Source: an uncultured Planktomarina sp. (GTDB lineage: Bacteria > Pseudomonadota > Alphaproteobacteria > Rhodobacterales > Rhodobacteraceae). From it: 64,000 bases of DNA. Each line of letters opens with the position of its first letter. The stretch's first letter is position 1. The position numbers were made by a program, and so were the translations under genes. Below, piece after piece: positions 1 to 64,000 of this stretch. Below the pieces are notes generated by a model that did no database searches, had not been told where the DNA came from, and saw only the letters and a list, made by a program, of their open reading frames with translations. The DNA is taken from NCBI GenBank assembly GCA_905182535.1, contig CAJJBZ010000016.1, forward strand, positions 1 to 64,000, read 5' to 3'.

Positions 1-56
1 GCATGATAATGGCACACTCTTCAAAATTCATTCTCTAACCTGAAAGAGACCTATGC

Positions 57-1016
57 ATGTTCGACCTCAATAAATCACAGATTAAGGCGTTGTTTAATTT
101 TGACGCCGCCGTTGATTGCATAAAAGACGCTTATATAGCGTCCGCCAAAGGCTATGTGCAGACAGGTGAGGTGGTACATCTGAGCTTTCCCAAGACGAAC
201 GGTGATTGTCACGTAAAGTCAGGATACATTGCAGACACCACTAGCTACGTGATCAAGATCGCGTCTGGCTTTTATGACAATCCTTCAAAAGGGTTACCGT
301 CATCAAACGGTATGATGCTCGCTTTTTCTGCAGCAACCGGTGAACCCCTAGCTATTTTGCGGGACGAAGGCTGGTTAACAGATATGCGTACAGCTATTGG
401 TGGCGCATTGGCCACACGAGCTTTAGCCCGTTCGGATGCGACACAGGTGTTGATCATCGGCGCGGGCATTCAGGCACGGTTTCAGGCCACTTGCCTTGCT
501 AAATTGATGCCAGAACGGACATTGGGTTTTCATATATGGGGGCGCAACGCATTTGCTGCTCAAGCACTCACCACTGACCTAAATGACACCGGTCACAGCG
601 CTACAACAGCGTTAAATTTAGATGCAGCACTCGGTATTGCAGACATCATTATCACCACAACGACCGCCACCGAGCCTCTATTTGCCGATGGCTTGGTACG
701 CAGTGGTACCCATATCACCGCAATAGGGGCCGATTGCCCGGGAAAGCAAGAATTACCTACTAATTTGGTCACTGGTGCATCCTTGCGTGTCTGCGACATG
801 GTGCGCCAGTCCCTGAACCACGGGGAATTCCAAACCGCAAGTAGGGCCAATGCAAAACTACAAGTCATAGAGTTGGGCCATATTCTGTCAGGCGCACAGA
901 CCGGACGGATGCTAGAAGGTGACGTCACCGTCGTTGACCTCACGGGGATCGCCGCTCAAGACATCGCAATCACCCAAACCATCATTGACGCCGCCAAGCT
1001 CACCAACCACACTTAA
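57..1016 (+). CDS. Ornithine cyclodeaminase / mu-crystallin family protein
   Basis: A 319-residue NAD-dependent protein of the ornithine cyclodeaminase/mu-crystallin family. Members deaminate and cyclise ornithine, or reduce or dehydrogenate related imino and amino acids, in the cytosol. The Rossmann motif VLIIGAGIQA lies at residues 131-140. The lysine in VIKIASGF (about 67) and the arginine in DMRTAIGG (111) match the family's substrate-binding positions. Two ATGs (53 and 57) lie close together; the one at 57 keeps the frame and follows the purine-rich GAAAGAGA. The next gene starts 10 bases after the stop and is a threonine dehydratase-like enzyme. Such a pair occurs as eutC/eutB in ectoine clusters, but other ectoine genes are not adjacent, so the substrate is left open. 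It is distinct from the ocd gene at 37.6-38.7 kb. Confidence 0.85.
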   Translation: MFDLNKSQIKALFNFDAAVDCIKDAYIASAKGYVQTGEVVHLSFPKTNGDCHVKSGYIADTTSYVIKIASGFYDNPSKGLPSSNGMMLAFSAATGEPLAILRDEGWLTDMRTAIGGALATRALARSDATQVLIIGAGIQARFQATCLAKLMPERTLGFHIWGRNAFAAQALTTDLNDTGHSATTALNLDAALGIADIIITTTTATEPLFADGLVRSGTHITAIGADCPGKQELPTNLVTGASLRVCDMVRQSLNHGEFQTASRANAKLQVIELGHILSGAQTGRMLEGDVTVVDLTGIAAQDIAITQTIIDAAKLTNHT

Positions 1017-1026
1017 AGGATCTTCC

Positions 1027-1998
1027 ATGAAAATCTCCCCCACCGTACTTGAGCAGGCCGCCCTTTCCGTTGCCGCGCATCGCCGCATCAAACGCTGGTT
1101 GACTTTGACGCCCTGTATTCCTACACGGCTGTCCTTTGAGGATGATACGGGCCTTGTTTTCAAAGCTGAAAATTTCCAAAAAACTGGGTCATTTAAGTTT
1201 CGTGGTGCATTATCAAAGCTGACGTCACTTTCCACAGAGGTGCCTGCGATTACGGCATCCTCAGGCAACCATGGCTTGGCGCTTGCCACGGCGGCGCAGA
1301 TGACAGGCCATGATCTAACCGTAGTACTCCCCGAAACTGTTGCACTGGAAAAACTATCGCGAATTAAAGCACTTGGTGTTGAAACGATCCTGCATTCAAA
1401 TGATTCTGGCTTAGCCGAGCAGCACGCCCAGTTGTTAGCCAAGGAGCAAGGCAAAATCTATGTTTCACCATACAACGATCCACAGGTCATCGCAGGACAG
1501 GGCACCATTGCATTGGAATTGCTCGAACAGCTGCCGCGCCTTGATATTGTCTATGTCTCAATTGGCGGTGGCGGTTTAATTTCGGGGATTGGGGCGGTGC
1601 TCAAGGCGTTTTCGCCAGCCACCCGCGTTGTTGGTGTTAGTGCAATAAATTCGGCGGCTATGGCAGCTAGTATCAGGGCTGGGCATAATATTGAGGTCAC
1701 ACATTCCGATACACTGGCAGACGGTTGCGCAGGTGGTGTGGACACTAGATCAATCACACTACCACTGGGCATCGAGGTCATTGATGAATTGATAGATTGT
1801 TCCGAAGATCAGATTGCAGACGGGTTGCGGCATTTAGCGTGGACGGAGAAAATGCTCGTCGAAGGATCAGCTGGATTAGCACAGGCCGCATGGCAGGTTG
1901 ACGCATCAAACCGTAAAGGCAAAATAAGCGCAGTGATCTTATGTGGTGCTAATTTTGATCAAGACCGGATAGCTCCAATTATTGGCTCACTAAAATAA
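1027..1998 (+). CDS. Threonine/serine dehydratase-like PLP enzyme
   Basis: A 323-residue fold-type II pyridoxal-phosphate enzyme, probably a threonine/serine ammonia-lyase or hydroxy-amino-acid dehydratase. The PLP lysine is K57 in KTGSFKFRG. SSGNHGLALA is the family's substrate loop, and the glycine-rich phosphate-binding loop SIGGGGLISG follows at about 177. There is no C-terminal ACT domain, so it resembles a catabolic (TdcB-like or EutB-like) enzyme rather than biosynthetic IlvA. ATG 1027 was chosen because it follows AAAGGATCTTCC and because the reading frame upstream of it only overlaps the preceding gene. It forms an operon with the ornithine cyclodeaminase-family gene 10 bases upstream. 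The exact substrate cannot be read from the sequence. Confidence 0.85.
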   Translation: MKISPTVLEQAALSVAAHRRIKRWLTLTPCIPTRLSFEDDTGLVFKAENFQKTGSFKFRGALSKLTSLSTEVPAITASSGNHGLALATAAQMTGHDLTVVLPETVALEKLSRIKALGVETILHSNDSGLAEQHAQLLAKEQGKIYVSPYNDPQVIAGQGTIALELLEQLPRLDIVYVSIGGGGLISGIGAVLKAFSPATRVVGVSAINSAAMAASIRAGHNIEVTHSDTLADGCAGGVDTRSITLPLGIEVIDELIDCSEDQIADGLRHLAWTEKMLVEGSAGLAQAAWQVDASNRKGKISAVILCGANFDQDRIAPIIGSLK

Positions 1999-2015
1999 GT
2001 CTGTTGCGTAAAAAC

Positions 2016-2204
2016 TTAAAAGGTATGCTCAAAAAGAGGACTTGGGACTGCCCCTCTTACGCGTATCCGTCCATTAATTCCAAGATTATTGGCATTTACA
2101 CGATAACTTGAAAATACAGCCCAAAACATGAGACCAATGAACAAAAGGTGATGCAAAAAAATTGTTGAATACAGCATACTCCAGATCACAACAATAAGGG
2201 ACAT
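2016..2204 (-). CDS. Possible small hydrophobic protein (weak)
   Basis: A 62-codon frame in the 317-base gap between the dehydratase and the sbmA-like gene. Its N-terminal 35 residues are strongly hydrophobic and could form one membrane segment. I do not recognise the family, and no convincing ribosome binding site precedes the ATG. It may not be a gene. Nothing else was seen in the gap. Confidence 0.15.
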   Translation of the reverse strand: MSLIVVIWSMLYSTIFLHHLLFIGLMFWAVFSSYRVNANNLGINGRIRVRGAVPSPLFEHTF

Positions 2205-2315
2205 TTTAAAGTGGAAGAGATGAATAACCTAGGTTCGCAAAACGCTTGGCCTCCACAAAATCTAGCTAAAGAAACCTTTGTACTAAATCTATAGGCTGCT
2301 TAAACTATGCTGTTT

Positions 2316-3562
2316 TCAGTCTTCTTTCATTCCTCGTTCCAAAAACTCTTGATCCATTTTTGGCAATGTTTCGTCGTCTATGGTTGCTTCAAATGCTTGC
2401 AGTCTTTTATAAATTGAAATCAATTCAATTATAGATGTCCAAGACGCCACCAAAAACTGGAAGGATGATGCTACTTGGCCGAACGCGCGCAAAATTTGGT
2501 TCATTATTCCTAAAGTTATTCTGCCAGACACAATTGTGGGTATAAGAAAAACATATGCAATTACATTATCTGCTTGGAAGTACATATAGCGGAAAAGATT
2601 AAAATAAGTGTAGTGAATGTATATTCGAAAATAGTTTTTTCTAACGTTATCAAATAATTCTCTCAACTTAATAGGCTCAGCTCGAGACTCAGAGTCTTCA
2701 CCCAAAACCAATTCCTTTCGGAAAGCAGCCTCGACCCTTGATTTCTAAACTCTAGCCCAGGTAACTTTATTCCAGCAAATAGTAATATTAATGTACCAAA
2801 AATTGACCATACAATTGAGAGTGTAACCAATGGATATGGTATTGCCCCAAGTATTGGTAATGTTTCAACATGAACTGATAATGCTGCAAGAACAGGAAGA
2901 AATGCAATTAATGTCATAATTGAATCTACAAAGGCTACTCCTAGCCCTTCCATAATTGCAGCAAACCGCATGGTATCTTCTTGTATTCTTTGTGACGCAC
3001 CTTCAATGTGTCGAACTTGCTTCCATCGTGAAACGTAAAAATCATTCATTGTCGATCGCCATCTGAAAATAAAATGTGAAGTAAAGAACCTATTTCCAAT
3101 CATGAATGCGACATACGGAAATGCTATTGAACCAAAGACTATGAAGTGTCTGTAAAGGGTTTCTGCCTCTACCTCACTATTACCAGATAAGGCTTTTTGG
3201 ATATCATCGTAAAATGGTCCGTACCATGCATTAATTACAACAGAAACCTGAACAGATGCGTAGGACAGAAATATAAGGAGGGCTGAACCTAAAATAGACC
3301 AGTTCTGCCAATTATGTGGGCTGTAGATCCGCCAAGCAGAATAAAAAGCTAATGTTCCCAAAAGATAGTAAATATCAAACCAAAGGAATTCTGGCGTCAC
3401 AAAGTGCCCAAGTCCGATTACTGTGTTTTCATCTGATAATGCAAAACCTAACGCTTTTCCCAGGTTTTCACCCTGCGCGTACCAAACGCTTATTAAAACT
3501 GCTGACCAAACAATGGCCGAAAAAATGAATAGTTTGGGTTTCGGAAAAAAAGATTTAAACAT
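2316..3562 (-). CDS. sbmA: SbmA/BacA-family peptide antibiotic transporter, frameshifted
   Basis: An inner-membrane SbmA/BacA-type transporter, the proton-driven homodimer that imports proline-rich and other peptides and is needed by some alphaproteobacteria for host interaction or envelope lipid make-up. The N-terminus [12 protein letters not shown] and the C-terminal stretches [13 protein letters not shown] and [19 protein letters not shown] are typical. The reading frame breaks at about 2735: the first 270 residues end in LEFRNQ and the rest ([14 protein letters not shown] onward) is one frame over. Restoring one G in the GGG run at 2735-2737 gives a continuous protein of about 415 residues, close to the normal 400-410. 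The gene is monocistronic and AT-rich like its surroundings. Either the sequence has a one-base error here or the gene is recently inactivated. Confidence 0.85.
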
Positions 3563-3676
3563 TTATATAGTCCAATCCAATGAGGTTTATTAAAAGAACA
3601 GAATACAGCATAGACTAAAAACAGACTTTGTTAGATAGAAGCGTAGCGTATGATCTCACGAAGAAAAAGGTTCAAT

Positions 3677-4105
3677 ATGTCAAATTGGTTGTATCAGGTC
3701 AGGCTAAAATTATCGAAGGAACTGTCAAATGCCTTACGAACAAATCAGCCTTCAACACGCGCAGATCAAATTAGAACGATTGCGTCTAGCCATAACATGA
3801 CCCTTGTCTGTACTTTCGATGCATTTCAAGAGTACTGCAACGAAGCTGAACTAAATGGGACCCAAAGTTATCCACTATATGAGTGGACCAAAGCGGTTAT
3901 CAAAGATCCTATCAAGAAACAGAAACACACAAAATCATTCGCATTCTATTTGGGTCTTGAACAGGTTTATGAAAAGAGTGTTGCAACGGCTATACAGCTT
4001 GAAATCGAGGCAATAAAAGACCAACAAGATATTTTAGAGATTACGTTAATTGACTCAAACCCTCAAAACAATCCGCAACCACCACAAAGTCCATCCACAG
4101 AATGA
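3677..4105 (+). CDS. Hypothetical protein
   Basis: A 142-residue soluble protein that I do not recognise. ATG 3677 (MSNWLYQVRLKLS) is preferred over the in-frame ATG at 3650 because AGAAAAAGG sits six bases upstream of it. The middle contains a run of lysines (DPIKKQKHTKS), a helical segment follows, and the C-terminus is low complexity (NPQNNPQPPQSPSTE), suggesting a disordered tail. No signal peptide or membrane segment is visible. It stands alone, divergent from the sbmA-like gene. Confidence 0.55.
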   Translation: MSNWLYQVRLKLSKELSNALRTNQPSTRADQIRTIASSHNMTLVCTFDAFQEYCNEAELNGTQSYPLYEWTKAVIKDPIKKQKHTKSFAFYLGLEQVYEKSVATAIQLEIEAIKDQQDILEITLIDSNPQNNPQPPQSPSTE

Positions 4106-4735
4106 GGTCAACGTTGAAACTGATATTGGCAACACGTGAGCTTTGTATTTCAGGGAACTTATTTTACTGATGGGTTAGCTAAAAGCCTAACTTCTTATAA
4201 GCTCATGGCCAATGTCTCAATCTGTTCATACATAATCGTACTACTAGGTGATCGGGAATCCTAGTCTGTAAAATAGGAATCCCCCAGAAGCATAAATTAG
4301 AGAGTGACGAATTGAAATTGACGCATGCTATTGGATGAACGAAGTGGCTTCAGAGCTAGCTGGTGGGTAAGATGCTGATGCATTAGGTGGTGTCTAGGCA
4401 CAAAGGGCAAATTAACTATCCGGCTAATTTGCTTTCATTATTTTTCCAAGCAGGGTGGTGGTCTTCTGCCAAACCAATTTTTCAATACCCCGAGATTCCA
4501 ATACCCGGAGATATAGGCATCTTGTTTTGGTAAGCCTTTTCCAGTGGCTAAACTGTAACAATTGTTTAATTAGACCACTCTCGCCCACAATACAGGTTTG
4601 AACGATGCCTTTTTGCCAATCTATTTCTTTCAAGAAGGATAATTGGGCGGTGGATGTAGTCCCAGCGGCATAATATAATTCACAATCCACCCACAACTCC
4701 AGAACTGCGCCTATATTTTGGTATCAAAGGTACAA
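4106..4735. other. Intergenic region, no supported gene
   Basis: A 630-base AT-rich stretch between the hypothetical gene and the cupin gene. A 90-codon frame on the minus strand (4424-4696) opens only with TTG, has no ribosome binding site and resembles no family known to me. I see no repeat array, RNA gene or clear terminator. Confidence 0.4.
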
Positions 4736-5143
4736 CTACCCATCGTTAGTGAGGCAGTAGTCATCGTCTGATACTTTTTCCAGCCAGTCGGCCACTTGTC
4801 CATTCAGCGCTTCCTGGATGGCTATGTGAGCCATGCCGTTGCCTACAGTTGCCCCATGCCAGTGTTCTTCGCCCGGTGGTATCCAGACGGTATCACCAGC
4901 CTTAATGACCTGTGGTGTCTCGTTTCTTAGCCCAACAAGGCCAATACCCTTAACCACATATAAAGTTTGTCCGAGTGGGTGCGTGTGCCATGCAGTGCGC
5001 GCTCCTGGTTCAAACGTCACATTCAATGCCCGAACTCTAGCCGGCTTAGGTGCTTCGATGATAGGATCTTGCCAAACAGTACCAGTGAACCAGTCTGAAG
5101 ATGCTTTTTTAGTGGGCTGTGACCCAGATTTTATTATTTCCAT
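4736..5143 (-). CDS. Cupin-domain protein (mandelonitrile lyase / quercetinase-like)
   Basis: A 135-residue single-domain cupin. Cupin motif 1 is visible as GARTAWHTHPLGQTLYVVKG (two metal-binding histidines, with Gln in place of the usual Glu) and motif 2 as GDTVWIPPGEEHWHG (third histidine). The size and N-terminus resemble manganese cupins annotated as (R)-mandelonitrile lyase-like or carboxymuconolactone-linked proteins. The start at 5143 follows AAGGAGAGAAAT; an upstream in-frame ATG at 5200 lacks such a site. It is divergent from the FAD monooxygenase at 5444, so the two may act in one aromatic or hydroxylation pathway, but the substrate is unknown. Confidence 0.8.
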   Translation of the reverse strand: MEIIKSGSQPTKKASSDWFTGTVWQDPIIEAPKPARVRALNVTFEPGARTAWHTHPLGQTLYVVKGIGLVGLRNETPQVIKAGDTVWIPPGEEHWHGATVGNGMAHIAIQEALNGQVADWLEKVSDDDYCLTNDG

Positions 5144-5293
5144 ATTTCTCTCCTTGAGACCAAGTAACGACAGCATTGTGCTATCCGTCAAGAAAAACAA
5201 CTAACTAGGCCAAATACTCTCCAAGTATACCTATTTTGGGGGTACAGTTTGGACTATGGACATCTTGGTACGCCCACATTGCCTTTTGAAAAA

Positions 5294-5322
5294 TTGGCAA
5301 CACACTTTTATTTTGTTAAATA
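5294..5322 (+). promoter_or_regulatory. Candidate sigma-70 promoter for the FAD monooxygenase gene
   Basis: TTGGCA (5294-5299) and TAAATA (5317-5322) are separated by 17 bases in the divergent region between the cupin gene and the monooxygenase gene, about 120 bases before the latter's start. Apart from this candidate, nothing else was seen in the 300-base gap 5144-5443. Confidence 0.3.
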
Positions 5323-5443
5323 TACACACAAAGATGAAGCATGCTTCCGTCAAAATTAGTCCTATGCACTTGGCAAATCTATGAAAACGTGGCTGAACTA
5401 AGGCTCAGAAAATTACATGACTCGACCATTAAGGAGGCAGGCC

Positions 5444-6653
5444 ATGCATTCAAAAGCCATTATTGTTGGTTCTGGCATAGGGGGTTTGAGTGCTGCAATT
5501 TGTTTGCGTTTGATTGGCTGGCGGGTTCGCGTTTTAGAGCAAGCCACTGAAATCACAGAGGTTGGTGCTGGCGTGCAAATCAGCCCTAACGGAGTTAAAG
5601 TTCTTGAACAAATAGGCGTAATGCCTCTTTTGGACACCGTCCTTTTTGAGCCCGACACCATTGAAATTAGAATGGGCATATCAGGTAAAAAAATATTAGA
5701 AATTCCCATGAAAGGGTTAGCTATAGATCGCTGGGGAGCACAGTATATCCAAATCCACCGGGCAGATTTAATTTCAGCCTTAACCGCGAGATTGTCTCAA
5801 CTACAACCAAATGCGATTCAGACAGGCGCAAAAGTGGTGTCATACAAACATATCCCGTGTGGAACAGAAGTGACGAAGGCCGATAACACCAAGGAGCGTG
5901 CCAACCTAGTAATTGGCGCCGATGGTATCCACTCTGTAATCCGCAACCAAATGCTAGGCCCAGATATGGCAAGGTTTACTGGAAATGTGGCGTGGAGGGC
6001 CTTGGTTCCTTTAGCGCTTCTCGGAGATATAGCCCCACCGCCAACCGGCTGCATCTGGGCTGGCCGTAAAAGGCATGCGGTTACAACCCGCGTTCGAGCC
6101 GGGAGTATTGTTAATTTTGTAGGTATTATCGAACAATCAGACTGGCAAAAAGAAGGATGGAAAGTCGAAGGTCTCAAGCAGGACGCCTTGACAGATTTTG
6201 CAGGCTGGGACCAACGGGTCTTAAACGTTATCAAACAAGCCGAAACATTACATAAATGGGCATTATTTGACCGAAAACCACTACCATATTGGCATCAAAA
6301 ACATGTTGTATTGCTAGGTGATGCCGCACATCCAATGTTACCCTCAATGGCCCAAGGAGCTGTGCAGTCCATTGAGGATGCGTACATGCTGGCCCAATGC
6401 CTTGAAGAGGCTGAGGACGATACCATTCCAAATTCCAGCGCTAACTACTTTGCTAAACGGATCAAACGAGTGACACGGGTTCAACAGGTTTCAGCCCAGA
6501 ATTTACGTCTATTTGCCGAGTTCCTCAATACCTGCACAAATTTTATCTTATGTGCCAATGTGGCTTGTTGGAAAGTTAGCTCCAGGCTTGGTTCAGAAGC
6601 AAAATGATTGGCTTTATGGCAAAGTGTTCGAACCGCTCAAAAAATCAAAGTAA
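5444..6653 (+). CDS. FAD-dependent aromatic monooxygenase (salicylate hydroxylase-like), frameshifted
   Basis: A class A flavoprotein hydroxylase of the salicylate / 3-hydroxybenzoate 6-hydroxylase type, using NAD(P)H and oxygen on a ring substrate. FAD motifs are present in order: GSGIGGLSAA at the N-terminus, GADGIHSVIR in the middle, and LLGDAAHPMLPSMAQGA. The start at 5444 follows AAGGAGG. In the main frame the protein ends at 6607, but the family's C-terminus (VGKLAPGLVQKQNDWLYG) is present one frame over up to a stop at 6653. One extra base at about 6520-6545 therefore breaks the gene, and the corrected length is about 402 residues. It pairs divergently with the cupin gene. The substrate is not readable. 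Confidence 0.85.
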
Positions 6654-6919
6654 CTTTAGTCCACAGCCCGAACTTTTGAATATTAGACAACCCTTTCTAT
6701 TGAACTGTGATCTTTTAGGTTTAAAAATCTCGTCCACACTTCCATGCAGCGCCCAAGTGATCTATCAGCCAAAAAATATCGTATAAGAAACATATGCGGT
6801 TTGAAAATAAAAAATTGTGACGTTTTCATTAAATCTAAATGCGAAATTAACCAGCTAGACAATTGAAAGCTAAGACCGACCGACGGGACAACACTTAAAT
6901 TCAAATACACGAGGGTAAA

Positions 6920-8170
6920 TTGAAAAACATTTTGGGATATATTGGCGTAGGACTTCGTGAACTGTTTTGGATAGTTATTGCAGGCGTAGTAATTTTTGGT
7001 GGGATCGCAGGCTTTAAGTATCTGGGAGAAAATCGTGAGGTAGTTGAGGTAAAATCCGTCTCAAGGCCCATTACTTTAGTCAAGACCATAGACCTTAACC
7101 CCATCAACGCTCCATTGCCAATCCGAGGCGAAGGATTTGTTCAACCTTTTCGTATTGCAAGTTTAGCCAGCCAAGTCGGAGGCCAAGTTGTAAAATTGCA
7201 CCCAGCTATTACGGAGCGTGGTATTTTCAAGATGGGTGACGTTTTGGTACGGCTCGACGACAGCGCGGAGCGAGCGATTCTTACTCAGACAATCGCAAAT
7301 ATAGAGGGTACTCAGGCGCGCCTGGATCTTAATGCACTCTTACTCGAAAGGACGGAAGCTTTGAGGGCCAGTGGCACAACGAGCCAAGCCTCACTTGATC
7401 AAGTAAGAAGCCAAAAGGCTGAGCTAGCTGCAAGCCTTAATAGCCTCCAAGCATCTAAAAAATCAGCAGAAGTCGCTTTAAACCGGAAGGTAGTCAAAGC
7501 TCCTTTTAATGGCTCAGTGCTATCTAAGTCAGTGGAAATCGGAACAGTCGTGAACGGAGGTCAATCAATTGCAGAAATTTTTACACAAGATAGAATGGAG
7601 ATTAACGTACCAGTGCGTGAAGCCGACGCTGCGCTGATCCCAGGCCTGTTTTCAGGCGCAGCTCCAATCGCTACAGTAAGTATCAAGTTTGCAGGAAAAA
7701 CGTTTTTATGGGCTGCAAATGTGTCCCGAGTAGCGCCAAACCTTGACGTTCGCACTAGAACGCTGGCAGTCACCGTTGAATTGACCGATATTGCTGCTAT
7801 TGGGACACAGCGAGACGAAACTCTGGCTTCAGGGGCACCGCCAGCTATGATCAATTCTTTTGCCAAAGTTGTGATTCAGGGCATACATCCAGACGATACT
7901 TTCCCAATACCATCGACCGCGCTGCACGCTGGCAAGTATTTATGGCTATTTGCCCCGTCCGATACTAACGGCGGGATTTTGAGAGTTTTGGAAGCCGAAC
8001 TGATCCATGTGGATGGCGAAACTTCGTACGTAACAATCAAAACTCTGCCGGCAAAGTCACGATTGATCACCACAGCACTTTTAACCGCTCAAGAGGGTAT
8101 GCGACTGCAGGACGTGAGAGATGAATTGTTAAATACACCAACACAGTTGGAGCAAGTCGCAGATGAATAA
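6920..8170 (+). CDS. RND efflux periplasmic adaptor (membrane fusion protein)
   Basis: A 416-residue HlyD/AcrA-type adaptor linking an inner-membrane RND pump to an outer-membrane channel. One N-terminal membrane segment (about residues 8-30) is followed by a periplasmic body: the first lipoyl half with GGQVVKLHPAI, a coiled-coil hairpin rich in Ala/Leu/Glu (about 115-190), the second lipoyl half (VVKAPFNGSVL), then beta-barrel and membrane-proximal domains. The start codon is TTG at 6920, preceded by GAGGGTAAA; no in-frame ATG fits. Its stop overlaps the pump gene's ATG by 8 bases, so translation is coupled. No outer-membrane channel gene lies nearby, so a TolC-like protein encoded elsewhere is presumably used. 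Confidence 0.85.
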   Translation: MKNILGYIGVGLRELFWIVIAGVVIFGGIAGFKYLGENREVVEVKSVSRPITLVKTIDLNPINAPLPIRGEGFVQPFRIASLASQVGGQVVKLHPAITERGIFKMGDVLVRLDDSAERAILTQTIANIEGTQARLDLNALLLERTEALRASGTTSQASLDQVRSQKAELAASLNSLQASKKSAEVALNRKVVKAPFNGSVLSKSVEIGTVVNGGQSIAEIFTQDRMEINVPVREADAALIPGLFSGAAPIATVSIKFAGKTFLWAANVSRVAPNLDVRTRTLAVTVELTDIAAIGTQRDETLASGAPPAMINSFAKVVIQGIHPDDTFPIPSTALHAGKYLWLFAPSDTNGGILRVLEAELIHVDGETSYVTIKTLPAKSRLITTALLTAQEGMRLQDVRDELLNTPTQLEQVADE

Positions 8171-11100
8171 TATTGTTAAATGGATGGCAGAACATCCAGT
8201 CGCGGCCAATTTGATCACCATGTTTGTAGTGGCCTTGGGCGCACTTAGCGCCATTCAAATGCCACAGAAAACTTTTCCTGACTTCACATTGGACGCTGTC
8301 AGCGTGTCTGTCGGCTATCCCCGGAGCCTCACCAATTGAGATTCAAGCTAGTATAGTTAGACCTATCGAGGATCAGCTGTCTGGAATAGACGGAATTGAC
8401 AGTATTACAGCAACAATTAGCGAAGGGAGAGGCAGTGTATCTGTGTCTTTTCTACGCGGGGAAGATATCAAGGCAAAACTAGATGAGATCAAAACCGAAG
8501 TTGATCGAATTAGAGTGTTTCCAGTCGATTCAGGTGAGCCTTCAGTTTTGCAGGCTAATAACAATTCGCGGGTCCTCGAAATAGCATTGCATGGTGATGC
8601 CACGGAAGCCGTTTTGAAAGAAGTGGCGGAACGTCTTAAAGATGAACTTGTTGCATTAAAGTCCATCTCTTACGTAGAGATTGGAAGTACTCGCGACTAC
8701 GAAGTGTCAATTGAGGTATCGCGCGATACTTTGCGCGCCTATGGCATCACTATCGCGGAGGTAGCGCAGGTAATTGGTCAAAGTTCACTGGAATTACCAG
8801 GCGGGTCTATCGAAACAGATACCGTTGCCATTCCAATCAGGACTACAGGTAGAAACTATACCCAAAGTGACTTTGAAAATATTGTCATTCGCACTAATGC
8901 AGATGGCGGCCGAGTATATCTCCGCGATATTGCCAATGTGATTGATGGCTTTGAAGATACTAACCTTTCAGCAAAATTTAATGGTGAAACAGCGGTATCA
9001 ATCAATGTATTCCGTGTTGGTGACGAACAAGTTTTGGCGATTGTTAGTGAAGCAATAAGCTATCTCAACTCCGAATTTCGTCCCAGTCTGGAAGATGGTA
9101 TAGACACCACTATTTGGCAAAATGAAGCTACAAATTTACAAGATCGAATTGACCTTTTGGTGAAGAACGCCGCAATTGGCCTCTTTTTGGTAATCCTTTG
9201 TTTAGCATTATTTTTAGATATTAGATTGGCTTTTTGGTCAGCTGTCGGCATTGGGGTCTCCTTCACAGCCACTTTTGCGATCATGGGTGCACTTGGAATG
9301 TCGATCAATATGATTTCACTGTTTGGCTTTATTTTAGCAATTGGGATCGTAGTTGATAATGCAATTGTGGTTAGTGAAAATATCTACACCAATAGTGAAA
9401 AAGGCATGACTACCATGCAAGCCGCAGTAAAAGGTACACAGCGGATTGCAATTCCAGTAGTTTTCTCAGCGCTCACAACCATTGTTGCATTCTGGCCACT
9501 TACACAGTTGCCGGGAACTTTGGGAAAGTTCCTAACAGATATTCCATGTTGTAGTTATGATTGTTTTGAGCCTGTCTTTATTACAGGCACTCATAATACT
9601 GCCACGCAACTTATCCAGCTTGGACGTCTCACCAAGCTATAGCCCCAATCTGGTTTTTCGAACACTCAATGTGATACGGGCAATTGTTGATAAGGTATTG
9701 CAGTGGTTTATTCATGTGCCGCTGGATGCCGTTCTGCGCTTCACCACTAAAGGCTTTGCTATCATGATCCCAATAGCCTGCTCTGTGGCACTTATGATCG
9801 TGACAGTTGGGCTATTATCCTTTGGGTACGTAAAATTTAATTTTTTTCCATCCATTGATGGTTACTTTGTAAGAGCAAGCATTCAGATGAATGACGGCAC
9901 CACCTTCGAGATGACTCAGAAAGTTGCTGAAGAAGTTAGGGATGCAGCTCGACGCGCTGGGGCCAATATCCAAAACAAGCTGCCTCAATCCGCGCCTGCC
10001 GTAATCGTGGGTGTCAATATGGTTGTAGGCCAAGGTATTGCTGGGGGCGGTCCAGAAGGAGGGGACGCCGCCGGTGGAGCCACTATCGCCAATGTAGTAG
10101 TACAGATCACCGACCCTACGTTACGCGATTGGAAAACTACCGAATTTGAAGACACCTGGCGCGCAGCAATTGGCCCTGTGGCTTCAGTTAAATCTCTCAC
10201 AGTTACTGCAGAACTCATTGGCGCAGGCGATGCGGTAGCGATTGAACTTTCGTTACCAGATGGGCAAGATATAACTCCGGTAGTAGACGACTTGCGAGAA
10301 GCATTGCGTAAGATCCCTGGCTTATTTTCCATTAGAGATGATAATTCAGCAGGACGCTTAGAATATCGCTTGGCACTGCGCGAAGAAGCACGCCTATACG
10401 GCGTGACATTATCTGATTTAGCCAATCAGACGCGTGCTGGTTTCTTTGGATTAGAGGCAACTAGCGTGCAGCGTGGTGCAGACAATGTGGCTGTAATGGT
10501 GCGATACCCTAAAAGTGAACGTAACAGCCTGTCAGACTTAATGTCCACGTGGATTACCACACCCAGCGGCGATCAAATTCCCCTTAACACAGTTGCCAGG
10601 ATCGAAGAGGGGCAATCACCCGCGCAAATCTTACGCCGAAATGGCCGGCAGGTCACAACACTAACCGCAGAACTAGACATTGCAGTAGCCACAAGCTCCG
10701 AGGTGAATGAAGTAATTGAGGCAGACATACTACCAGTCTTAATTAAAAAATACAGTAATCTAATCGTCAAAGCCGGTGGCGAGCAGCGCCAACAATCCGA
10801 TGCACAATCAGCCCTTAGCCAAGCCCTGGGTATTGCATTATTCGTAATTTTTGCTCTTTTGGCCTTAGTATTTCGATCTTACGTGCAGCCCATTGTAGTG
10901 ATGTCTGCGATCCCCTTAGGTTTGATTGGGGCAGTAACTGGCCATTACATAATGGGCATACCACTAACAATCCTATCTATTTTTGGGATAATAGGGCTGG
11001 CTGGCGTCGTGATCAACAATTCACTGGTCATGGTCGATGTTTTTAATGAACATATTAAGGGCGGTATGGCCGTGCGTGAAGCAGTAATTTTGGGCACTAA

Positions 11101-11377
11101 ACAGCGATTTCGCCCTATTTTATTGACTTCATTAACTACGTTTCTCGGGGTGTATCCGCTAATAATGGAGACCTCGTTACAAGCACAATTTTTGATCCCC
11201 TTAGCAGTCTCGATTGGTTATGGAGTGTTGTTCGGGACCGTGATAATTGTCCTCACAGTGCCAGCCATATTCATGGCTCAATATTATGTAAGTCTTGGGT
11301 TAGGTAATGTTTATAAAACTGTTTTTATAAAGTCAGAGCCTTTAGATCTAAGCGTAAATAACAAAAATAAGATCTAG
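8163..11377 (+). CDS. RND multidrug efflux pump (AcrB/HAE1 family), two frameshifts
   Basis: The inner-membrane proton antiporter of a tripartite efflux system, about 1070 residues after correction, near the family's usual 1030-1050. The start MNNIVKWMAEHPVAANLI overlaps the adaptor stop. Two one-base insertions break it. At about 8320 an extra C in a CCCC run turns GYPGASPIEIQ into a stop. At about 9549 an extra base separates LGKFLTDIP from VVVMIVLSLSLLQALIILP. The N-terminal half has the transmembrane block around LFGFILAIGIVVDNAIVVSE, where the paired acidic residues of proton relay occur; the C-terminal half repeats it around IFGIIGLAGVVINNSLVMVD. A glycine-rich insert (GQGIAGGGPEGGDAAGGA) is unusual. 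Substrates are unknown. Confidence 0.85.
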
Positions 11378-11404
11378 ATCAACGAAGATTATACCTAGTA
11401 ATCA

Positions 11405-11424
11405 CAGCCGATTTTCACCGGCTG
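11405..11424. terminator. Hairpin between convergent genes
   Basis: CAGCCG (11405-11410) pairs with CGGCTG (11419-11424) across an 8-base loop, between the RND pump stop and the convergent ytoQ stop. There is no U-run on either side, so this is at best a weak or factor-assisted terminator. Confidence 0.35.
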
Positions 11425-11437
11425 CGATACTATATGA

Positions 11438-11891
11438 TTATGTAGGTAACGCACCCGTAATTACATAACGTAAAGCCGCAGCCACCTGTTGCGGCGTTTC
11501 TGCAACTACAAGTGCAGCTGCATCCACTTCCTTCAATGCTGCGCTCTGATTTCTAGATGTTGCAATCAAAGGCTTACCCAGAGCTGCCGCATAGCCTGCA
11601 TCAAAAGCGGCATTCCATTGCTTGTATTTTTCACCAAACCGCACAACAATAATATCCGCCTGCTCAAGCCCATTACGGGTACGAATGGCATTTAATTGGG
11701 CACCTTTGCGGTCATGCCAAAATTTCTCAGCTTCCACGCCCAAGATAGCAACACCACAATCATCGCTGGCAGCATGATTTGTAACTGGACCATCAAATAC
11801 TAGCTCAAGATCCCCACAAGCTGCGATAATTTCATCGCGCCAGTCGCTATGAATTTCGCCAGACAAATAAACGCGCTTAATTTTTTTCCAT
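11438..11891 (-). CDS. ytoQ: YtoQ family protein, start region frameshifted
   Basis: A small soluble protein of the YtoQ family, related to nucleoside 2-deoxyribosyltransferase-like folds; its biochemical role is not established. Recognisable stretches are LSGEIHSDWRDEI near the start, ADIIVVRFGEKYKQWNAAFD in the middle and GKPLIATS towards the end. In the given sequence the frame has only a TTG start at 11866. An ATG at 11891 would begin MEKIKRVYLSGEIHSDW if the run of seven A/T (11881-11887) were six bases, which is how family members begin. I therefore extend the gene to 11891 with a one-base break. It is convergent with the RND pump gene. Confidence 0.75.
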
Positions 11892-11959
11892 TTATAATTA
11901 AAGTTTCGGTAACTACGCTAAAATTAGGGAATGCTGTCCTACACCATAAACTCAGAAGG

Positions 11960-13154
11960 TCACACCCTGATTAAAACACCTAGATCGGCTACGTTGGTAC
12001 CTGTGCCACCGGTGATCAGCAAGGCTTTGGCGGCCGCAAGCGCGTGATAGGCATCATTGTCAGCTAGTAATTGTTCAGGCTCAACACCCGCGGCACGCAT
12101 CGCTGAGATACTAGCCTCACATACGACCCCTCCAGCTGCATTCGTGGGGCCATCGCGACCATCAGTGCCCGCTTGCAAATACAGCCAGCGGCCTTGCCAG
12201 TTTTGATATTCAGCCAAAAGTGCAACCCGCAGCGCCAATTCTTGATTGCGGCCACCGCGCCCTGTACCTGTCAGCCTGACCGTCGTTTCGCCACCAAATA
12301 GATGTATGCCAGGGCCCGCTGCCGCCACCCGGGCTGCGGCCTGTGACACATCCCCGACTAAGGGCATTTTATGAATTGTTGCCTCTGGGATCTCTTTGCC
12401 CATCGCTTCTAAACTTATACTATTGGAGCCAATCAGGATATTTCGAGCATTGGTTAACTCAATTGTGTCGTCGGATTGTTCTAAGACGAGTTTCACCGAC
12501 AAAGGAATTTGATCCCAAAGCCCTAACTCTTCAAGTCCAACTCGCGCTTGCAGCCGCGTACCTATTGGAGAAACAGTTGGTGCTCTAGCTACAGCTCGCA
12601 AATCGTCACCTATCACATCTGACAAGATCAATGCGGTTACTAGGTGCGGATCCACATAGCGCAGCATGCCGCCACCCTTAAGCGTAGACAACTGTTGGCG
12701 AATAAGGTTCACAACGAGGATATCTGCACCACTCGCCAACAACAACGCGTTGATATCCTTCTTATCCTGCAATGAAATACCCACGATAGGTGCTGGTAAA
12801 AGTGCTGAGCCACCACCCGAAATTAGACACAAAACGGGTTATAATACGTTTACTTTAAAAAGAAATTACTTTTTTGCTGGCTTGTTAATTGACGGTATGT
12901 AAGCTGGACGCAAAAACTTGCATCTTACCTAGGTTAGTGGCGTTTTCAGGGTTTGTAACCACTACCATCTCTGGCAACGCCCCTAATATAGATTGAGCCA
13001 TACGCGCCATACTGACCGCAGCCTTGCCTACCGCAATCAAGGTTGGCGCTTGGTCAAATTCAGGTAAAAACCTCCGCACCGCCCCAGCAGGGTCAGCGGC
13101 AACAACACCAGATAAAAATGCCTCTAATGCTTTTTTATAGTAAGGATGATCCAT
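11960..13154 (-). pseudogene. Glycerate 2-kinase / MOFRL-family protein, disrupted
   Basis: Matches the type II glycerate kinase (GckA/TtuD, formerly called hydroxypyruvate reductase) that phosphorylates D-glycerate to 2-phosphoglycerate. The N-terminal part (from MDHPYYKKALEAF at 13154) runs to VFASS at about 12900. The C-terminal part resumes at about 12835 with LCLISGGGSALLPAP and continues through the MOFRL domain (LFGGETTVRLTGTGRGGRNQ, AGTDGRDGPTNAAGG). The 60-70 bases between them contain stops in all relevant frames and several A or T runs, so more than one indel is needed to restore the frame. This is worse damage than in other genes here: either a true pseudogene or a locally poor sequence. 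Confidence 0.75.
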
Positions 13155-13322
13155 GCTAAACCTTTTAACTGCAACCAAATTATCCAATAAAATAGAATAT
13201 AAATATATTCTCTCGAGTCCGCGCTTCATTAGCTTATAATAGTTACTATAAGTTAAAATAGAAATGTAGCAGTCCACAAAATCGTGAAAGCTGCCACACG
13301 CCCCATCACGTTAGGAACCACT

Positions 13323-13727
13323 ATGAGCTCATTTGATGAAGATCTTTTTCTAGTTGGGTTGGACCAACGAAAAGCAACCCTTGGTGCAGACTATGTCAGT
13401 AGAAATCTGGCCGGAGCAGACGACTTCACCCGCCCTTTTCAAGAAGCCATGACCGCTTGGTGCTGGGGCTTTGGCTGGGGCGATGATGTGATAGATGCTA
13501 AAACTAGGTCCATGATGAACTTGTCGATGATTGGCGCCTTGGGTAAAATGCATGAATGGGAATTACACTGCAAAGGTGCTATCAACAATGGTGTTACAGT
13601 AGAAGAAATTCGAGCGATAATTCACGTGATTGGAATCTATTGTGGAGTTCCACAGTCTCTTGAATGTTTCAGATCCGCCCGCAAGGTTCTTACAGAGGCA
13701 GGCTTGCTAGATTCCCCATCTATCTAG
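13323..13727 (+). CDS. Carboxymuconolactone decarboxylase family protein
   Basis: A 134-residue protein of the carboxymuconolactone decarboxylase (PcaC/AhpD-like) family: all helical, with conserved EWELHCKGAINNGVTVEEI and IYCGVPQSLECF. Length and layout match 4-carboxymuconolactone decarboxylase of the beta-ketoadipate pathway, but other pca genes are not nearby and many paralogues have unrelated roles. ATG 13323 follows TTAGGAACC. It is 77 bases upstream of the FadH-like flavoenzyme and transcribed in the same direction. Confidence 0.8.
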   Translation: MSSFDEDLFLVGLDQRKATLGADYVSRNLAGADDFTRPFQEAMTAWCWGFGWGDDVIDAKTRSMMNLSMIGALGKMHEWELHCKGAINNGVTVEEIRAIIHVIGIYCGVPQSLECFRSARKVLTEAGLLDSPSI

Positions 13728-13753
13728 GAAATTACGTGGGGAAAGGCTTGTAA

Positions 13754-15812
<2,059 letters not shown>

Positions 15813-15816
<4 letters not shown>

Positions 15817-17480
15817 TTCTGGCTGGAGGCGCGAAGGCCCTCAATCGTGAGACCGGGGGTGATAGCTTCCGCTGCCACATTAAGATCGAGTACAGCCCCA
15901 GTTGGGCTAGCCAACGCCCTGACAAAAGCCGCGGCAAATTCTGCAGTGGTCTCAATACGCTCCGCGTAACAGCCGTAGGCTTCTGCCAAAGCTGAAAAAT
16001 CTGGATTTATAATGTCTGTCCCGCTGACCCTGACCGGATAATGCTTCTCCTGGTGCATCCTGATAGTGCCATAAGTGCCGTTGTTAACAATCAAGACAAT
16101 TGGCCGCGCATCTGATTGCAGCGCGGTACCCAACTCTTGGCAATTCATCTGAAAATCGCCATCACCAGCAAAACAGACCACGCATCTATTTGGGTATTCA
16201 AGCTTGGCGGCAATAGCAGCCGGTAGACCATAACCCATGGCGCCCGACTGCGGTGCCAGCAAACGCTGGTCAGCTGAAAATTGTATGAATTTGTTAGGCC
16301 AAATTGCAAAGTTTCCAGCGCCATTAGTTACAATCGCGTCACGCGGCAACAACTCCTGCACTATTGCTGTTACTTTTCCCATATCTACCGGGCTGGGTTG
16401 CGGCTTGGGAATTTGGGAAGCAATAAAACCGTCTCGCGCGACCGCTATCCAGGTAGAATCTACCTGCATATTAGCACAAGAAAGCCTGTCCAACAGACTT
16501 TGCAGCACAGCACTTGGGCTGCATATCATCGCTAAGTCTGGAGACACATATTTATGGAACTCATCACCAGAGCGGTGTGTCTGGCCAATCCATTGCCCTG
16601 AGCGCCCAGTCCCAAATAAGGTAAATGCGTCAGTAGTCATCTCACCGAACCTAAGGTTCACTGCCAAGATCACATCTGCCTCACGCAGGATCCGTTTTGT
16701 GTTTGCAGTCATACCAACACCAGCTTCCCCTACGAATAAGGGATCAGTGTTGTCGAACAAATCGTGATAGCGAAAGGCCGTTACAACAGGGATATTTAGC
16801 TCATTCGCACAGTTTTTCAGCGCATTTCGATCTAGATCAGTCCAACCGCCCCCACCCACAATTATCACAGGCCGTTGCGCACCTTCTATTTTTTTAGACA
16901 GCTGCAAGATATCTGCAGGCATCGCACCCCCCAGAGGAACGCTAATCTTTTCCTGAGAGATATCAATATTAGAGATTTGGGTCAGAATATCCTCAGGCAG
17001 CGCAACCACAACAGGACCAGGCCGGCCAGAAATTGCCATAGACCAAGCCCTGCGAATAATCTCACCGGTGCGAGACACATCAGTGATTTCAGTAGAGTAT
17101 TTTGCGATTGGTCCAAAAACCTGCCGGTAGTCGAGCTCTTGGAAAGCTTCGCGCCCTTGATGCTCCAAACCCACCTGCCCAACAAAAAGGATCATAGGTG
17201 TTGATGCCTGCATGGCAGTATGGACCCCAATGCTGGCATTGGTAGCACCGGGGCCACGTGTAACAAAACACAGGCCAACTTCGCCAGTAAGTTTAGCCCA
17301 GGCTTCCGCCATGAAAGCAGCGCCACCTTCATTACGGCAACCTGTAAATGTGAAGCTAGATACATCGTAAAAGGCATCTAATACTGCCAAAAAGCTTTCA
17401 CCTGGGACGCCAAAGCCACGGCGCGCACCAAGTGCTATCAAGGTATTAACAACGGCTTGACCGCCAGACATATTCACCAT
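15813..17480 (-). CDS. Thiamine-diphosphate-dependent enzyme (acetolactate synthase-like)
   Basis: A 555-residue member of the acetolactate synthase/benzoylformate decarboxylase superfamily. The catalytic glutamate is in GVPGESFLAV near residue 29. The central domain has VIIVGGGGWTDLDRNA, and the ThDP-Mg motif GDGDFQMN with its partner NN lies at about 420-450. It lacks the features and neighbouring small subunit of biosynthetic IlvB, so a catabolic role (2-oxo acid decarboxylation or ligation) is likelier. ATG 17480 (MVNMSGGQAVVN) is preferred over 17519 because family members begin just before the GG-ALV segment. It is divergent from the GMC oxidoreductase gene. Confidence 0.8.
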
Positions 17481-17584
17481 TAGGGACCTACTATTGTAAT
17501 TATAACCAGTCTTAGGCAATTTAGATACTTACGGCTAGTCTGTTGCCAAATCAACAGACAAAACTTTTAGAAATGGGAGATGTA

Positions 17585-19246
17585 ATGGAAGCAGACTTTG
17601 TAATTATTGGATCAGGTTCAGCGGGTTCAGCAATGGCGTACCGCCTTTCTGAAGATGGTAAGTATTCTGTTTTGGTGCTTGAATACGGCGGTACCGATGC
17701 AGGGCCACTGATCCAAATGCCAGGTGCTCTATCTTACCCAATGAATATGTCACGATATGATTGGGGCTATTTCTCCCAGCCTGAACCTCATCTGGGAGGC
17801 CGTAGATTAGCTTGTCCACGTGGGAAGGTAATCGGAGGGTCTTCATCAATCAATGGCATGGTCTACGTGCGAGGCCATGCGTCGGATTATGATCATTGGG
17901 CGGAAAACGGCGCAGATGGCTGGTCTTATGCCGATGTACTCCCCTATTTTCTGAGAATGGAAAACTGGCATGATGGCGGTCAAGGTGGGGACCCTAATTG
18001 GCGGGGTAACGATGGGCCACTACACATCACAAGAGGAAAACGCGATATTCCACTACATCAAGCCTTTGTCGAAGCTGGTAGTCAAGCCGGGTTCGAAGTA
18101 ACCAAAGATTACAACGGCGAGCAGCAAGAGGGCTTTTCGCCAATGGAGCAGACAGTTTGGAAAGGCCAACGTTGGTCGGCGGCGAATGCCTATCTCAAAC
18201 CAGCCCTAAAACGGCCTAACCTAAATATAAAAAAATGCCTAGCGCGACGCATTATCATGGAAAATGGCCGCGCGGTCGGGGTAGAGGTACAGCAAGGCCA
18301 GACTATCTCTACGGTGCGGGCCCACCGTGAGGTAATTTTGGCCGCTTCTGCTATCAACTCGCCAAAATTACTAATGCTATCGGGCATCGGACCAGCCAAG
18401 CACTTAGCCGAAATGGGCATAGAAGTGATTGCAGACAGGCCCGGCGTTGGGCAGAATCTACAGGATCATTTGGAACTTTATATCCAACAGGCCTGCCTTC
18501 AGCCTATTACTCTATTCAAATATTGGAACCTTTTCGGCAAAATGCGCGTAGGGCTGGAATGGCTGCTCAACAAATCTGGCCCCGGATCGTCAAATGCATT
18601 CGAATCCTGTGCATTTTTACGTTCAAAACCAGGAGTAAAATATCCTGATATACAATATCACTTTTTGCCAATTGCTGTACGCTACGACGGACAAGCAGCC
18701 GCGGAGGGGCATGGCTTTCAAGCACATGTAGGACCAATGCGCTCCTCCTCGCGTGGATCTGTTACTTTACGCTCCACCGCCCCTGCAGAGGATCCTAAGA
18801 TCCTATTCAACTATATGTCAGACCCACAAGACTGGGCTGATTTTCGCCATTGCATCCGCCTCACCCGATCAATCTTTGGGCAAGCCGCATTTGATCCTTT
18901 CCGGGGTAAAGAAATTCAGCCCGGTGCAGATGTGCAAAGTGATGCAGAACTGGACGCGTTCATTAGTGAACATGTCGAAAGTGCTTATCACCCCTGCGGA
19001 ACGTGCAAGATTGGTCGTGCCGATGACCTAATGGCCGTAGTTGATCCTGAATGTCGAGTGATAGGTGTAGATGGTCTGCGGGTAGTCGATAGTTCGATCT
19101 TTCCAAGCATACCCAATGGCAACCTCAATGGACCCTCAATCATGGTTGGGGAGAAAGGTGCCGACCTTATTCTAGGACGCGCGCGCCTACCACAAGACAA
19201 CCGCGCACCTTGGATCAACCCACGCTGGGAAATATCCGATAGGTAA
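17585..19246 (+). CDS. GMC-family oxidoreductase (choline dehydrogenase-like)
   Basis: A 553-residue FAD-dependent alcohol dehydrogenase of the glucose-methanol-choline family. The FAD dinucleotide motif is [17 protein letters not shown] at residues 6-22. GMC signatures appear as [20 protein letters not shown] and [15 protein letters not shown]. The C-terminal catalytic His-Asn pair is in [11 protein letters not shown] and NGNLNGPS. It closely resembles BetA choline dehydrogenase, but no betB or betI is adjacent, so another primary alcohol is possible. ATG 17585 follows GGGAGATGTA. A frame opening upstream at 17543 has no better signal. Confidence 0.85.
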
Positions 19247-19303
19247 TTTCAGTGCGATGGTCTAAGCGTAGCCAAATTTGACGCAAGCGGGGCGAGGTAT
19301 GCT

Positions 19304-19949
19304 TTATGAAACGATTTTGGCCAAGGTAGAGGCACGCAGTTCGGCATCGGTAATGCCATCAGCGGTTTCAACAATCGCCAAACCACCCTCAACCACATCT
19401 AAAACGCCAAGATTGGTGATAATACGATCTACAACCCCGGCCCCAGTCAATGGCAAGCTACAGGTTGATAGAATTTTGCTTTCACCCTTTTTATTGGTGT
19501 GATCCATAACCACCACAACGCGGCGCACACCAGCAACCAGATCCATCGCCCCGCCCATGCCTTTGACAAGTTTTCCAGGGATCATCCAATTGGCTAGATC
19601 GCCATTCTCAGACACTTCCATCGCACCCAAAATCGCCATTGCAATCTTACCACCACGGATCATGCCAAAACGAAGTGGCACTGTCAAAATAGGCGGTTTG
19701 TGGCAGTTCAGTTATGGTTTGCTTGCCCGCATTGATCAAGTCTGCGTCCACTTCTCCCTCGGTTGGGAAGGGTCCCATACCCAGCATACCATTTTCCGAT
19801 TGCAGCGTCACTTCCACACCCGCGGGGATGTAGTTGGAGACCAGAGTTGGAATTCCAATCCCAAGGTTCACATAGGTGCCATCTTCCAATTCAAGAGCGG
19901 CACGCGCCGCCATTTGATTGCGATCCCAGCCTTTTGTATCTGTGGCCAT
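19304..19949 (-). CDS. scoB: 3-oxoacid CoA-transferase subunit B, frameshifted
   Basis: The beta subunit of a succinyl-CoA:3-oxoacid (acetoacetate) CoA-transferase, about 214 residues after correction. The catalytic glutamate is in [12 protein letters not shown]. An extra base in the AAAA/TTTT run at about 19674-19677 moves the frame inside [15 protein letters not shown]; both halves are otherwise intact. The ATG at 19949 overlaps the last base of the scoA stop, so the two subunits are co-translated. The enzyme activates acetoacetate, which is also a product of the BKACE step at 47-48 kb. Convergent with the GMC gene. Confidence 0.85.
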
Positions 19950-20645
19950 TATGATGCCCTCACTGTGCGTTGCTCAATGCGTTTTTCATGGGTGCCTTGG
20001 ATCAGACGATGCACGTAGATGCCCGGTAAATGGATGAGATCTGGGTCAAGGCTGCCAGTTGGAACGATTTCCTCAACCTCCGCCACACAAATTTTGCCAC
20101 ACATTGCAGCCGGAGGATTAAAATTACGAGCAGTTTTGCGAAACACCAAATTGCCCGTTTCATCAGCCTTCCAAGCTTTTACAATCGACACGTCCGCAAA
20201 CAAACCAGTTTCAAGAATATAAGTCTCGCCGTTAAAATCTTTGTGCTCTTTGCCCTCAGCTATCACAGTCCCCACACCTGTTTTAGTATAGAATCCTGGA
20301 ATGCCACAGCCCGCGGCTCGCATGCGCTCAGCTAATGTACCTTGCGGATTGAACTCAAGCTCCAATTCGCCAGACAGGTATTGCTGCATAAAGGTATCAT
20401 TTTCACCCACATATGAGGCTATCATTTTCTTAACCTGACGGGTCTGTAGCAAAATCCCTATACCAAAGTCATCCACCCCCTGCATTGTTCGAGGCAAAGG
20501 TGAGGTTTTGAGTTCCAGCAACGCGGATGGCTTGCAGCAAGTTTTCAGGCAAACCACAAAGGCCAAAGCCACCCGCTGCCACAAACATCCCGTCAAACAA
20601 TAATCCCTTTAGGGCTTCGCTGGCTGATCCATATATCTTTTTCAT
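19949..20645 (-). CDS. scoA: 3-oxoacid CoA-transferase subunit A, frameshifted
   Basis: The alpha subunit partner of scoB, about 231 residues after correction. The true N-terminus is [19 protein letters not shown] from ATG 20645, with the CoA-binding [13 protein letters not shown] motif. At about 20481 an extra G in a GGGGG run breaks the frame between SNNAG and [14 protein letters not shown]. The rest is intact, with [16 protein letters not shown] in the family's usual place. It is first in a two-gene operon. Confidence 0.85.
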
Positions 20646-20791
20646 AATTAAGCTGTCCCATGAGTCTTAACAGTGTTCAGAAAACACTGATGGTAGACTG
20701 GGTCAAGCCTAGGTTCAGTTTTATGATAAATCTTGCGACTTAGGAACAAGAGGCGGGCACAAGTCCTAAAACATGTTCCCGCACGCATTTC

Positions 20792-21895
20792 TTACAAAAA
20801 CGGAATGTCTACTAAAGAGGCTAGGACATGCCGCCCCTCTGCGCGCTGCAATGAACTGCATCGAATTGTACAGCTGCGAGAGATGAGCGCATAGCCAATG
20901 TTCTTTTGAAGCCGAGGCGACCACACGCAATTTGTCATGTCACCAACTTTTATACCGTTCATCAAAATATCTTCCCAAGAAAACGCCAAAGCGTCTGGGC
21001 TGTCACCTTCCAAAACTAAACCAAGCTGGTGCCGCTTTGGACCTTCCTCATGAATACGACGCAGAGCTTGGATGCCAACCACCTCATCTGCTACAAAAAG
21101 ATCAACGTATCCCCCAAGCCGTACTTCAAAAGGATTTGTATTTTCATCAGTATCAGATCCACAGCTAACAAGGCCGCTCTCAGTTCGTTCCGGCGATGTG
21201 GGACCACCGTTGCCAATCCCATAGGGTTGGCCAGCTTCCTTAACTATATTCCAAAGCTCCTCGCCACGGGTACCATCACGAAGATAAATCTCAAACCCAC
21301 TCTGTTTAGACCAACCAGAGCGTTGCACGGCAACAGGTATCCCGTTCAGTTCAGTTTCAGAAAACCAGAAGTATTTTAGATCATGAACCCAATCACCAAA
21401 AATTGAGGAAACAACTGCCGCAGACTTAGGACCTTGTACCGCCAATGGAGAAACGTCTGGCTCAGTAATTTTTACATCCAAGCCACGTTCAGCCGCAATT
21501 GCACGCGCCCAAAACCAGATGTCACTATCAGCGATTGAAAACCAATATAGATCTTCTCGCAATTTCAGCATGATTGGGTCATTGATTAAAACACCATCAT
21601 GATTACACATCGGCACATATTTTCCCTGACCAACCTTACATTTAGAAAGATCACGGGGACACAGAATTTGAGCAAGTTTTCCCGCATCAGGGCCCTCTAG
21701 CTGGACTTGGCGTTCAACACCCACATCCCACATGACGACACCATTAATAAGGTCCCAATATTCTTTCTCTGTATCGCCAAAACTTGCAGGTAAGATCATG
21801 CGATTATAGATGGATGCACTTGTACAACCCTCCGCCATTACTGATTTAAAATATGGCGAAGGCCTCAAGCGGGCCGTTGGAAAAACTTGGAACAT
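20792..21895 (-). CDS. GcvT/DmdA-like aminomethyltransferase family protein
   Basis: A 367-residue protein of the glycine cleavage T family, closest in layout to DMSP demethylase DmdA, which moves a methyl group to tetrahydrofolate. Stretches shared with DmdA include MWDVGVERQVQLEGPDA, VLINDPIMLKL, ISIADSD-like FSIADSDIWFW, VSPLAVQGPKSA, RSGWSKQSGFEIYL, and ERTESGLVSCGSDTDENTNP followed by an FE..LGG segment. Several non-DMSP relatives share these, so substrate is uncertain: DMSP, a betaine or another methyl donor. It is monocistronic, divergent from the LysR gene at 22058, and the gene is intact. Confidence 0.75.
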   Translation of the reverse strand: MFQVFPTARLRPSPYFKSVMAEGCTSASIYNRMILPASFGDTEKEYWDLINGVVMWDVGVERQVQLEGPDAGKLAQILCPRDLSKCKVGQGKYVPMCNHDGVLINDPIMLKLREDLYWFSIADSDIWFWARAIAAERGLDVKITEPDVSPLAVQGPKSAAVVSSIFGDWVHDLKYFWFSETELNGIPVAVQRSGWSKQSGFEIYLRDGTRGEELWNIVKEAGQPYGIGNGGPTSPERTESGLVSCGSDTDENTNPFEVRLGGYVDLFVADEVVGIQALRRIHEEGPKRHQLGLVLEGDSPDALAFSWEDILMNGIKVGDMTNCVWSPRLQKNIGYALISRSCTIRCSSLQRAEGRHVLASLVDIPFL

Positions 21896-22057
21896 TATCG
21901 CAATCCTAGATTTGTGTCTAAGACAGGGCTAATCTAAATTTAACATGACAATGAGTACTGTCCGCGACAAATGTAGGGCACTCCACGACACTTAATTATG
22001 ACCTAGCGGCAACATAATTTTCTGGACATTTAACTTCACACCAGCAATCCCTGATTT

Positions 22058-22945
22058 ATGGTAATCACGATCAAACATTTAGAGGCATTTATCTGGGTTG
22101 CCGACCTCGCCAGCTTCGTACGCGCAGGCGATAGGCTAAACACTACGCAGCCCAATATAAGCAACCGAATTTCAACTTTGGAAGGTTTGATCGGCGCACC
22201 CTTGTTCGATCGTACTGGAGCGAAGGTCCATCTCACACCAAAGGGGCAACAGTTGATGAGCCCAGCCCGTGCCGTATTGGCAGCCCGGGATCAATTTTTG
22301 CAAGCCGCAGATGAAAAAGCCCTCACACAGGGAACTTTACGGCTGGGCGTTACGGAAATTATTGTGCACGCGTGGTTGCGCGCCTTCACATTAGATCTAA
22401 AATCCATGTTTCCAAACTTAGCCATCGAGTTGACCATCGACATGGCGGCAGAATTGGAACGTGGACTGCACGCGCGGCAATTGGATCTTGTTTTGATCAA
22501 TGGACCGTTTCAATATCCCGCCACCTCCAAACCTCTGGGACGTTACCCAATGATTTGGGTGGCAGCGCCCAGCTTGGGCCTCACCGGGTCTCTGCGCCTT
22601 GAGGATTTGGCAGCTCATCCAATATTAACTCATGCGCGAGGGTCCTGGCCACACCGTTTGTTGGCGGATCATTTTCATATGCGCTCTGCGCGCTTGGTGC
22701 CCTCCTCTAACCTCGCCACCTGTTTGCACATGACCGTCGATGGCATGGGCGTGGCTGTCTTGCCTAAGGCCATGGCCAGCAGAGAGCTTGCAGAGGGGGG
22801 GCTCATGGCGCTTGATTATCACTGGACCCCGGATGACCTTGAATTTCAAGCCCGTTACCAATCCGATAAAGCACCCAAGCATGTGGCGCAGGCAGCCAGT
22901 TTAGCATCAAGAGTTGCGACTGACTTCGCCATAACTAATCGATAA
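22058..22945 (+). CDS. LysR-family transcriptional regulator
   Basis: A 295-residue LysR-type regulator. The N-terminal winged helix-turn-helix covers about residues 5-65 (AGDRLNTTQPNISNRISTLE), followed by a linker helix and a periplasmic-binding-protein-like effector domain. It lies just upstream of hyuA in the same direction and divergent from the DmdA-like gene, so either could be its target; position favours the hydantoinase cluster. The stop codon falls inside a small inverted repeat. Confidence 0.85.
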   Translation: MVITIKHLEAFIWVADLASFVRAGDRLNTTQPNISNRISTLEGLIGAPLFDRTGAKVHLTPKGQQLMSPARAVLAARDQFLQAADEKALTQGTLRLGVTEIIVHAWLRAFTLDLKSMFPNLAIELTIDMAAELERGLHARQLDLVLINGPFQYPATSKPLGRYPMIWVAAPSLGLTGSLRLEDLAAHPILTHARGSWPHRLLADHFHMRSARLVPSSNLATCLHMTVDGMGVAVLPKAMASRELAEGGLMALDYHWTPDDLEFQARYQSDKAPKHVAQAASLASRVATDFAITNR

Positions 22946-22958
22946 ATTTTATTTATCG
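22940..22958. repeat. Inverted repeat at the LysR stop
   Basis: CGATAAA (22940-22946) and TTTATCG (22952-22958) flank five bases and include the LysR stop codon. The sequence is AT-rich, so the hairpin would be weak. It could be a partial terminator or an operator ahead of hyuA, which starts at 23030. Confidence 0.3.
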
Positions 22959-23029
22959 TAATGATGATTTCAAATAATTTCCCATAATGATGTGAGGCGC
23001 AGTATCCTATCTATAACTTGGAGGATTCT

Positions 23030-25116
23030 ATGCAGGATAAATCTATTCGCCTCGGCGTGGACATTGGTGGCACATTTACAGATGTGGTCCTAGAGCATGG
23101 CACGGTGTTGTTTTCCACCAAAGTGTTAACAACCTACACAATCCCTGAAGATGCTATCATTGAGGGGATGCACCGCGTCTGCTACGAATCCGGGATTGAG
23201 CCAAGCCAAATTAGCCAAATTATTCACGGGACCACATTGGCTACTAACGCTTTAATTGAACGCCGCGGCGCTAAAACTGCTCTGATTACAACAGAAGGAT
23301 TTCGCGATGTAATCGAGATGCGTACCGAAAGTCGGTTTGAACAGTATGATCTCAACCTAACCCTACCCAAGCCTCTATTACCCCGCAATTTCCGTTACAC
23401 AATCGAGGAACGAGTACAGGCAGATGGGCAGGTACTCAAACCGTTAAAACGCTCCGAAATCGAAGCCTTGGTGGATCAAATCAAATCAGCAGGCTTTGAG
23501 AGCATCGCTGTTGGCTTGCTGCACTCCTATGCGAACGACGCTCTAAGAAAAATAATTGCAGCAGTAATAGAAGAGCGCATGCCCCAAGCAATGGTATCAC
23601 TGTCATCGCAAGTTAGCCCACAAATGCGTGAGTATGAACGGTTCAATACAACTATCGCAAACGCCTATATCAAACCCTTAATGAAATCTTATCTTGTTCG
23701 ACTTAAGGGCCGTCTGGCACATGAAGGCGCTGGTTGCCCAATCTTTTTGATGCATTCCGGCGGCGGAATAATTAGCCTTGAGAATGCGGCTGAATTTCCA
23801 GTCAGATTGGTTGAATCAGGCCCCGCGGGCGGCGCGGTCTTTGCGGCCCATATCGCCGCGCGTCATGGTTTGGATAAGGTGCTGTCCTTCGACATGGGCG
23901 GCACCACCGCAAAAATTTGTTTAATCAAAAACCAAACCCCAAAAACCGCAAGGGTTTTTGAAGTCGCCCGAACCTACCGGTTCAAGAAAGGCTCCGGAAT
24001 GCCCATCTCAATACCCGTTATTGATATGGTTGAGATTGGCGCAGGCGGTGGCTCCTTGGCACACGTAGACAGCATGAACCAAATTCGCGTCGGGCCCGAA
24101 AGCGCAGGCTCAGAGCCCGGCCCGGCCTGCTATGGCCGCGGTGGCGCCCGCCCGGCGGTGACAGATGCAGATTTGGTGTTGGGCCGCTTAGATCCTGCCA
24201 ATTTTGCAGGTGGCACCATTCCATTAGACGCAGCGGCTAGCTCTGCGGCCTTAAAAGCCGAACTGGGTGATCTCTGGAGATGGACGTCGAAACCGCAGCA
24301 TTTGGGCTGGCGGAAGTGGTGGACGAAAACATGGCCAATGCCGCCCGCGTCCATGCGGTGGAAAATGGCGAAGATCTCAGCGAATATACCATGATCGCCT
24401 TTGGTGGCGCAGCGCCTTTGCATGCGGGTCGGCTCTGTGAAAAACTGGGGATCGCACGCATGTTGGTGCCGGCCGGCGCTGGTGTTGGATCAGCCATCGG
24501 ATTTTTGCGCGCACCTTTCAGCTTTGAAGCCAACCGTAGCCAATTCATGCGCCTGTCAGATTTTGATACCCCAGCGATCACAACGCTGTTTAATGAGCTC
24601 AAAGTTGAAGCCACATCCTTTGTGCGCAGCTGCGACGCGCAGGCTGAAATTCAAGCACAATATAAGGTCTATATGCGCTATTCCGGCCAAGGCTGGGAAA
24701 TACCGGTGCAATTGACCGCCACCCAGGCCGAAACCCCCGATCTTGCCACCTTCCAAGCGCTGTTCGAGCGAGAATACGCAGCTCTTTTTGGCCGAGTTGT
24801 AGAGGCCATGGATGTGGAGATCACCGTTTGGTCTGTCAACGCCACAACGCCTACACAATCGGTCACGCCTGTGGATGCCGTGGCCAGCCTGCCCCTTATG
24901 ACGACCAAGACACAACGGGCTCTGTTTGATCCCGCCACCGCTGCCGTTGCGCAAGCGTCGGAGGTTTTGCGGTCAGACATGACACCCGGCGCATGTATTG
25001 CCGGGCCAGCTGTGATCACCGAAGATGAAACCACAATCATTGTGCCTACTTCTCGCAGGGCCATAGCCCTCGCCGATGGCTGCATCGATGTTGCTGACAA
25101 AGGAGCTGACCTATGA
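23030..25116 (+). CDS. hyuA: Hydantoinase/oxoprolinase subunit A, frameshifted
   Basis: The ATP-binding subunit of an ATP-dependent N-methylhydantoinase or 5-oxoprolinase-type enzyme, which opens cyclic amides; acetone carboxylase relatives are also in this family. The N-terminal sugar-kinase-like fold shows RLGVDIGGTFTDVVLEHG, then IIHGTTLATNALIERRG, SGPAGGAVFAA and SFDMGGTTAKICL. One base is missing at about 24271, where LKAELGD should run into LEMDVETAAFGLAEVVDENM. The corrected length is about 695 residues, normal for HyuA. ATG 23030 follows TTGGAGGA. The stop overlaps the hyuB start by four bases. Confidence 0.9.
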
Positions 25117-26838
25117 GCGCAAAAATCCGACCCCACAGCCCCTCAACAGTACAATATCAGGTGATGTGGAACCGCTTGATCTCTGTGGTTGAAGAGCAAG
25201 CCCAAGCCTTGGTGCGCACCGCATTTTCAACCTCTGTGCGCGAGGCAGGCGATTTGTCCGCGGGCGTCTATGATCAAGATGGTAATATGCTGGCACAGGC
25301 AGTGACAGGAACGCCTGGGCATGTGAACGCCATGGCCGATGCCGTAGCACATTTCATCCGCAGGATTGGCCATGAAAACTTTGCTGAAGGCGATATCTAC
25401 ATCACTAATGACCCATGGGAAGGCACAGGCCACTTACATGATATAACCATTGTAACCCCAAGTTTTAAAAGTGGAAGTCTTTGTTGGATTTTTTGGATGC
25501 ACCGCCCATATCGTCGACATTGGAGGCCGTGGCTTTGGCGCGGATGCCAACAGCGTTTACGAAGAAGGTCTGTATATCCCCATTATGAAATTTGCCGATC
25601 GCGGTGTTGTGGACAAAACCTTGGTGCAAATTATACGTGGCAATGTGCGCGAACCAGATCAACTGGTTGGCGATGTTTATGCTCTGGCCACCTGCAATGA
25701 AATTGGCCATCGTCGTTTGATCGAGATGATGCAGGAATTTGACCTTGAAGATCTCACGGGCATTGCGGATTTTATCCTCAGCAATTCACGCCGCGCAACG
25801 TTAGAGCGAATTAATGCGCTTCCCCCCGGCACCGCCCATGGAGAGATGCGCAGCGATGGCTATTCGCATCCAGTAGATCTCAAGGTGCGCCTGAGCATCG
25901 AGAAAGATCGTATGGTTTGCGATTTCGAAGGCACCTCGGGGCTGGACAAAAAAGGTATCAACTGTCCCTTAGTCTACACAAAAGCCTATGCGTGCTACGC
26001 GCTCAAGTGTGCTGTTGCGCCGGACATTCCCAACAATGCCGCCAGCCTCGCACCTTTTGAAGTCATGGCTCCAGAAAACAGCATCGTAAATGCCTTGCAC
26101 CCTGCCCCAGTAGCTTTGCGCCACGTTATCGGTCATATGGTGCCCGATGCGGTTTATGCAGCCTTAGATCAACTGCTTCCAGATATGGTGCCCGCCGAAG
26201 GCGCAGGCTGCCTATGTAATTTTCAAGTTTCCCTGCGGCCACGCACCGATGCGCCAGCGCCTTTATATGCGCGGCGCGCTGAGGTTTTGACATTCAATTC
26301 CGGCGGTTCTGGCGCTCGACCAACCCTAGACGGTATGAACGCCACAGCCTTCCCCAGTGGAGTGATGACTATGCCCGTTGAAGCCACCGAGCAAGTGGGT
26401 CCGGTGATCATTTGGCGCAAAGAGTTACGGCCCGACAGCGGCGGCGCAGGGCGCCATCGCGGCGGGTTGGGCCAATATATGGAAGTGGGCGCACAGGAAG
26501 GTCATGAGTTTGACATTCAAGCGATGTTTGACCGGGTCAATCACCCCGCGAACGGGCGTCAAGGCGGTGACATTGGCGGGGCCACCACCATCGGGCTGGA
26601 CGACGGCACGGTGATGCGCGGCAAGGGCAAGCAATTTGTGCCCCATGGCCGCCGTGTCATTATGGCTTTCCCCGGTGGGGCTGGCTATGGTCCTGTAACC
26701 GAGAGATCAAGAGCTGAGATACTGCGAGACCTTGCGGGCGGCTATATTTCACCGCAAGCTGCTGCCAAGGCCTATGGACTGGACTCAGACACAATCGATG
26801 ACACCCTAAAGCGCGCTCGTAATGGAGAGGTTTTTTAA
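25113..26838 (+). CDS. hyuB: Hydantoinase/oxoprolinase subunit B, frameshifted
   Basis: The second subunit of the HyuAB amidohydrolase, about 574 residues after correction. It starts with ATGAG overlapping the hyuA stop. Typical stretches are AFSTSVREAGDLSAGVYD, YITNDPWEGTGHLHD and FGCTAHIVDIGGRGFGADA, with ELRPDSGGAGRHRGGLGQ near the C-terminus. An extra T in a TTT run at about 25482 breaks the frame between SFKSGS and LVGFFGCTAH. Together with hyuA it predicts hydrolysis of a hydantoin, oxoproline or similar cyclic amide. The neighbouring flavoprotein may act on the released N-substituted amino acid. Confidence 0.9.
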
Positions 26839-26839
26839 G

Positions 26840-28046
26840 ATGGCTTTGGCACCAAGAACTCCAAAATTGCCCACTATGATGTCGTCATTGTCGGCGGCGC
26901 GATGTATGGTAGCTCTGTAGCTTGGTGGTTGTCACGAAATTCAGATTTTGGCGGCTCAATCTTAGTGGTGGAGCGCGACATGAGCTTTGAGTTTACCTCA
27001 ACCAGCCATACAAATTCTTGCATCCGCCAACAATTCTCCAACCCTACCAACATCCAAATTAGCCAATTCGGAGCGGAGTTTATCAACAACTTCCAAAGCT
27101 TTTTTGACAATGATCCAAGGGTGCCAGAGATTCATATTCAATCGTTTGGCTATATGTATCTTGCAGACACATCAGAGTTCGCAGTAACTCTGAAAGACAG
27201 CCAAGCCATACAGGCCAAGCTCGGCGCTGGCACGCAGCATATGACGGCCGCTCAGATCAAAGTCGACTATCCGTTTTATATGGTCGATGACATTGTGGCA
27301 GGCAATCACAACCGGATCAATGAGGGCTATTTTGACGGTGGGACCATCTTTGATTGGTGCAAACGTGTGGCGCGCGAAAAAAGTGCAGAATACATTGAGA
27401 ATGAAGTAATAGCCATTGATATAAAAAATAAACATGTCACTGTGTGACCCTTAAGTCCGGTAAAAATATGTCCTGTGGAACTCTGGTCAATTGTGCAGGG
27501 CCCCGCGCCGTTGAAACCGCCCGCATGGCCGGGCTGTATCTGCCGGTTGAGCCACGCAAGCGTTATACCTTCATCTTTGACGCACAAAGCCCGTTGGAGT
27601 GTGACCTGCCCTTAACCATCGATCCCTCCGGCGTGCATATGCGCTCGGAAGGCAGCTATTATCTGGCTGGCTGCCCTCCAGATGACGATCCGGCGGTGGA
27701 TTATGATGACTTCACTCAAGATCACACAATCTGGCAAGAGAAGGTCTGGCCAATCATTGCAAACCGCATACCGCAGTTTGAAGCCATCAAGCTGGTCAAC
27801 AGTTGGGCGGGCCATTATGCCTATAATACCTTTGACCAAAACGCCGTCATTGGACCCCACCATGAGGTTGAAAACTTCATCTTTTCTAATGGATTTTCAG
27901 GGCATGGTTTCCAGCAATCCATGGCCATGGGCCGCGGCTTGTCAGAGATCATCACCTATGGCACCTATCGCAGTATTGACCTCACCCCCTTCGCGTACAA
28001 ACGCATTGCCGAAGGCAAACCCTTTACCGAAAAGGCCGTAATATAA
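26840..28046 (+). CDS. FAD-dependent amino acid oxidase (sarcosine oxidase beta-like), two frameshifts
   Basis: A D-amino-acid-oxidase-superfamily flavoprotein like sarcosine oxidase subunit beta or sarcosine/dimethylglycine dehydrogenases. The FAD motif YDVVIVGGAMYGSSVAWWL is near the N-terminus; the C-terminal part has WAGHYAYNTFDQNAVIGPH and NGFSGHGFQQSMAMGRGLSE. Two single-base losses are inferred. At about 26842, GG for GGG separates the ATG at 26840 from the body (corrected start MGFGTKNSKIAHYDVV). At about 27443 the frame ends in KHVTV and continues as VTLKSGKNMSCG. Corrected length is about 402 residues. It follows hyuB by one base, suggesting that the amino acid freed by HyuAB is oxidised or N-demethylated here. 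Confidence 0.8.
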
Positions 28047-28882
28047 TGAAAAAACTCGTGTTAACTGGGGCCGGTGGCCGTTTAGGCTCTTATCTTCGCG
28101 AACCCTTGAGCAAAATGTGCGATGAGTTGGTCTCAACCGATTGGGTGGAGGATATCGACACGCTTTATCCCGGTGAGAGTTATGTCAAAGCAGATCTTGG
28201 GTCGTTAGAGCAGATGGAGGCCGTACTTGAGGGTGCGGACATGGTGGTGCATTTTGGTGCGATTGGTGACGAGGCCGCTTGGGACGCGATCCTGCATTCT
28301 AACATCATCGGCGCCTACAACGTTTGGGAGGCCGCCGCGCGCAAGGGTCTGCGCCGGGTTGTTTATGCAAGCTCAATCCATGCGGTGGGCATGTATCCCA
28401 AGACCCAACGCATCGACACCGAAGTGCCGCATCGCCCCGATACCTATTACGGCTTGGCCAAATGTTTTGCAGAAGATTTGGGCAGTCTCTATTGGGATAA
28501 AAAGGGCATGGAAAGCGTGCATCTGCGGATCTTATCCGCCGCTCAGGTCAACAATCCGCGATCTCTGGGCACGTGGTTGTCTTACGATGACCTCATTCAT
28601 CTGGTGGAGCGAGCGATAACCACGCCGATCACCGGGTTTTCCATTGTTTACGGCGTCTCCAACAATGACCGTGCCACTGTGGACAATCACAAAGCCAACT
28701 TTTTAGGCTACCAGCCAAAAGACAATGCCGAGCAATTTTCCGAAGCCGTTTTCGCCGAAGCCGCCCCTGCAGATCCAACGGATCTCGGCCAAATGTGCCA
28801 AGGCGGGCCGTTTGCCTCGGTTGAAATTGGATTTTCTGGCATAGCTAGTATGAACATTGTGCAGGATAAAAAAGAAACCTAA
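28046..28882 (+). CDS. NAD-dependent epimerase/dehydratase, uronate dehydrogenase-like
   Basis: A 278-residue extended short-chain dehydrogenase. The NAD motif is LTGAGGRLGSYL at residues 5-16, and the catalytic YYGLAK (Tyr-x3-Lys) follows the YASS serine segment. Layout and length match uronate dehydrogenase, which oxidises glucuronate or galacturonate to the aldarolactone, but no uronate genes are near. ATG 28046 overlaps the stop of the preceding flavoprotein gene (TAATG), so it belongs to the hyu operon and probably acts on a pathway intermediate. Confidence 0.75.
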   Translation: MKKLVLTGAGGRLGSYLREPLSKMCDELVSTDWVEDIDTLYPGESYVKADLGSLEQMEAVLEGADMVVHFGAIGDEAAWDAILHSNIIGAYNVWEAAARKGLRRVVYASSIHAVGMYPKTQRIDTEVPHRPDTYYGLAKCFAEDLGSLYWDKKGMESVHLRILSAAQVNNPRSLGTWLSYDDLIHLVERAITTPITGFSIVYGVSNNDRATVDNHKANFLGYQPKDNAEQFSEAVFAEAAPADPTDLGQMCQGGPFASVEIGFSGIASMNIVQDKKET

Positions 28883-28943
28883 AACGACATCTAAGTAGTG
28901 TGGCCCAACAGCTGGGTCACGCCCAACCTTAGAAAGTCTCACC

Positions 28944-30035
28944 ATGACCGCGCTGTTCACTCCATTAAAGATCAAAGATGTTACCCTAAAAAACCGCATA
29001 GGCATGGCCCCGATGTGCCAATATTCCGCTGTGGATGGTGTTATGAACGATTGGCACCGCCATCATTTGGGAGCTCGCGCCATGGGCGGTGCAGGTTTGA
29101 TCATTTGTGAAGCCACCGCAGTTTGCCCCGAAGGGCGGATCAGCCCCGGCTGTTTGGGTCTTTGGAATGAAACGCAAATGCAAGCCGTGGCGCCGATTAA
29201 TGCCTTCATTGAAAGCATGGGTGCGGTGCCTGCGATTCAAATCGGGCATTCTGGCCGTAAAGGCAGCGCGCATGTGCCGTGGGAGGGCGGCGCGCATATT
29301 GCCGACCACGACCCACGGGGCTGGCCAACCTGTAGCCCCACATCCGAAGCCTTTGATCCCGATGGCACCCGTTTATGGAAAGCGCCAAATGAAATGAGCC
29401 TCGACGACATTACAGCAATAAAAGGCCATTTTGTTGATACCGCCAAACGTGCGCTTGAGTCAGGCTATAAAATTCTAGAGCTGCACGCAGCGCATGGCTA
29501 TCTTCCACATTCTTTCCTCACCCCGCTGATCAACACCCGCACCGATGCCTATGGTGGCGATCTGCGCGGGCGGGCGCGATTCTTGTTGGAAACCGTCGAA
29601 GCTGTTCGGGCCGTTTGGCCTGAGCGGCTGCCACTGGCAACAAGAATTTCAATCCACGATTGGATTGAAGGTGGTCACAGATTGAAGGAGAACATCCAGA
29701 TTGCCAAATGGCTTAAAGAAGCAGGCGTTGATATGGTCGATTGCTCCGGCGGTGGTGCCACCCCAAAGGCCCGCGGTAGCATAGGCGAGCGCACCTCGAG
29801 CCAAGTTGATCTTGCGGGTGAATTGCGCACAGCCACAGGCCTTACCACCATGGCTGTAGGTTATATCACTGATGCCAAGCAGGCCAATGCTCTGATCGAA
29901 AATGGAACCTGCGACATCACCCTTCTGGGACGCCAATTGCTGCGCAATCCCCATTGGCCAACCCATGCGGCCCAAGAGCTTGGGGTCGATCCCAAACCGC
30001 ACATGCCCGTGCAATATCATGTTGTAGCAGGCTAG
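28944..30035 (+). CDS. Old Yellow Enzyme family NADH:flavin oxidoreductase (YqjM-like)
   Basis: A 363-residue FMN-dependent ene-reductase made of a single TIM barrel. The N-terminus PLKIKDVTLKNRIGMAPMCQ with Cys in MCQYSA is typical of the thermophilic-like/YqjM class. Other family stretches are QIGHSGRKGSAH, ELHAAHGYLPHSFLTPL, TRTDAYGG and VDCSGGG. Unlike the FadH-like protein at 13.8 kb it has no Fe-S or NAD-binding C-terminal half. It lies 61 bases after the epimerase gene on the same strand and may end the hyu operon. The substrate is unknown. Confidence 0.85.
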   Translation: MTALFTPLKIKDVTLKNRIGMAPMCQYSAVDGVMNDWHRHHLGARAMGGAGLIICEATAVCPEGRISPGCLGLWNETQMQAVAPINAFIESMGAVPAIQIGHSGRKGSAHVPWEGGAHIADHDPRGWPTCSPTSEAFDPDGTRLWKAPNEMSLDDITAIKGHFVDTAKRALESGYKILELHAAHGYLPHSFLTPLINTRTDAYGGDLRGRARFLLETVEAVRAVWPERLPLATRISIHDWIEGGHRLKENIQIAKWLKEAGVDMVDCSGGGATPKARGSIGERTSSQVDLAGELRTATGLTTMAVGYITDAKQANALIENGTCDITLLGRQLLRNPHWPTHAAQELGVDPKPHMPVQYHVVAG

Positions 30036-30039
30036 CTGA

Positions 30040-30315
30040 CGTGGGCCAAACCAACTCTTCACCAGCCCGGCACAGTCATTTGCGGCGAATGGGTACGGGC
30101 TTTATGGTATGGCGGGCAATGTTTGGGATTGGACGGCGGATCTATTTCGCATCAAATCCCTCTCGAAATCCGGTAAAGCAAAGGCCACAGCCATGCGCGA
30201 CTATCAGCTAATCAAAGGCGGTAGCTATTTGTGCCACGCCTCCTATTGCACCTGCCAACGCATTGCAGCGCGCACTAGAAACTCACCTGACAGCTCAGCC
30301 AACCACTGGGTTTAG
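30040..30315 (+). pseudogene. Remnant of a formylglycine-generating enzyme / sulfatase-modifying factor gene
   Basis: An open frame of about 90 codons without its own start encodes the C-terminal end of a sulfatase-modifying-factor (FGE-sulfatase) domain: SFAANGYGLYGMAGNVWDWT, then GGSYLCHASYCTCQRIAARTRN and PDSSANHWV. The conserved pieces of the family's end are all there, but the roughly 200 residues expected before them are missing. The frame begins right after the Old Yellow Enzyme stop. It looks like a gene end left by deletion or recombination. No sulfatase gene is in the window. Confidence 0.75.
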
Positions 30316-30384
30316 CATTATATTTGATTATGATTGAGAATTTTGATTAAAATTAGCTATACCTCATAAATAACTAAAATATAA

Positions 30385-31242
30385 TCACCTTCCATGGGAT
30401 TGATCATAAGGGTTTTGCCGTGCTTCCACAAAACCCTCAAGGGTTTTTGGCTTGTATATTTCTATGACCAAAGGATAGCAGGACGCGGTATCACTGGAAT
30501 GTTCATCGCCGCAATCTCCACCCGGACATGCAGAGAGGCCCAGTGTGATATCCGTTTGTGCCTCCAGCTCAATGAAGTCTCCCGGACGTACCGGGCTGGC
30601 CTTCATGAAGTATTGGTGCGTGTCTTGGGTGAACCCTGTCAACATGAAGACATTCATAACATCATGCACATGCATCTCAGCCTCAGTCAAACTCAAGCCA
30701 AAGTGATCAGCCATAGCCCGCGTGAGGTTTGAGTGGCAACAATGGTGGTAATCCGCCCCATTCAGCAAGCGCCCTGTATATGGATCGCATCGGGTGCCGA
30801 TAACATCATGAACCGAGCCACCATCTGCGTCATAGCCATACCAATCCAAAGTATCGCAGGTGATATGCGCCAAAGGCCGCATATAGGGCAGGTTTGACCA
30901 TAGGCTGTCTCCAGTGCTGACATGGGTGCCATGCAGAGCGCGGGTTTTGCCGCTGTAGAAGCGTTCTGCAATAGTATGGGTGTGCCAAATGTTCAAATCC
31001 CCAACCTGCGGCCCCTCCACGGATAAAATTCTCGCAAAATGGCCGGCAGGCAGATCGACACAAGCGGCGTGACGTGCGGGCACCTGAACCGACTGCACCA
31101 AGTCAGCCCCTGCCCGGCGCGCTTGCGCTCCCGCAAGATCTATTTCTGGCAATGTATCAATTGGATAACAGATCAACACGCCAGTCGTGCGCCGCGCTGC
31201 GGCATCTTGAGGCTCGAGATGGTGGGGGCGGTCAAGTTTCAT
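30385..31242 (-). CDS. DUF1989 / urea carboxylase-associated family protein
   Basis: A 285-residue protein of the DUF1989 family, named for relatives encoded next to urea carboxylase. The molecular role is not firmly known; a metal site is likely from histidine-, cysteine- and aspartate-rich stretches such as GDLNIWHTHTIAERFYSGKT and YHHCCHSNLTRA. The start at 31242 follows TTAAGGAATG; an in-frame codon at 31278 lacks such a signal. It is convergent with the hyu operon and divergent from the ammonia-lyase-like gene. The setting of nitrogen compound breakdown fits, but I infer no reaction. Confidence 0.75.
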   Translation of the reverse strand: MKLDRPHHLEPQDAAARRTTGVLICYPIDTLPEIDLAGAQARRAGADLVQSVQVPARHAACVDLPAGHFARILSVEGPQVGDLNIWHTHTIAERFYSGKTRALHGTHVSTGDSLWSNLPYMRPLAHITCDTLDWYGYDADGGSVHDVIGTRCDPYTGRLLNGADYHHCCHSNLTRAMADHFGLSLTEAEMHVHDVMNVFMLTGFTQDTHQYFMKASPVRPGDFIELEAQTDITLGLSACPGGDCGDEHSSDTASCYPLVIEIYKPKTLEGFVEARQNPYDQSHGR

Positions 31243-31359
31243 CAGGCATTCCTTAAGACGTGGCGCAACTTTAAGCACCTCACGTGGACTGTCAATTAAG
31301 CACTGTCACAGGTCGTTTCTCTGCTTGCCCTTTATCAGTCTTTCGGGTCAGCTGGAACC

Positions 31360-32408
31360 ATGGAAATTTTACAAAACCCGCACCGCAATATTGGCCTGAA
31401 CGTAGAAATTTTACGTGACATTCCTGCCCCATCAACCGATGCCTCTCAAGTGCAAGCCTTGCTGGCACGCTGCCCCAGTGCTGCCGTCACCCCGCTGGTG
31501 CAGGCCGCAGAAATGGCAGCTGATTTGGATGTTGGACAGATCAGCATCAAGGACGAGCGTGCCCGTATGGGACTTGGCAGCTTCAAGGCCCTCGGAGCCT
31601 CTTATGTGATCGCCTATTCCGCCCTGATTGATGGGCAAGATCAGAGCCAAAAGACCTATGTGACCGCCAGCGCTGGAAACCATGGCTTAAGTGTGGCCGC
31701 TGGGGCCAAAGCATTTGGCGCCGCCTCAGTTGTGTTCATTAGTGAAACCGTACCAGAAGCCTTTGCCAAAAGATTGGCCGCCCAAGGGGCGCAGGTGATG
31801 CGGGCTGGCAAGACCTACGAGACAAAGCATGGCTGCCGCGCAGGATGCGGCGCGCAACAATGGCTGGTCGCTGCTCTCAGACAGTTCTTGGCCCGGATAC
31901 TTTGAGCCAAGCCACCGTCTGATGGAAGGTTACACCGCCCTTATGGCCGAAGCAGATGGGCAAATGCAGGCTCCAAGCCATATTTTCCTACAAGCCGGTG
32001 TTGGCGGCTTGGCGGGTGCCGCCGCTGCAATGGCCCGAAAACTCTGGGGCCAAGACTCACTAATCGTGGTTGTCGAACCAAGCCACGCTGCGGCTCTCCA
32101 TGGCTGCATCTTAGCCGGAGATTTCATAGCTGCCACAGGTCCCTGACAGCGCTATGGGCCGTCTTGATTGCAAAGAGGCCTCCTTAATAGCTCTAAAAGG
32201 CCTTGCCCGTGACGCTGATGTCTTTGCTCTGATCACTGAGGCAGAAGGCCAAGCTGGTGCAGATTATGCAGCGACACATGCGATGAAAAGTACAGCCTCC
32301 GGGGCCGCTGGGTTGGCCAGTCTGTTGGCCTCAAAATCGCATCGCGCGGCGCTTAAACTAGACAGAAGTTCGCATGTGATGCTGATCATGTCAGAAGGAC
32401 CAGAATAA
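31360..32408 (+). CDS. Diaminopropionate ammonia-lyase-like PLP enzyme, two frameshifts
   Basis: A fold-type II PLP enzyme resembling diaminopropionate ammonia-lyase (2,3-diaminopropionate to pyruvate and ammonia). The PLP lysine is in MGLGSFKALGASY, the substrate loop is TASAGNHGLSVAAGA, and the phosphate-binding glycines are in LQAGVGGLAGAAAAM. Two extra bases break it: at about 31826 (AAA for AA, before SMAAAQDAARNNGW) and at about 32141 (CCC for CC, inside ATGPDSAMGRLDCKE). The corrected length is about 348 residues, slightly shorter than E. coli YgeX. The stop overlaps the ATG of the M24 peptidase gene. Confidence 0.8.
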
Positions 32409-33553
32409 TGACTAAAGGGTTTCCCGTTCAGGAATTCAAAACACGCGTCGCCAAGGCGCAAGCCCATATGTCCCAGCAGGGATTGGATGCTATTTTGCTT
32501 ACCACAGAACCCGATGTGCGCTATTTCACGGGCTACCTGACCCGGTTTTGGGAAAGCCCCTGTCGTCCATGGTTTTTGGTGATCCCGTCCACAGGCGATC
32601 CAATCGCCGTTATTCCTTCAATTGGCGCTGTATTGATGGCTCGGACGTGGATCACAGATATTCGGATCTGGCGCGCGCCAGATTTAGACGATGACGGCGT
32701 CAGCCTCTTGGCCGATACCCTGCGCAACATCGGGCCACGCATTGGCACTCCGAGCGGATTGCAATCACATTTACGCATGCCACTGACTGACTTCGCACGG
32801 CTGAATACAGCCCTCCCAGAGCCGATTGGTGCAGATGGTGGCATAGTCCGAGCTCTCCGCATGGTTAAATCTGATGCGGAGATTAAAAAAATTCGTACTG
32901 CATGCCAGATCGCAAACCGTGCCTTTGCACGGGTGCCAGAAATCGCACAGGCAGGTGTGCCTCTGGAACGAGTCTACCGAGACTTTCAACGCCTGTGCTT
33001 GGACGAAGGCGCAGATTGGGTGCCATATCTCGCAGGTGCGGCGGCACCGGGTGGCTACGGCGATGTGATTTCGCCCGCCGATGACCGTCCCCTTGCGGCA
33101 GGTGATGTTTTGATGCTGGACACAGGCTTGGTGCATGATGGCTATTTCTGTGACTTTGATCGCAACTTCGCAGTGGGAGATGTGAGCGCCGAAGTGGACG
33201 CGGCCCATGGCGCTTTAATCGAGGCCACCCATGCCGCGTCCGCAGCCGCCCGACCAGGTGCTACTGCGGCAGATCTGTTTCATGTGATGGATAAGATCGT
33301 GACCGGTGGGGCTGGCGGGTCCGACGCTGGGCGTTATGGCCATGGCTTGGGAATGAACCTGACCGAATGGCCCAGCCTGATCCCAACTGACAATACGGTC
33401 TTGACCTCTGGCATGGTGCTGACCTTAGAGCCCGGAATTGAAATTGCCTCAGGTATGGCGTTGGTACATGAAGAAAATATTGTGATACGCGATACCGGCG
33501 CGGAGTGGCTCAGCCAACCCTACGACTACGTCATGACAAGATTAAACACATGA
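32408..33553 (+). CDS. M24-family metallopeptidase (Xaa-Pro aminopeptidase-like)
   Basis: A 381-residue protein with an N-terminal creatinase-type domain (to about 150) and a pita-bread catalytic domain. All five metal ligands appear: Asp in LMLDTGL, Asp in YFCDFDRNF, His in RYGHGLGMN, Glu in LTLEPGIE and Glu in LVHEENIV. It is therefore an active metalloenzyme rather than creatinase, which lacks the metals. Candidate roles are cleavage of Xaa-Pro or related amide bonds; ectoine hydrolase is a distant relative. It overlaps the genes on both sides (one base upstream, four downstream), so the three form one translational unit. Confidence 0.85.
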   Translation: MTKGFPVQEFKTRVAKAQAHMSQQGLDAILLTTEPDVRYFTGYLTRFWESPCRPWFLVIPSTGDPIAVIPSIGAVLMARTWITDIRIWRAPDLDDDGVSLLADTLRNIGPRIGTPSGLQSHLRMPLTDFARLNTALPEPIGADGGIVRALRMVKSDAEIKKIRTACQIANRAFARVPEIAQAGVPLERVYRDFQRLCLDEGADWVPYLAGAAAPGGYGDVISPADDRPLAAGDVLMLDTGLVHDGYFCDFDRNFAVGDVSAEVDAAHGALIEATHAASAAARPGATAADLFHVMDKIVTGGAGGSDAGRYGHGLGMNLTEWPSLIPTDNTVLTSGMVLTLEPGIEIASGMALVHEENIVIRDTGAEWLSQPYDYVMTRLNT

Positions 33554-34290
33554 GCTTATTCTCATATACAACTGTAAATATTCAACCAACTCGTATTGGT
33601 GTTATAGTTTTGCAATCCGACGAAACCATTGAACGGGATCTTATGGCTATGCGCGGGGATGCGGATGTATTCGTCAGCCGAGTGCCCAGCGGGCAAGAAG
33701 TCACGGCAGAAACCTTACAATCCATGGCGGGACATATTGCAGCCTCCGCTAGCCTATTCCCCCAGACTATTAGCTTTGACGCAGTGGGATATGGCTGCAC
33801 CTCAGGCACCGCTCAAATCGGGGTCAGCGAAATTGAACGGCTGGTAAAATCGGGTACGCAGACAAAAACCGTCAGCCAGCCCGTCTCGGCGCTGGTGGCC
33901 GCGTGTCAGTATTTGGGCCTCAAACGCATCGCCTTTCTGTCCCCCTATATCGAGAGTGTCAGCGCAAATCTGCGGCAGGTTTTGCTAGATAATGGCGTTG
34001 AAACTCCAGCCTTCGGAACCTTTGGCGAGGCGGAGGAATCCAAAGTAGTGCGCATTTCCGGCGCATCGGTGATGGAGGCCGCCACAGCATTGGTGCGTGA
34101 TAGTCAGGTTGATGGCATCTTTCTCAGTTGCACCAATCTACGCACTTTGGATTTGATCACGCCATTGGAAGCGGCGCTCGACATGCCAGTTTTGTCCAGC
34201 AATCTGGTGCTGGCGTGGCATTTGGCACAGCTGTCGGGCAACCCCGAGGCCTTAAGCGGTCCCGGGCGATTGTTTGCATCTGTATCCTAG
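33550..34290 (+). CDS. Asp/Glu racemase superfamily protein (maleate isomerase / EutA-like)
   Basis: A 246-residue protein of the aspartate/glutamate racemase superfamily, which includes maleate cis-trans isomerase, arylmalonate decarboxylase, hydantoin racemase and the ectoine-cluster protein EutA. The two catalytic-type cysteines are in GYGCTSGTAQIG and FLSCTNLRTLD. The N-terminal TRIGVIVLQSDETIERDL is like EutA and maleate isomerases. ATG 33550 overlaps the M24 stop (ATGA). The 3' end overlaps the convergent putA stop in CTAG. With HyuAB nearby, hydantoin or amino acid racemisation is also plausible. Confidence 0.75.
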   Translation: MSLFSYTTVNIQPTRIGVIVLQSDETIERDLMAMRGDADVFVSRVPSGQEVTAETLQSMAGHIAASASLFPQTISFDAVGYGCTSGTAQIGVSEIERLVKSGTQTKTVSQPVSALVAACQYLGLKRIAFLSPYIESVSANLRQVLLDNGVETPAFGTFGEAEESKVVRISGASVMEAATALVRDSQVDGIFLSCTNLRTLDLITPLEAALDMPVLSSNLVLAWHLAQLSGNPEALSGPGRLFASVS

Positions 34291-37200
34291 CTGGCCAGTA
34301 GCGCGACATTGCCCCCTGCGGCGGTTGTATCGATGCAGATGGACTGCTCGCGCAGCAACCATGTCTCAAATCCCTCATCCATCAGCAAAGGCACAATCAG
34401 CCCCTCACGCTGGCTGAGCGCTTGGCGCAGAGCCTTACCATCAGACCCTGCATACACCACGGCTTCCAACTCAGCGATTTTGATCAAATCACACGGTGCA
34501 ACTGTTGCGGCTATCGCCGAACAGCCCATGGTGCGGGCTTGTGCGGCCCGCGCATGTGCACCCTGCCCCATGCAGAGCACCCGATCCTTAGGTGTCAATA
34601 CATAACGGTTCGACTCTCCGGTTGGCCCCGGTAGAGTCTTCTGCCTCATACTTGACATGCGCAGGCTTGGCGTCAAAGGCCGAGGCCACCTGCTCCACCG
34701 ACAGCACCGGCGGCATATCTCCATGATCACTCAACTGGTGTTGCGCCACAAAGCGTCGCAAATAGCGCGGCCCACCAGCCTTGGGACCCGTTCCACTCAA
34801 TCCATGTCCACCAAAGGGTTGTGATCCGACCACCGCACCAATTTGATTGCGGTTGATATAAAGATTACCCACATTAATCCGACTTACGATCCGTTGCACC
34901 CGGTCATCAATACGACTGTGAAACCCGAACGTAAGACCGTAGCCACTGGCGTTGATATCATCAATCACCTGATCCAAGTCCGCAGCTAAGAATGTAGCCA
35001 AATGCAACACCGGCCCAAATATTTCTTCACTCAGATCACCAATGCCTTGCACCGCAAGAACTGTTGGTGCCACAAATGTGCCAGTTTCAGGCGCTCGTGT
35101 TTGAAATAGGACTTTGCTCTGCGCGATATGATGCAAGATTTTGGCTTGCGCCGCGGGGTCAATTACTGGGCCCACATCACAGTCAGCATCGGCGGGGTTG
35201 CCCACCACCAAAGCCTGCATTGCGCCAAAGAGCATTTTTTGGAATTCCGCCGCGATATCGCGTTGCACATAGAGCACCCGCAAGGCGGAGCAACGCTGTC
35301 CAGCCGATTGAAATGCGCTAACAAGCACATCCCCGACCGCCTGTTCTAACAGAGCCGTGCTGTCCACGATCATTGCGTTCAATCCGCCTGTTTCTGCGAT
35401 CAAAGGTGCTGTGGGCGAAAGCCAATCAGCCATGGTGCGGTTAATCCGCTGGGCGGTGGCTGTCGAGCCGGTAAAGCACACCCCAGAAATCTTAGTCGCG
35501 CTACACAAAACCGGTCCCACGACGGCACCCTCGCCCACAACCAATTGCAAGCACGCAACAGGCACGCCCGCGCGGTGCAACAACTCCACCGCAACATGGG
35601 CAATCATGCTGGTGTTTTCCGCAGGTTTGGCCAGAACGCCATTGCCCGCCGCCAAAGCCGCCGCAATTTGTCCAGTGAAAATCGCCAAAGGAAAATTCCA
35701 AGGGCTGATACAGGTGAAGATACCGTCACCAGAAAATTTCTGCCGCTCTGCTTCAGCTGCATAATATCTTAGAAAATCGACAGCCTCACGCAGCTCACCA
35801 ATGCAATCGGACAAGGTTTTGCCAGCTTCATGGGTCAACAATGCGAACAGTTCTCCCGCATGGGCCTCATACAGATCTGCCGCTTGGCGCAGCACATGAG
35901 CGCGTGTGCTTGGGTCTGCGTCCCAAGGAGTCGCTGCCTCGACAGTCCGCGCCGCTTGTTGCGGTGATAAATACCGGACCTGTCCTATTCGCGTGCCGGT
36001 TGCTGGATTTATGACCGCTTGGATATCACCCACATCCCCAAAATCCCAATCTTGTGGAGTGGCGCGTGCCGCTTGTAATTCTGCCAGCACCAAAGGGTCC
36101 GATAAATCGAACCCCATAGAGTTGGGACGGGTTGGCATGAAAATATCCTGTGGCCCCGTAATCGGTGGCCCCGCCTCACCCAGTTTTTTAAACGGATCAG
36201 CAGCAACCAGCGCTGAGGGTACATCAGCGTCAAAAATTTGATTTACGAAGGACGAATTGGCACCGTTCTCCAACAATCTTCGCACCAAATAGGCCAATAA
36301 GTCACTGTGATGGCCCACTGGCGCATAAATCCGGCACTGAACACCCTGCTCTTTGACCACTTGATCATGCAGCGCCTCTCCCATGCCATGTAACCGCTGA
36401 AACTCAAAATCAGAGGTACCTTGCTCGGTGGCACTATGCAGAACGGCCGCGATGGTATGAGCATTATGGGTGGCAAATTGCGGATAGATGCGGTCAGACA
36501 TGGCTAGTAATTTGGCCGCGCAGCAGATGTAATTTATATCCGTATTGTGTTTGGTCGCCAGAACCGGGAAACCTGGTAAGCTCTCCACCTGCGCCAGTTT
36601 AATCTCACTGTCCCAATAAGCACCTTTCACCAACCGCACCATGATTCGGCGATCCAAACCTTGCGCCAGGAGATAAAGCCAATCAATCACATGGGCCGCA
36701 CGTTTGCCGTAGGCCTGTACCACGACACCAAATCCGTCCCATCCCGCAAGGCTCGGCTCAGATAAAACCGCTGAAATCACGTCTAAAGACAGATCCAACC
36801 GCGCCGCTTCCTCTGCATCGATGTTCAGCCCAATGCCCGCAGATTTTGCCAAAAGCGCCAGAGATCGAGCACGCGGCACAAGATCGCGCATCACCTGATC
36901 TCGGTGCCGCAGGTCATATGTGGGATGCAGCGCTGATAAGTTTAATCGAAATGCCGGGGTTTGTGCGGATATCATCGCCCAAAGCCGCCTTCGCAATTTG
37001 AGAAATCGCATCCGCATAAGCCATGTGATAGCTGCAGGCATCCGCATCGTTCACGGCCGCCTCGCCCAGCATATCATAGCTATAGCTATAGGACTGCGCC
37101 TCAAGGGTCTTGGCGCGCTTGATGGCCTTTTGGATGGTTTGACCCAGCACAAATTGCTGCCCCATCTCCCGCATCACCCGCGCCACAGCTTGGCGGATCA

Positions 37201-37648
37201 CCGGCTCACCCAAACGCTTGATTGCACCCCGCAAGACGCCAGCTACTCCTTTGCCGGGCTCATCCAACACCTGCCCAGTTACAAATAATGCCCATGTAGT
37301 GGCATTCACAAAGGTAGAATGGCTGTCACCCAAATGTTTACCCCATTCCGAGGGCGCAATCTTGTCTTCAATCAAAGCATCCATCGTGGCGGCATCCGGC
37401 ACGCGTAGCAAGGCCTCAGCCAGACACATCAGAGCTACGCCTTCATCAGAAGACAGCCCGTATTCACCAAGGAATAATTCCATCATCGATGGCTTAGCCG
37501 AATGGCGCAGTTGATCAACCATGGCGCAGGAATGTTTAGAAATATCCTCGCGGGCCGCAGCCTCCGGAGCAAAGGCTGCAACAACCGCAAGTACATCTGT
37601 ATCAGCGACAAATGCCTTCGAACGCATTTCCGCGCGTATTTCATCCAT
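34287..37648 (-). CDS. putA: Bifunctional proline dehydrogenase / P5C dehydrogenase PutA, two frameshifts
   Basis: Oxidises proline to glutamate in two steps on one chain. The proline dehydrogenase barrel shows GISIKLSALHPTYDLRH and MVRLVKGAYWDSEIKLAQ; the aldehyde dehydrogenase part shows FTGSTATAQRINR, the glutamate in LIAETGGLNAMIVD and the cysteine in SAGQRCSALRVLYV. There is no N-terminal ribbon-helix-helix, so PutA cannot repress itself; the divergent Lrp protein probably does that. Extra bases at about 36938 (after GISIKL) and about 34620 (GGGG for GGG before PTGESNRYVLTP) break it. Corrected length is about 1119 residues, normal for this type. Its ATG overlaps the ocd stop (TGATG). 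Confidence 0.92.
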
Positions 37649-38706
37649 CAAAGTACACCTTTGGCGCGATTGACCATGCCAAACAAATCGCGCGGATCAT
37701 CTGGATCTGCGAGCAAATCCAAATCGATATGATGGCCCGTGCGTTCCAATTGGTCGCGCACATAGCGCAGGGCAGAGAAATCTTCAGTCGCAAAGCCTAC
37801 GCTATCAAACAAGGTGATTTGCCGATCCGAACTGCGGCCTGGCAGCTGACCCGTGATCACTTGCCACAATTCTGTGACGGGATAATCTGGGTCCAAAGCC
37901 TGAATTTCACCCTCAATCCGCGTTTGCGGTTGGTATTCTACAAAAATATCAGAACGTAGCAAAATATCACGGTGCAACTCCGTTTTGCCGGGACAATCAC
38001 CGCCAATCGCATTGATGTGCACCCCTGATCCAACCATATTATCGGTCAAAACGGTCGCGTTTTGCTTGTCTGCGGTGCAGGTAGTAATGATATCGGCTCC
38101 AGTGACAGCGGCCTCTGCAGTATTGCAAATCATGACATCAAGCCCGGAGTTTTCTAAGTTTTTGGCCGCCTTATGCGTGGCTTGGGCATCAACATCATAC
38201 AGCCGCACCGCAGTGATCCCCACGATCTCTTGAAAGGCCAGTGCTTGAAATTCACACTGCGCGCCATTGCCAATCAAGGCCATAGTACGTGCGCCTTTGG
38301 GCCCAAGATATTTGGCAGCCATCGCGCTTGTAGCGGCGGTACGCAGCGCGGTCAGGACGGTCATTTCTGAAAACAATACCGGATAACCATTAGACACTCT
38401 GGCCAACACACCAAAAGCAGTAACAGTTTGAAACCCCCGGGCCATGTTAGACGGGTGCCCGTTCACATATTTAAAGCCGTAATATTCCCCGTCTGAGGTG
38501 GGCATCAATTCGATCACCCCCTCCTCAGAGTGGGTGGCAATTCTTGGGGTCTTATCAAACAGGGGCCAACGGGCGAAATCCGCCTCAATATAGGCGCAAA
38601 TTTCCCGCATCATTTGACGTGGGCCAATGGAATTAACAATTTTCATCATATCTTGAACTGAAACAAATGGCACCATGGCCATAGCTGAAGGATTTAGGTT
38701 AATCAT
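37648..38706 (-). CDS. ocd: Ornithine cyclodeaminase
   Basis: A 352-residue NAD-dependent enzyme converting ornithine to proline and ammonia. The length and the run KYLGPKGARTMALIGNGAQ, with its Rossmann glycines, fit true ornithine cyclodeaminases. INAIGGDCPGKTELH carries the catalytic aspartate segment, and KYVNGHPSN the substrate lysine region. ATG 38706 follows AAGAGGATTATG and lies one base after the arginase stop; the end overlaps putA. Between arginase and PutA its role is clear: arginine to ornithine to proline to glutamate. It is much longer than, and only distantly related to, the paralogue at 57-1016. Confidence 0.9.
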   Translation of the reverse strand: MINLNPSAMAMVPFVSVQDMMKIVNSIGPRQMMREICAYIEADFARWPLFDKTPRIATHSEEGVIELMPTSDGEYYGFKYVNGHPSNMARGFQTVTAFGVLARVSNGYPVLFSEMTVLTALRTAATSAMAAKYLGPKGARTMALIGNGAQCEFQALAFQEIVGITAVRLYDVDAQATHKAAKNLENSGLDVMICNTAEAAVTGADIITTCTADKQNATVLTDNMVGSGVHINAIGGDCPGKTELHRDILLRSDIFVEYQPQTRIEGEIQALDPDYPVTELWQVITGQLPGRSSDRQITLFDSVGFATEDFSALRYVRDQLERTGHHIDLDLLADPDDPRDLFGMVNRAKGVL

Positions 38707-38707
38707 A

Positions 38708-39640
38708 TCATAATCCTCTTGTCCGACGATCAAGCACCTTTCGACCCAGAAGCGAGGCGGTGAGATCGCACATAAGCGTTGCAGTTTTTCCCCGAATATC
38801 AAGGAAGGGATTTAATTCCGTGAGTTCAAGCGAAGTGGCCAAACCGCTGTCATGGGTCATCTCCATGATCAAATGCGCCTCGCGAAATGTGGCGCCACCT
38901 GGAACCGTGGTCCCGACTGCAGGTGCGATGCTTGGATCCAAAAAATCGACATCAAAACTGACATGCAAAAGCCCATTTGCCGCAGCAACTCGGCTGCAAA
39001 AACAGCTTCCATAGGTTTGGCCACCCCCAATTCATCAATCCGGCGCATGTCATAGACGTCAATGCCTAAGTCACGGATAAATTGATGCTCAGCCTCATCC
39101 ACCGACCGCAGACCCATCATACAAATATTGGCAGGATCCAACGGGGCGGGTACGGGAGGGAAAATGCCCTCAAAGCTAGGCATTCCCAGCGCATATGCCA
39201 TGGGTGTGCCATGCAGATGCCCACTCAACGTGCTAGTCAATGTGTTCATATCAGGATGCGCATCCAGCCAAAGCACAAATTGTGGCCGCCCAATTGCTAC
39301 AGCCGCTCTGGGCCAAGCCAGTCAATGTGCCAGCTGCCATCGAATGATCACCACCTATAAAAATTGGAAACGTATCCTGAGCTGCTAGCTCGGCAGTGCG
39401 GACTTGAATGTCGCGCGTCCAAGCTACAATTTCTGGCAGTTTTTTTAAATGCGCGGGGCACAAAATATCTGGAGTGTATGTTGGAAAAGGTAAATTTCCC
39501 AAGTCGCTTAGGCCAAACCCCTGAGTGGTGATGACTTCTCCCAAGCCAGCCGTGCGAAAAGCATCAGGGCCCATGAGACAGCCGCCGCGTCCAGTACCAG
39601 CCTGCAACGGCAGGCCTAAAATTGTGCAATGACTTGTCAT
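38708..39640 (-). CDS. rocF: Arginase, two frameshifts
   Basis: A manganese ureohydrolase splitting arginine into ornithine and urea. The metal-binding motifs are present: FIGGDHSMAAG, LWLDAHPDMNT and SFDVDFLDPS. An extra base at about 39305 (before AVAIGRPQFVLWLDAH) and a lost base at about 39000 (before VAAANGLLHVSFDVD) break the frame. Because they cancel in length, the total is 311 codons, the normal arginase size. The start at 39640 follows CTGGAGCGCCTT. It is first in the operon rocF-ocd-putA and divergent from the Lrp gene. Confidence 0.88.
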
Positions 39641-39751
39641 AAGGCGCTCCAGTAGTTTTTTGCAGGTTGTCATCATGGGACTTGAACAATAAGCCTAAAT
39701 AGTGTTCAAAAAATATAATTAATGATCAAGTTATAGGGCTAATTATATAAT

Positions 39752-40180
39752 ATGTTCAAAATAGATGATATCGATCGACAAATTATTGCGCGACTCCAAG
39801 TTGATGGTCGCGCCACTGTGACCACTTTGGCCGCAGTATTGGGGCTGGCGCGGGGTACGGTGCAGGCACGCTTGTCCAGATTGATCAGCAGCCGCACCAT
39901 CAAACGGTTCACCATCGACTTAAACACGCTGGAAACGAATGAGTTGGTACGCGCCGTTATGATGATCGAAGTACGCGGCAATACAGCGGAATCAGTGCAA
40001 AAGGCCTTGCAAAGGATGCCCGAGGTCTCTGCTCTGCACCGCACATGCGGGGTGTGGGATTTGGTGGTCGAGCTGGAAACTACCAGCCTTTATAAATTTG
40101 ACGGCGTATTATCGCGGATCAGAGAACTCACTGGGGTGTCAAACTCCGAGACTTGCCCTTTGCTGCGGCGCGTCAGCTGA
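39752..40180 (+). CDS. Lrp/AsnC-family transcriptional regulator (PutR-like)
   Basis: A 142-residue Lrp/AsnC regulator: an N-terminal helix-turn-helix (IDRQIIARLQVDGRATVTT, residues 5-23, and following) and a C-terminal RAM ligand-binding domain with CGVWDLVVELE. Divergent from rocF-ocd-putA with 111 bases between, it is the likely proline-, ornithine- or arginine-responsive regulator of that operon. The ATG is immediately preceded by TTATATAAT, which resembles a -10 box, so the mRNA may be leaderless or the promoter may lie at an unusual place. A decayed copy of its 3' end lies 350 bases downstream. Confidence 0.85.
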   Translation: MFKIDDIDRQIIARLQVDGRATVTTLAAVLGLARGTVQARLSRLISSRTIKRFTIDLNTLETNELVRAVMMIEVRGNTAESVQKALQRMPEVSALHRTCGVWDLVVELETTSLYKFDGVLSRIRELTGVSNSETCPLLRRVS

Positions 40181-40204
40181 CACGCTGATCAATCTTCGGT
40201 TTGT

Positions 40205-40450
40205 TTAGAAACTTCAAGATTGGGGCGGTGAAGGGCCCTGGTGTTTATATCAGTCAAAAATGCTTTAGTTTTGGCACAATCAGACTTTGCGCCCCACAGA
40301 TTGAAAGGCGTTTACCAGTACATCACCAACAGCCTACTTTAGCAAAGCCGGGCTATCCATAATCATGACATTTGGCCCACCAGTTTCAGCAATCAATGGT
40401 ATATGTGAAGGTAATTGGGACGCCATAGTTCGGTTGATCTGGGATTTGGG
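40205..40450 (-). pseudogene. Decayed fragment of a second putA (P5C dehydrogenase part)
   Basis: Read on the minus strand this stretch encodes, with stops and frame changes, SQINRTMASQLPSHIPLIAE continuing as TGGPNVMIM, then AVGDVLVNAFQSVG and further on TPGPFTAPILKF. These align in order with the intact PutA of this window (QRINRTMADWLSPTAPLIAE, TGGLNAMIV, AVGDVLVSAFQSAG, ETGTFVAPTVLAV). Stops fall after ALLK and after GRKV, and the piece between the cysteine region and the TPGPF stretch is deleted. It is an old relic of a homologous gene, not a recent copy, because the bases differ at many third positions. Confidence 0.75.
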
Positions 40451-40522
40451 ATCTAGTTATAGCGTTGGAAACTAAGAGACGCTATTAGTTCGATTGCGGT
40501 GTGGCCCAGATCAGATAGTTAA

Positions 40523-40579
40523 CTTGGCGTCTCAAACTCTGAGACCTGCCTTTTGTTGCAACGCTCCAGACAAGCTATC
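40523..40579 (+). pseudogene. Decayed 3' end of a second Lrp gene
   Basis: The plus strand reads LGVSNSETCLLLQRSRQA, matching the end of the intact Lrp protein (TGVSNSETCPLLRRVS). The upstream part of the gene is missing. It lies next to the putA relic in the order and orientation expected of a divergent putA/lrp pair after an internal deletion. The rest of the 643-base gap 40181-40823 holds only the leader of the ABC transporter operon. Confidence 0.65.
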
Positions 40580-40823
40580 AGCATGCAACCTATCGGTATT
40601 TAATGATATTACAGCCTTAGTAGTGAGCATAAACGCTCATTTTGAACACAAGTCCACAAGAGCTATCCTATGAAACTAGCCAACAGATGACAGAGCTTCT
40701 GCCAATTGATAACGTGGCAAAAGCGTAGTGCATCCTACGCTTAATATTTGTATTTTTGATGAAAATAGCTTAAAAAAATAATACCTGCGCAATAGCGCAA
40801 TTCTTTTCGGATATGGAGCTACT

Positions 40824-41832
40824 ATGAAAATTAAAAACTTAACAGGTATTTCTATCGCGTCAGTCATGACCGTTTTAGGATCTTCTGCTTTCGCAAATTG
40901 TGGCGATATTACAATGGCAGACATGAACTGGCCATCGGCAACACTGATGGCCAATGTCGATAAAATCATTCTTGAAGCAGGGTATGGCTGTTCCGTTGAA
41001 ATGATTGTAGGGTGCTACTACTACAACCTTCGCATCTATGAATGAAAAAGGTCAGCCGGATGTTGCAGCTGAGCTTTGGATTAATGCAGTTCGCGAACCT
41101 TTAAATGTAGCCATGGCAGAAGGTCGCCTACATTCAGCCGTAAAAGGCCCTATCACAGATTTAGGCGAAGGATGGTGGATACCTCCGTTCACTGCCGAAA
41201 AGCATCCAGAATTGAAAACTGTGTTAGATATTCTTGATCATCCTGAGCTTTTTCCTGATAAAGAGGATCCATCAAAAGGTGCCTTTATTGGTTGCCCAGC
41301 AGGCTGGGGATGCCAGTTATCGAACATCAACTTATTCCGCGCCTTTGAAATGGAGAAAAAAGGCTGGGTACTAATTGATCCAGGCTCACAGGCAGGACTT
41401 GACGGCTCTATGATCAAAGCAAACGAACGTGGTGATAATTGGTTCGGTTATTACTGGGCTCCAACGTCTATGATTGGTAAATATGGCATGAAACTAATGC
41501 CGTTTGGAGTTCCATTTGCCGGCAGTGAAAACTGGGATGGTTGTATTGCCAAAGCAGAGCAAGATTGTGATGATCCAAAACCTTCAGCTTGGACCGCATC
41601 TGAGGTCCACACCGTTGTGACAGATCGCTTTAAGAAAAAAGCCAGCGTCGCAATGGATTATTTAGCTAAGCGGGTTGTGCCAGGCTCAGTAATGGGCGCA
41701 ATGCTCGTCTTCATGGAAGAAGAGCAATCTGACGGTCCAGATGCCGCTGCTGAATTCATGTCACGCCATGAGGATCTGTGGATGCAGTGGGTCCCTGCTG
41801 ACGTAGCAGCCGCAGTAAAAGCTTCGCTTTAG
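40824..41832 (+). CDS. proX: Betaine/carnitine ABC transporter substrate-binding protein, frameshifted
   Basis: A periplasmic OpuAC/ProX-type binding protein for quaternary-ammonium compounds such as glycine betaine, carnitine or choline. A signal peptide (MKIKNLTGISIASVMTVLG, cleaved near SSAFA-N) is followed by CGDITMADMNWPSAT. The aromatic-rich parts (GEGWWIPPF, GDNWFGYYWAPTS) are where such proteins build the tryptophan cage around the trimethylammonium group. An extra G at about 41010 (GGG for GG, inside VGATTTTFASMNEKG) breaks the frame; corrected length is about 335 residues. It is followed by a strong hairpin and then proW and proV. With carnitine genes starting 50 bases beyond proV, carnitine is a likely ligand. 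Confidence 0.88.
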
Positions 41833-41846
41833 AGCTAATAAAACTA

Positions 41847-41884
41847 AAAGCCCTGCTAATCTATGGGTTAGTAGGGCTTTTTAC
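41847..41884 (+). terminator. Rho-independent terminator/attenuator after proX
   Basis: A 13-base stem, AAAGCCCTGCTAA (41847-41859) pairing with TTAGTAGGGCTTT (41868-41880) with one G-U pair, an 8-base loop and a T run. Placed between proX and proW, it would make the binding protein more abundant than the membrane components, a common arrangement. Confidence 0.8.
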
Positions 41885-41904
41885 CGACAGAATAGGGTTT
41901 TAGT

Positions 41905-42795
41905 ATGGGCTTTTTTGATAAGTTTCCAGCAATGGAACGCGCAGATTTAAGAGACTTAAAAAAGGGGATCGACTCCTCATTTAAAGAGTTTTCAAGGTCT
42001 TGGGGAGAAAGTATCGAAGCTTTTTTTGATCCTCTTTTCTATTTTTTAGTTAATTTTGAAAAATTACTTTTATCTACGCCTTGGCCAATCATAATATCAA
42101 TAGTTGCGGGCCTAAGTTATTGGGGGTCGCGAAGCTGGAAACTATCAGCTGGCGCAGCAATTTCATTTTTATTTATAGGTTATCTCGGCATGTGGGATAA
42201 TACGATGTCGACAGTTGCCCTGATTTCAGTAGCGACATTTATTTGTATTGCACTTGGTATTCCAATTGGTGTTGCGATGTCCAAATCCGACAGACTACAG
42301 TCCACCATAACACCAGTACTAGATATCATGCAGACCATACCAATTTTTGTGTATCTTTTACCAGTTGTGATGCTGCTTGGCATAGGTAAAGTTCCCGGCC
42401 TGATTGCCGTATGCGTCTATGCAATGCCGCCCATCGTACGTCTGACAAATCTAGGCTTGAGGCTAGTTGATAAAGAAATTCTCGAGGCAGCAGATGCATT
42501 CGGATCAAATTATCGGCAAAGGCTCTTTAGCGTCCAGTTGCCTTTGGCTTTGCCAAACATCTTTGCAGGAGTAAATCAAACAATCATGATGGCACTAGCA
42601 ATGGTGGTTATCGCCTCAATGATTGGTGTGAAGGGACTCGGGGTTCCAGTACTACAATCTATTCAGAACCAATATCTCGCTCTAGGAATGATGAACGGCC
42701 TCGCGATCGTAGCACTTGCTATAATCTTCGACAGGGTATCTCAAAAATATGGCAAGCGCTTGCAGCGCCACAGGGAGGGTGGAAGCGATGTCTGA
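41905..42795 (+). CDS. proW: Betaine/carnitine ABC transporter permease
   Basis: A 296-residue inner-membrane permease of the ProW/OpuAB type with about six membrane segments. The N-terminal 40 residues are charged and cytoplasmic. The EAA-type loop that contacts the ATPase is visible as EAADAFGSNYRQRLFSVQLP. It follows proX by 72 bases, across the terminator, and overlaps proV by 8 bases, showing coupled translation. No damage. Confidence 0.9.
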   Translation: MGFFDKFPAMERADLRDLKKGIDSSFKEFSRSWGESIEAFFDPLFYFLVNFEKLLLSTPWPIIISIVAGLSYWGSRSWKLSAGAAISFLFIGYLGMWDNTMSTVALISVATFICIALGIPIGVAMSKSDRLQSTITPVLDIMQTIPIFVYLLPVVMLLGIGKVPGLIAVCVYAMPPIVRLTNLGLRLVDKEILEAADAFGSNYRQRLFSVQLPLALPNIFAGVNQTIMMALAMVVIASMIGVKGLGVPVLQSIQNQYLALGMMNGLAIVALAIIFDRVSQKYGKRLQRHREGGSDV

Positions 42796-43837
42796 TTACA
42801 AAATTGAGATAAAAAATCTCTATAAAATATTTGGTCCAAACGACAAGAGTATGGTTGAACTCGTAGCAAACGGTACAGGAAAACAGGAACTTTTGGACAA
42901 ATACGGTCATGTTTTAGGTCTAAAAAATGTCAATATTGGTATATTGGCTAACTCTGTCAATGTTATTATGGGGCTTTCGGGTTCTGGAAAATCCACTCTC
43001 ATAAGACATATCAACAGATTAATTGAGCCAACTGTTGGCGAAATTATTGTAGACGGTGAAAACGTCTTGGGTATGAACCACGAAAAAATTCGAGATTTCC
43101 GCCGTTTTGGGGCTTCAATGGTTTTTCAGAAATTTGGTTTGATGCCACATCGCACTGTTTTAGAGAATGGAATGTATGGCCTAAACATTCAGGGTATGGC
43201 GTCTGGTGAAGCCGAGAAACAGGCCAAACACTGGCTTAACCGTGTCGGTTTATCAGGTTTTGAAGACAGGTTTCCCGCGCAGCTCTCAGGCGGCATGCAA
43301 CAGCGTGTTGGTCTCGCACGGGCGCTTGCAACAGACGCTGACATTTTGCTAATGGATGAGGCTTTTTCAGCACTCGACCCACTCATCCGTGCCGATATGC
43401 AGACTATTTTGTTGGATTTACAGGCTGAATTGCATAAAACAATCGTGTTCATTACGCATGATCTGGATGAAGCATTAAGGATCGGAGATGACATTGCTAT
43501 TCTACGGGATGGTGAATTGATTCAAAAAGGTACTCCACAGAATATTGTTTTAAAACCCGCTGACGATTATGTCGCTGATTTCACTAAGGATGTAAATCGA
43601 GCTCGGGTTCTGACTTTAAATACTCTGTCGCACGAAACTGGTTCAAAAGAAGGTCTACGTTTGGATGGTGACTTATCTATCGAACAGGCAATGCAGCAGA
43701 TGGTTAATTCAGAGTATAACCTGGTGACGGTAATGAACGATGGTACACCAATAGGGCAAGTCTCCCTAAGTGATATGGTCGGAGCAATCTCCAGACCTGA
43801 TGCTACTAATTCAGGTTCAACAACAACTTATCGCTAA
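42788..43837 (+). CDS. proV: Betaine/carnitine ABC transporter ATP-binding protein
   Basis: A 349-residue ATPase of the ProV/OpuAA type. Walker A is GLSGSGKST, the signature is LSGGMQQRVGLARALA, and Walker B is ILLMDEAFSALD. The C-terminal part carries a CBS-like regulatory region (IEQAMQQMVNSEYNLVTVMN), shorter than in ProV of enteric bacteria. ATG 42788 lies within the end of proW. It is the last gene of the transporter operon. Confidence 0.9.
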   Translation: MSDYKIEIKNLYKIFGPNDKSMVELVANGTGKQELLDKYGHVLGLKNVNIGILANSVNVIMGLSGSGKSTLIRHINRLIEPTVGEIIVDGENVLGMNHEKIRDFRRFGASMVFQKFGLMPHRTVLENGMYGLNIQGMASGEAEKQAKHWLNRVGLSGFEDRFPAQLSGGMQQRVGLARALATDADILLMDEAFSALDPLIRADMQTILLDLQAELHKTIVFITHDLDEALRIGDDIAILRDGELIQKGTPQNIVLKPADDYVADFTKDVNRARVLTLNTLSHETGSKEGLRLDGDLSIEQAMQQMVNSEYNLVTVMNDGTPIGQVSLSDMVGAISRPDATNSGSTTTYR

Positions 43838-43848
43838 GCCTAATTAAA

Positions 43849-43884
43849 ATAAAAAAAGTGGCGTGTTATTAAAATGCGCCACTT
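43849..43884 (-). terminator. Rho-independent terminator of the acyl-CoA synthetase operon
   Basis: Arms AAGTGGCG (43856-43863) and CGCCACTT (43877-43884) with a 13-base loop. Read on the minus strand, the stem overlaps the synthetase stop and is followed by a T run (43851-43857). On the plus strand no T run follows, so it serves mainly the leftward operon, though it may also help stop proV transcripts. Confidence 0.7.
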
Positions 43885-45976
43885 ATGTTAATGATGGTCT
43901 ATGAATCAAGGCGTCCACAGCACAGACTTTATCGGCATAAACAAAAAGTGGATTAATTTCGATTTCTGAAATGATAGCATAGTTTTCAATGTAAGTGATG
44001 CATAATCGATTTATCTGGCTAGCTATATTCTGGATGTCTGCCTTTGGACGTCCACGAAACCCTTCAAGTAACCTTCCAACGCGTAGTGTTTGGATGGCGC
44101 TCTCTATGTTATCAGGAGATGTGGGCAAAAGTAGTGTCACAACATCACCAACCAATTCAACTAAAATTCCACCACTGCCCAGTACCAAACTTGCCCCAAA
44201 CTGGGGGTCCCGACGCAGGGTTATAATAAGTTCAGCCAAAGGTGTAGGCGACATTGCCTCAACAAGAAATATGTCAGTAACAGCCTTTGGATTGTAGGAG
44301 GTTACATCAATTGTCATTTGTATTGTGGCTCTGAAAAGAGCGTCCGAATCTGTAAGGTTCAATACAACCGCCCCTGCTTCAGTCTTATGCGCCAAGAGCG
44401 GGCTGATCATTTTAAGAGCGACAGGATATCCAACCTCACTTGCGGCAGCGCAAACTTTTTGCGCAGATACCACACGGCCTCCTGGCACAGAAAATCCGTT
44501 GGTTTCCAGCCACAACTTACTCGCATCTTCTGTTACTATAGCTTGCTCACACCACTCCCAACTAGGTAATAAAGGCTGAGGTTCGGCTAGTAAAATACGA
44601 TGCCGCGCTTCCAGCCAATTGGCGGCGGCATGAATGGCATTCAAAGTCTCATGAATACCTTGCATAGGGGCTACACCCACAGAAATCAGAAACTGGCGCG
44701 TTTGCTCATCCATATTTTCTGGTAGGGTTGAGCAAATAGCTGCCGGTAAACCTTGCTCTTTTGCAGCTTGCGCAAATGCGGCAGCATCCCTCTGATAAAA
44801 AACCTTAGAGGCGTCTAAACCCTCCGCTGGGTAGTCCTGCACCAACACCGCCGTATCCGCTTCAATAACCGTAATGGCTTTTGCAAACATCGGGTAAGTT
44901 AGATTAGATTGCCCCCAAATAGGTGTTGTATAATCAAGCGGGTTTGAAACTGTCGCAATCTCTGGCAACAACGCTGCTAGCTCTATATCCCGAGAAGGCT
45001 CTACTGGTAAAAAACTAAGACCTATCTTCTCGGCGTGATCTGCAAGCATAGTGGCGCCACCCCCTGAACATGTGAACCCCACCATTTTTTTGCCCTTAGG
45101 TGCACCAACCACACAAAGAAACTTTAGCGTTTCGAGAAATTGCGAAGGATTAGTCACACTTATAATACCTACCCGCGCGAATAGGGCCTCATACATCTCA
45201 GCTGATCCAGATAGTGATCCAGTATGGCTCACTGTCAGTTCAGACCCAATACTAGAGCTGCCAGTCTTTAGGGCGACCACAGGTACGCCTTTAGCAAGTG
45301 CTTTCAAAGCGGCTCGCTCGAAACTTGGAATATCCTGCAATCCTTCAATGTGTAAGCCAATGGCTCGCACCGCCGGATCATCCACAAAGATGTCCAAGAA
45401 GTCCTCTTGACCCAACACCGCCTGATTTCCGGCCGAAATCATATAAGCCATAGGTAGCGAGCGCTGGCTCATCGTTATGTCAGACGAAAACATGCCTGAT
45501 TGTGTAATGATCGCCGCACCATAGCCGGGGGACCAACCTCCATGCTCAAACGACCAAAGAGCTGAATTATCTATGTAGTTGATCAGCCCATAGCAGTTGG
45601 GACCAATTAGCGCCATATCACCCGCCGCGTTGACTAGATTTTCTTCAACTTGGGTGGCACCAGCTTCCTTAAAACCTGCAGAGAAACAAACGACGCCACC
45701 AACACCCATCTGTGCAAGGGTACACAGCGCTTCAACCACACCGGCAGCGGGTATAGCGAGGTAAACCGCATCAGGGGCTTCCGGCAGGTCTCCTATGGAA
45801 GCAACGCAGCGGACACCAGCCAAATCTGGCCGCTTTGGATTTACGGCCCACATCTGCCCCTTAAAACCACGCCGCCGAGCCTCATTAATTGCAATAGTAG
45901 CGTCACGGCCACCAATGAACGCAATGTGGCGTGGTTTGAGAAGACGTTGTAAGTTTGCACGGCGAAGCGGGCTCAT
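43883..45976 (-). CDS. NDP-forming acyl-CoA synthetase (acetyl-CoA synthetase ADP-forming type)
   Basis: A 697-residue single-chain protein with the domains of ADP-forming acyl-CoA synthetases: N-terminal CoA-binding Rossmann domain (HIAFIGGRDATIAINEAR), two flavodoxin-like ligase domains with the phosphohistidine motif VSHTGSLSGSAEMYE at about 245-260, and a C-terminal ATP-grasp domain (GYPVALKMISPLLAHKTEAG, ISEIEINPLFVY). It makes acyl-CoA from acid, CoA and ATP, or the reverse. Linked by a four-base overlap to the acyl-CoA dehydrogenase, it is a good candidate for CoA-activating gamma-butyrobetaine or a similar acid. That substrate is an inference from neighbours. Confidence 0.85.
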   Translation of the reverse strand: MSPLRRANLQRLLKPRHIAFIGGRDATIAINEARRRGFKGQMWAVNPKRPDLAGVRCVASIGDLPEAPDAVYLAIPAAGVVEALCTLAQMGVGGVVCFSAGFKEAGATQVEENLVNAAGDMALIGPNCYGLINYIDNSALWSFEHGGWSPGYGAAIITQSGMFSSDITMSQRSLPMAYMISAGNQAVLGQEDFLDIFVDDPAVRAIGLHIEGLQDIPSFERAALKALAKGVPVVALKTGSSSIGSELTVSHTGSLSGSAEMYEALFARVGIISVTNPSQFLETLKFLCVVGAPKGKKMVGFTCSGGGATMLADHAEKIGLSFLPVEPSRDIELAALLPEIATVSNPLDYTTPIWGQSNLTYPMFAKAITVIEADTAVLVQDYPAEGLDASKVFYQRDAAAFAQAAKEQGLPAAICSTLPENMDEQTRQFLISVGVAPMQGIHETLNAIHAAANWLEARHRILLAEPQPLLPSWEWCEQAIVTEDASKLWLETNGFSVPGGRVVSAQKVCAAASEVGYPVALKMISPLLAHKTEAGAVVLNLTDSDALFRATIQMTIDVTSYNPKAVTDIFLVEAMSPTPLAELIITLRRDPQFGASLVLGSGGILVELVGDVVTLLLPTSPDNIESAIQTLRVGRLLEGFRGRPKADIQNIASQINRLCITYIENYAIISEIEINPLFVYADKVCAVDALIHRPSLT

Positions 45977-47133
45977 GCACCAAGGGGCCTAAGAATTGAT
46001 CGCGTAATAATATGGCGCTGTATCTCAGAAGTGCCATCCCAAATGCGCTCTAATCGGCTATCACGCCAGAACCGTTGGATTGGCATCTCTTCCATTAGCC
46101 CCATACCACCAAAAATTTGCACAGCATCATCTGCTATTTTGTTCAGCATTTCGGAACAGAACACCTTTATCATAGCAGCGTCAGCATCACTCATCTCACC
46201 TTTCTCAGCACGAGCTACAGCGTCTTTGACCAACAGCTCGGCTGCACGCAGGTTAATTGCACCATCTGCCAAGCGAAAACCAGTTGCCTGAAATGTCCCA
46301 ATGGGTTTGCCAAATTGTTTTCGGGTTGCCGCCCAATTTGTAGCCATGTCCAAGATACGCTCAGCCTTGCCACAGCAAGTTGCACCCACCCAAATGCGGC
46401 CCATGCCTAACCACTTGCCAGCCAGATCCAAGCCGAGACCCTCTTCCCCCAGAACCTGTGCTTTACTCAATCGAACATCGTCAAAATGCAGTTCAAAAGT
46501 TTTATACCCTCGATAGCTAATACAACGGGTCCCTTCTCTGCAGTCAAAACCATCTGTCCCCACGTCTACCAAAAAAGCAGTGACCCGTTTACGAGGGCCC
46601 CGCGGAGTTTCATCTTCGCCTGTCGCCGCAAAGACGATGGCAAAATCAGGCATGCAAGGGCCTGAGATGAAATGCTTAGAACCGTTTAGTATCCAATCAT
46701 CGCCATCACGCCGCGCGTTTGATTTCATGCCCATGACGTCAGATCCTGCATCAGGTTCAGACAACGCAAACAACTCTCGTTTGTCTCCACGTACCGCAGG
46801 AAAAAGGTAACGCTCACGTTGATCTCCTTCACACGCCATCAGCAACTCTGTCGGACGCGCCGCCCAACTTTGCAGTGCGTGGCTAGTTTTGCCATATTCA
46901 CGCTCAATCAGTGACATTGGCCCATAGCTCAGACCGCCGCCTCCGACCTCTTCTGGCAAATTGCATGCAAAGAGGCCAAGCTCTTTGGACTTAGCTTCAA
47001 TCGCACGACCTATGTCCTCCGGAACATGGCCCATACGATCGACTTCCTCCTCATGTGGAAACATCTCAGTCTCAACAAAACGACGGACTGTACTTACCAA
47101 TAGGTCTATTTCATGATTTGTTTCAATGGTCAT
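45973..47133 (-). CDS. Acyl-CoA dehydrogenase (possibly gamma-butyrobetainyl-CoA)
   Basis: A 386-residue FAD acyl-CoA dehydrogenase with N-terminal helical, middle beta and C-terminal helical domains. Family stretches are LFALSEPDAGSDVMGMKS, WILNGSKHFISG and IQIFGGMGL-like VQIFGGMGLMEE. The C-terminal catalytic-base motif reads RIWDGTSEIQRHI, with Asp where most members have Glu (YEGTSEIQR); this occurs in some subfamilies but deserves note. The gene overlaps the downstream synthetase gene by four bases. In this context it would introduce a double bond in gamma-butyrobetainyl-CoA to give crotonobetainyl-CoA, the substrate of CaiD encoded at 50.3 kb. That role is inferred. Confidence 0.85.
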   Translation of the reverse strand: MTIETNHEIDLLVSTVRRFVETEMFPHEEEVDRMGHVPEDIGRAIEAKSKELGLFACNLPEEVGGGGLSYGPMSLIEREYGKTSHALQSWAARPTELLMACEGDQRERYLFPAVRGDKRELFALSEPDAGSDVMGMKSNARRDGDDWILNGSKHFISGPCMPDFAIVFAATGEDETPRGPRKRVTAFLVDVGTDGFDCREGTRCISYRGYKTFELHFDDVRLSKAQVLGEEGLGLDLAGKWLGMGRIWVGATCCGKAERILDMATNWAATRKQFGKPIGTFQATGFRLADGAINLRAAELLVKDAVARAEKGEMSDADAAMIKVFCSEMLNKIADDAVQIFGGMGLMEEMPIQRFWRDSRLERIWDGTSEIQRHIITRSILRPLGA

Positions 47134-47300
47134 GGAAGCCTCGCTTAATTAATTTATGCAGCAATTTACACTTTTGGATATCAAATAACAAATGCAAGAA
47201 AGATTATCAGAATCAACGTTATACGCTATTATTTTCTTTCTGATTTTTTTGCCCGTTTTGTAGGTATCATAGAATTTTAAATCTACCAGACCGCACAATA

Positions 47301-48189
47301 TTAGCCATCAGCGCCCCGCAACTTTAGCTTGTTACGAGCTTGCTGTGGCGTAACCAAGCGCCCACCCATGCGCTCGATAATTTCGCGAGCTCTGGTAACT
47401 AACTGCGCATTCGTAGCCAACACACCACGGTCAAGGTAGATATTGTCTTCCAAACCAACACGCACGTTACCCCCCATAGCGACCGCTGCCGCCAGCATCG
47501 GCATCTGGCCACGACCAATCCCAAAACTTGCCCAGCTCGCATCTGTAGGCAACTGAGCCTTCATTGCTGCCATAGTCTCAACAGTTTGCTCTGCGCCCCA
47601 AGGGATACCAAGGCAAAGCTGGAACATAGGAGGGCCATCGATCAAACCTTCAGCAATCATAGCTTTTGCAAAACGGATGTGACCCAAATCAAAGACCTCT
47701 AGTTCAGGTTGGACGCCCCATTCGCGCGCTAATGTGGCCATTTTGCGTAATGTAGGTGGCGTTGAAATATAGATCATATCTGTATCTGAAAAATTCAACG
47801 TACCACAATCAAGCGAACAAATTTCAGGCAAACACTCCTTGATGTGGGCCAGCCGGTCTTCTGGACCTATCATATCAGTTCCAGGTCCAGGCATCGCCGG
47901 ATTTGAGGGGTCCGAAACCCAGTCTCCACCCATCCCGGCTGTAATATTGATCACCACATCAGTGTCACTATCTCTTACTCGATCAATAATTTCTTTAAAT
48001 AATTTATTTACGCGACCCCTGCCCAGTTTCAGGATCCCGCGCATGGATATGGGCGATTGCCGCGCCAGCTTTTGCCGCCTCAATTGCTGCATCAGCTATC
48101 TCTTTTGGTGTCACCGGTACGTGTGGACTTTTTCCGGTAGTATCCCCCGCCCCTGTGACCGCACAGGTCAACACCACATCATAGTTCAT
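47301..48189 (-). CDS. BKACE (DUF849) beta-keto acid cleavage enzyme, frameshifted
   Basis: A zinc-dependent enzyme that condenses a beta-keto acid with acetyl-CoA and splits off acetoacetate; one member cleaves 3-dehydrocarnitine to betainyl-CoA. The zinc histidines are in [13 protein letters not shown], and the C-terminal [11 protein letters not shown] motif is intact. An extra G at about 48018 (GGGG for GGG, in [13 protein letters not shown]) breaks the frame; the corrected length is about 295 residues, standard. Divergent from the CdhR-like regulator and near carnitine dehydrogenase, it is very probably the dehydrocarnitine cleavage enzyme. Acetoacetate released could enter the CoA-transferase at 19.3-20.6 kb. 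Confidence 0.85.
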
Positions 48190-48249
48190 TTAAACGTACT
48201 CCCTTTCTGTAGAGTGGTGCTGAGGGATGAAAGATTTTTGTCGATTATC

Positions 48250-48274
48250 CGCCATACATGCTGCTATAATGGCG
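48250..48274. promoter_or_regulatory. Inverted repeat in the BKACE / regulator divergent region
   Basis: CGCCAT (48250-48255) and ATGGCG (48269-48274) are separated by 13 bases, about 30 bases before the regulator start and 60 before the BKACE start. The spacing and place fit an operator for the AraC/GlxA-type regulator. No binding data can be inferred. Confidence 0.35.
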
Positions 48275-48305
48275 AAAAAACGTACCTGCGTGGGGGGCCA
48301 TAAAA

Positions 48306-49376
48306 ATGGAAATTGATATTTTACCTAAAATGAGGCCGGCACCAACACATATGATTTTTATTGTCGTTCCAAGGTTCAACATTACAACCTTAATCACGAT
48401 GATTGAGACAATTCGAATCGCAAACTATTTAGCCCCAGCTCCGATATTCTCATGGGAAGTTGCCTCATTTGACAGTGAAAAAGTGTCTGCAAGCAATGGA
48501 ATGACAACAACTGTTGCGGTTGCCGATGACAAGCTCCAACCTGCTGAATTTATTTTTATTCTAGGCAGTTGGGGTACTGAATATTACACAAACCGCAATC
48601 TAACGGCATGGCTCAGAAAACGAGCGCGAGCGGGTGAACGTGTCTGTGGCGTTGAGTTGGGTTGCTATATTATTGCGCGTGCCGGTTTGTTGGATGGAAA
48701 GGCAGCGACAACACATTGGTCATGGCTTAACGGGTTCAAAGAGAATTTTAATCGTGTCGAAGTTCAGGAAAGCCTCTTCACAATGGACAGTAAAGTAATG
48801 ACTTGTTCAGGCGGATTAGCAGGGGTTGATTTAATGTTGCGCCTGATAGAGGAAATTAGTGGCAGCAGTTTTTCTGGTGAAATTGCTGATCAGATGCTGC
48901 ACCACCCAATCCGTAGTGCAACATCTCCCCAGCGCAGTACAATGGGGCGAGGCACTGAAACAATGCTGCCTCTATTACGTGAGGCGATGACGTTAATTGA
49001 AAATAACATAGAGGAGCCTTTAACCGTGCCTCAGGTCGCAAAGTTTTTAGGTGTCTCACAAAGACAATTAGAGAGGCAATTTAGAAAAAATGTTGGGTGT
49101 ACAGTGGTCCAATTTGGTCTTTTACGACGGTTACAAAACGCCCGCCTGCTGCTAATCTCAACTGAACTTAGCATCCGTCAGATTGCCACCGCTTCTGGCT
49201 TTAACACGCTGTCCCACTTCGCCTACTCATTCGGAAAATTTTTTGGCCGTCGCCCTTCAGATTACCGAGAAGCATGGCCAGAAAATGAGCCTGCTCCCAG
49301 CTGGCCGGGTTCACTATCTGATTTTCTTGATACGCTGAATGAGGCAGTCGAAAAGGATCACTTCGATCGTACCTGA
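48306..49376 (+). CDS. cdhR: GlxA/CdhR-family transcriptional regulator
   Basis: A 356-residue regulator with an N-terminal DJ-1/PfpI (class I glutaminase-like) domain (HMIFIVVPRFNITTL; cysteine-containing VCGVELGCYIIARAG) and a C-terminal AraC DNA-binding domain with two helix-turn-helices (VPQVAKFLGVSQRQLERQF; IRQIATASGFNTLSHFAYSF). CdhR of Pseudomonas, the activator of carnitine catabolism, has this build. Here it sits between BKACE and carnitine dehydrogenase genes, so it probably activates both in response to carnitine or dehydrocarnitine. The start at 48306 follows a G-rich tract. Its 3' end overlaps the convergent dehydrogenase gene by 19 bases. Confidence 0.8.
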   Translation: MEIDILPKMRPAPTHMIFIVVPRFNITTLITMIETIRIANYLAPAPIFSWEVASFDSEKVSASNGMTTTVAVADDKLQPAEFIFILGSWGTEYYTNRNLTAWLRKRARAGERVCGVELGCYIIARAGLLDGKAATTHWSWLNGFKENFNRVEVQESLFTMDSKVMTCSGGLAGVDLMLRLIEEISGSSFSGEIADQMLHHPIRSATSPQRSTMGRGTETMLPLLREAMTLIENNIEEPLTVPQVAKFLGVSQRQLERQFRKNVGCTVVQFGLLRRLQNARLLLISTELSIRQIATASGFNTLSHFAYSFGKFFGRRPSDYREAWPENEPAPSWPGSLSDFLDTLNEAVEKDHFDRT

Positions 49377-50309
49377 CGCAACGCGTTCAGAACACCTACT
49401 ATTTCTCGGTCACGTTGCGCCACCATCTCCTCAAAGTTGTTATCGCCAGCGACGGCATTGCAGCCATTTACCATTCGGTCGCGGAGTTCCTGGGTCAGCT
49501 CCGGTGCCTCCAAACGGGTCCATGGCAGCTTCAGGGCAGGACCAAATTGATCCAGATTGGTTGCCATTCCACCTTCACCACAAGCAACGTGGAAGGCCAT
49601 ACATTGCCCCTGAGAAACCATTCGGGGCGCAGGCCCGTTCATTAATGCGATATCGATATCTTCTGGTGTAGCCTCACCGTTGGCGACCATATGTAATGCC
49701 TCCCGCCAAAGCGCCTCTTGAAGGCGGGTAGCTACGAAGCCTGGGATCTCTTTCTTCATCAGCAGAGGGGCTTTCCCTGCAACTTCGTAGAATTCTCCCG
49801 CCCAAGCAACCGCCTCTGGTGCAGTTTTCTTACCTCCCACAATCTCAACCAGCGGCAAAAGATATGGAGGGTTGAACGGGTGGCCAATTACAGTGCGTTC
49901 TGGTGTCATGCAAGTCAGCCTGAATATCACTCATCATCAAACCAGATGTAGACGAGCCGATTATAACCGAGGGTGGCAGGATTGCACCCAACTGTGCGTA
50001 GAGAGCTTGTTTGATATCCAACCGCTCAGGTCCACTTTCTTGCACAAATTCGGCAGCCTCAAGCGACTCTTCCAAATCAGTTACAATCCGTAAGCGATCC
50101 AGCGACGCGCCAGGCGCAAGCCCCAGTTCAGTCAGACTTCTCCATGCCGTGTTAAGGATTGACATGAAAGCAGGTGTTTCTGCCTCGTCATGCAAATAGG
50201 CAGTGACATCGAAGCCCCGCGCTAGGAAATGTGCTGTCCAACCACCACCAATTGGGCCCGCACCCAAGCTGGTGACGCGTGTGACCGTTTTTGGGTCACG
50301 ATACATCAT
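49358..50309 (-). CDS. lcdH: L-carnitine dehydrogenase (3-hydroxyacyl-CoA dehydrogenase family), frameshifted
   Basis: An NAD-dependent dehydrogenase of the 3-hydroxyacyl-CoA family, oxidising L-carnitine to 3-dehydrocarnitine. The NAD motif is VTSLGAGPIGGGWTAHFLAR at the N-terminus; the catalytic histidine is in RTVIGHPFNPPYLLPLVEIV, where the NPP-LVE run is typical. An extra T at about 49912 (TT for T before CMTPERTVIG) breaks the frame; the corrected length is about 316 residues. Unlike many relatives it has no fused thioesterase domain, so betainyl-CoA hydrolysis must be done by another protein. ATG 50309 overlaps the caiD stop (ATGA). Last gene of the leftward operon from 53.7 kb. Confidence 0.85.
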
Positions 50310-51109
50310 TCACCCTTAAATTTGGGTTCACGCTTTTCGACAAATGCTGCTACGCCTTCTTTAGCATCGTTGGATTTCAGCATTTTACGATAGGCGGGCA
50401 TCGGTTCCGTCCGCATTTTGTGAAAAGCTTTTTCCAGAGAGACACATTCAATTTCGCGTTGTACTTCCTTAACTGACTGCATCGCCAACGGGGCAGACCA
50501 AGCAATCGAGGCAGCCCACTCACGTGCCGTTTGCATCAGGTTCTCTTTAGGTACGACCTTGTTGACTAACCCGTAGTGGGCAGCCTCAGCGGCTGTCATT
50601 CGCCGCCCCAGCAAGAACATCTCCATTGCAATATTATGTGGAATGCGACGTGGCAAACGTTGAAGTGCACCTGCATCAGGTACAATTCCAAGAGGCATTT
50701 CAGGCAGACCGAACTCCACATGATCAGCAGCAATTAGAAGATCACATCCCATAGCCATTTCAAAACCCCCACCAATCGCCAACCCGTTAATAGCGGCAAT
50801 AACTGGTTTGTTCAAAGCCCAGTTTTCTGTCAGTCCAGTAAAACCTCCAAAACCATACTCATCAGCTTCCCACCAATTATCGAGCTGCATTTCACCCTCA
50901 TTTAAGGCCTTCAGGTCCCATCCAGCAGAAAATATCTTATCGCCCCCACCTGTAAGGATGGCGCAGCGTAGTTCTTTGTCCTCATGTAGCTCCTGAAACG
51001 CTGCTGCAAGTGCCTGCGACGTATGTACATCAATAGCATTCACCTTGCCGCGCTCTAGTGTGACCTCTAATATGTGTCCATCACGGCTGACCTTTACACC
51101 ATCTGACAT
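50306..51109 (-). CDS. caiD: Crotonobetainyl-CoA hydratase (CaiD-like)
   Basis: A 267-residue enoyl-CoA hydratase/crotonase with close likeness to E. coli CaiD, which hydrates crotonobetainyl-CoA to carnitinyl-CoA. Shared runs are FSAGWDLKALNEGE, GGFTGLTENWALNKPVIAAI, GGGFEMAMGCDLLIAADH, LPEMPLGIVPDAGALQRLP and the C-terminal AFVEKREPKFKG. The oxyanion-hole glycines are in GLAIGGGFE. It joins gamma-butyrobetaine/crotonobetaine activation to carnitine dehydrogenation and overlaps lcdH. Preceded by the luciferase-like monooxygenase gene at a 10-base distance. Confidence 0.88.
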   Translation of the reverse strand: MSDGVKVSRDGHILEVTLERGKVNAIDVHTSQALAAAFQELHEDKELRCAILTGGGDKIFSAGWDLKALNEGEMQLDNWWEADEYGFGGFTGLTENWALNKPVIAAINGLAIGGGFEMAMGCDLLIAADHVEFGLPEMPLGIVPDAGALQRLPRRIPHNIAMEMFLLGRRMTAAEAAHYGLVNKVVPKENLMQTAREWAASIAWSAPLAMQSVKEVQREIECVSLEKAFHKMRTEPMPAYRKMLKSNDAKEGVAAFVEKREPKFKGE

Positions 51110-51119
51110 GAAAAGCTCC

Positions 51120-52154
51120 TTATTTGAATTCTGGGATTACTTCGTTGCAGAACATCTGCAACGATCGTTTTTGAGCTGCGTGATCAAGCCCCATAGAGGC
51201 ATAATAAATGAACTCATCTACGCCCAACATCTGATAACGCTTGAGCTTTTTGATCACAGTATCAGGGGAACCAAACATCAGGTTTTCCTCCAACATTAAA
51301 GGGTCGTATTGTTCGCGGCCCTCTAACTCATGAAGTGGGATCTCTTTCGGAAACCCGTTTTTAACGTCGCCAAGATTACGGTATAAGTTTTCGAATTGCC
51401 CCAAAACACGTGTAATAGCGTTGATTGCCTTATCGCGGTCCGACTGATTTTCATACAAGGCAGTATGGCGCATCAGTGCAAAAATTGGGTTCGCAGTACC
51501 ACCATGTTTTGCAATGGATTCATCCAAATGCCGTCTGTACAACTCGGCCTCAGCATGTGGACGCGTGAACGGCCAACACATGATATTAGCATTATTAGCA
51601 ACAGCATAATCATAAGTGATCGGTGATCTAGCTGCTACCCAAATTCGAGGATCAGTTTGCAAGGGCTTTGGCACTGAAGTTGAGGTCGGAAACTGCCAAT
51701 ATTCCCCCTCATGCGCATAATCTCCCTTCCACAGAGCCAGGACGGCAGGCAGCATTTCTTGCATATATTTATACCCATCAGACTGAAGTAAACCAGGCTT
51801 CATCCTATCAAACTCACGCTGATACGCCCCAGATCCGATACCAAATTCCAATCTGCCACCACTAATCAAATCAAGGAACGCAGCTTCCCCTGCTAGCTTA
51901 ATTGGATGCCAATAGGCTGCATTGACACAAGCCGTTCCAAGTCTAATTTTATTAGTCTCCCCAGCCCACCATGTCAGTATTTGAAACGGGTTGGGGGCAA
52001 TCGTCATTTCTAGAGCATGATGTTCAGCAGCCCAGACAATCTCAAACCCCCCATCCTCAGCCAGTTGCACCATTTCTAACGTGTGGCGGGCAACATCCTT
52101 CATATTGAGACTACTATCAAGGCGCTCAAGGTTTATAGCTAATTGAAATTTCAT
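51120..52154 (-). CDS. Luciferase-like (LLM class) flavin-dependent monooxygenase
   Basis: A 344-residue TIM-barrel monooxygenase of the bacterial luciferase superfamily, which needs reduced flavin from a separate reductase and oxidises or opens C-N, C-S or ring bonds. Family marks are GGFEIVWAAEHHALEMTIAP, IRLGTACVNAAYWHPIKLA and GGRLEFGIGSGAYQREFDRM. Relatives of this build include RutA (uracil ring opening) and TgnB (trigonelline ring opening). ATG 52154 follows AAAGGAATTCTAAG. It is second in the leftward operon ALDH-LLM-caiD-lcdH. Flavin reductases at 56.2 and 63.3 kb are the obvious partners. The substrate is unknown. Confidence 0.85.
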   Translation of the reverse strand: MKFQLAINLERLDSSLNMKDVARHTLEMVQLAEDGGFEIVWAAEHHALEMTIAPNPFQILTWWAGETNKIRLGTACVNAAYWHPIKLAGEAAFLDLISGGRLEFGIGSGAYQREFDRMKPGLLQSDGYKYMQEMLPAVLALWKGDYAHEGEYWQFPTSTSVPKPLQTDPRIWVAARSPITYDYAVANNANIMCWPFTRPHAEAELYRRHLDESIAKHGGTANPIFALMRHTALYENQSDRDKAINAITRVLGQFENLYRNLGDVKNGFPKEIPLHELEGREQYDPLMLEENLMFGSPDTVIKKLKRYQMLGVDEFIYYASMGLDHAAQKRSLQMFCNEVIPEFK

Positions 52155-52228
52155 CTTAGAATTCCTTTTGTAAGTATGGAACAAATCCACCGCTCTTAGC
52201 GATTATAAATTTAATTAGCATACCAAAA

Positions 52229-53710
52229 TCATCGCATCACAAAGGGATTTGCCATTGGCTCATCAGAGGTATTCATCCAAATTGTTTTAGGCCGAGTGTA
52301 ATCATAAATTGCTTGAAAACCACTTTCACGACCATGGCCAGATCCTTTGACACCACCAAACTCAGCAATCGGTGAAACAACGCGGTATGTGTTCACCCAA
52401 ACTATCCCTGCGCGTACTGCGTTGGCCATCCGAAGGGAACGGGCCGCGTTTTGAGTGAATATTCCAGCCGCCAACCCAAGTTCAGAGTCATTGGCAAGCT
52501 CCAGCACCTCTTCCTCAGTCTTAAAGCGCTGCACTGACAAAACAGGCCCAAACAATTCGGTGTCAACAATACGCAAATCCTGACGCGGGCATTCGATGAT
52601 TGTAGGCTCATAAAATAAACCACCCATGCCTTCAGGTTGCTTTCCCCCTACAAGTATTTTTCCACCTTGTTCTTGAGCATAGGCCACCTCACGCTGAATA
52701 TTTTCCAATTGGCTAATTGTGCATAGCGGACCCATTTGTGTCTCTTCGGCCAGCGGGTCACCAATAACGATTTGGCGCGTAAGGGCAGTTATCTTTTCAA
52801 GAAACTCATCTGCTATGCCTTCATGCAGATACAGCCGGGATCCAGCAACACAGCTTTGACCCGTCGCACCAAATATTCCCGCAATCGAGGCATTAACTGC
52901 GCTTTCTATATTTGCGTCATCAAACACGATAAACGGAGATTTTCCACCAAGCTCCAACGAAACCTCTGCAAAGTTACGTTTAACATTTTCCAATACGTGG
53001 CGCGCAGCACTTGGCCCACCGGTGAAGGACACCCGCGCAACCAATGGATGCCCTGTTAGCGCGCGGCCACATGGCTCACCGTGGCCTGTGACGATGTTGA
53101 CAACCCCTGGCGGTATGCCGGCCTCTTTGATCAGTTTACCAAAATCTAGCATCGCAGCACTGGCATGTTCAGAGGCTTTCAGTACCACAGTATTACCTGC
53201 GGCCAAAGCCGGTCCTAATTTAACCGCCACCAAAAATAACTGCGAGTTCCATGGCACAACCGCTGCGACAACACCGAGGGGTTCACGTTTGGTAAACACG
53301 AACATGTCAGGTTTATCGATTGGCAGGGTCTCACCATTAACTTTATCTGCACAGCCAGCAAAAAAGTGGAAAAAATCAGCGATGTACTTAGCTTGCCAGC
53401 GAGTTTCCTTTAGCATTTTACCAGTATCAATAGACTCGGTACGCCCCAAGCCTTCAGATTTCTCGGCCAATAAGTCTCCTAATTTCCGCAGACACTTGCC
53501 ACGCTCTGTTGGCGTAAGTTTAGACCATGGACCTTTGGTAAACGCGAGATGTGCAGTTTCAACAGCAAGATTTACATCGGCTTCTGTTGCTTCTGGAATG
53601 CGGCTCCATATTTCACCTGTGGTGGGATTCACACTGTCAAACGTACCGCCATCTGATGAATCAACCCAGTCACCGTTAATCAACATTTGATAGTTTTTTA
53701 TATCGCTCAT
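52229..53710 (-). CDS. Aldehyde dehydrogenase (betaine aldehyde dehydrogenase-like)
   Basis: A 493-residue NAD(P)-dependent aldehyde dehydrogenase. The catalytic glutamate is in VSLELGGKSPFIVFDDAN and the nucleophilic cysteine in GATGQSCVAGSRLYL; the cofactor loop FTGGPSAARHVLENV is in place. It resembles betaine- and 4-trimethylaminobutyraldehyde dehydrogenases, as well as the semialdehyde dehydrogenases of N-methylpyridinium pathways. It is the first gene of the leftward operon; the divergent region towards RidA is 139 bases. Oxidation of trimethylaminobutyraldehyde to gamma-butyrobetaine would fit the carnitine genes; oxidation of a ring-cleavage aldehyde would fit the monooxygenase. Confidence 0.85.
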   Translation of the reverse strand: MSDIKNYQMLINGDWVDSSDGGTFDSVNPTTGEIWSRIPEATEADVNLAVETAHLAFTKGPWSKLTPTERGKCLRKLGDLLAEKSEGLGRTESIDTGKMLKETRWQAKYIADFFHFFAGCADKVNGETLPIDKPDMFVFTKREPLGVVAAVVPWNSQLFLVAVKLGPALAAGNTVVLKASEHASAAMLDFGKLIKEAGIPPGVVNIVTGHGEPCGRALTGHPLVARVSFTGGPSAARHVLENVKRNFAEVSLELGGKSPFIVFDDANIESAVNASIAGIFGATGQSCVAGSRLYLHEGIADEFLEKITALTRQIVIGDPLAEETQMGPLCTISQLENIQREVAYAQEQGGKILVGGKQPEGMGGLFYEPTIIECPRQDLRIVDTELFGPVLSVQRFKTEEEVLELANDSELGLAAGIFTQNAARSLRMANAVRAGIVWVNTYRVVSPIAEFGGVKGSGHGRESGFQAIYDYTRPKTIWMNTSDEPMANPFVMR

Positions 53711-53751
53711 TCCAACCGTCCTCCGTTGTACTTTAACTATTCATGGCTGCT

Positions 53752-53768
53752 TTCACCGCTAGCGTGAA
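53752..53768. promoter_or_regulatory. Inverted repeat in the ALDH / RidA divergent region
   Basis: TTCAC (53752-53756) and GTGAA (53764-53768) flank seven bases, 40 bases upstream of the aldehyde dehydrogenase start. A second small repeat, CGAC...GTCG at about 53777-53791, is next to it. Position suggests an operator controlling both divergent operons. Confidence 0.3.
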
Positions 53769-53849
53769 CGAAAAAACGACGCTGTCTGTCGAAAAATCTG
53801 AAAGTCTTCACTGACTAACAAGGCAACTTGTTTTTAACGGAGGTTCAAA

Positions 53850-54251
53850 ATGGTTAACAAAAAACAAATCATTGGAGGCCCACTCAAAATTGGTGGTCGC
53901 GTTCTGTCGCTCTCAAAAGCGATCCGCGCGGGAGATTTTGTATTTCTAACAGGACAGATCCCAATGCGCGACGGCGTGCCTATGACTGATGGTACAGTAG
54001 AGGAGCAAACTCGTGCCGTTCTCAACGACATAACCGCCACTCTGGCCGAGGCGGGTTGCAGCCGTGATGATGTAGTTAAAGCAATGGTCTGGCTTCGGGA
54101 CCGAGCCGACTTCCCCGGTTTCAACGAAATTTATGGTGAATACTTCCCAGTCAAACCACCCACACGATCCGCCATTGTCAGCGATCTACTGGTAGATGCA
54201 CGGGTCGAGGTTGAGATTATGGCCTACCGTCCCCTGGGGGATCATAGCTGA
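53850..54251 (+). CDS. RidA/YjgF/RutC-family protein
   Basis: A 133-residue RidA-family protein; such trimeric proteins hydrolyse reactive enamines and imines, and RutC of the uracil pathway is one. The segments AIRAGDFVFLTGQIPMRDG and VVKAMVWLRDRADFPGFNEI, plus the C-terminal ARVEVEIMAYRP with the conserved arginine and glutamate, are clear. ATG 53850 follows AACGGAGGTTCAAA, a strong site. The stop shares a base with the alpha/beta hydrolase start. It begins the rightward operon and likely deals with an enamine made by ring or C-N cleavage. Confidence 0.88.
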   Translation: MVNKKQIIGGPLKIGGRVLSLSKAIRAGDFVFLTGQIPMRDGVPMTDGTVEEQTRAVLNDITATLAEAGCSRDDVVKAMVWLRDRADFPGFNEIYGEYFPVKPPTRSAIVSDLLVDARVEVEIMAYRPLGDHS

Positions 54252-55051
54252 TGTCTTTTACGCCAGACGGCACAAAGTTTGAATTAACAGGTCCAGCGGA
54301 TGCGCCTGTTGTAGTTTTGATCCACGGGCTTGGATTGAGAAAAGAGTGTTGGCAATGGACCACTCCTGCCTTGATAGACGCTTACCGCGTCTTGAGCTAT
54401 GATCTTCACGGACATGGTGGATCTTTAGTACCTCCGGAAACTGCTAATCTTTCTATGTTCTCAACTCAATTGAGCGGACTTCTTGATCATTGCGGAGTTG
54501 GACGGGCAACCATTATAGGTTTTTCATTGGGGGGAATGATCGCACGCCGCTTTGCGCAAGATGTACCACAGCGAGCAAACGCGCTGATCATTTTACATTC
54601 CCCACATAGACGTAGTGAAGAAGCGCAGGAAGCGATCTTAAAACGGGTACATCAAGCCCAAGAAATTGGCCCTCAGTCTACAGTTGAAGCGGCGCTTGAT
54701 CGTTGGTTTACTAAAAAATTTCGCGTAACAAACCCCGACCTAATGGAGACTGTTCGTGGATGGGTGCAGGCCAACCAAAAGTCAATTTATCATACTATCT
54801 ATCGTGTGCTTGCGACAGGAATCGACGAGATTGTTGCTCCAAGCCCAGCCATCACCTGCCCTGCGCTCGTCATCACCAGCGATGAAGATCATGGTAATGG
54901 CCCAGAAATGGCCCACGCCATTGCTGAAGAAATTTCAGGCGCTAAGACACTAATACTTTCCAATTTGCGGCACATGTCGTTGGCCGAGGAACCTGAGGCC
55001 GTTAATCGGCCAATAAGACAGTTTCTTGACAGTCTGGATTTATTGGCGTGA
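54251..55051 (+). CDS. Alpha/beta hydrolase (RutD/PcaD-like)
   Basis: A 266-residue alpha/beta-fold hydrolase. The oxyanion motif is VVLIHGLGLRKECWQW, the nucleophile elbow IIGFSLGGMIARRFAQ (serine), an acid residue is near VITSDEDHGN, and the catalytic histidine is in NLRHMSLAEEP. It is like 3-oxoadipate enol-lactonase PcaD and RutD. It starts at the last base of RidA (TGATG) and its stop overlaps the GTG start of the CoA-transferase, so all three are translated together. It could hydrolyse a lactone, carbamate or CoA thioester; betainyl-CoA thioesterase is one possible role because lcdH lacks that domain. Confidence 0.85.
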   Translation: MSFTPDGTKFELTGPADAPVVVLIHGLGLRKECWQWTTPALIDAYRVLSYDLHGHGGSLVPPETANLSMFSTQLSGLLDHCGVGRATIIGFSLGGMIARRFAQDVPQRANALIILHSPHRRSEEAQEAILKRVHQAQEIGPQSTVEAALDRWFTKKFRVTNPDLMETVRGWVQANQKSIYHTIYRVLATGIDEIVAPSPAITCPALVITSDEDHGNGPEMAHAIAEEISGAKTLILSNLRHMSLAEEPEAVNRPIRQFLDSLDLLA

Positions 55052-56223
55052 GTACGAAGATTTTGAAAGGGCTGCGAGTACTTGATCTCAGTCGGATGCT
55101 GTCTGGGCCCTATTGCACAATGCATCTAGCCGATCATGGCGCTGAGGTAATCAAGATTGAAGATGGCCGTGGCGATACGAGTCGCGGCAACGGGCCATTC
55201 CGAGACGACGATCCCACCCAGGACTGGGCAGGTTATTTTGTAAGCCTTAACCGTGGTAAAAAGAGTATCCAGATAGATTTAAAATCGCCAGAAGGCTATA
55301 CAAATTTTTGTAAACTTGCGCTGCATGCAGACGTAATCGTCGAAAATTTTCGCCCCGGCGTAATGGAGCGTTTGAATCTATCATACGAATCTCTTGCGGC
55401 CAAAAATCCGAAACTAGTTTACGCTGCCATACGTGGCTTTGGTGATCCACGAAGTGGTACTAGCCCGTATGAAAAATGGCCATCTTATGATGTTGTAGCT
55501 CAGGCAATGGGCGGCCTGATGGCGATGACCGGCCCGGATGCAAATACCCCAACCAAAACTGGCCCCGGCGTTGGAGATATTTTTGCAGGTATGATGATGG
55601 CCTTTGGCATTATGGCAGCTTTGCGCGAGGCTGAGGCGACGGGCAAAGGACAATTCGTAGATGTTGCCATGTATGATGCCATGATTTCGCTTTGCGAACG
55701 AATGGTTTATCTGCACGATATGACCGGTAATGTCCCAGGTCCAGAGGGCAATGGCCATCCATTCCTCGCCCCTTTTGGGTTGTTTCCAGCCAAGGACGGA
55801 CACATTGCGCTTGGCATTGTTGACGATGCCTTTTGGCAACAATTGGCCACTCTTATGTGCCGTAATGATCTGGTTGGAGATGCGCGATTTGCAACCCGTG
55901 CGGCGCGGGCGGCCAATGCAGCTGAACTGAATTCACTAGTAGCCAAGTGGTCTATTTTATACAGTAAGGATGAGCTCACTGCCAAGCTAGGCGGTGCGGT
56001 CCCCTACGGTCCAATGAACAACATGGCTGACATCGTCCAAGACCCTCATGTGATTGCAAGGGGAATGCTGGCCCAAATTCAAGGCCCGTTACCCAATCAA
56101 GAACCATGGACTATCGCCGCTAATCCACTGCGGTTTAGCGCGCATGGTCACGGCCCCCTTACCACCGCGCCGGCTCTGGGTGCAAATAACAACCTGCTAG
56201 AGGGACTTTCTTCGGTCAAAAAA
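55048..56223 (+). CDS. CaiB-like class III CoA-transferase (in frame with the next domain)
   Basis: A class III CoA-transferase (CaiB/formyl-CoA transferase family) of about 390 residues. Typical runs are LRVLDLSRMLSGPYCTMHLA, AEVIKIEDG, DVIVENFRPGVMERL, the region of the catalytic aspartate GVGDIFAGMMMAFG, and QFVDVAMYDAM. It would pass CoA between carnitine-type or other organic acids, as CaiB does between gamma-butyrobetaine/crotonobetaine and carnitine. The start is GTG 55048 overlapping the hydrolase stop (GTGA). In the sequence as given it continues without a stop into a flavin reductase; a one-base change in the A7 run at 56218-56224 would instead end it at about 56240. Confidence 0.85.
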
Positions 56224-56682
56224 ATGGACTACAAAGATAAGTGCCTACTGCGCGATACATTTGGCAGCTTTGCCACAGGCAGAACTATTGTGACAACCTG
56301 CCAACCAAACGGACAACCACGCGGATTAACTGCTAGCTCCTTCACTTCCGTTTCACTAGATCCGCCGCTACTTTTAGTTTGCATCGCCAAGGAAGCTCTA
56401 TCGTGTAACACGCTTGAAAACGCAGATTATTTTGCAGTCAATATTCTTGCCAGCGACCAAAAAGAGATTTCCAGTCTGTTTGCTTCACAATCAGCCGAGA
56501 AGTTCAAGATCACCAAGTGGCGAGCCAATACACAGAAGATACCACTGATTGAAGGCACTGTGGCTAATTTCAGTTGCGCACGGCACCGTTTAGTGGATGG
56601 AGGTGATCATCTGATCTTAATGGGGGAAGTGCTGAGCTTTGAGGTACGTCAGGGAACGGCTCTTGGCTATGATAGTGGTTAG
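56224..56682 (+). CDS. Flavin reductase family protein (RutF/HpaC-like), apparently fused to CaiB-like
   Basis: About 152 residues of a flavin reductase domain that supplies reduced FMN or FAD to a two-component monooxygenase. RDTFGSFATGRTIVTTC and GLTASSFTSVSLDPPLLLVC are characteristic, as is FAVNILASDQKEISSLFA. It has its own ATG (56224) with GAGGGAC 17 bases upstream, so it is probably a separate gene; the in-frame join to the CoA-transferase may be due to the A7 run. It is the natural partner of the luciferase-like monooxygenase in the divergent operon. The C-terminus is a little short. Confidence 0.8.
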   Translation: MDYKDKCLLRDTFGSFATGRTIVTTCQPNGQPRGLTASSFTSVSLDPPLLLVCIAKEALSCNTLENADYFAVNILASDQKEISSLFASQSAEKFKITKWRANTQKIPLIEGTVANFSCARHRLVDGGDHLILMGEVLSFEVRQGTALGYDSG

Positions 56683-56773
56683 TACTTTGGTATCGGACAT
56701 GAAACTGAGGATACAAGCGTTGTAAATCCCCTCACAAGGCACCAAAATAATAAAATCTAGTAGGAGAAAAGCT

Positions 56774-57382
56774 ATGCTTCCCGAATTACGAAAAGTTATC
56801 ACTTTTGACGAACAAATTCATAGCGAAGGAGGACGTAAGTCAGACCCGGTTTTACGCATGATTGGTGTAGCAGCTGTCGTAAAAAATCCTTGGACAGGCA
56901 GGGGTTTTGTAGAAGATTTGTCACCTGAGATAAAGCGAATGGCTCCATTTCTAGGTGAGCTGCTGTCAGATCGCCTGATTGAACTGGCAGGATCAGGCGA
57001 TGCCATTGAGGCCTATGGAAAGGCCTGTATAGCCGGCACCAGCTGCGAAGTTGAGCATGCTTCCGCTCTGATCCACACATTACAGTTTGGCAATTTCTAC
57101 CGTGAAGCGGTTGGCGCCAAAAGTTACCTTGGCTTTACCAACACCCGTGGTCCAGCAAACACACAAATTCAAATCCCTCTAATGGATAAACATGATACCG
57201 GACGGCGCTCGCACTACCTGACAGTACAGTTTTCAATTTATGATGCGCCAGGAGTTGACGAATTAGTTGTCGCTCTGGGTGCCGCAACCCGCGGTCGTCC
57301 ACATCACCGGATTGGAGATAGGTATTCGGATCTAGCTGCCATGGGGCGCGATGTGGACAATCCAGCAGGCGTTGCGGACTAA
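56774..57382 (+). CDS. Amino acid synthesis family protein (PF06684-like)
   Basis: A 202-residue protein of the so-called amino acid synthesis family, whose biochemical role is not established. Recognisable runs are VAAVVKNPWTGRGFVEDLSP, EVEHASALIHTLQFGNFYRE, TNTRGPANTQIQIPLMDK and GAATRGRPHHRIGDRYSDL. The histidine-rich conserved patches suggest a metal or polar ligand site. ATG 56774 follows TAGGAGAAAAGCT. It ends the rightward operon. Homologues are often encoded near luciferase-like monooxygenases and flavin reductases, as I recall, so it probably has a direct role in the same pathway. Confidence 0.8.
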   Translation: MLPELRKVITFDEQIHSEGGRKSDPVLRMIGVAAVVKNPWTGRGFVEDLSPEIKRMAPFLGELLSDRLIELAGSGDAIEAYGKACIAGTSCEVEHASALIHTLQFGNFYREAVGAKSYLGFTNTRGPANTQIQIPLMDKHDTGRRSHYLTVQFSIYDAPGVDELVVALGAATRGRPHHRIGDRYSDLAAMGRDVDNPAGVAD

Positions 57383-57879
57383 CCTTCCATTTTACGTCTA
57401 AAGTATTCGGAAAAATGTCAGCATATATTAAGAATATGTCCGCTCTAATAGGAACTTACATTAGATATTGTGAGAGTAAATAAATTCATACCAGAGAAAC
57501 TGATGCAACCCATGAATATAACAGCCCAGTACAAACCTGCTGCAACTGCTTTGGACAAATAGAAATTTAAACATAACTAGTCATTGGGTCCAAAGAGCTG
57601 CATTCGACACCAGTAGTTTTGTGCTGCATGCAATATTATTATGAACTCCTACTGTTTTGGCTCCTGTCATAGAATACGCAGCCAATCGAGGGCGATTAAA
57701 TATTCGTGATTAGAAATATATCAAATTCGGAGTAATTTTAACGAACAAACATGCCTGCTCTGTAGACATGCACGTTTAGGTCAAACTTAAATAGATTAAT
57801 AAGATACCATCCTAATTTTTATGTTTAGAGCGGCATTAAATTTGTACTAGCCCCACCTCATATTTGTATTCAAGATTTT
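57383..57879. other. Intergenic region, nothing recognised
   Basis: A 497-base AT-rich gap between two convergent operons. No frame with coding character, RNA gene, strong hairpin with a T run, or repeat was found. Confidence 0.4.
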
Positions 57880-59093
57880 TTAACCAGGGCTAAGCCCACG
57901 CAGCCTCTCGGAGCGCCTTCGTAGCAGCTCAAGTGTCATAAGTAACAGAACAGAGATACCAACCAGTATAGTGGCTACAGCCAAAATAGTAGGACTAATT
58001 TGTTCACGAAGACCTATAAACATTTGCCACGGAAGCGTTTTTTGACTGGCCGAACCAATAAACATTACAACAACAACTTCATCAAACGATGTAATAAACG
58101 CAAATAATCCACCAGAGATAACACCAGGCATAATCAACGGCATCTGAACCTTAAAAAAGGTTTTCAAGGGACCAGCTCCCATGTTAGCTGCAGCGCGCGT
58201 AAGGGATTTATCAAAACCAACGAGCGTTGCTGTAACTGTTATAATGACAAAAGGAATGCCCAAAACTGCGTGTGCCAGAATTACTTTGACGTAGCCAACC
58301 AAGTTTTTATCAAGCCCTAAGGTATTCTCCATAAAGTTACCCAGGGTCGAGTAGAAGAAGAACATACCCATCGCCGAAATAATCAGAGGCACAATCATAG
58401 GAGAAATAAGGATAGCCATAATTGCCCGTTTGGCCGGGACGTGGCTTTGACTGAGCCCAATTGCAGCAAGCGTTCCAAGCGAAACGGAAATAATCGTCGC
58501 AATTGGAGCAATTATTAATGAGTTCCAAAACGAACGTTGCCAATCAGAGTTGTTAAAAAAGTCCTGATAATGCTTAAGGGAATAGCCTGCAGGATCCAGC
58601 CGCAGCATTTCAGGAGTAAAAGTAAAAAAGTCCTGAGCGTTGAAAGACAAAGGCATCACAACGAGAATAGGCGCAATCAAGAAAACAAAGACCATACCGC
58701 AAATCACTCTAAAACTATAATACCACAATACCTGTCCAGAGGTGAGATAGGGGTGCAACTTCGCGCGGTAGCCACCTTCGTAAATCCAATAGAAGAACCA
58801 ACCAAAAAACCATCCGAACAGCCCGCCAAAAAATGCACTAACAGGACCTAAAAATACGATCCCAAAAATAGCGAAAAGAACAGGTAAAGTTCTACGAATA
58901 TTTTTCGAGCTAAAATATTCGTTTGAAGTCATTAGATAAGCAAGAAACACAGAGACTATTGCGAAAGAAAGAAGCCAAAGTCTTTTGGGTTCAAATCCCA
59001 TCCAAAAAGTAAACCAAAAAACGCCCCCATAAGCCCCATCATAAGCAATACAAAAGACAAAGAGCGACGCGATACCTCATTAAATACAGCCAT
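57880..59093 (-). CDS. potC: ABC transporter permease, PotC-like, frameshifted, with N-terminal extension
   Basis: An inner-membrane permease of spermidine/putrescine-type systems, about 404 residues after correction against 260-280 for PotC. The C-terminal 270 residues are PotC-like, with the ATPase-contact loop AANMGAGPLKTFFKVQMPLI and FITSFDEVVVVMFI. The extra N-terminal 130 residues contain three to four hydrophobic segments, with FFGGLFGWFFGWFFYWIYEG at about 95-115. The start is ATG 59093, four bases before the potB stop region; one T is missing at about 58993 (GWDFEPKRLW). Last gene of the leftward transporter operon. Confidence 0.82.
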
Positions 59094-59097
59094 TTTG

Positions 59098-60372
59098 TTA
59101 ACCCCCCAGCTTTACGTTGTCTATTCCAACAATTTTGTCATAGGCCCAATACAGAATTAATACGGCTACCAGCAAAATTGTTCCAAGTGCGGCGGCCAAC
59201 CCCCAATTCATTGACTGAAAAATATGGTAAGCTATTCGGTTAGAAATAAAGACGCCCTTGTTACCACCCACTATCTCGGGTGTGATATAGTAACCGATTG
59301 AAAGTATGAAAACTAAGATAGATCCAGCTCCAATTCCAGGCACAGATTGTGGAAAATAAATCCGCCAAAAAGCGGTCCAATTGGTTGCACCAAGAGATTT
59401 TGCTGCCCGCAAATAAGTGGGCGAAATAGACTGCATGACAGAATACATGGGCAGGATCATAAAAGGCAATAAAATATGTGTCATCGCAATGACGGTGCCT
59501 AGCTGATTATTTATCAAAGCCAAACGGCCAGTTTCTTCAATCATACCTAGTGCCACCAGAAGGTCGTTGATAACTCCCTGCTGTTGTAACATGACTTTCC
59601 ATGCAGACGTACGGACAAGCAAAGATGTCCAGAAAGGTAAGAGAACCAAAATCATCAAAAGATTGGCCTGTCGCATTGGTAAGTTGGCAAGAAGCCACGC
59701 CACCGGGTAAGCCAATAAGATACATGACATCGTTATCACCAAAGATATAATCAGCGTTCGTTTAAAAAGTGTCACCAAAATCTGTCTATCTTCAGGCTGA
59801 TATTCTGGCCCAGAGACTGTCTTACGCATATCGATAGAGTTTAAAAAATATCCACTGGTATACAGCGAACTGTGAGTTTTAAGAGTTTGCCAGACGGCAA
59901 TATCTGCCCATCCCTTATGGGTTTCTATCAGCTTATTTTTAAAAGGTGCATCCGCCTCAAGATCCCATTTTTTTGCCTTTCGAGCAGTCTTTTTGAAGAG
60001 AGACGCCATACCAGATTTTTCATAATTCAAACGCAGGCCAACCCTCGTGTGATCTTTTGCTTTTGCTGCTCGCTGAATGTCTCCTGCAAAAGCTGAATAC
60101 ACGGTTTCATCAGGCAATTCGCCCGATTGAGCATCCCAACTGCTCAAGGCCACAACAGTTTCCGGCAATATTTCCGAGACAATGTCATTTTCAACCGAGC
60201 GAAAAAGCATAGAAGCAAAAATTAAAGCTAAAGTAAATAAAACAAATATAAGTAGCGGAGATATCAGGAGTAAAGCCCGTATTTTTTGCCGCCTAAGCGC
60301 TATTGCTAAGCTTTTTTTAAGGGGTGTTCCATCAACAGTCATCATTGGACGGTGTTCGTCAGTATAGCTCAT
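59098..60372 (-). CDS. potB: ABC transporter permease, PotB-like, with long periplasmic loop
   Basis: A 424-residue PotB-type permease, about 130 residues longer than the usual 285-300. After a first membrane segment (about 30-58, ALLLISPLLIFVLFTLALI) comes a charged periplasmic stretch of about 140 residues before the usual five segments. The ATPase-contact loop is RAAKSLGATNWTAFWRIYFP. The extra loop may help in substrate or binding-protein contact. ATG 60372 follows GGGGGCACT. It is separated from the binding-protein gene by a hairpin and from potC by four bases. No damage. Confidence 0.85.
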   Translation of the reverse strand: MSYTDEHRPMMTVDGTPLKKSLAIALRRQKIRALLLISPLLIFVLFTLALIFASMLFRSVENDIVSEILPETVVALSSWDAQSGELPDETVYSAFAGDIQRAAKAKDHTRVGLRLNYEKSGMASLFKKTARKAKKWDLEADAPFKNKLIETHKGWADIAVWQTLKTHSSLYTSGYFLNSIDMRKTVSGPEYQPEDRQILVTLFKRTLIISLVITMSCILLAYPVAWLLANLPMRQANLLMILVLLPFWTSLLVRTSAWKVMLQQQGVINDLLVALGMIEETGRLALINNQLGTVIAMTHILLPFMILPMYSVMQSISPTYLRAAKSLGATNWTAFWRIYFPQSVPGIGAGSILVFILSIGYYITPEIVGGNKGVFISNRIAYHIFQSMNWGLAAALGTILLVAVLILYWAYDKIVGIDNVKLGG

Positions 60373-60420
60373 AGTGCCCCCATAGTCGGCTTAACTTATC
60401 AAATAGCCAAACAAATTAAG

Positions 60421-60442
60421 AAAAGGGCCAGAAGGCCCTTTT
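60421..60442 (-). terminator. Hairpin between potD and potB (attenuator)
   Basis: A perfect 9-base stem, AAAAGGGCC (60421-60429) with GGCCCTTTT (60434-60442), and a 4-base loop. On the minus strand it follows the binding-protein gene and has a TTTT tail from its own arm. It probably lowers expression of the permeases relative to the binding protein, like the hairpin after proX. Confidence 0.65.
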
Positions 60443-60456
60443 CAATTTTGAGTTTT

Positions 60457-61548
60457 TTATTTTGCAAGCCAAGCTTGGAACTTAGACTCTATGTCGTCTT
60501 TATAATCCGCCCAAAAAGCGTAGTTCATAAGGAACGTATTTGTCGAGTTTGCAGGATCAGTTGGCATGTGAGGCGCCATGTCGATACCTAGTTCCGCATG
60601 CTTATCAACCAACAGGGCTGATGACGCACGAGTCGGGCCATAGCTGATCCATCTGGACTGATCTGCAAGACGCTGTGTGTCAGTTGCAAATCTCACATAG
60701 TGCAGCGCACGTGCTTGACGCTCTGGGCTAAGACCAGTTGGAATAATCCAGCCGTCAAGATCATAAATTTGACCGTCCCAAAGCATTGAAACTGGCTGAT
60801 TTTGCTCTTCGATCAAGGCAAATAAGCGACCATTGAAAGTAGAGCCCATGACGACTTCGCCATCGGCAAGCAATTGTGGTGTATCGGCACCAGCTGACCA
60901 CCAGATCACGTCATCTTTGATGGTATCAAGTTTAGCAAGAGCTTGATCCTGACCAGCGGCAGTTTCCAACATCGGATAAATGTCTGCTTTAGCTACGCCA
61001 TCACACAATAGCGCCCACTCCATATTGGAAAGAGCACCCTTTTTTAACGAACGCTTGCCAGGATACGTTTCGGTATCAAAAATCGCACAGATGCTTGTTG
61101 GAGGCGTACTGCCAACCATATCGTTACGATAGCCCACTGTGTATGAATAAACGATTTGTGGAATAAAGCAGTCTGATACGATGAAATCACCGAAGTCATT
61201 TGAAGCAAGAGTTCCGTCTGGTGCGTCGGCCAACATGAAATCGTGATCGATTTCCATTGCAAGACCTTCGTCGCAAAGCTGCATTGCTGGACCAGCTTCA
61301 ACGTCGACGACATCCCAGGTTAGGTTGCCAGCTTCTTTCATAGCACGCAATTTTGGGACGGCTGTACCGGCACTTTCATCATTAATGATAGTGACGCCAG
61401 TATTTGCCGTGTAGGGTTCATGATAAGCTTTAAGTTGTGATTTTGAATAAGCACCACCCCAAGAAACGATAGTCATTTCCTCGGCAAGTGCTAATCCTGC
61501 AAATAGCGAAAGTGCCGCCGTTGCAAAAACAGTTTTTGTAAATTTCAT
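60457..61548 (-). CDS. potD: ABC transporter substrate-binding protein, PotD-like
   Basis: A 363-residue periplasmic binding protein. The signal peptide MKFTKTVFATAALSLFAGL is cleaved near ALA-EE. The mature protein begins EEMTIVSWGGAYSKSQ and is of the PotD/PotF class. Residues such as VIWWSAGADTPQLLADGEV line the ligand region; an exact ligand cannot be read, and polyamines, aminobutyrate or N-methyl compounds are all possible. ATG 61548 follows GTGGGAGAATGTA. Placed beside the monooxygenase/carnitine operons, it may import their substrate. Confidence 0.88.
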   Translation of the reverse strand: MKFTKTVFATAALSLFAGLALAEEMTIVSWGGAYSKSQLKAYHEPYTANTGVTIINDESAGTAVPKLRAMKEAGNLTWDVVDVEAGPAMQLCDEGLAMEIDHDFMLADAPDGTLASNDFGDFIVSDCFIPQIVYSYTVGYRNDMVGSTPPTSICAIFDTETYPGKRSLKKGALSNMEWALLCDGVAKADIYPMLETAAGQDQALAKLDTIKDDVIWWSAGADTPQLLADGEVVMGSTFNGRLFALIEEQNQPVSMLWDGQIYDLDGWIIPTGLSPERQARALHYVRFATDTQRLADQSRWISYGPTRASSALLVDKHAELGIDMAPHMPTDPANSTNTFLMNYAFWADYKDDIESKFQAWLAK

Positions 61549-61657
61549 TACATTCTCCCACACGTCCCGTTCTTTATGAAAAAAAATTGCGTTACGGGTT
61601 AAACAGCAAATTCTTTATATTCGCCTACTATCAAGCAGACGATATGGCTTGCAGCGC

Positions 61658-62779
61658 TTATGCGTCTAATGCGCGACAATCGGATGGTAACCAACCAATA
61701 TCAATCTTGGCGCCAGGCACCAAACGCACCTGATCAGGTGCGTTCCGGGTCTTAACTATAAAGTTGTCATTGCCAGCTACTCTAAGGCGAGTGCGAAAAA
61801 TATCACCCATGTAAATAAATTCAAGCACCTCTGCGGTCAGCGTGTGCGCACCCGGTTGAAAACGTTCTTTATTAAACTCTACCCGTTCCGGCCGGATTGA
61901 AACCCTGGTACGTTCACCAGCTTTGGAAACATTGACTGGGTTACAATCAATCAGACCACCACCATCTAGCTGTACCAAAGCAACTCCGTTAGTAATTTCT
62001 TTAACGATGCCTTCCAGAGTATTATTCTCGCCAATAAATTGAGCAACAAAGCTATTTTTTGGCGACTCATACAACTCGTCAGGTGGCGCTAATTGCTGAA
62101 TCCGACCATCATCAAACACAGCCACACGATCTGACATAGTCAGCGCCTCAGTCTGGTCGTGCGTTACGTAGACTACGGTAATCCCCAAATTATTAGCAAT
62201 GCGCTTTATCTCAAACTGCATGTGTTCGCGCAGCTGTTTATCGAGTGCTCCTAGCGGCTCATCCATTAAAACTAACTTTGGATTTGTAAGCAGGGCCCGC
62301 GCCAGCGCTACACGCTGTTGTTGGCCACCTGACAATTGGGCAGGCCGACGTCCGCCAAACTGCCCCATTTGCACCATTTCAAGCGCTCGCTTCACTTTAG
62401 TATCACGTTCCGATTTGGAAAATTTTCGAACCTCAAGAGGAAATGCTAAATTTTCGGCAACAGTCATGTGGGGAAACAACGCATAGTTTTGGAAAACCAT
62501 TCCAATCCCACGCTTGTGGGGAGCAATATTATTGATTGAAACACCATCCAAAATTATATCACCATGGGTAGCAGTTTCAAATCCAGCCAGCATCATTAAA
62601 CAAGTGGTCTTGCCGGATCCAGATGGCCCCAAAAGAGTTAAAAACTCACCACGAGGGATGGCCAAACTTAGATCTTTTACGACTAAGACCTCACCGTCGT
62701 AACTTTTTTGCACGCGCTGAAATTCAACAAATGCTTTAGCTTGTGCCTCAGCCAAATCATATTCTCCGTATTTTACCAT
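61658..62779 (-). CDS. potA: ABC transporter ATP-binding protein, PotA-like
   Basis: A 373-residue ATPase with a C-terminal TOBE domain. Walker A is [15 protein letters not shown], the Q-loop [20 protein letters not shown], the signature [17 protein letters not shown], Walker [14 protein letters not shown], and the switch histidine is in [10 protein letters not shown]. It is the first gene of the leftward operon potA-potD-potB-potC and intact. Two further residue blocks, [10 protein letters not shown] and [14 protein letters not shown], are in the TOBE part as expected. Confidence 0.9.
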
Positions 62780-63282
62780 TCCAAGCGAAAGGTATTATTT
62801 TGGAGATCATTAACGAGCAAATCAGTCTTTGGTGCAACCGTAAATCTAATAATACCTTAGGTAAATGAACAAAATAATACCTGTTGACTTGGCTAAACGC
62901 ACCATGGAAGGGCTAATTAACAAACATGTAGACTAAATAAACAAAATATTAGTAATCCGTTAAACCTATTATTTGTAAGAACAACGCATTTTTTGCTGAT
63001 CAGAAAGAATCAGTCAGTTTTTATCTAATGCTCATTCTCCTTTTCTGGGAGCTATTCACTACAAATTTTTGTTATCTAGCAATATATCCATTCATTATTT
63101 TTTACCAAATAGGTAAATTTTCATCCTACGTACCCGCAACATAAGACGGAAGACTTGGCCATTGACCATTGCCACCACAATGTAAAAACTACACTCATCC
63201 AAAAAACGCATGTACCATTGAATTGTCTGTCAAAGAATATATGCGTCTTTTTAGAAATTGGGCCTAAATAGGACACAAAATA
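62780..63282. other. Intergenic region between potA and the flavin reductase
   Basis: A 503-base AT-rich divergent region. It must carry the promoters of the pot operon and of the flavin reductase gene, but I could not pick boxes with confidence. No coding frame, RNA gene or clear repeat was found. Confidence 0.4.
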
Positions 63283-63777
63283 ATGGTTGATCGCAAGTTA
63301 TTCATTGAAGCTATGCGCAATGTTGCACAATCGGTCACAGTTGTGACTACTAGGGGCAAAAGTGGGGCAACCGGTGCAACTGTTAGTGCATTTTCGTCAT
63401 TATCTGCCGACCCACCCTCGGTTTTGGTCTGCTTGCGATCCGACAGTCGGATTGGCTTGGCCGTGGCACTCAATCAGGTATTTTGCGTAAATGTCCTGCC
63501 CGAGGGTGCCCGATCATTGGCAGACCGGTTTTCAGGCCTTTATGACACCGAACAACCAGACCGTTTTGGTGCAGTCAATTTTATAGAAGGGCCCACAGGC
63601 CCAGTTTTAGAAGGTGCGACAGCCTTTGAGTGCATATTAGACAACATCATCACTCATGGCAGTCATGATATTTGCATTGGCAATGTAAGGTCTGTTACCA
63701 AGTGCGATAGGCTACCCTTAACATATATGGACGGCGGCTTTCACATTGTACGGCCTGAGGCGAAGAACCAAGATTAA
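63283..63777 (+). CDS. Flavin reductase family protein (second copy)
   Basis: A 164-residue NAD(P)H:flavin reductase domain protein, intact. Typical runs are RNVAQSVTVVTTRGKSGATG, SAFSSLSADPPSVLVCLRSD and FCVNVLPEGARSLADRFSG, with HGSHDICIGNVRSV near the end. It is like RutF/HpaC and differs clearly from the copy at 56.2 kb. It stands alone, divergent from the pot operon, and could supply reduced flavin to the luciferase-like monooxygenase at 51.1 kb. The remaining 223 bases of the window hold no gene I can support. Confidence 0.85.
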   Translation: MVDRKLFIEAMRNVAQSVTVVTTRGKSGATGATVSAFSSLSADPPSVLVCLRSDSRIGLAVALNQVFCVNVLPEGARSLADRFSGLYDTEQPDRFGAVNFIEGPTGPVLEGATAFECILDNIITHGSHDICIGNVRSVTKCDRLPLTYMDGGFHIVRPEAKNQD

Positions 63778-64000
63778 ATGCTTGTAAAACTTAGCAGTGG
63801 CGCAACATAGCTTGCAGAGTGCAATAACGACACGAACATAGTGCTCAGAATCAGATAATCTACAGGCCAGTTGGTGTTTCGAACCATAGGTGGGCTGCAA
63901 CCCTCTAAGCGACGCCACCACCACAGCGACTGTAGCCCATAGCACCATCATTTCGCGCACCAGCACCCAAAAGCGCAGTTCCAGTGGTAATCTTAGGCAA

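Follow-up and report, generated by a model that had tools for sequence, protein, structure and literature searches.

We found that an uncultured Planktomarina sp. carries a conserved gene cluster in which a luciferase-like flavin monooxygenase (LLM) and its partner genes lie together with a set of CoA-linked genes. On balance, we favour the reading that the cluster is one catabolic regulon, in which a ring opening of the trigonelline (Tgn) type would be coupled to a CoA route other than that of carnitine, and which may serve to degrade a cyclic, cationic compound of algal origin. We lean towards one pathway because the two halves are joined by a gene fusion and by a common promoter motif, because in the samples searched the CoA genes depend on the oxygenase and not the reverse, because carnitine-type sets exist separately, and because the other LcdH loci that we fetched lack the oxygenase core.

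Organisation and conservation of the cluster

The window, that is, the whole 64,000-nucleotide stretch of contig CAJJBZ010000016.1 that we analysed, encodes the core of the cluster on both strands. The LLM gene (51120..52190) and an aldehyde dehydrogenase (ALDH; 52229..53710) lie on the minus strand, and a RidA-type enamine/imine hydrolase (53850..54251), an alpha/beta hydrolase (54251..55051), a flavin reductase domain and an AA_synth protein (PF06684, DUF1185; 56774..57382) on the plus strand. The flavin reductase and the CoA-transferase, described in the earlier note as two genes, in fact share a single 544-aa open frame (55048..56682, plus strand), with a class III CoA-transferase at about residues 1-381 and the reductase domain at residues 406-537. 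The CoA module is encoded on the minus strand by an acyl-CoA ligase of the ADP-forming type (697 aa; 43883..45976), an acyl-CoA dehydrogenase (ACAD; 45973..47133) that overlaps it by 4 bases, a beta-keto acid cleavage enzyme (BKACE; 47301..48189), an LcdH-like 3-hydroxy acid dehydrogenase (49358..50309) and a CaiD-like enoyl-CoA hydratase (50306..51109). In the window assembly the BKACE frame is broken near 48010-48029 and a frameshift near 49911-49924 splits the LcdH gene; a close relative (L005) carries both in unbroken form. A GbdR-like regulator (48306..49376, plus strand) scores 235.7 bits at a cut-off of 480, and an ABC transporter made up of an ATPase, a binding protein and two permeases (57880..62779, minus strand), related to the transporter that neighbours the clade A2 loci L106 and L101, adjoins the cluster.

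The gene kinds and coordinates given in the earlier note proved right. On the other hand, the range it had assigned to the unit (50306-57382) is too narrow, as LcdH falls outside it and the regulator, BKACE, ACAD and ligase (43883-49376) also belong to the unit. The overlaps of 1-4 bases that it had reported occur between CaiD and LcdH (4 bases), RidA and the hydrolase (1), and the hydrolase and the CoA-transferase (4), and not between LLM and CaiD, ALDH and LLM, or the fusion gene and the downstream AA_synth gene, which are spaced by 10, 38 and 91 bases. Since close as well as distant Alphaproteobacteria, and also two plasmids, show the same arrangement, it goes beyond chance, and the cluster is real and conserved.

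Of 29 loci examined, 20 encode a full-length CoA-transferase of at least 57%, and in all 20 it is fused to the flavin reductase. The presumed catalytic Asp of the CoA-transferase is retained in every one of these fused proteins and lost in L018 (a short contig) and L020, at neither of which a CoA module was found. Three complete clusters (L009, L012 and L027) lack both the reductase and the CoA-transferase, and in two others (L074 and L082) the CoA module is present and the CoA-transferase is missing or shortened. The label "CaiB-like", if taken to mean a carnitine enzyme, does not fit this protein: its best model is succinyl-CoA:mesaconate CoA-transferase (405 bits, cut-off 700), while the L-carnitine CoA-transferase CaiB model gives 113.8 bits for the window and 134.3 for L031, at a cut-off of 413.

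The promoters of the core and of BKACE have a sequence motif in common. Allowing at most one mismatch, and using one set of loci both to find the motif and to test it, we counted 31 sites in 25 ALDH/RidA regions versus 2.7 expected, and 28 sites in 23 regulator/BKACE regions versus 1.9 expected. The window has one half-site in the divergent ALDH/RidA promoter region (53711-53849), TTTTTCGACA at 53787..53796, and one between the regulator and BKACE, TTTTTCGCCA at 48270..48279, both on the minus strand; taken alone, these two sites are not unusual (1.07 expected), and a full inverted repeat with up to three mismatches was not found at either. A site is also present at 10 of the 18 loci that have no regulator nearby.

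The CoA genes and their tie to the oxygenase

Judged from sequence relationships, the CoA module (ligase, ACAD, CaiD-like, LcdH-like, BKACE) is a sister branch of the gamma-butyrobetaine/carnitine route. The LLM-linked LcdH proteins form one supported branch, and the intact ones that we scored (L031, L144 and set 1 of L151) stay below the models for L-carnitine dehydrogenase (NF005471, 305-317 of 414) and carnitine 3-dehydrogenase (NF005716, 251-266 of 592). Among five other LcdH proteins scored, L161 reaches 453 of 414 for the former and set 2 of L151 reaches 739.7 of 592 for the latter; as the remaining three (L139, L140 and L152) miss both cut-offs too, a missed cut-off is weak evidence. 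The CaiD proteins match the crotonobetainyl-CoA hydratase model best and yet give only 301 (window) and 305 bits at a cut-off of 500, and the ligase homologue of L031 matches the models of acetate and 3-hydroxypropionate CoA ligases below their cut-offs. A comparison of LcdH positions yielded only four that are branch-specific, and no conclusion on the substrate.

L151 holds a window-type set next to a second set whose LcdH passes as carnitine 3-dehydrogenase, and G482 likewise carries both kinds of set. In the family sample no genome had both kinds of LcdH (E 1e-70), so the window-type set could there be the sole carnitine route. The core was found at none of the 29 other LcdH loci fetched. 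Furthermore, a single-sequence search detected a betainyl-CoA-type thioesterase domain at 8 of 15 other LcdH loci versus 0 of 34 window-type loci.

The link between LcdH and LLM runs one way. In the family sample, LcdH-like proteins of at least 60% identity occur in 17 of 394 genomes, always with an LLM at the same locus, and LLM of at least 60% occurs in 39 genomes, hence often without LcdH. In the class sample, 7 of 376 genomes have LcdH of at least 59%; all seven have an LLM of at least 54% (five of them within 10 kb), which is found in 13 genomes overall. The corresponding Fisher p values, 1.9e-19 (family) and 8.6e-12 (class), ignore kinship and use cut-offs picked after the lists had been seen. 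Close CaiD homologues are present in 17 of the 394 genomes (18 copies), each copy at an LLM locus, and one distant family includes three genomes (L143, L145 and L150) with LLM next to BKACE. The dependency is limited to this branch, since the nearest LcdH genes outside it (54% in G551, 52% in G561) belong to genomes without an A-type LLM. Conversely, several lineages (L016-L020, L091 and L093) have the core and no CoA genes.

These data bear directly on an alternative that we regard as plausible but less likely, and which is the strongest competitor: two independent pathways may lie side by side, one leading from gamma-butyrobetaine or carnitine to glycine betaine and the other opening homarine or another N-methylpyridinium carboxylate, co-regulated as algae release both osmolytes together. 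Common transport and regulation are frequent for substrates that occur together, among named enzymes, CaiD and LcdH are still nearest to those of carnitine, the window holds glycine-betaine-type transporter genes and further osmolyte genes (judged by eye), and the lineages with a core and no CoA genes fit as well. However, the CoA branch never occurs without LLM in our samples, other LcdH loci lack the core, and G704 and G482 would have to hold two carnitine sets. Moreover, the CoA-transferase differs in kind from that of carnitine breakdown and forms one protein with the oxygenase's own reductase, and the thioesterase expected of such a route was not detected at any of the 34 loci.

We think that the CoA genes of the cluster are probably not carnitine genes and that the annotation "carnitine" is probably wrong; the fusion and the LLM-bound CoA genes make this a concrete case of such a probable misannotation. 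The CoA-linked steps postulated in the earlier note appear to belong to the same system as the oxygenase, as the fusion, the common promoter motif and the one-way dependency indicate. That they are shared with carnitine breakdown is doubtful, because the genes branch off separately as a sister group and a carnitine-type set exists alongside them in two genomes.

The oxygenase core

In its gene kinds, the core (LLM, flavin reductase, ALDH, hydrolase, AA_synth, RidA) resembles Tgn-type ring opening and not the Rut system. We take LLM, reductase, ALDH, hydrolase and AA_synth to be the Tgn set; these five are found together in four LLM clades, and an Acinetobacter plasmid carries them in the order AA_synth-hydrolase-reductase-LLM-ALDH. 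An excerpt of PMC7913881 describes the same kinds as recurring jointly in Tgn-like clusters and assigns AA_synth to the TgnF family, in agreement with the two-component LLM oxygenase of trigonelline kind proposed earlier.

The family sample contains 21 A1 loci; in these, LLM is linked to the hydrolase in 19, to AA_synth and to the reductase in 17 each, and to RidA in 16 (two of the five loci without RidA are incomplete). The linkage between the oxygenase and the rightward genes, which the earlier note had expected to persist in relatives, thus holds for most A1 loci. It is looser elsewhere: RidA was found only in the window's clade among the four compared, clade A2 lacks both RidA and the CoA-transferase, and in six distant genomes only part of the core was detected near LLM, with AA_synth and reductase undetected at these loci and the hydrolase in two of the six. 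Because LLM genes move between A1 clusters and simple A2 operons (L107 and L090), the A1 and A2 enzymes probably perform the same reaction.

The LLM belongs to the bacterial luciferase-like superfamily, as it matches PF00296 (181 bits) and is predicted to have the luciferase-like fold. Its predicted structure (mean pLDDT 75.9) matches bacterial luciferase and RslO1; the model suggests an ordinary luciferase fold, the ten best solved matches being 20-23% identical, and gives no functional pointer. Since Met13 is kept across clades, translation probably starts at 52154. The LLM shares 36-46% identity with the clade C set and falls on a separate branch (SH-aLRT 100). We take clade C to be Tgn-like, and it stood in for A. 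baylyi TgnB in this comparison.

An SSADH (TgnE) gene was found near none of the 21 A1 loci, none of the 41 A1 and A2 loci, 1 of 6 clade B loci and 2 of 14 clade C loci; with so few in clade C, it is uninformative as a marker of trigonelline versus homarine clusters. Glycine betaine is disfavoured as the LLM substrate, as 0 of the 29 other LcdH loci have an LLM of at least 35% identity. One other LcdH locus, L168, shows an LLM match of 25% identity.

Proposed pathway and closest known systems

In the single regulon that we favour, the reductase would supply reduced flavin, with which LLM would attack a cationic N-methylpyridinium ring and open it by oxygenation; ALDH would oxidise the resulting aldehyde, the hydrolase would take off the formyl group, and RidA would hydrolyse an enamine or imine and free methylamine. 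The CoA-linked half may be a derived copy of the route from gamma-butyrobetaine to glycine betaine. With the ligase, dehydrogenase, hydratase, CoA-transferase, 3-hydroxy acid dehydrogenase and BKACE, it would shorten an acid side chain of this N-methylpyridinium cation by the same chemistry, and would then hand the ring carboxylate to the oxygenase half. The GbdR-like regulator might govern both halves.

By analogy, the ring carboxylate may well be homarine (N-methylpicolinate), though we stop short of calling this probable; homarine fits best because, like glycine betaine, it has its carboxyl on the carbon adjacent to N+. The CoA-linked half would then start from an acid resembling 3-(N-methylpyridinium-2-yl)propanoate, or from its unsaturated or hydroxy form. 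Natural pyridinium propanoates of this kind are not known to us. The full scheme, a betaine pathway not described before in which a gamma-butyrobetaine-derived CoA route turns an aromatic analogue (N-methylpyridinium bearing a three-carbon acid side chain) into homarine by shortening that chain, a Tgn-type oxygenase opens the homarine, and a fusion enzyme and one operator join the halves, is offered tentatively and is rather doubtful as a whole. Heal et al. (PMC8269262) report that homarine can account for as much as 3% of the particulate carbon sampled on a North Pacific transect, and argue that TgnA/TgnB are unlikely to act on it for steric reasons. If homarine or a related compound is the substrate, the cluster would mark which marine bacteria consume it, and would point to a precursor that is not known to us from nature.

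The opposite order seems improbable. Here the ring would be opened first, and an acid with a gamma N-formyl-N-methylamino group, a look-alike of crotonobetaine, would be activated by the CoA-transferase or the ligase before the CoA module degrades it. Such an order agrees just as well with the fusion and the one-way dependency, and the CoA-transferase is nearest to transferases of dicarboxylates (mesaconate, glutarate), such as ring opening followed by ALDH would yield; however, the ACAD step would be superfluous on an already unsaturated acid, and in the several genomes with a core and no CoA module the product can apparently do without a CoA route. A pathway of pyrimidine type, with a Rut-like or another amide-ring oxygenase, is scarcely credible. 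In its favour, the oxygenase, RidA, hydrolase and flavin reductase, which the earlier note had compared with Rut, are kinds that it shares with the cluster; against it, RidA gives 51.1 against the RutC cut-off of 169.1 and the hydrolase 70.8 against 238.5 for RutD, RutA is not among the best 25 of 30 LLM families, and AA_synth and ALDH point to Tgn.

Returning to the one-regulon reading, one of the closest known systems is the trigonelline tgnA-F pathway of Acinetobacter baylyi, reportedly described by Perchat et al. in 2018. The window shares with it LLM and flavin reductase, ALDH, alpha/beta hydrolase and AA_synth in one cluster, but adds RidA and the CoA module, has no SSADH detected nearby, and its LLM is only 36-46% identical to the presumably Tgn-like clade C. 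Homarine catabolism in environmental bacteria, said to be the subject of Ferrer-Gonzalez et al. (2026; cited in PMC13390433), has the likely substrate class and the marine setting in common with our cluster, and the clade A2 operons (ALDH-LLM-AA_synth-hydrolase, some with a reductase or transporter) may be that published system; A1 clusters differ in adding RidA, the CoA-transferase fusion and the CoA module. We found no description of hom genes in the literature searched, and do not claim that the cluster is absent from print.

Rut uracil ring opening shares general enzyme kinds with the window, whose genes nevertheless fall short of the Rut family models. Finally, carnitine is converted to glycine betaine via carnitine dehydrogenase, BKACE and a thioesterase in P. 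aeruginosa and S. meliloti, according to an excerpt of PMC12482172. The window has the same kinds of LcdH-like, BKACE, ACAD, CaiD-like, ligase and GbdR-like proteins; in contrast, its set is a separate sister branch, has no detected thioesterase domain, and in the samples searched always resides in LLM-bearing genomes.

Gene layout of the window and kinds of oxygenase locus

Two divergent operons flank a promoter region of 139 bases (53711-53849) in the window. Leftward run the genes for an aldehyde dehydrogenase (ALDH; 52229-53710, minus strand), a luciferase-like flavin monooxygenase (LLM; 51120-52190, minus strand), a CaiD-like hydratase and an LcdH-like dehydrogenase, and rightward those for RidA, an alpha/beta hydrolase, a CoA-transferase/flavin reductase and AA_synth. 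Beyond the leftward operon come a GbdR-like regulator and, transcribed away from it, BKACE (beta-keto acid cleavage enzyme), an acyl-CoA dehydrogenase and an acyl-CoA ligase; an ABC transporter lies further right. Hereafter, LLM, reductase, ALDH, hydrolase, AA_synth and RidA are called the core, and ligase, acyl-CoA dehydrogenase, CaiD, LcdH and BKACE the CoA module.

The genome bin holding the window comprises 2.39 Mb and is 74% complete. LcdH and BKACE carry one frameshift each, and their copies at the fetched locus L005 are intact. Several genes at 47301-50309, 24280-24394 and 27444-27447 are apparently split by frameshifts (LcdH and BKACE by comparison with L005, the rest because open frames overlap on visual inspection), which points to indel errors of the assembly. 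Also by eye, ornithine cyclodeaminase-, PALP-, M24 creatinase- and racemase-like genes and PutA were seen at 57-1998, 31360-34290, 37648-38802 and 34588-37651; the first four look like genes of ectoine breakdown and the region like an osmolyte island.

In a protein search at E 1e-80 or better, 49 of the 394 family genomes proved to hold LLM relatives. Neighbourhoods were fetched and annotated by tblastn, which, together with a quick tree built from 87 LLM rows, separated four kinds of locus. In A1, the clade of the window, ALDH-LLM diverges from RidA-hydrolase-reductase-AA_synth, and CaiD, LcdH and BKACE are usually present as well. A2, nested inside A1 in the tree, is a simple operon ALDH-LLM-AA_synth-hydrolase (at one such locus, L106, also adjoined by PALP, M24 and Amdase genes), and B reads reductase-ALDH-LLM-hydrolase-carboxymuconolactone decarboxylase. 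C reads AA_synth-hydrolase-reductase-LLM-ALDH, with a GntR regulator in 11/14 loci. This kind is represented on S. meliloti pSymA, where it lies some 8 kb from noeB, as well as in R. johnstonii and on an Acinetobacter plasmid. At set identity thresholds, RidA was found in 16/21 A1, 0/20 A2, 0/6 B and 0/14 C loci, and CaiD and LcdH each in 17/21 A1 loci and in none of the others, where A1 and A2 loci come from the family sample, B and C take in plasmid loci, some loci are shortened by contig ends, and two loci with an A1-type LLM within an A2-type operon (L090, L107) are tallied separately.

A1 and A2 LLMs probably catalyse the same reaction. At 138 positions the two clades (44 and 20 rows) have an identical residue that each keeps at 90% or more, and they differ at 9 positions conserved at 85% or more within each; 36 positions (at least 90%) set both apart from C. 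At L107 and L090, whose LLM is of A1, the ALDH and AA_synth most resemble those of A2. The window's transporter has relatives next to 2/20 A2 loci, its ATPase being 84% identical at L106 and 79% at L101, and its binding protein 47% at L106 and 70% at L101 over 44% of its length. The predicted LLM structure (mean pLDDT 75.9) resembles those of bacterial luciferase and RslO1, with 20-23% identity to its ten best structural matches.

LLM relatives of at least 83% identity lie mostly in bins named Rhodobacteraceae, Planktomarina or Alphaproteobacteria, and in one bin each named Oceanospirillaceae, Flavobacteriales and Rhizobiaceae. In the Oceanospirillaceae-named bin (L003:9973-11098), LLM DNA is 93% identical to window 51094-52216 and 95% to locus L004, over the gene alone, and the nearby ALDH is 61% identical; either this single gene was transferred recently or the assembly is chimaeric here. 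At L025:7503-14809, a related LLM (63%) without the core adjoins an aminotransferase, with an MTTB-type methyltransferase and urocanase within 7 kb, and perhaps acts on another substrate.

Linkage of the CoA genes to the oxygenase

With cut-offs picked after the lists were seen and kinship of genomes ignored, an LcdH-like gene of at least 60% identity occurred in 17/394 family genomes, 17/17 at an LLM locus (Fisher p 1.9e-19), and one of at least 59% in 7/376 class genomes, 7/7 with an LLM of at least 54% (p 8.6e-12). In the class sample the two lay within 10 kb in 5/7 genomes and on different contigs in 2. The next LcdH genes in the list (54% and 52%) belong to genomes in which no A-type LLM was found (G551, G561). 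A close CaiD was likewise present in 17/394 family genomes, and LLMs without LcdH-like or CaiD genes were common (22/39 family and 6/13 class genomes). LcdH thus depends on LLM one-way in the samples searched. In line with this, LLM and BKACE are neighbours at L143, L145 and L150, which represent three genomes of a single distant family. Counting against it, the LcdH genes of G551 and G561 come without an A-type LLM, and at the fetched loci of six distant genomes AA_synth and reductase were not detected and the hydrolase was found in just two (L144, L148).

In the window, CoA-transferase and flavin reductase form a single 544-aa open frame. Among 29 loci examined, the fusion was in frame in 20/20 with a full-length CoA-transferase (at least 57% identity), and all 20 retain an aspartate that we take to be catalytic. 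At L018 (a short contig) and L020 the CoA-transferase region is gone and the reductase retained, and the CoA module was not found there. At L016, L019, L074 and L075 (L016 and L075 probably being the same contig) the fusion partner of the reductase is the hydrolase. The CoA-transferase is not strictly required, since L074 and L082 keep the CoA module with none or only a shortened one. The Aminobacter plasmid copy (L030) is without the fused CoA-transferase; an adjacent operon (L030:4850-10093) encodes MmgE/PrpD, acyl-CoA dehydrogenase, CoA-transferase, MaoC and CoA ester lyase, and ETF genes follow further on.

A motif with half-site TTTTTCGNCA (at most one mismatch) and full form TTTTTCGNCA-N5-TGNCGAAAAA, discovered and counted on the same data, occurred at regulator-bearing loci in 24/25 ALDH/RidA regions (31 sites vs 2.7 expected) and 22/23 regulator/BKACE regions (28 vs 1.9), and in 10/18 loci without a nearby regulator. 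Unadjusted for base composition, the density of exact half-sites was 0.96 per 10 kb at regulator-bearing loci and 0.35 at A1-type loci with no regulator close by; A2, C and other LcdH loci had 0.10-0.21. The motif count of the window is ordinary (2 vs 1.07 expected), and only the placement of these sites in the two promoter regions is unusual. It is possible that CoA module and core serve two separate pathways. Based on the one-way dependency, the fusion and the common promoter motif, the CoA genes seem instead to belong to the same pathway as the core.

Relation to the carnitine route

In a quick tree, LcdH sequences linked to an LLM fall into a single branch (SH-aLRT 99). Locus L151 carries this set and an adjoining second complete set with an LcdH that scores above the cut-off for carnitine 3-dehydrogenase, and genome G482 likewise has both kinds of set. 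In the class search, an additional LcdH at 40-50% identity also appeared in 6/6 genomes with an LLM-linked LcdH (the window's own excluded); in the family search, at E 1e-70, no genome held both kinds. At the thresholds used, LLM, ALDH, RidA, hydrolase and AA_synth were all missing from the 29 LcdH loci fetched outside the branch, a part of those listed. A 4HBT-type thioesterase domain was present in 8/15 of such loci examined, and a single-sequence search, which may miss distant ones, found it in 0/34 branch loci and nowhere in window 40-64 kb. Three intact branch LcdH members scored below the carnitine cut-offs, which alone says little because 3/5 other LcdH proteins scored miss them too; the CoA-transferase also falls under the cut-off of its best model, succinyl-CoA:mesaconate CoA-transferase. 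Considering the separate branch, the double-set genomes, the outside loci devoid of core genes and the thioesterase pattern, the CoA genes are probably not a carnitine route.

Proposed order of steps and the trigonelline pathway

By analogy with gamma-butyrobetaine and glycine betaine, 3-(N-methylpyridinium-2-yl)propanoate could be converted to homarine, N+ standing on the gamma carbon in both gamma-butyrobetaine and the propanoate. The CoA module would trim the side chain down to homarinyl-CoA, from which homarine would be released by the CoA-transferase or hydrolase, and the core would then open its ring. We infer this order, and it would account for the core, but not the CoA module, being seen alone; the reverse order is possible. 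The hom operon for homarine reportedly comprises some six genes and may correspond to the A2 operons.

Heal et al. (PMC8269262) argued for steric hindrance of homarine in TgnA/TgnB and found R. pomeroyi to grow more poorly on homarine than on trigonelline, both of which count against homarine. According to a later paper, R. pomeroyi draws homarine down rapidly (PMC12817926), and PMC13390433 cites a 2026 paper on homarine catabolism.

The literature places AA_synth in the family of TgnF (PMC7913881) and makes ring opening by TgnA/TgnB step one of the trigonelline pathway (PMC8269262). Since AA_synth is of this family and five gene kinds are common to both, the core looks, by sequence, like a ring-opening module of trigonelline type. 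If homarine were cleaved in the same way, a 2-(methylamino)glutaconate enamine would result, which RidA could hydrolyse to 2-oxoglutarate and methylamine. The same contig has genes resembling those for trimethylamine and methylamine use; at 124-144 kb (G000 contig C16, L138), genes like tmm, tdm, those for dimethylamine monooxygenase, gmaS and mgsABC were noted by eye, one of them also by a Pfam match. The trigonelline pathway involves C5-C6 cleavage and formamide and succinate semialdehyde chemistry, and its gene kinds, reportedly described by Perchat et al. in 2018, are LLM, reductase, ALDH, hydrolase and AA_synth. The core shares these five gene kinds with the trigonelline pathway.
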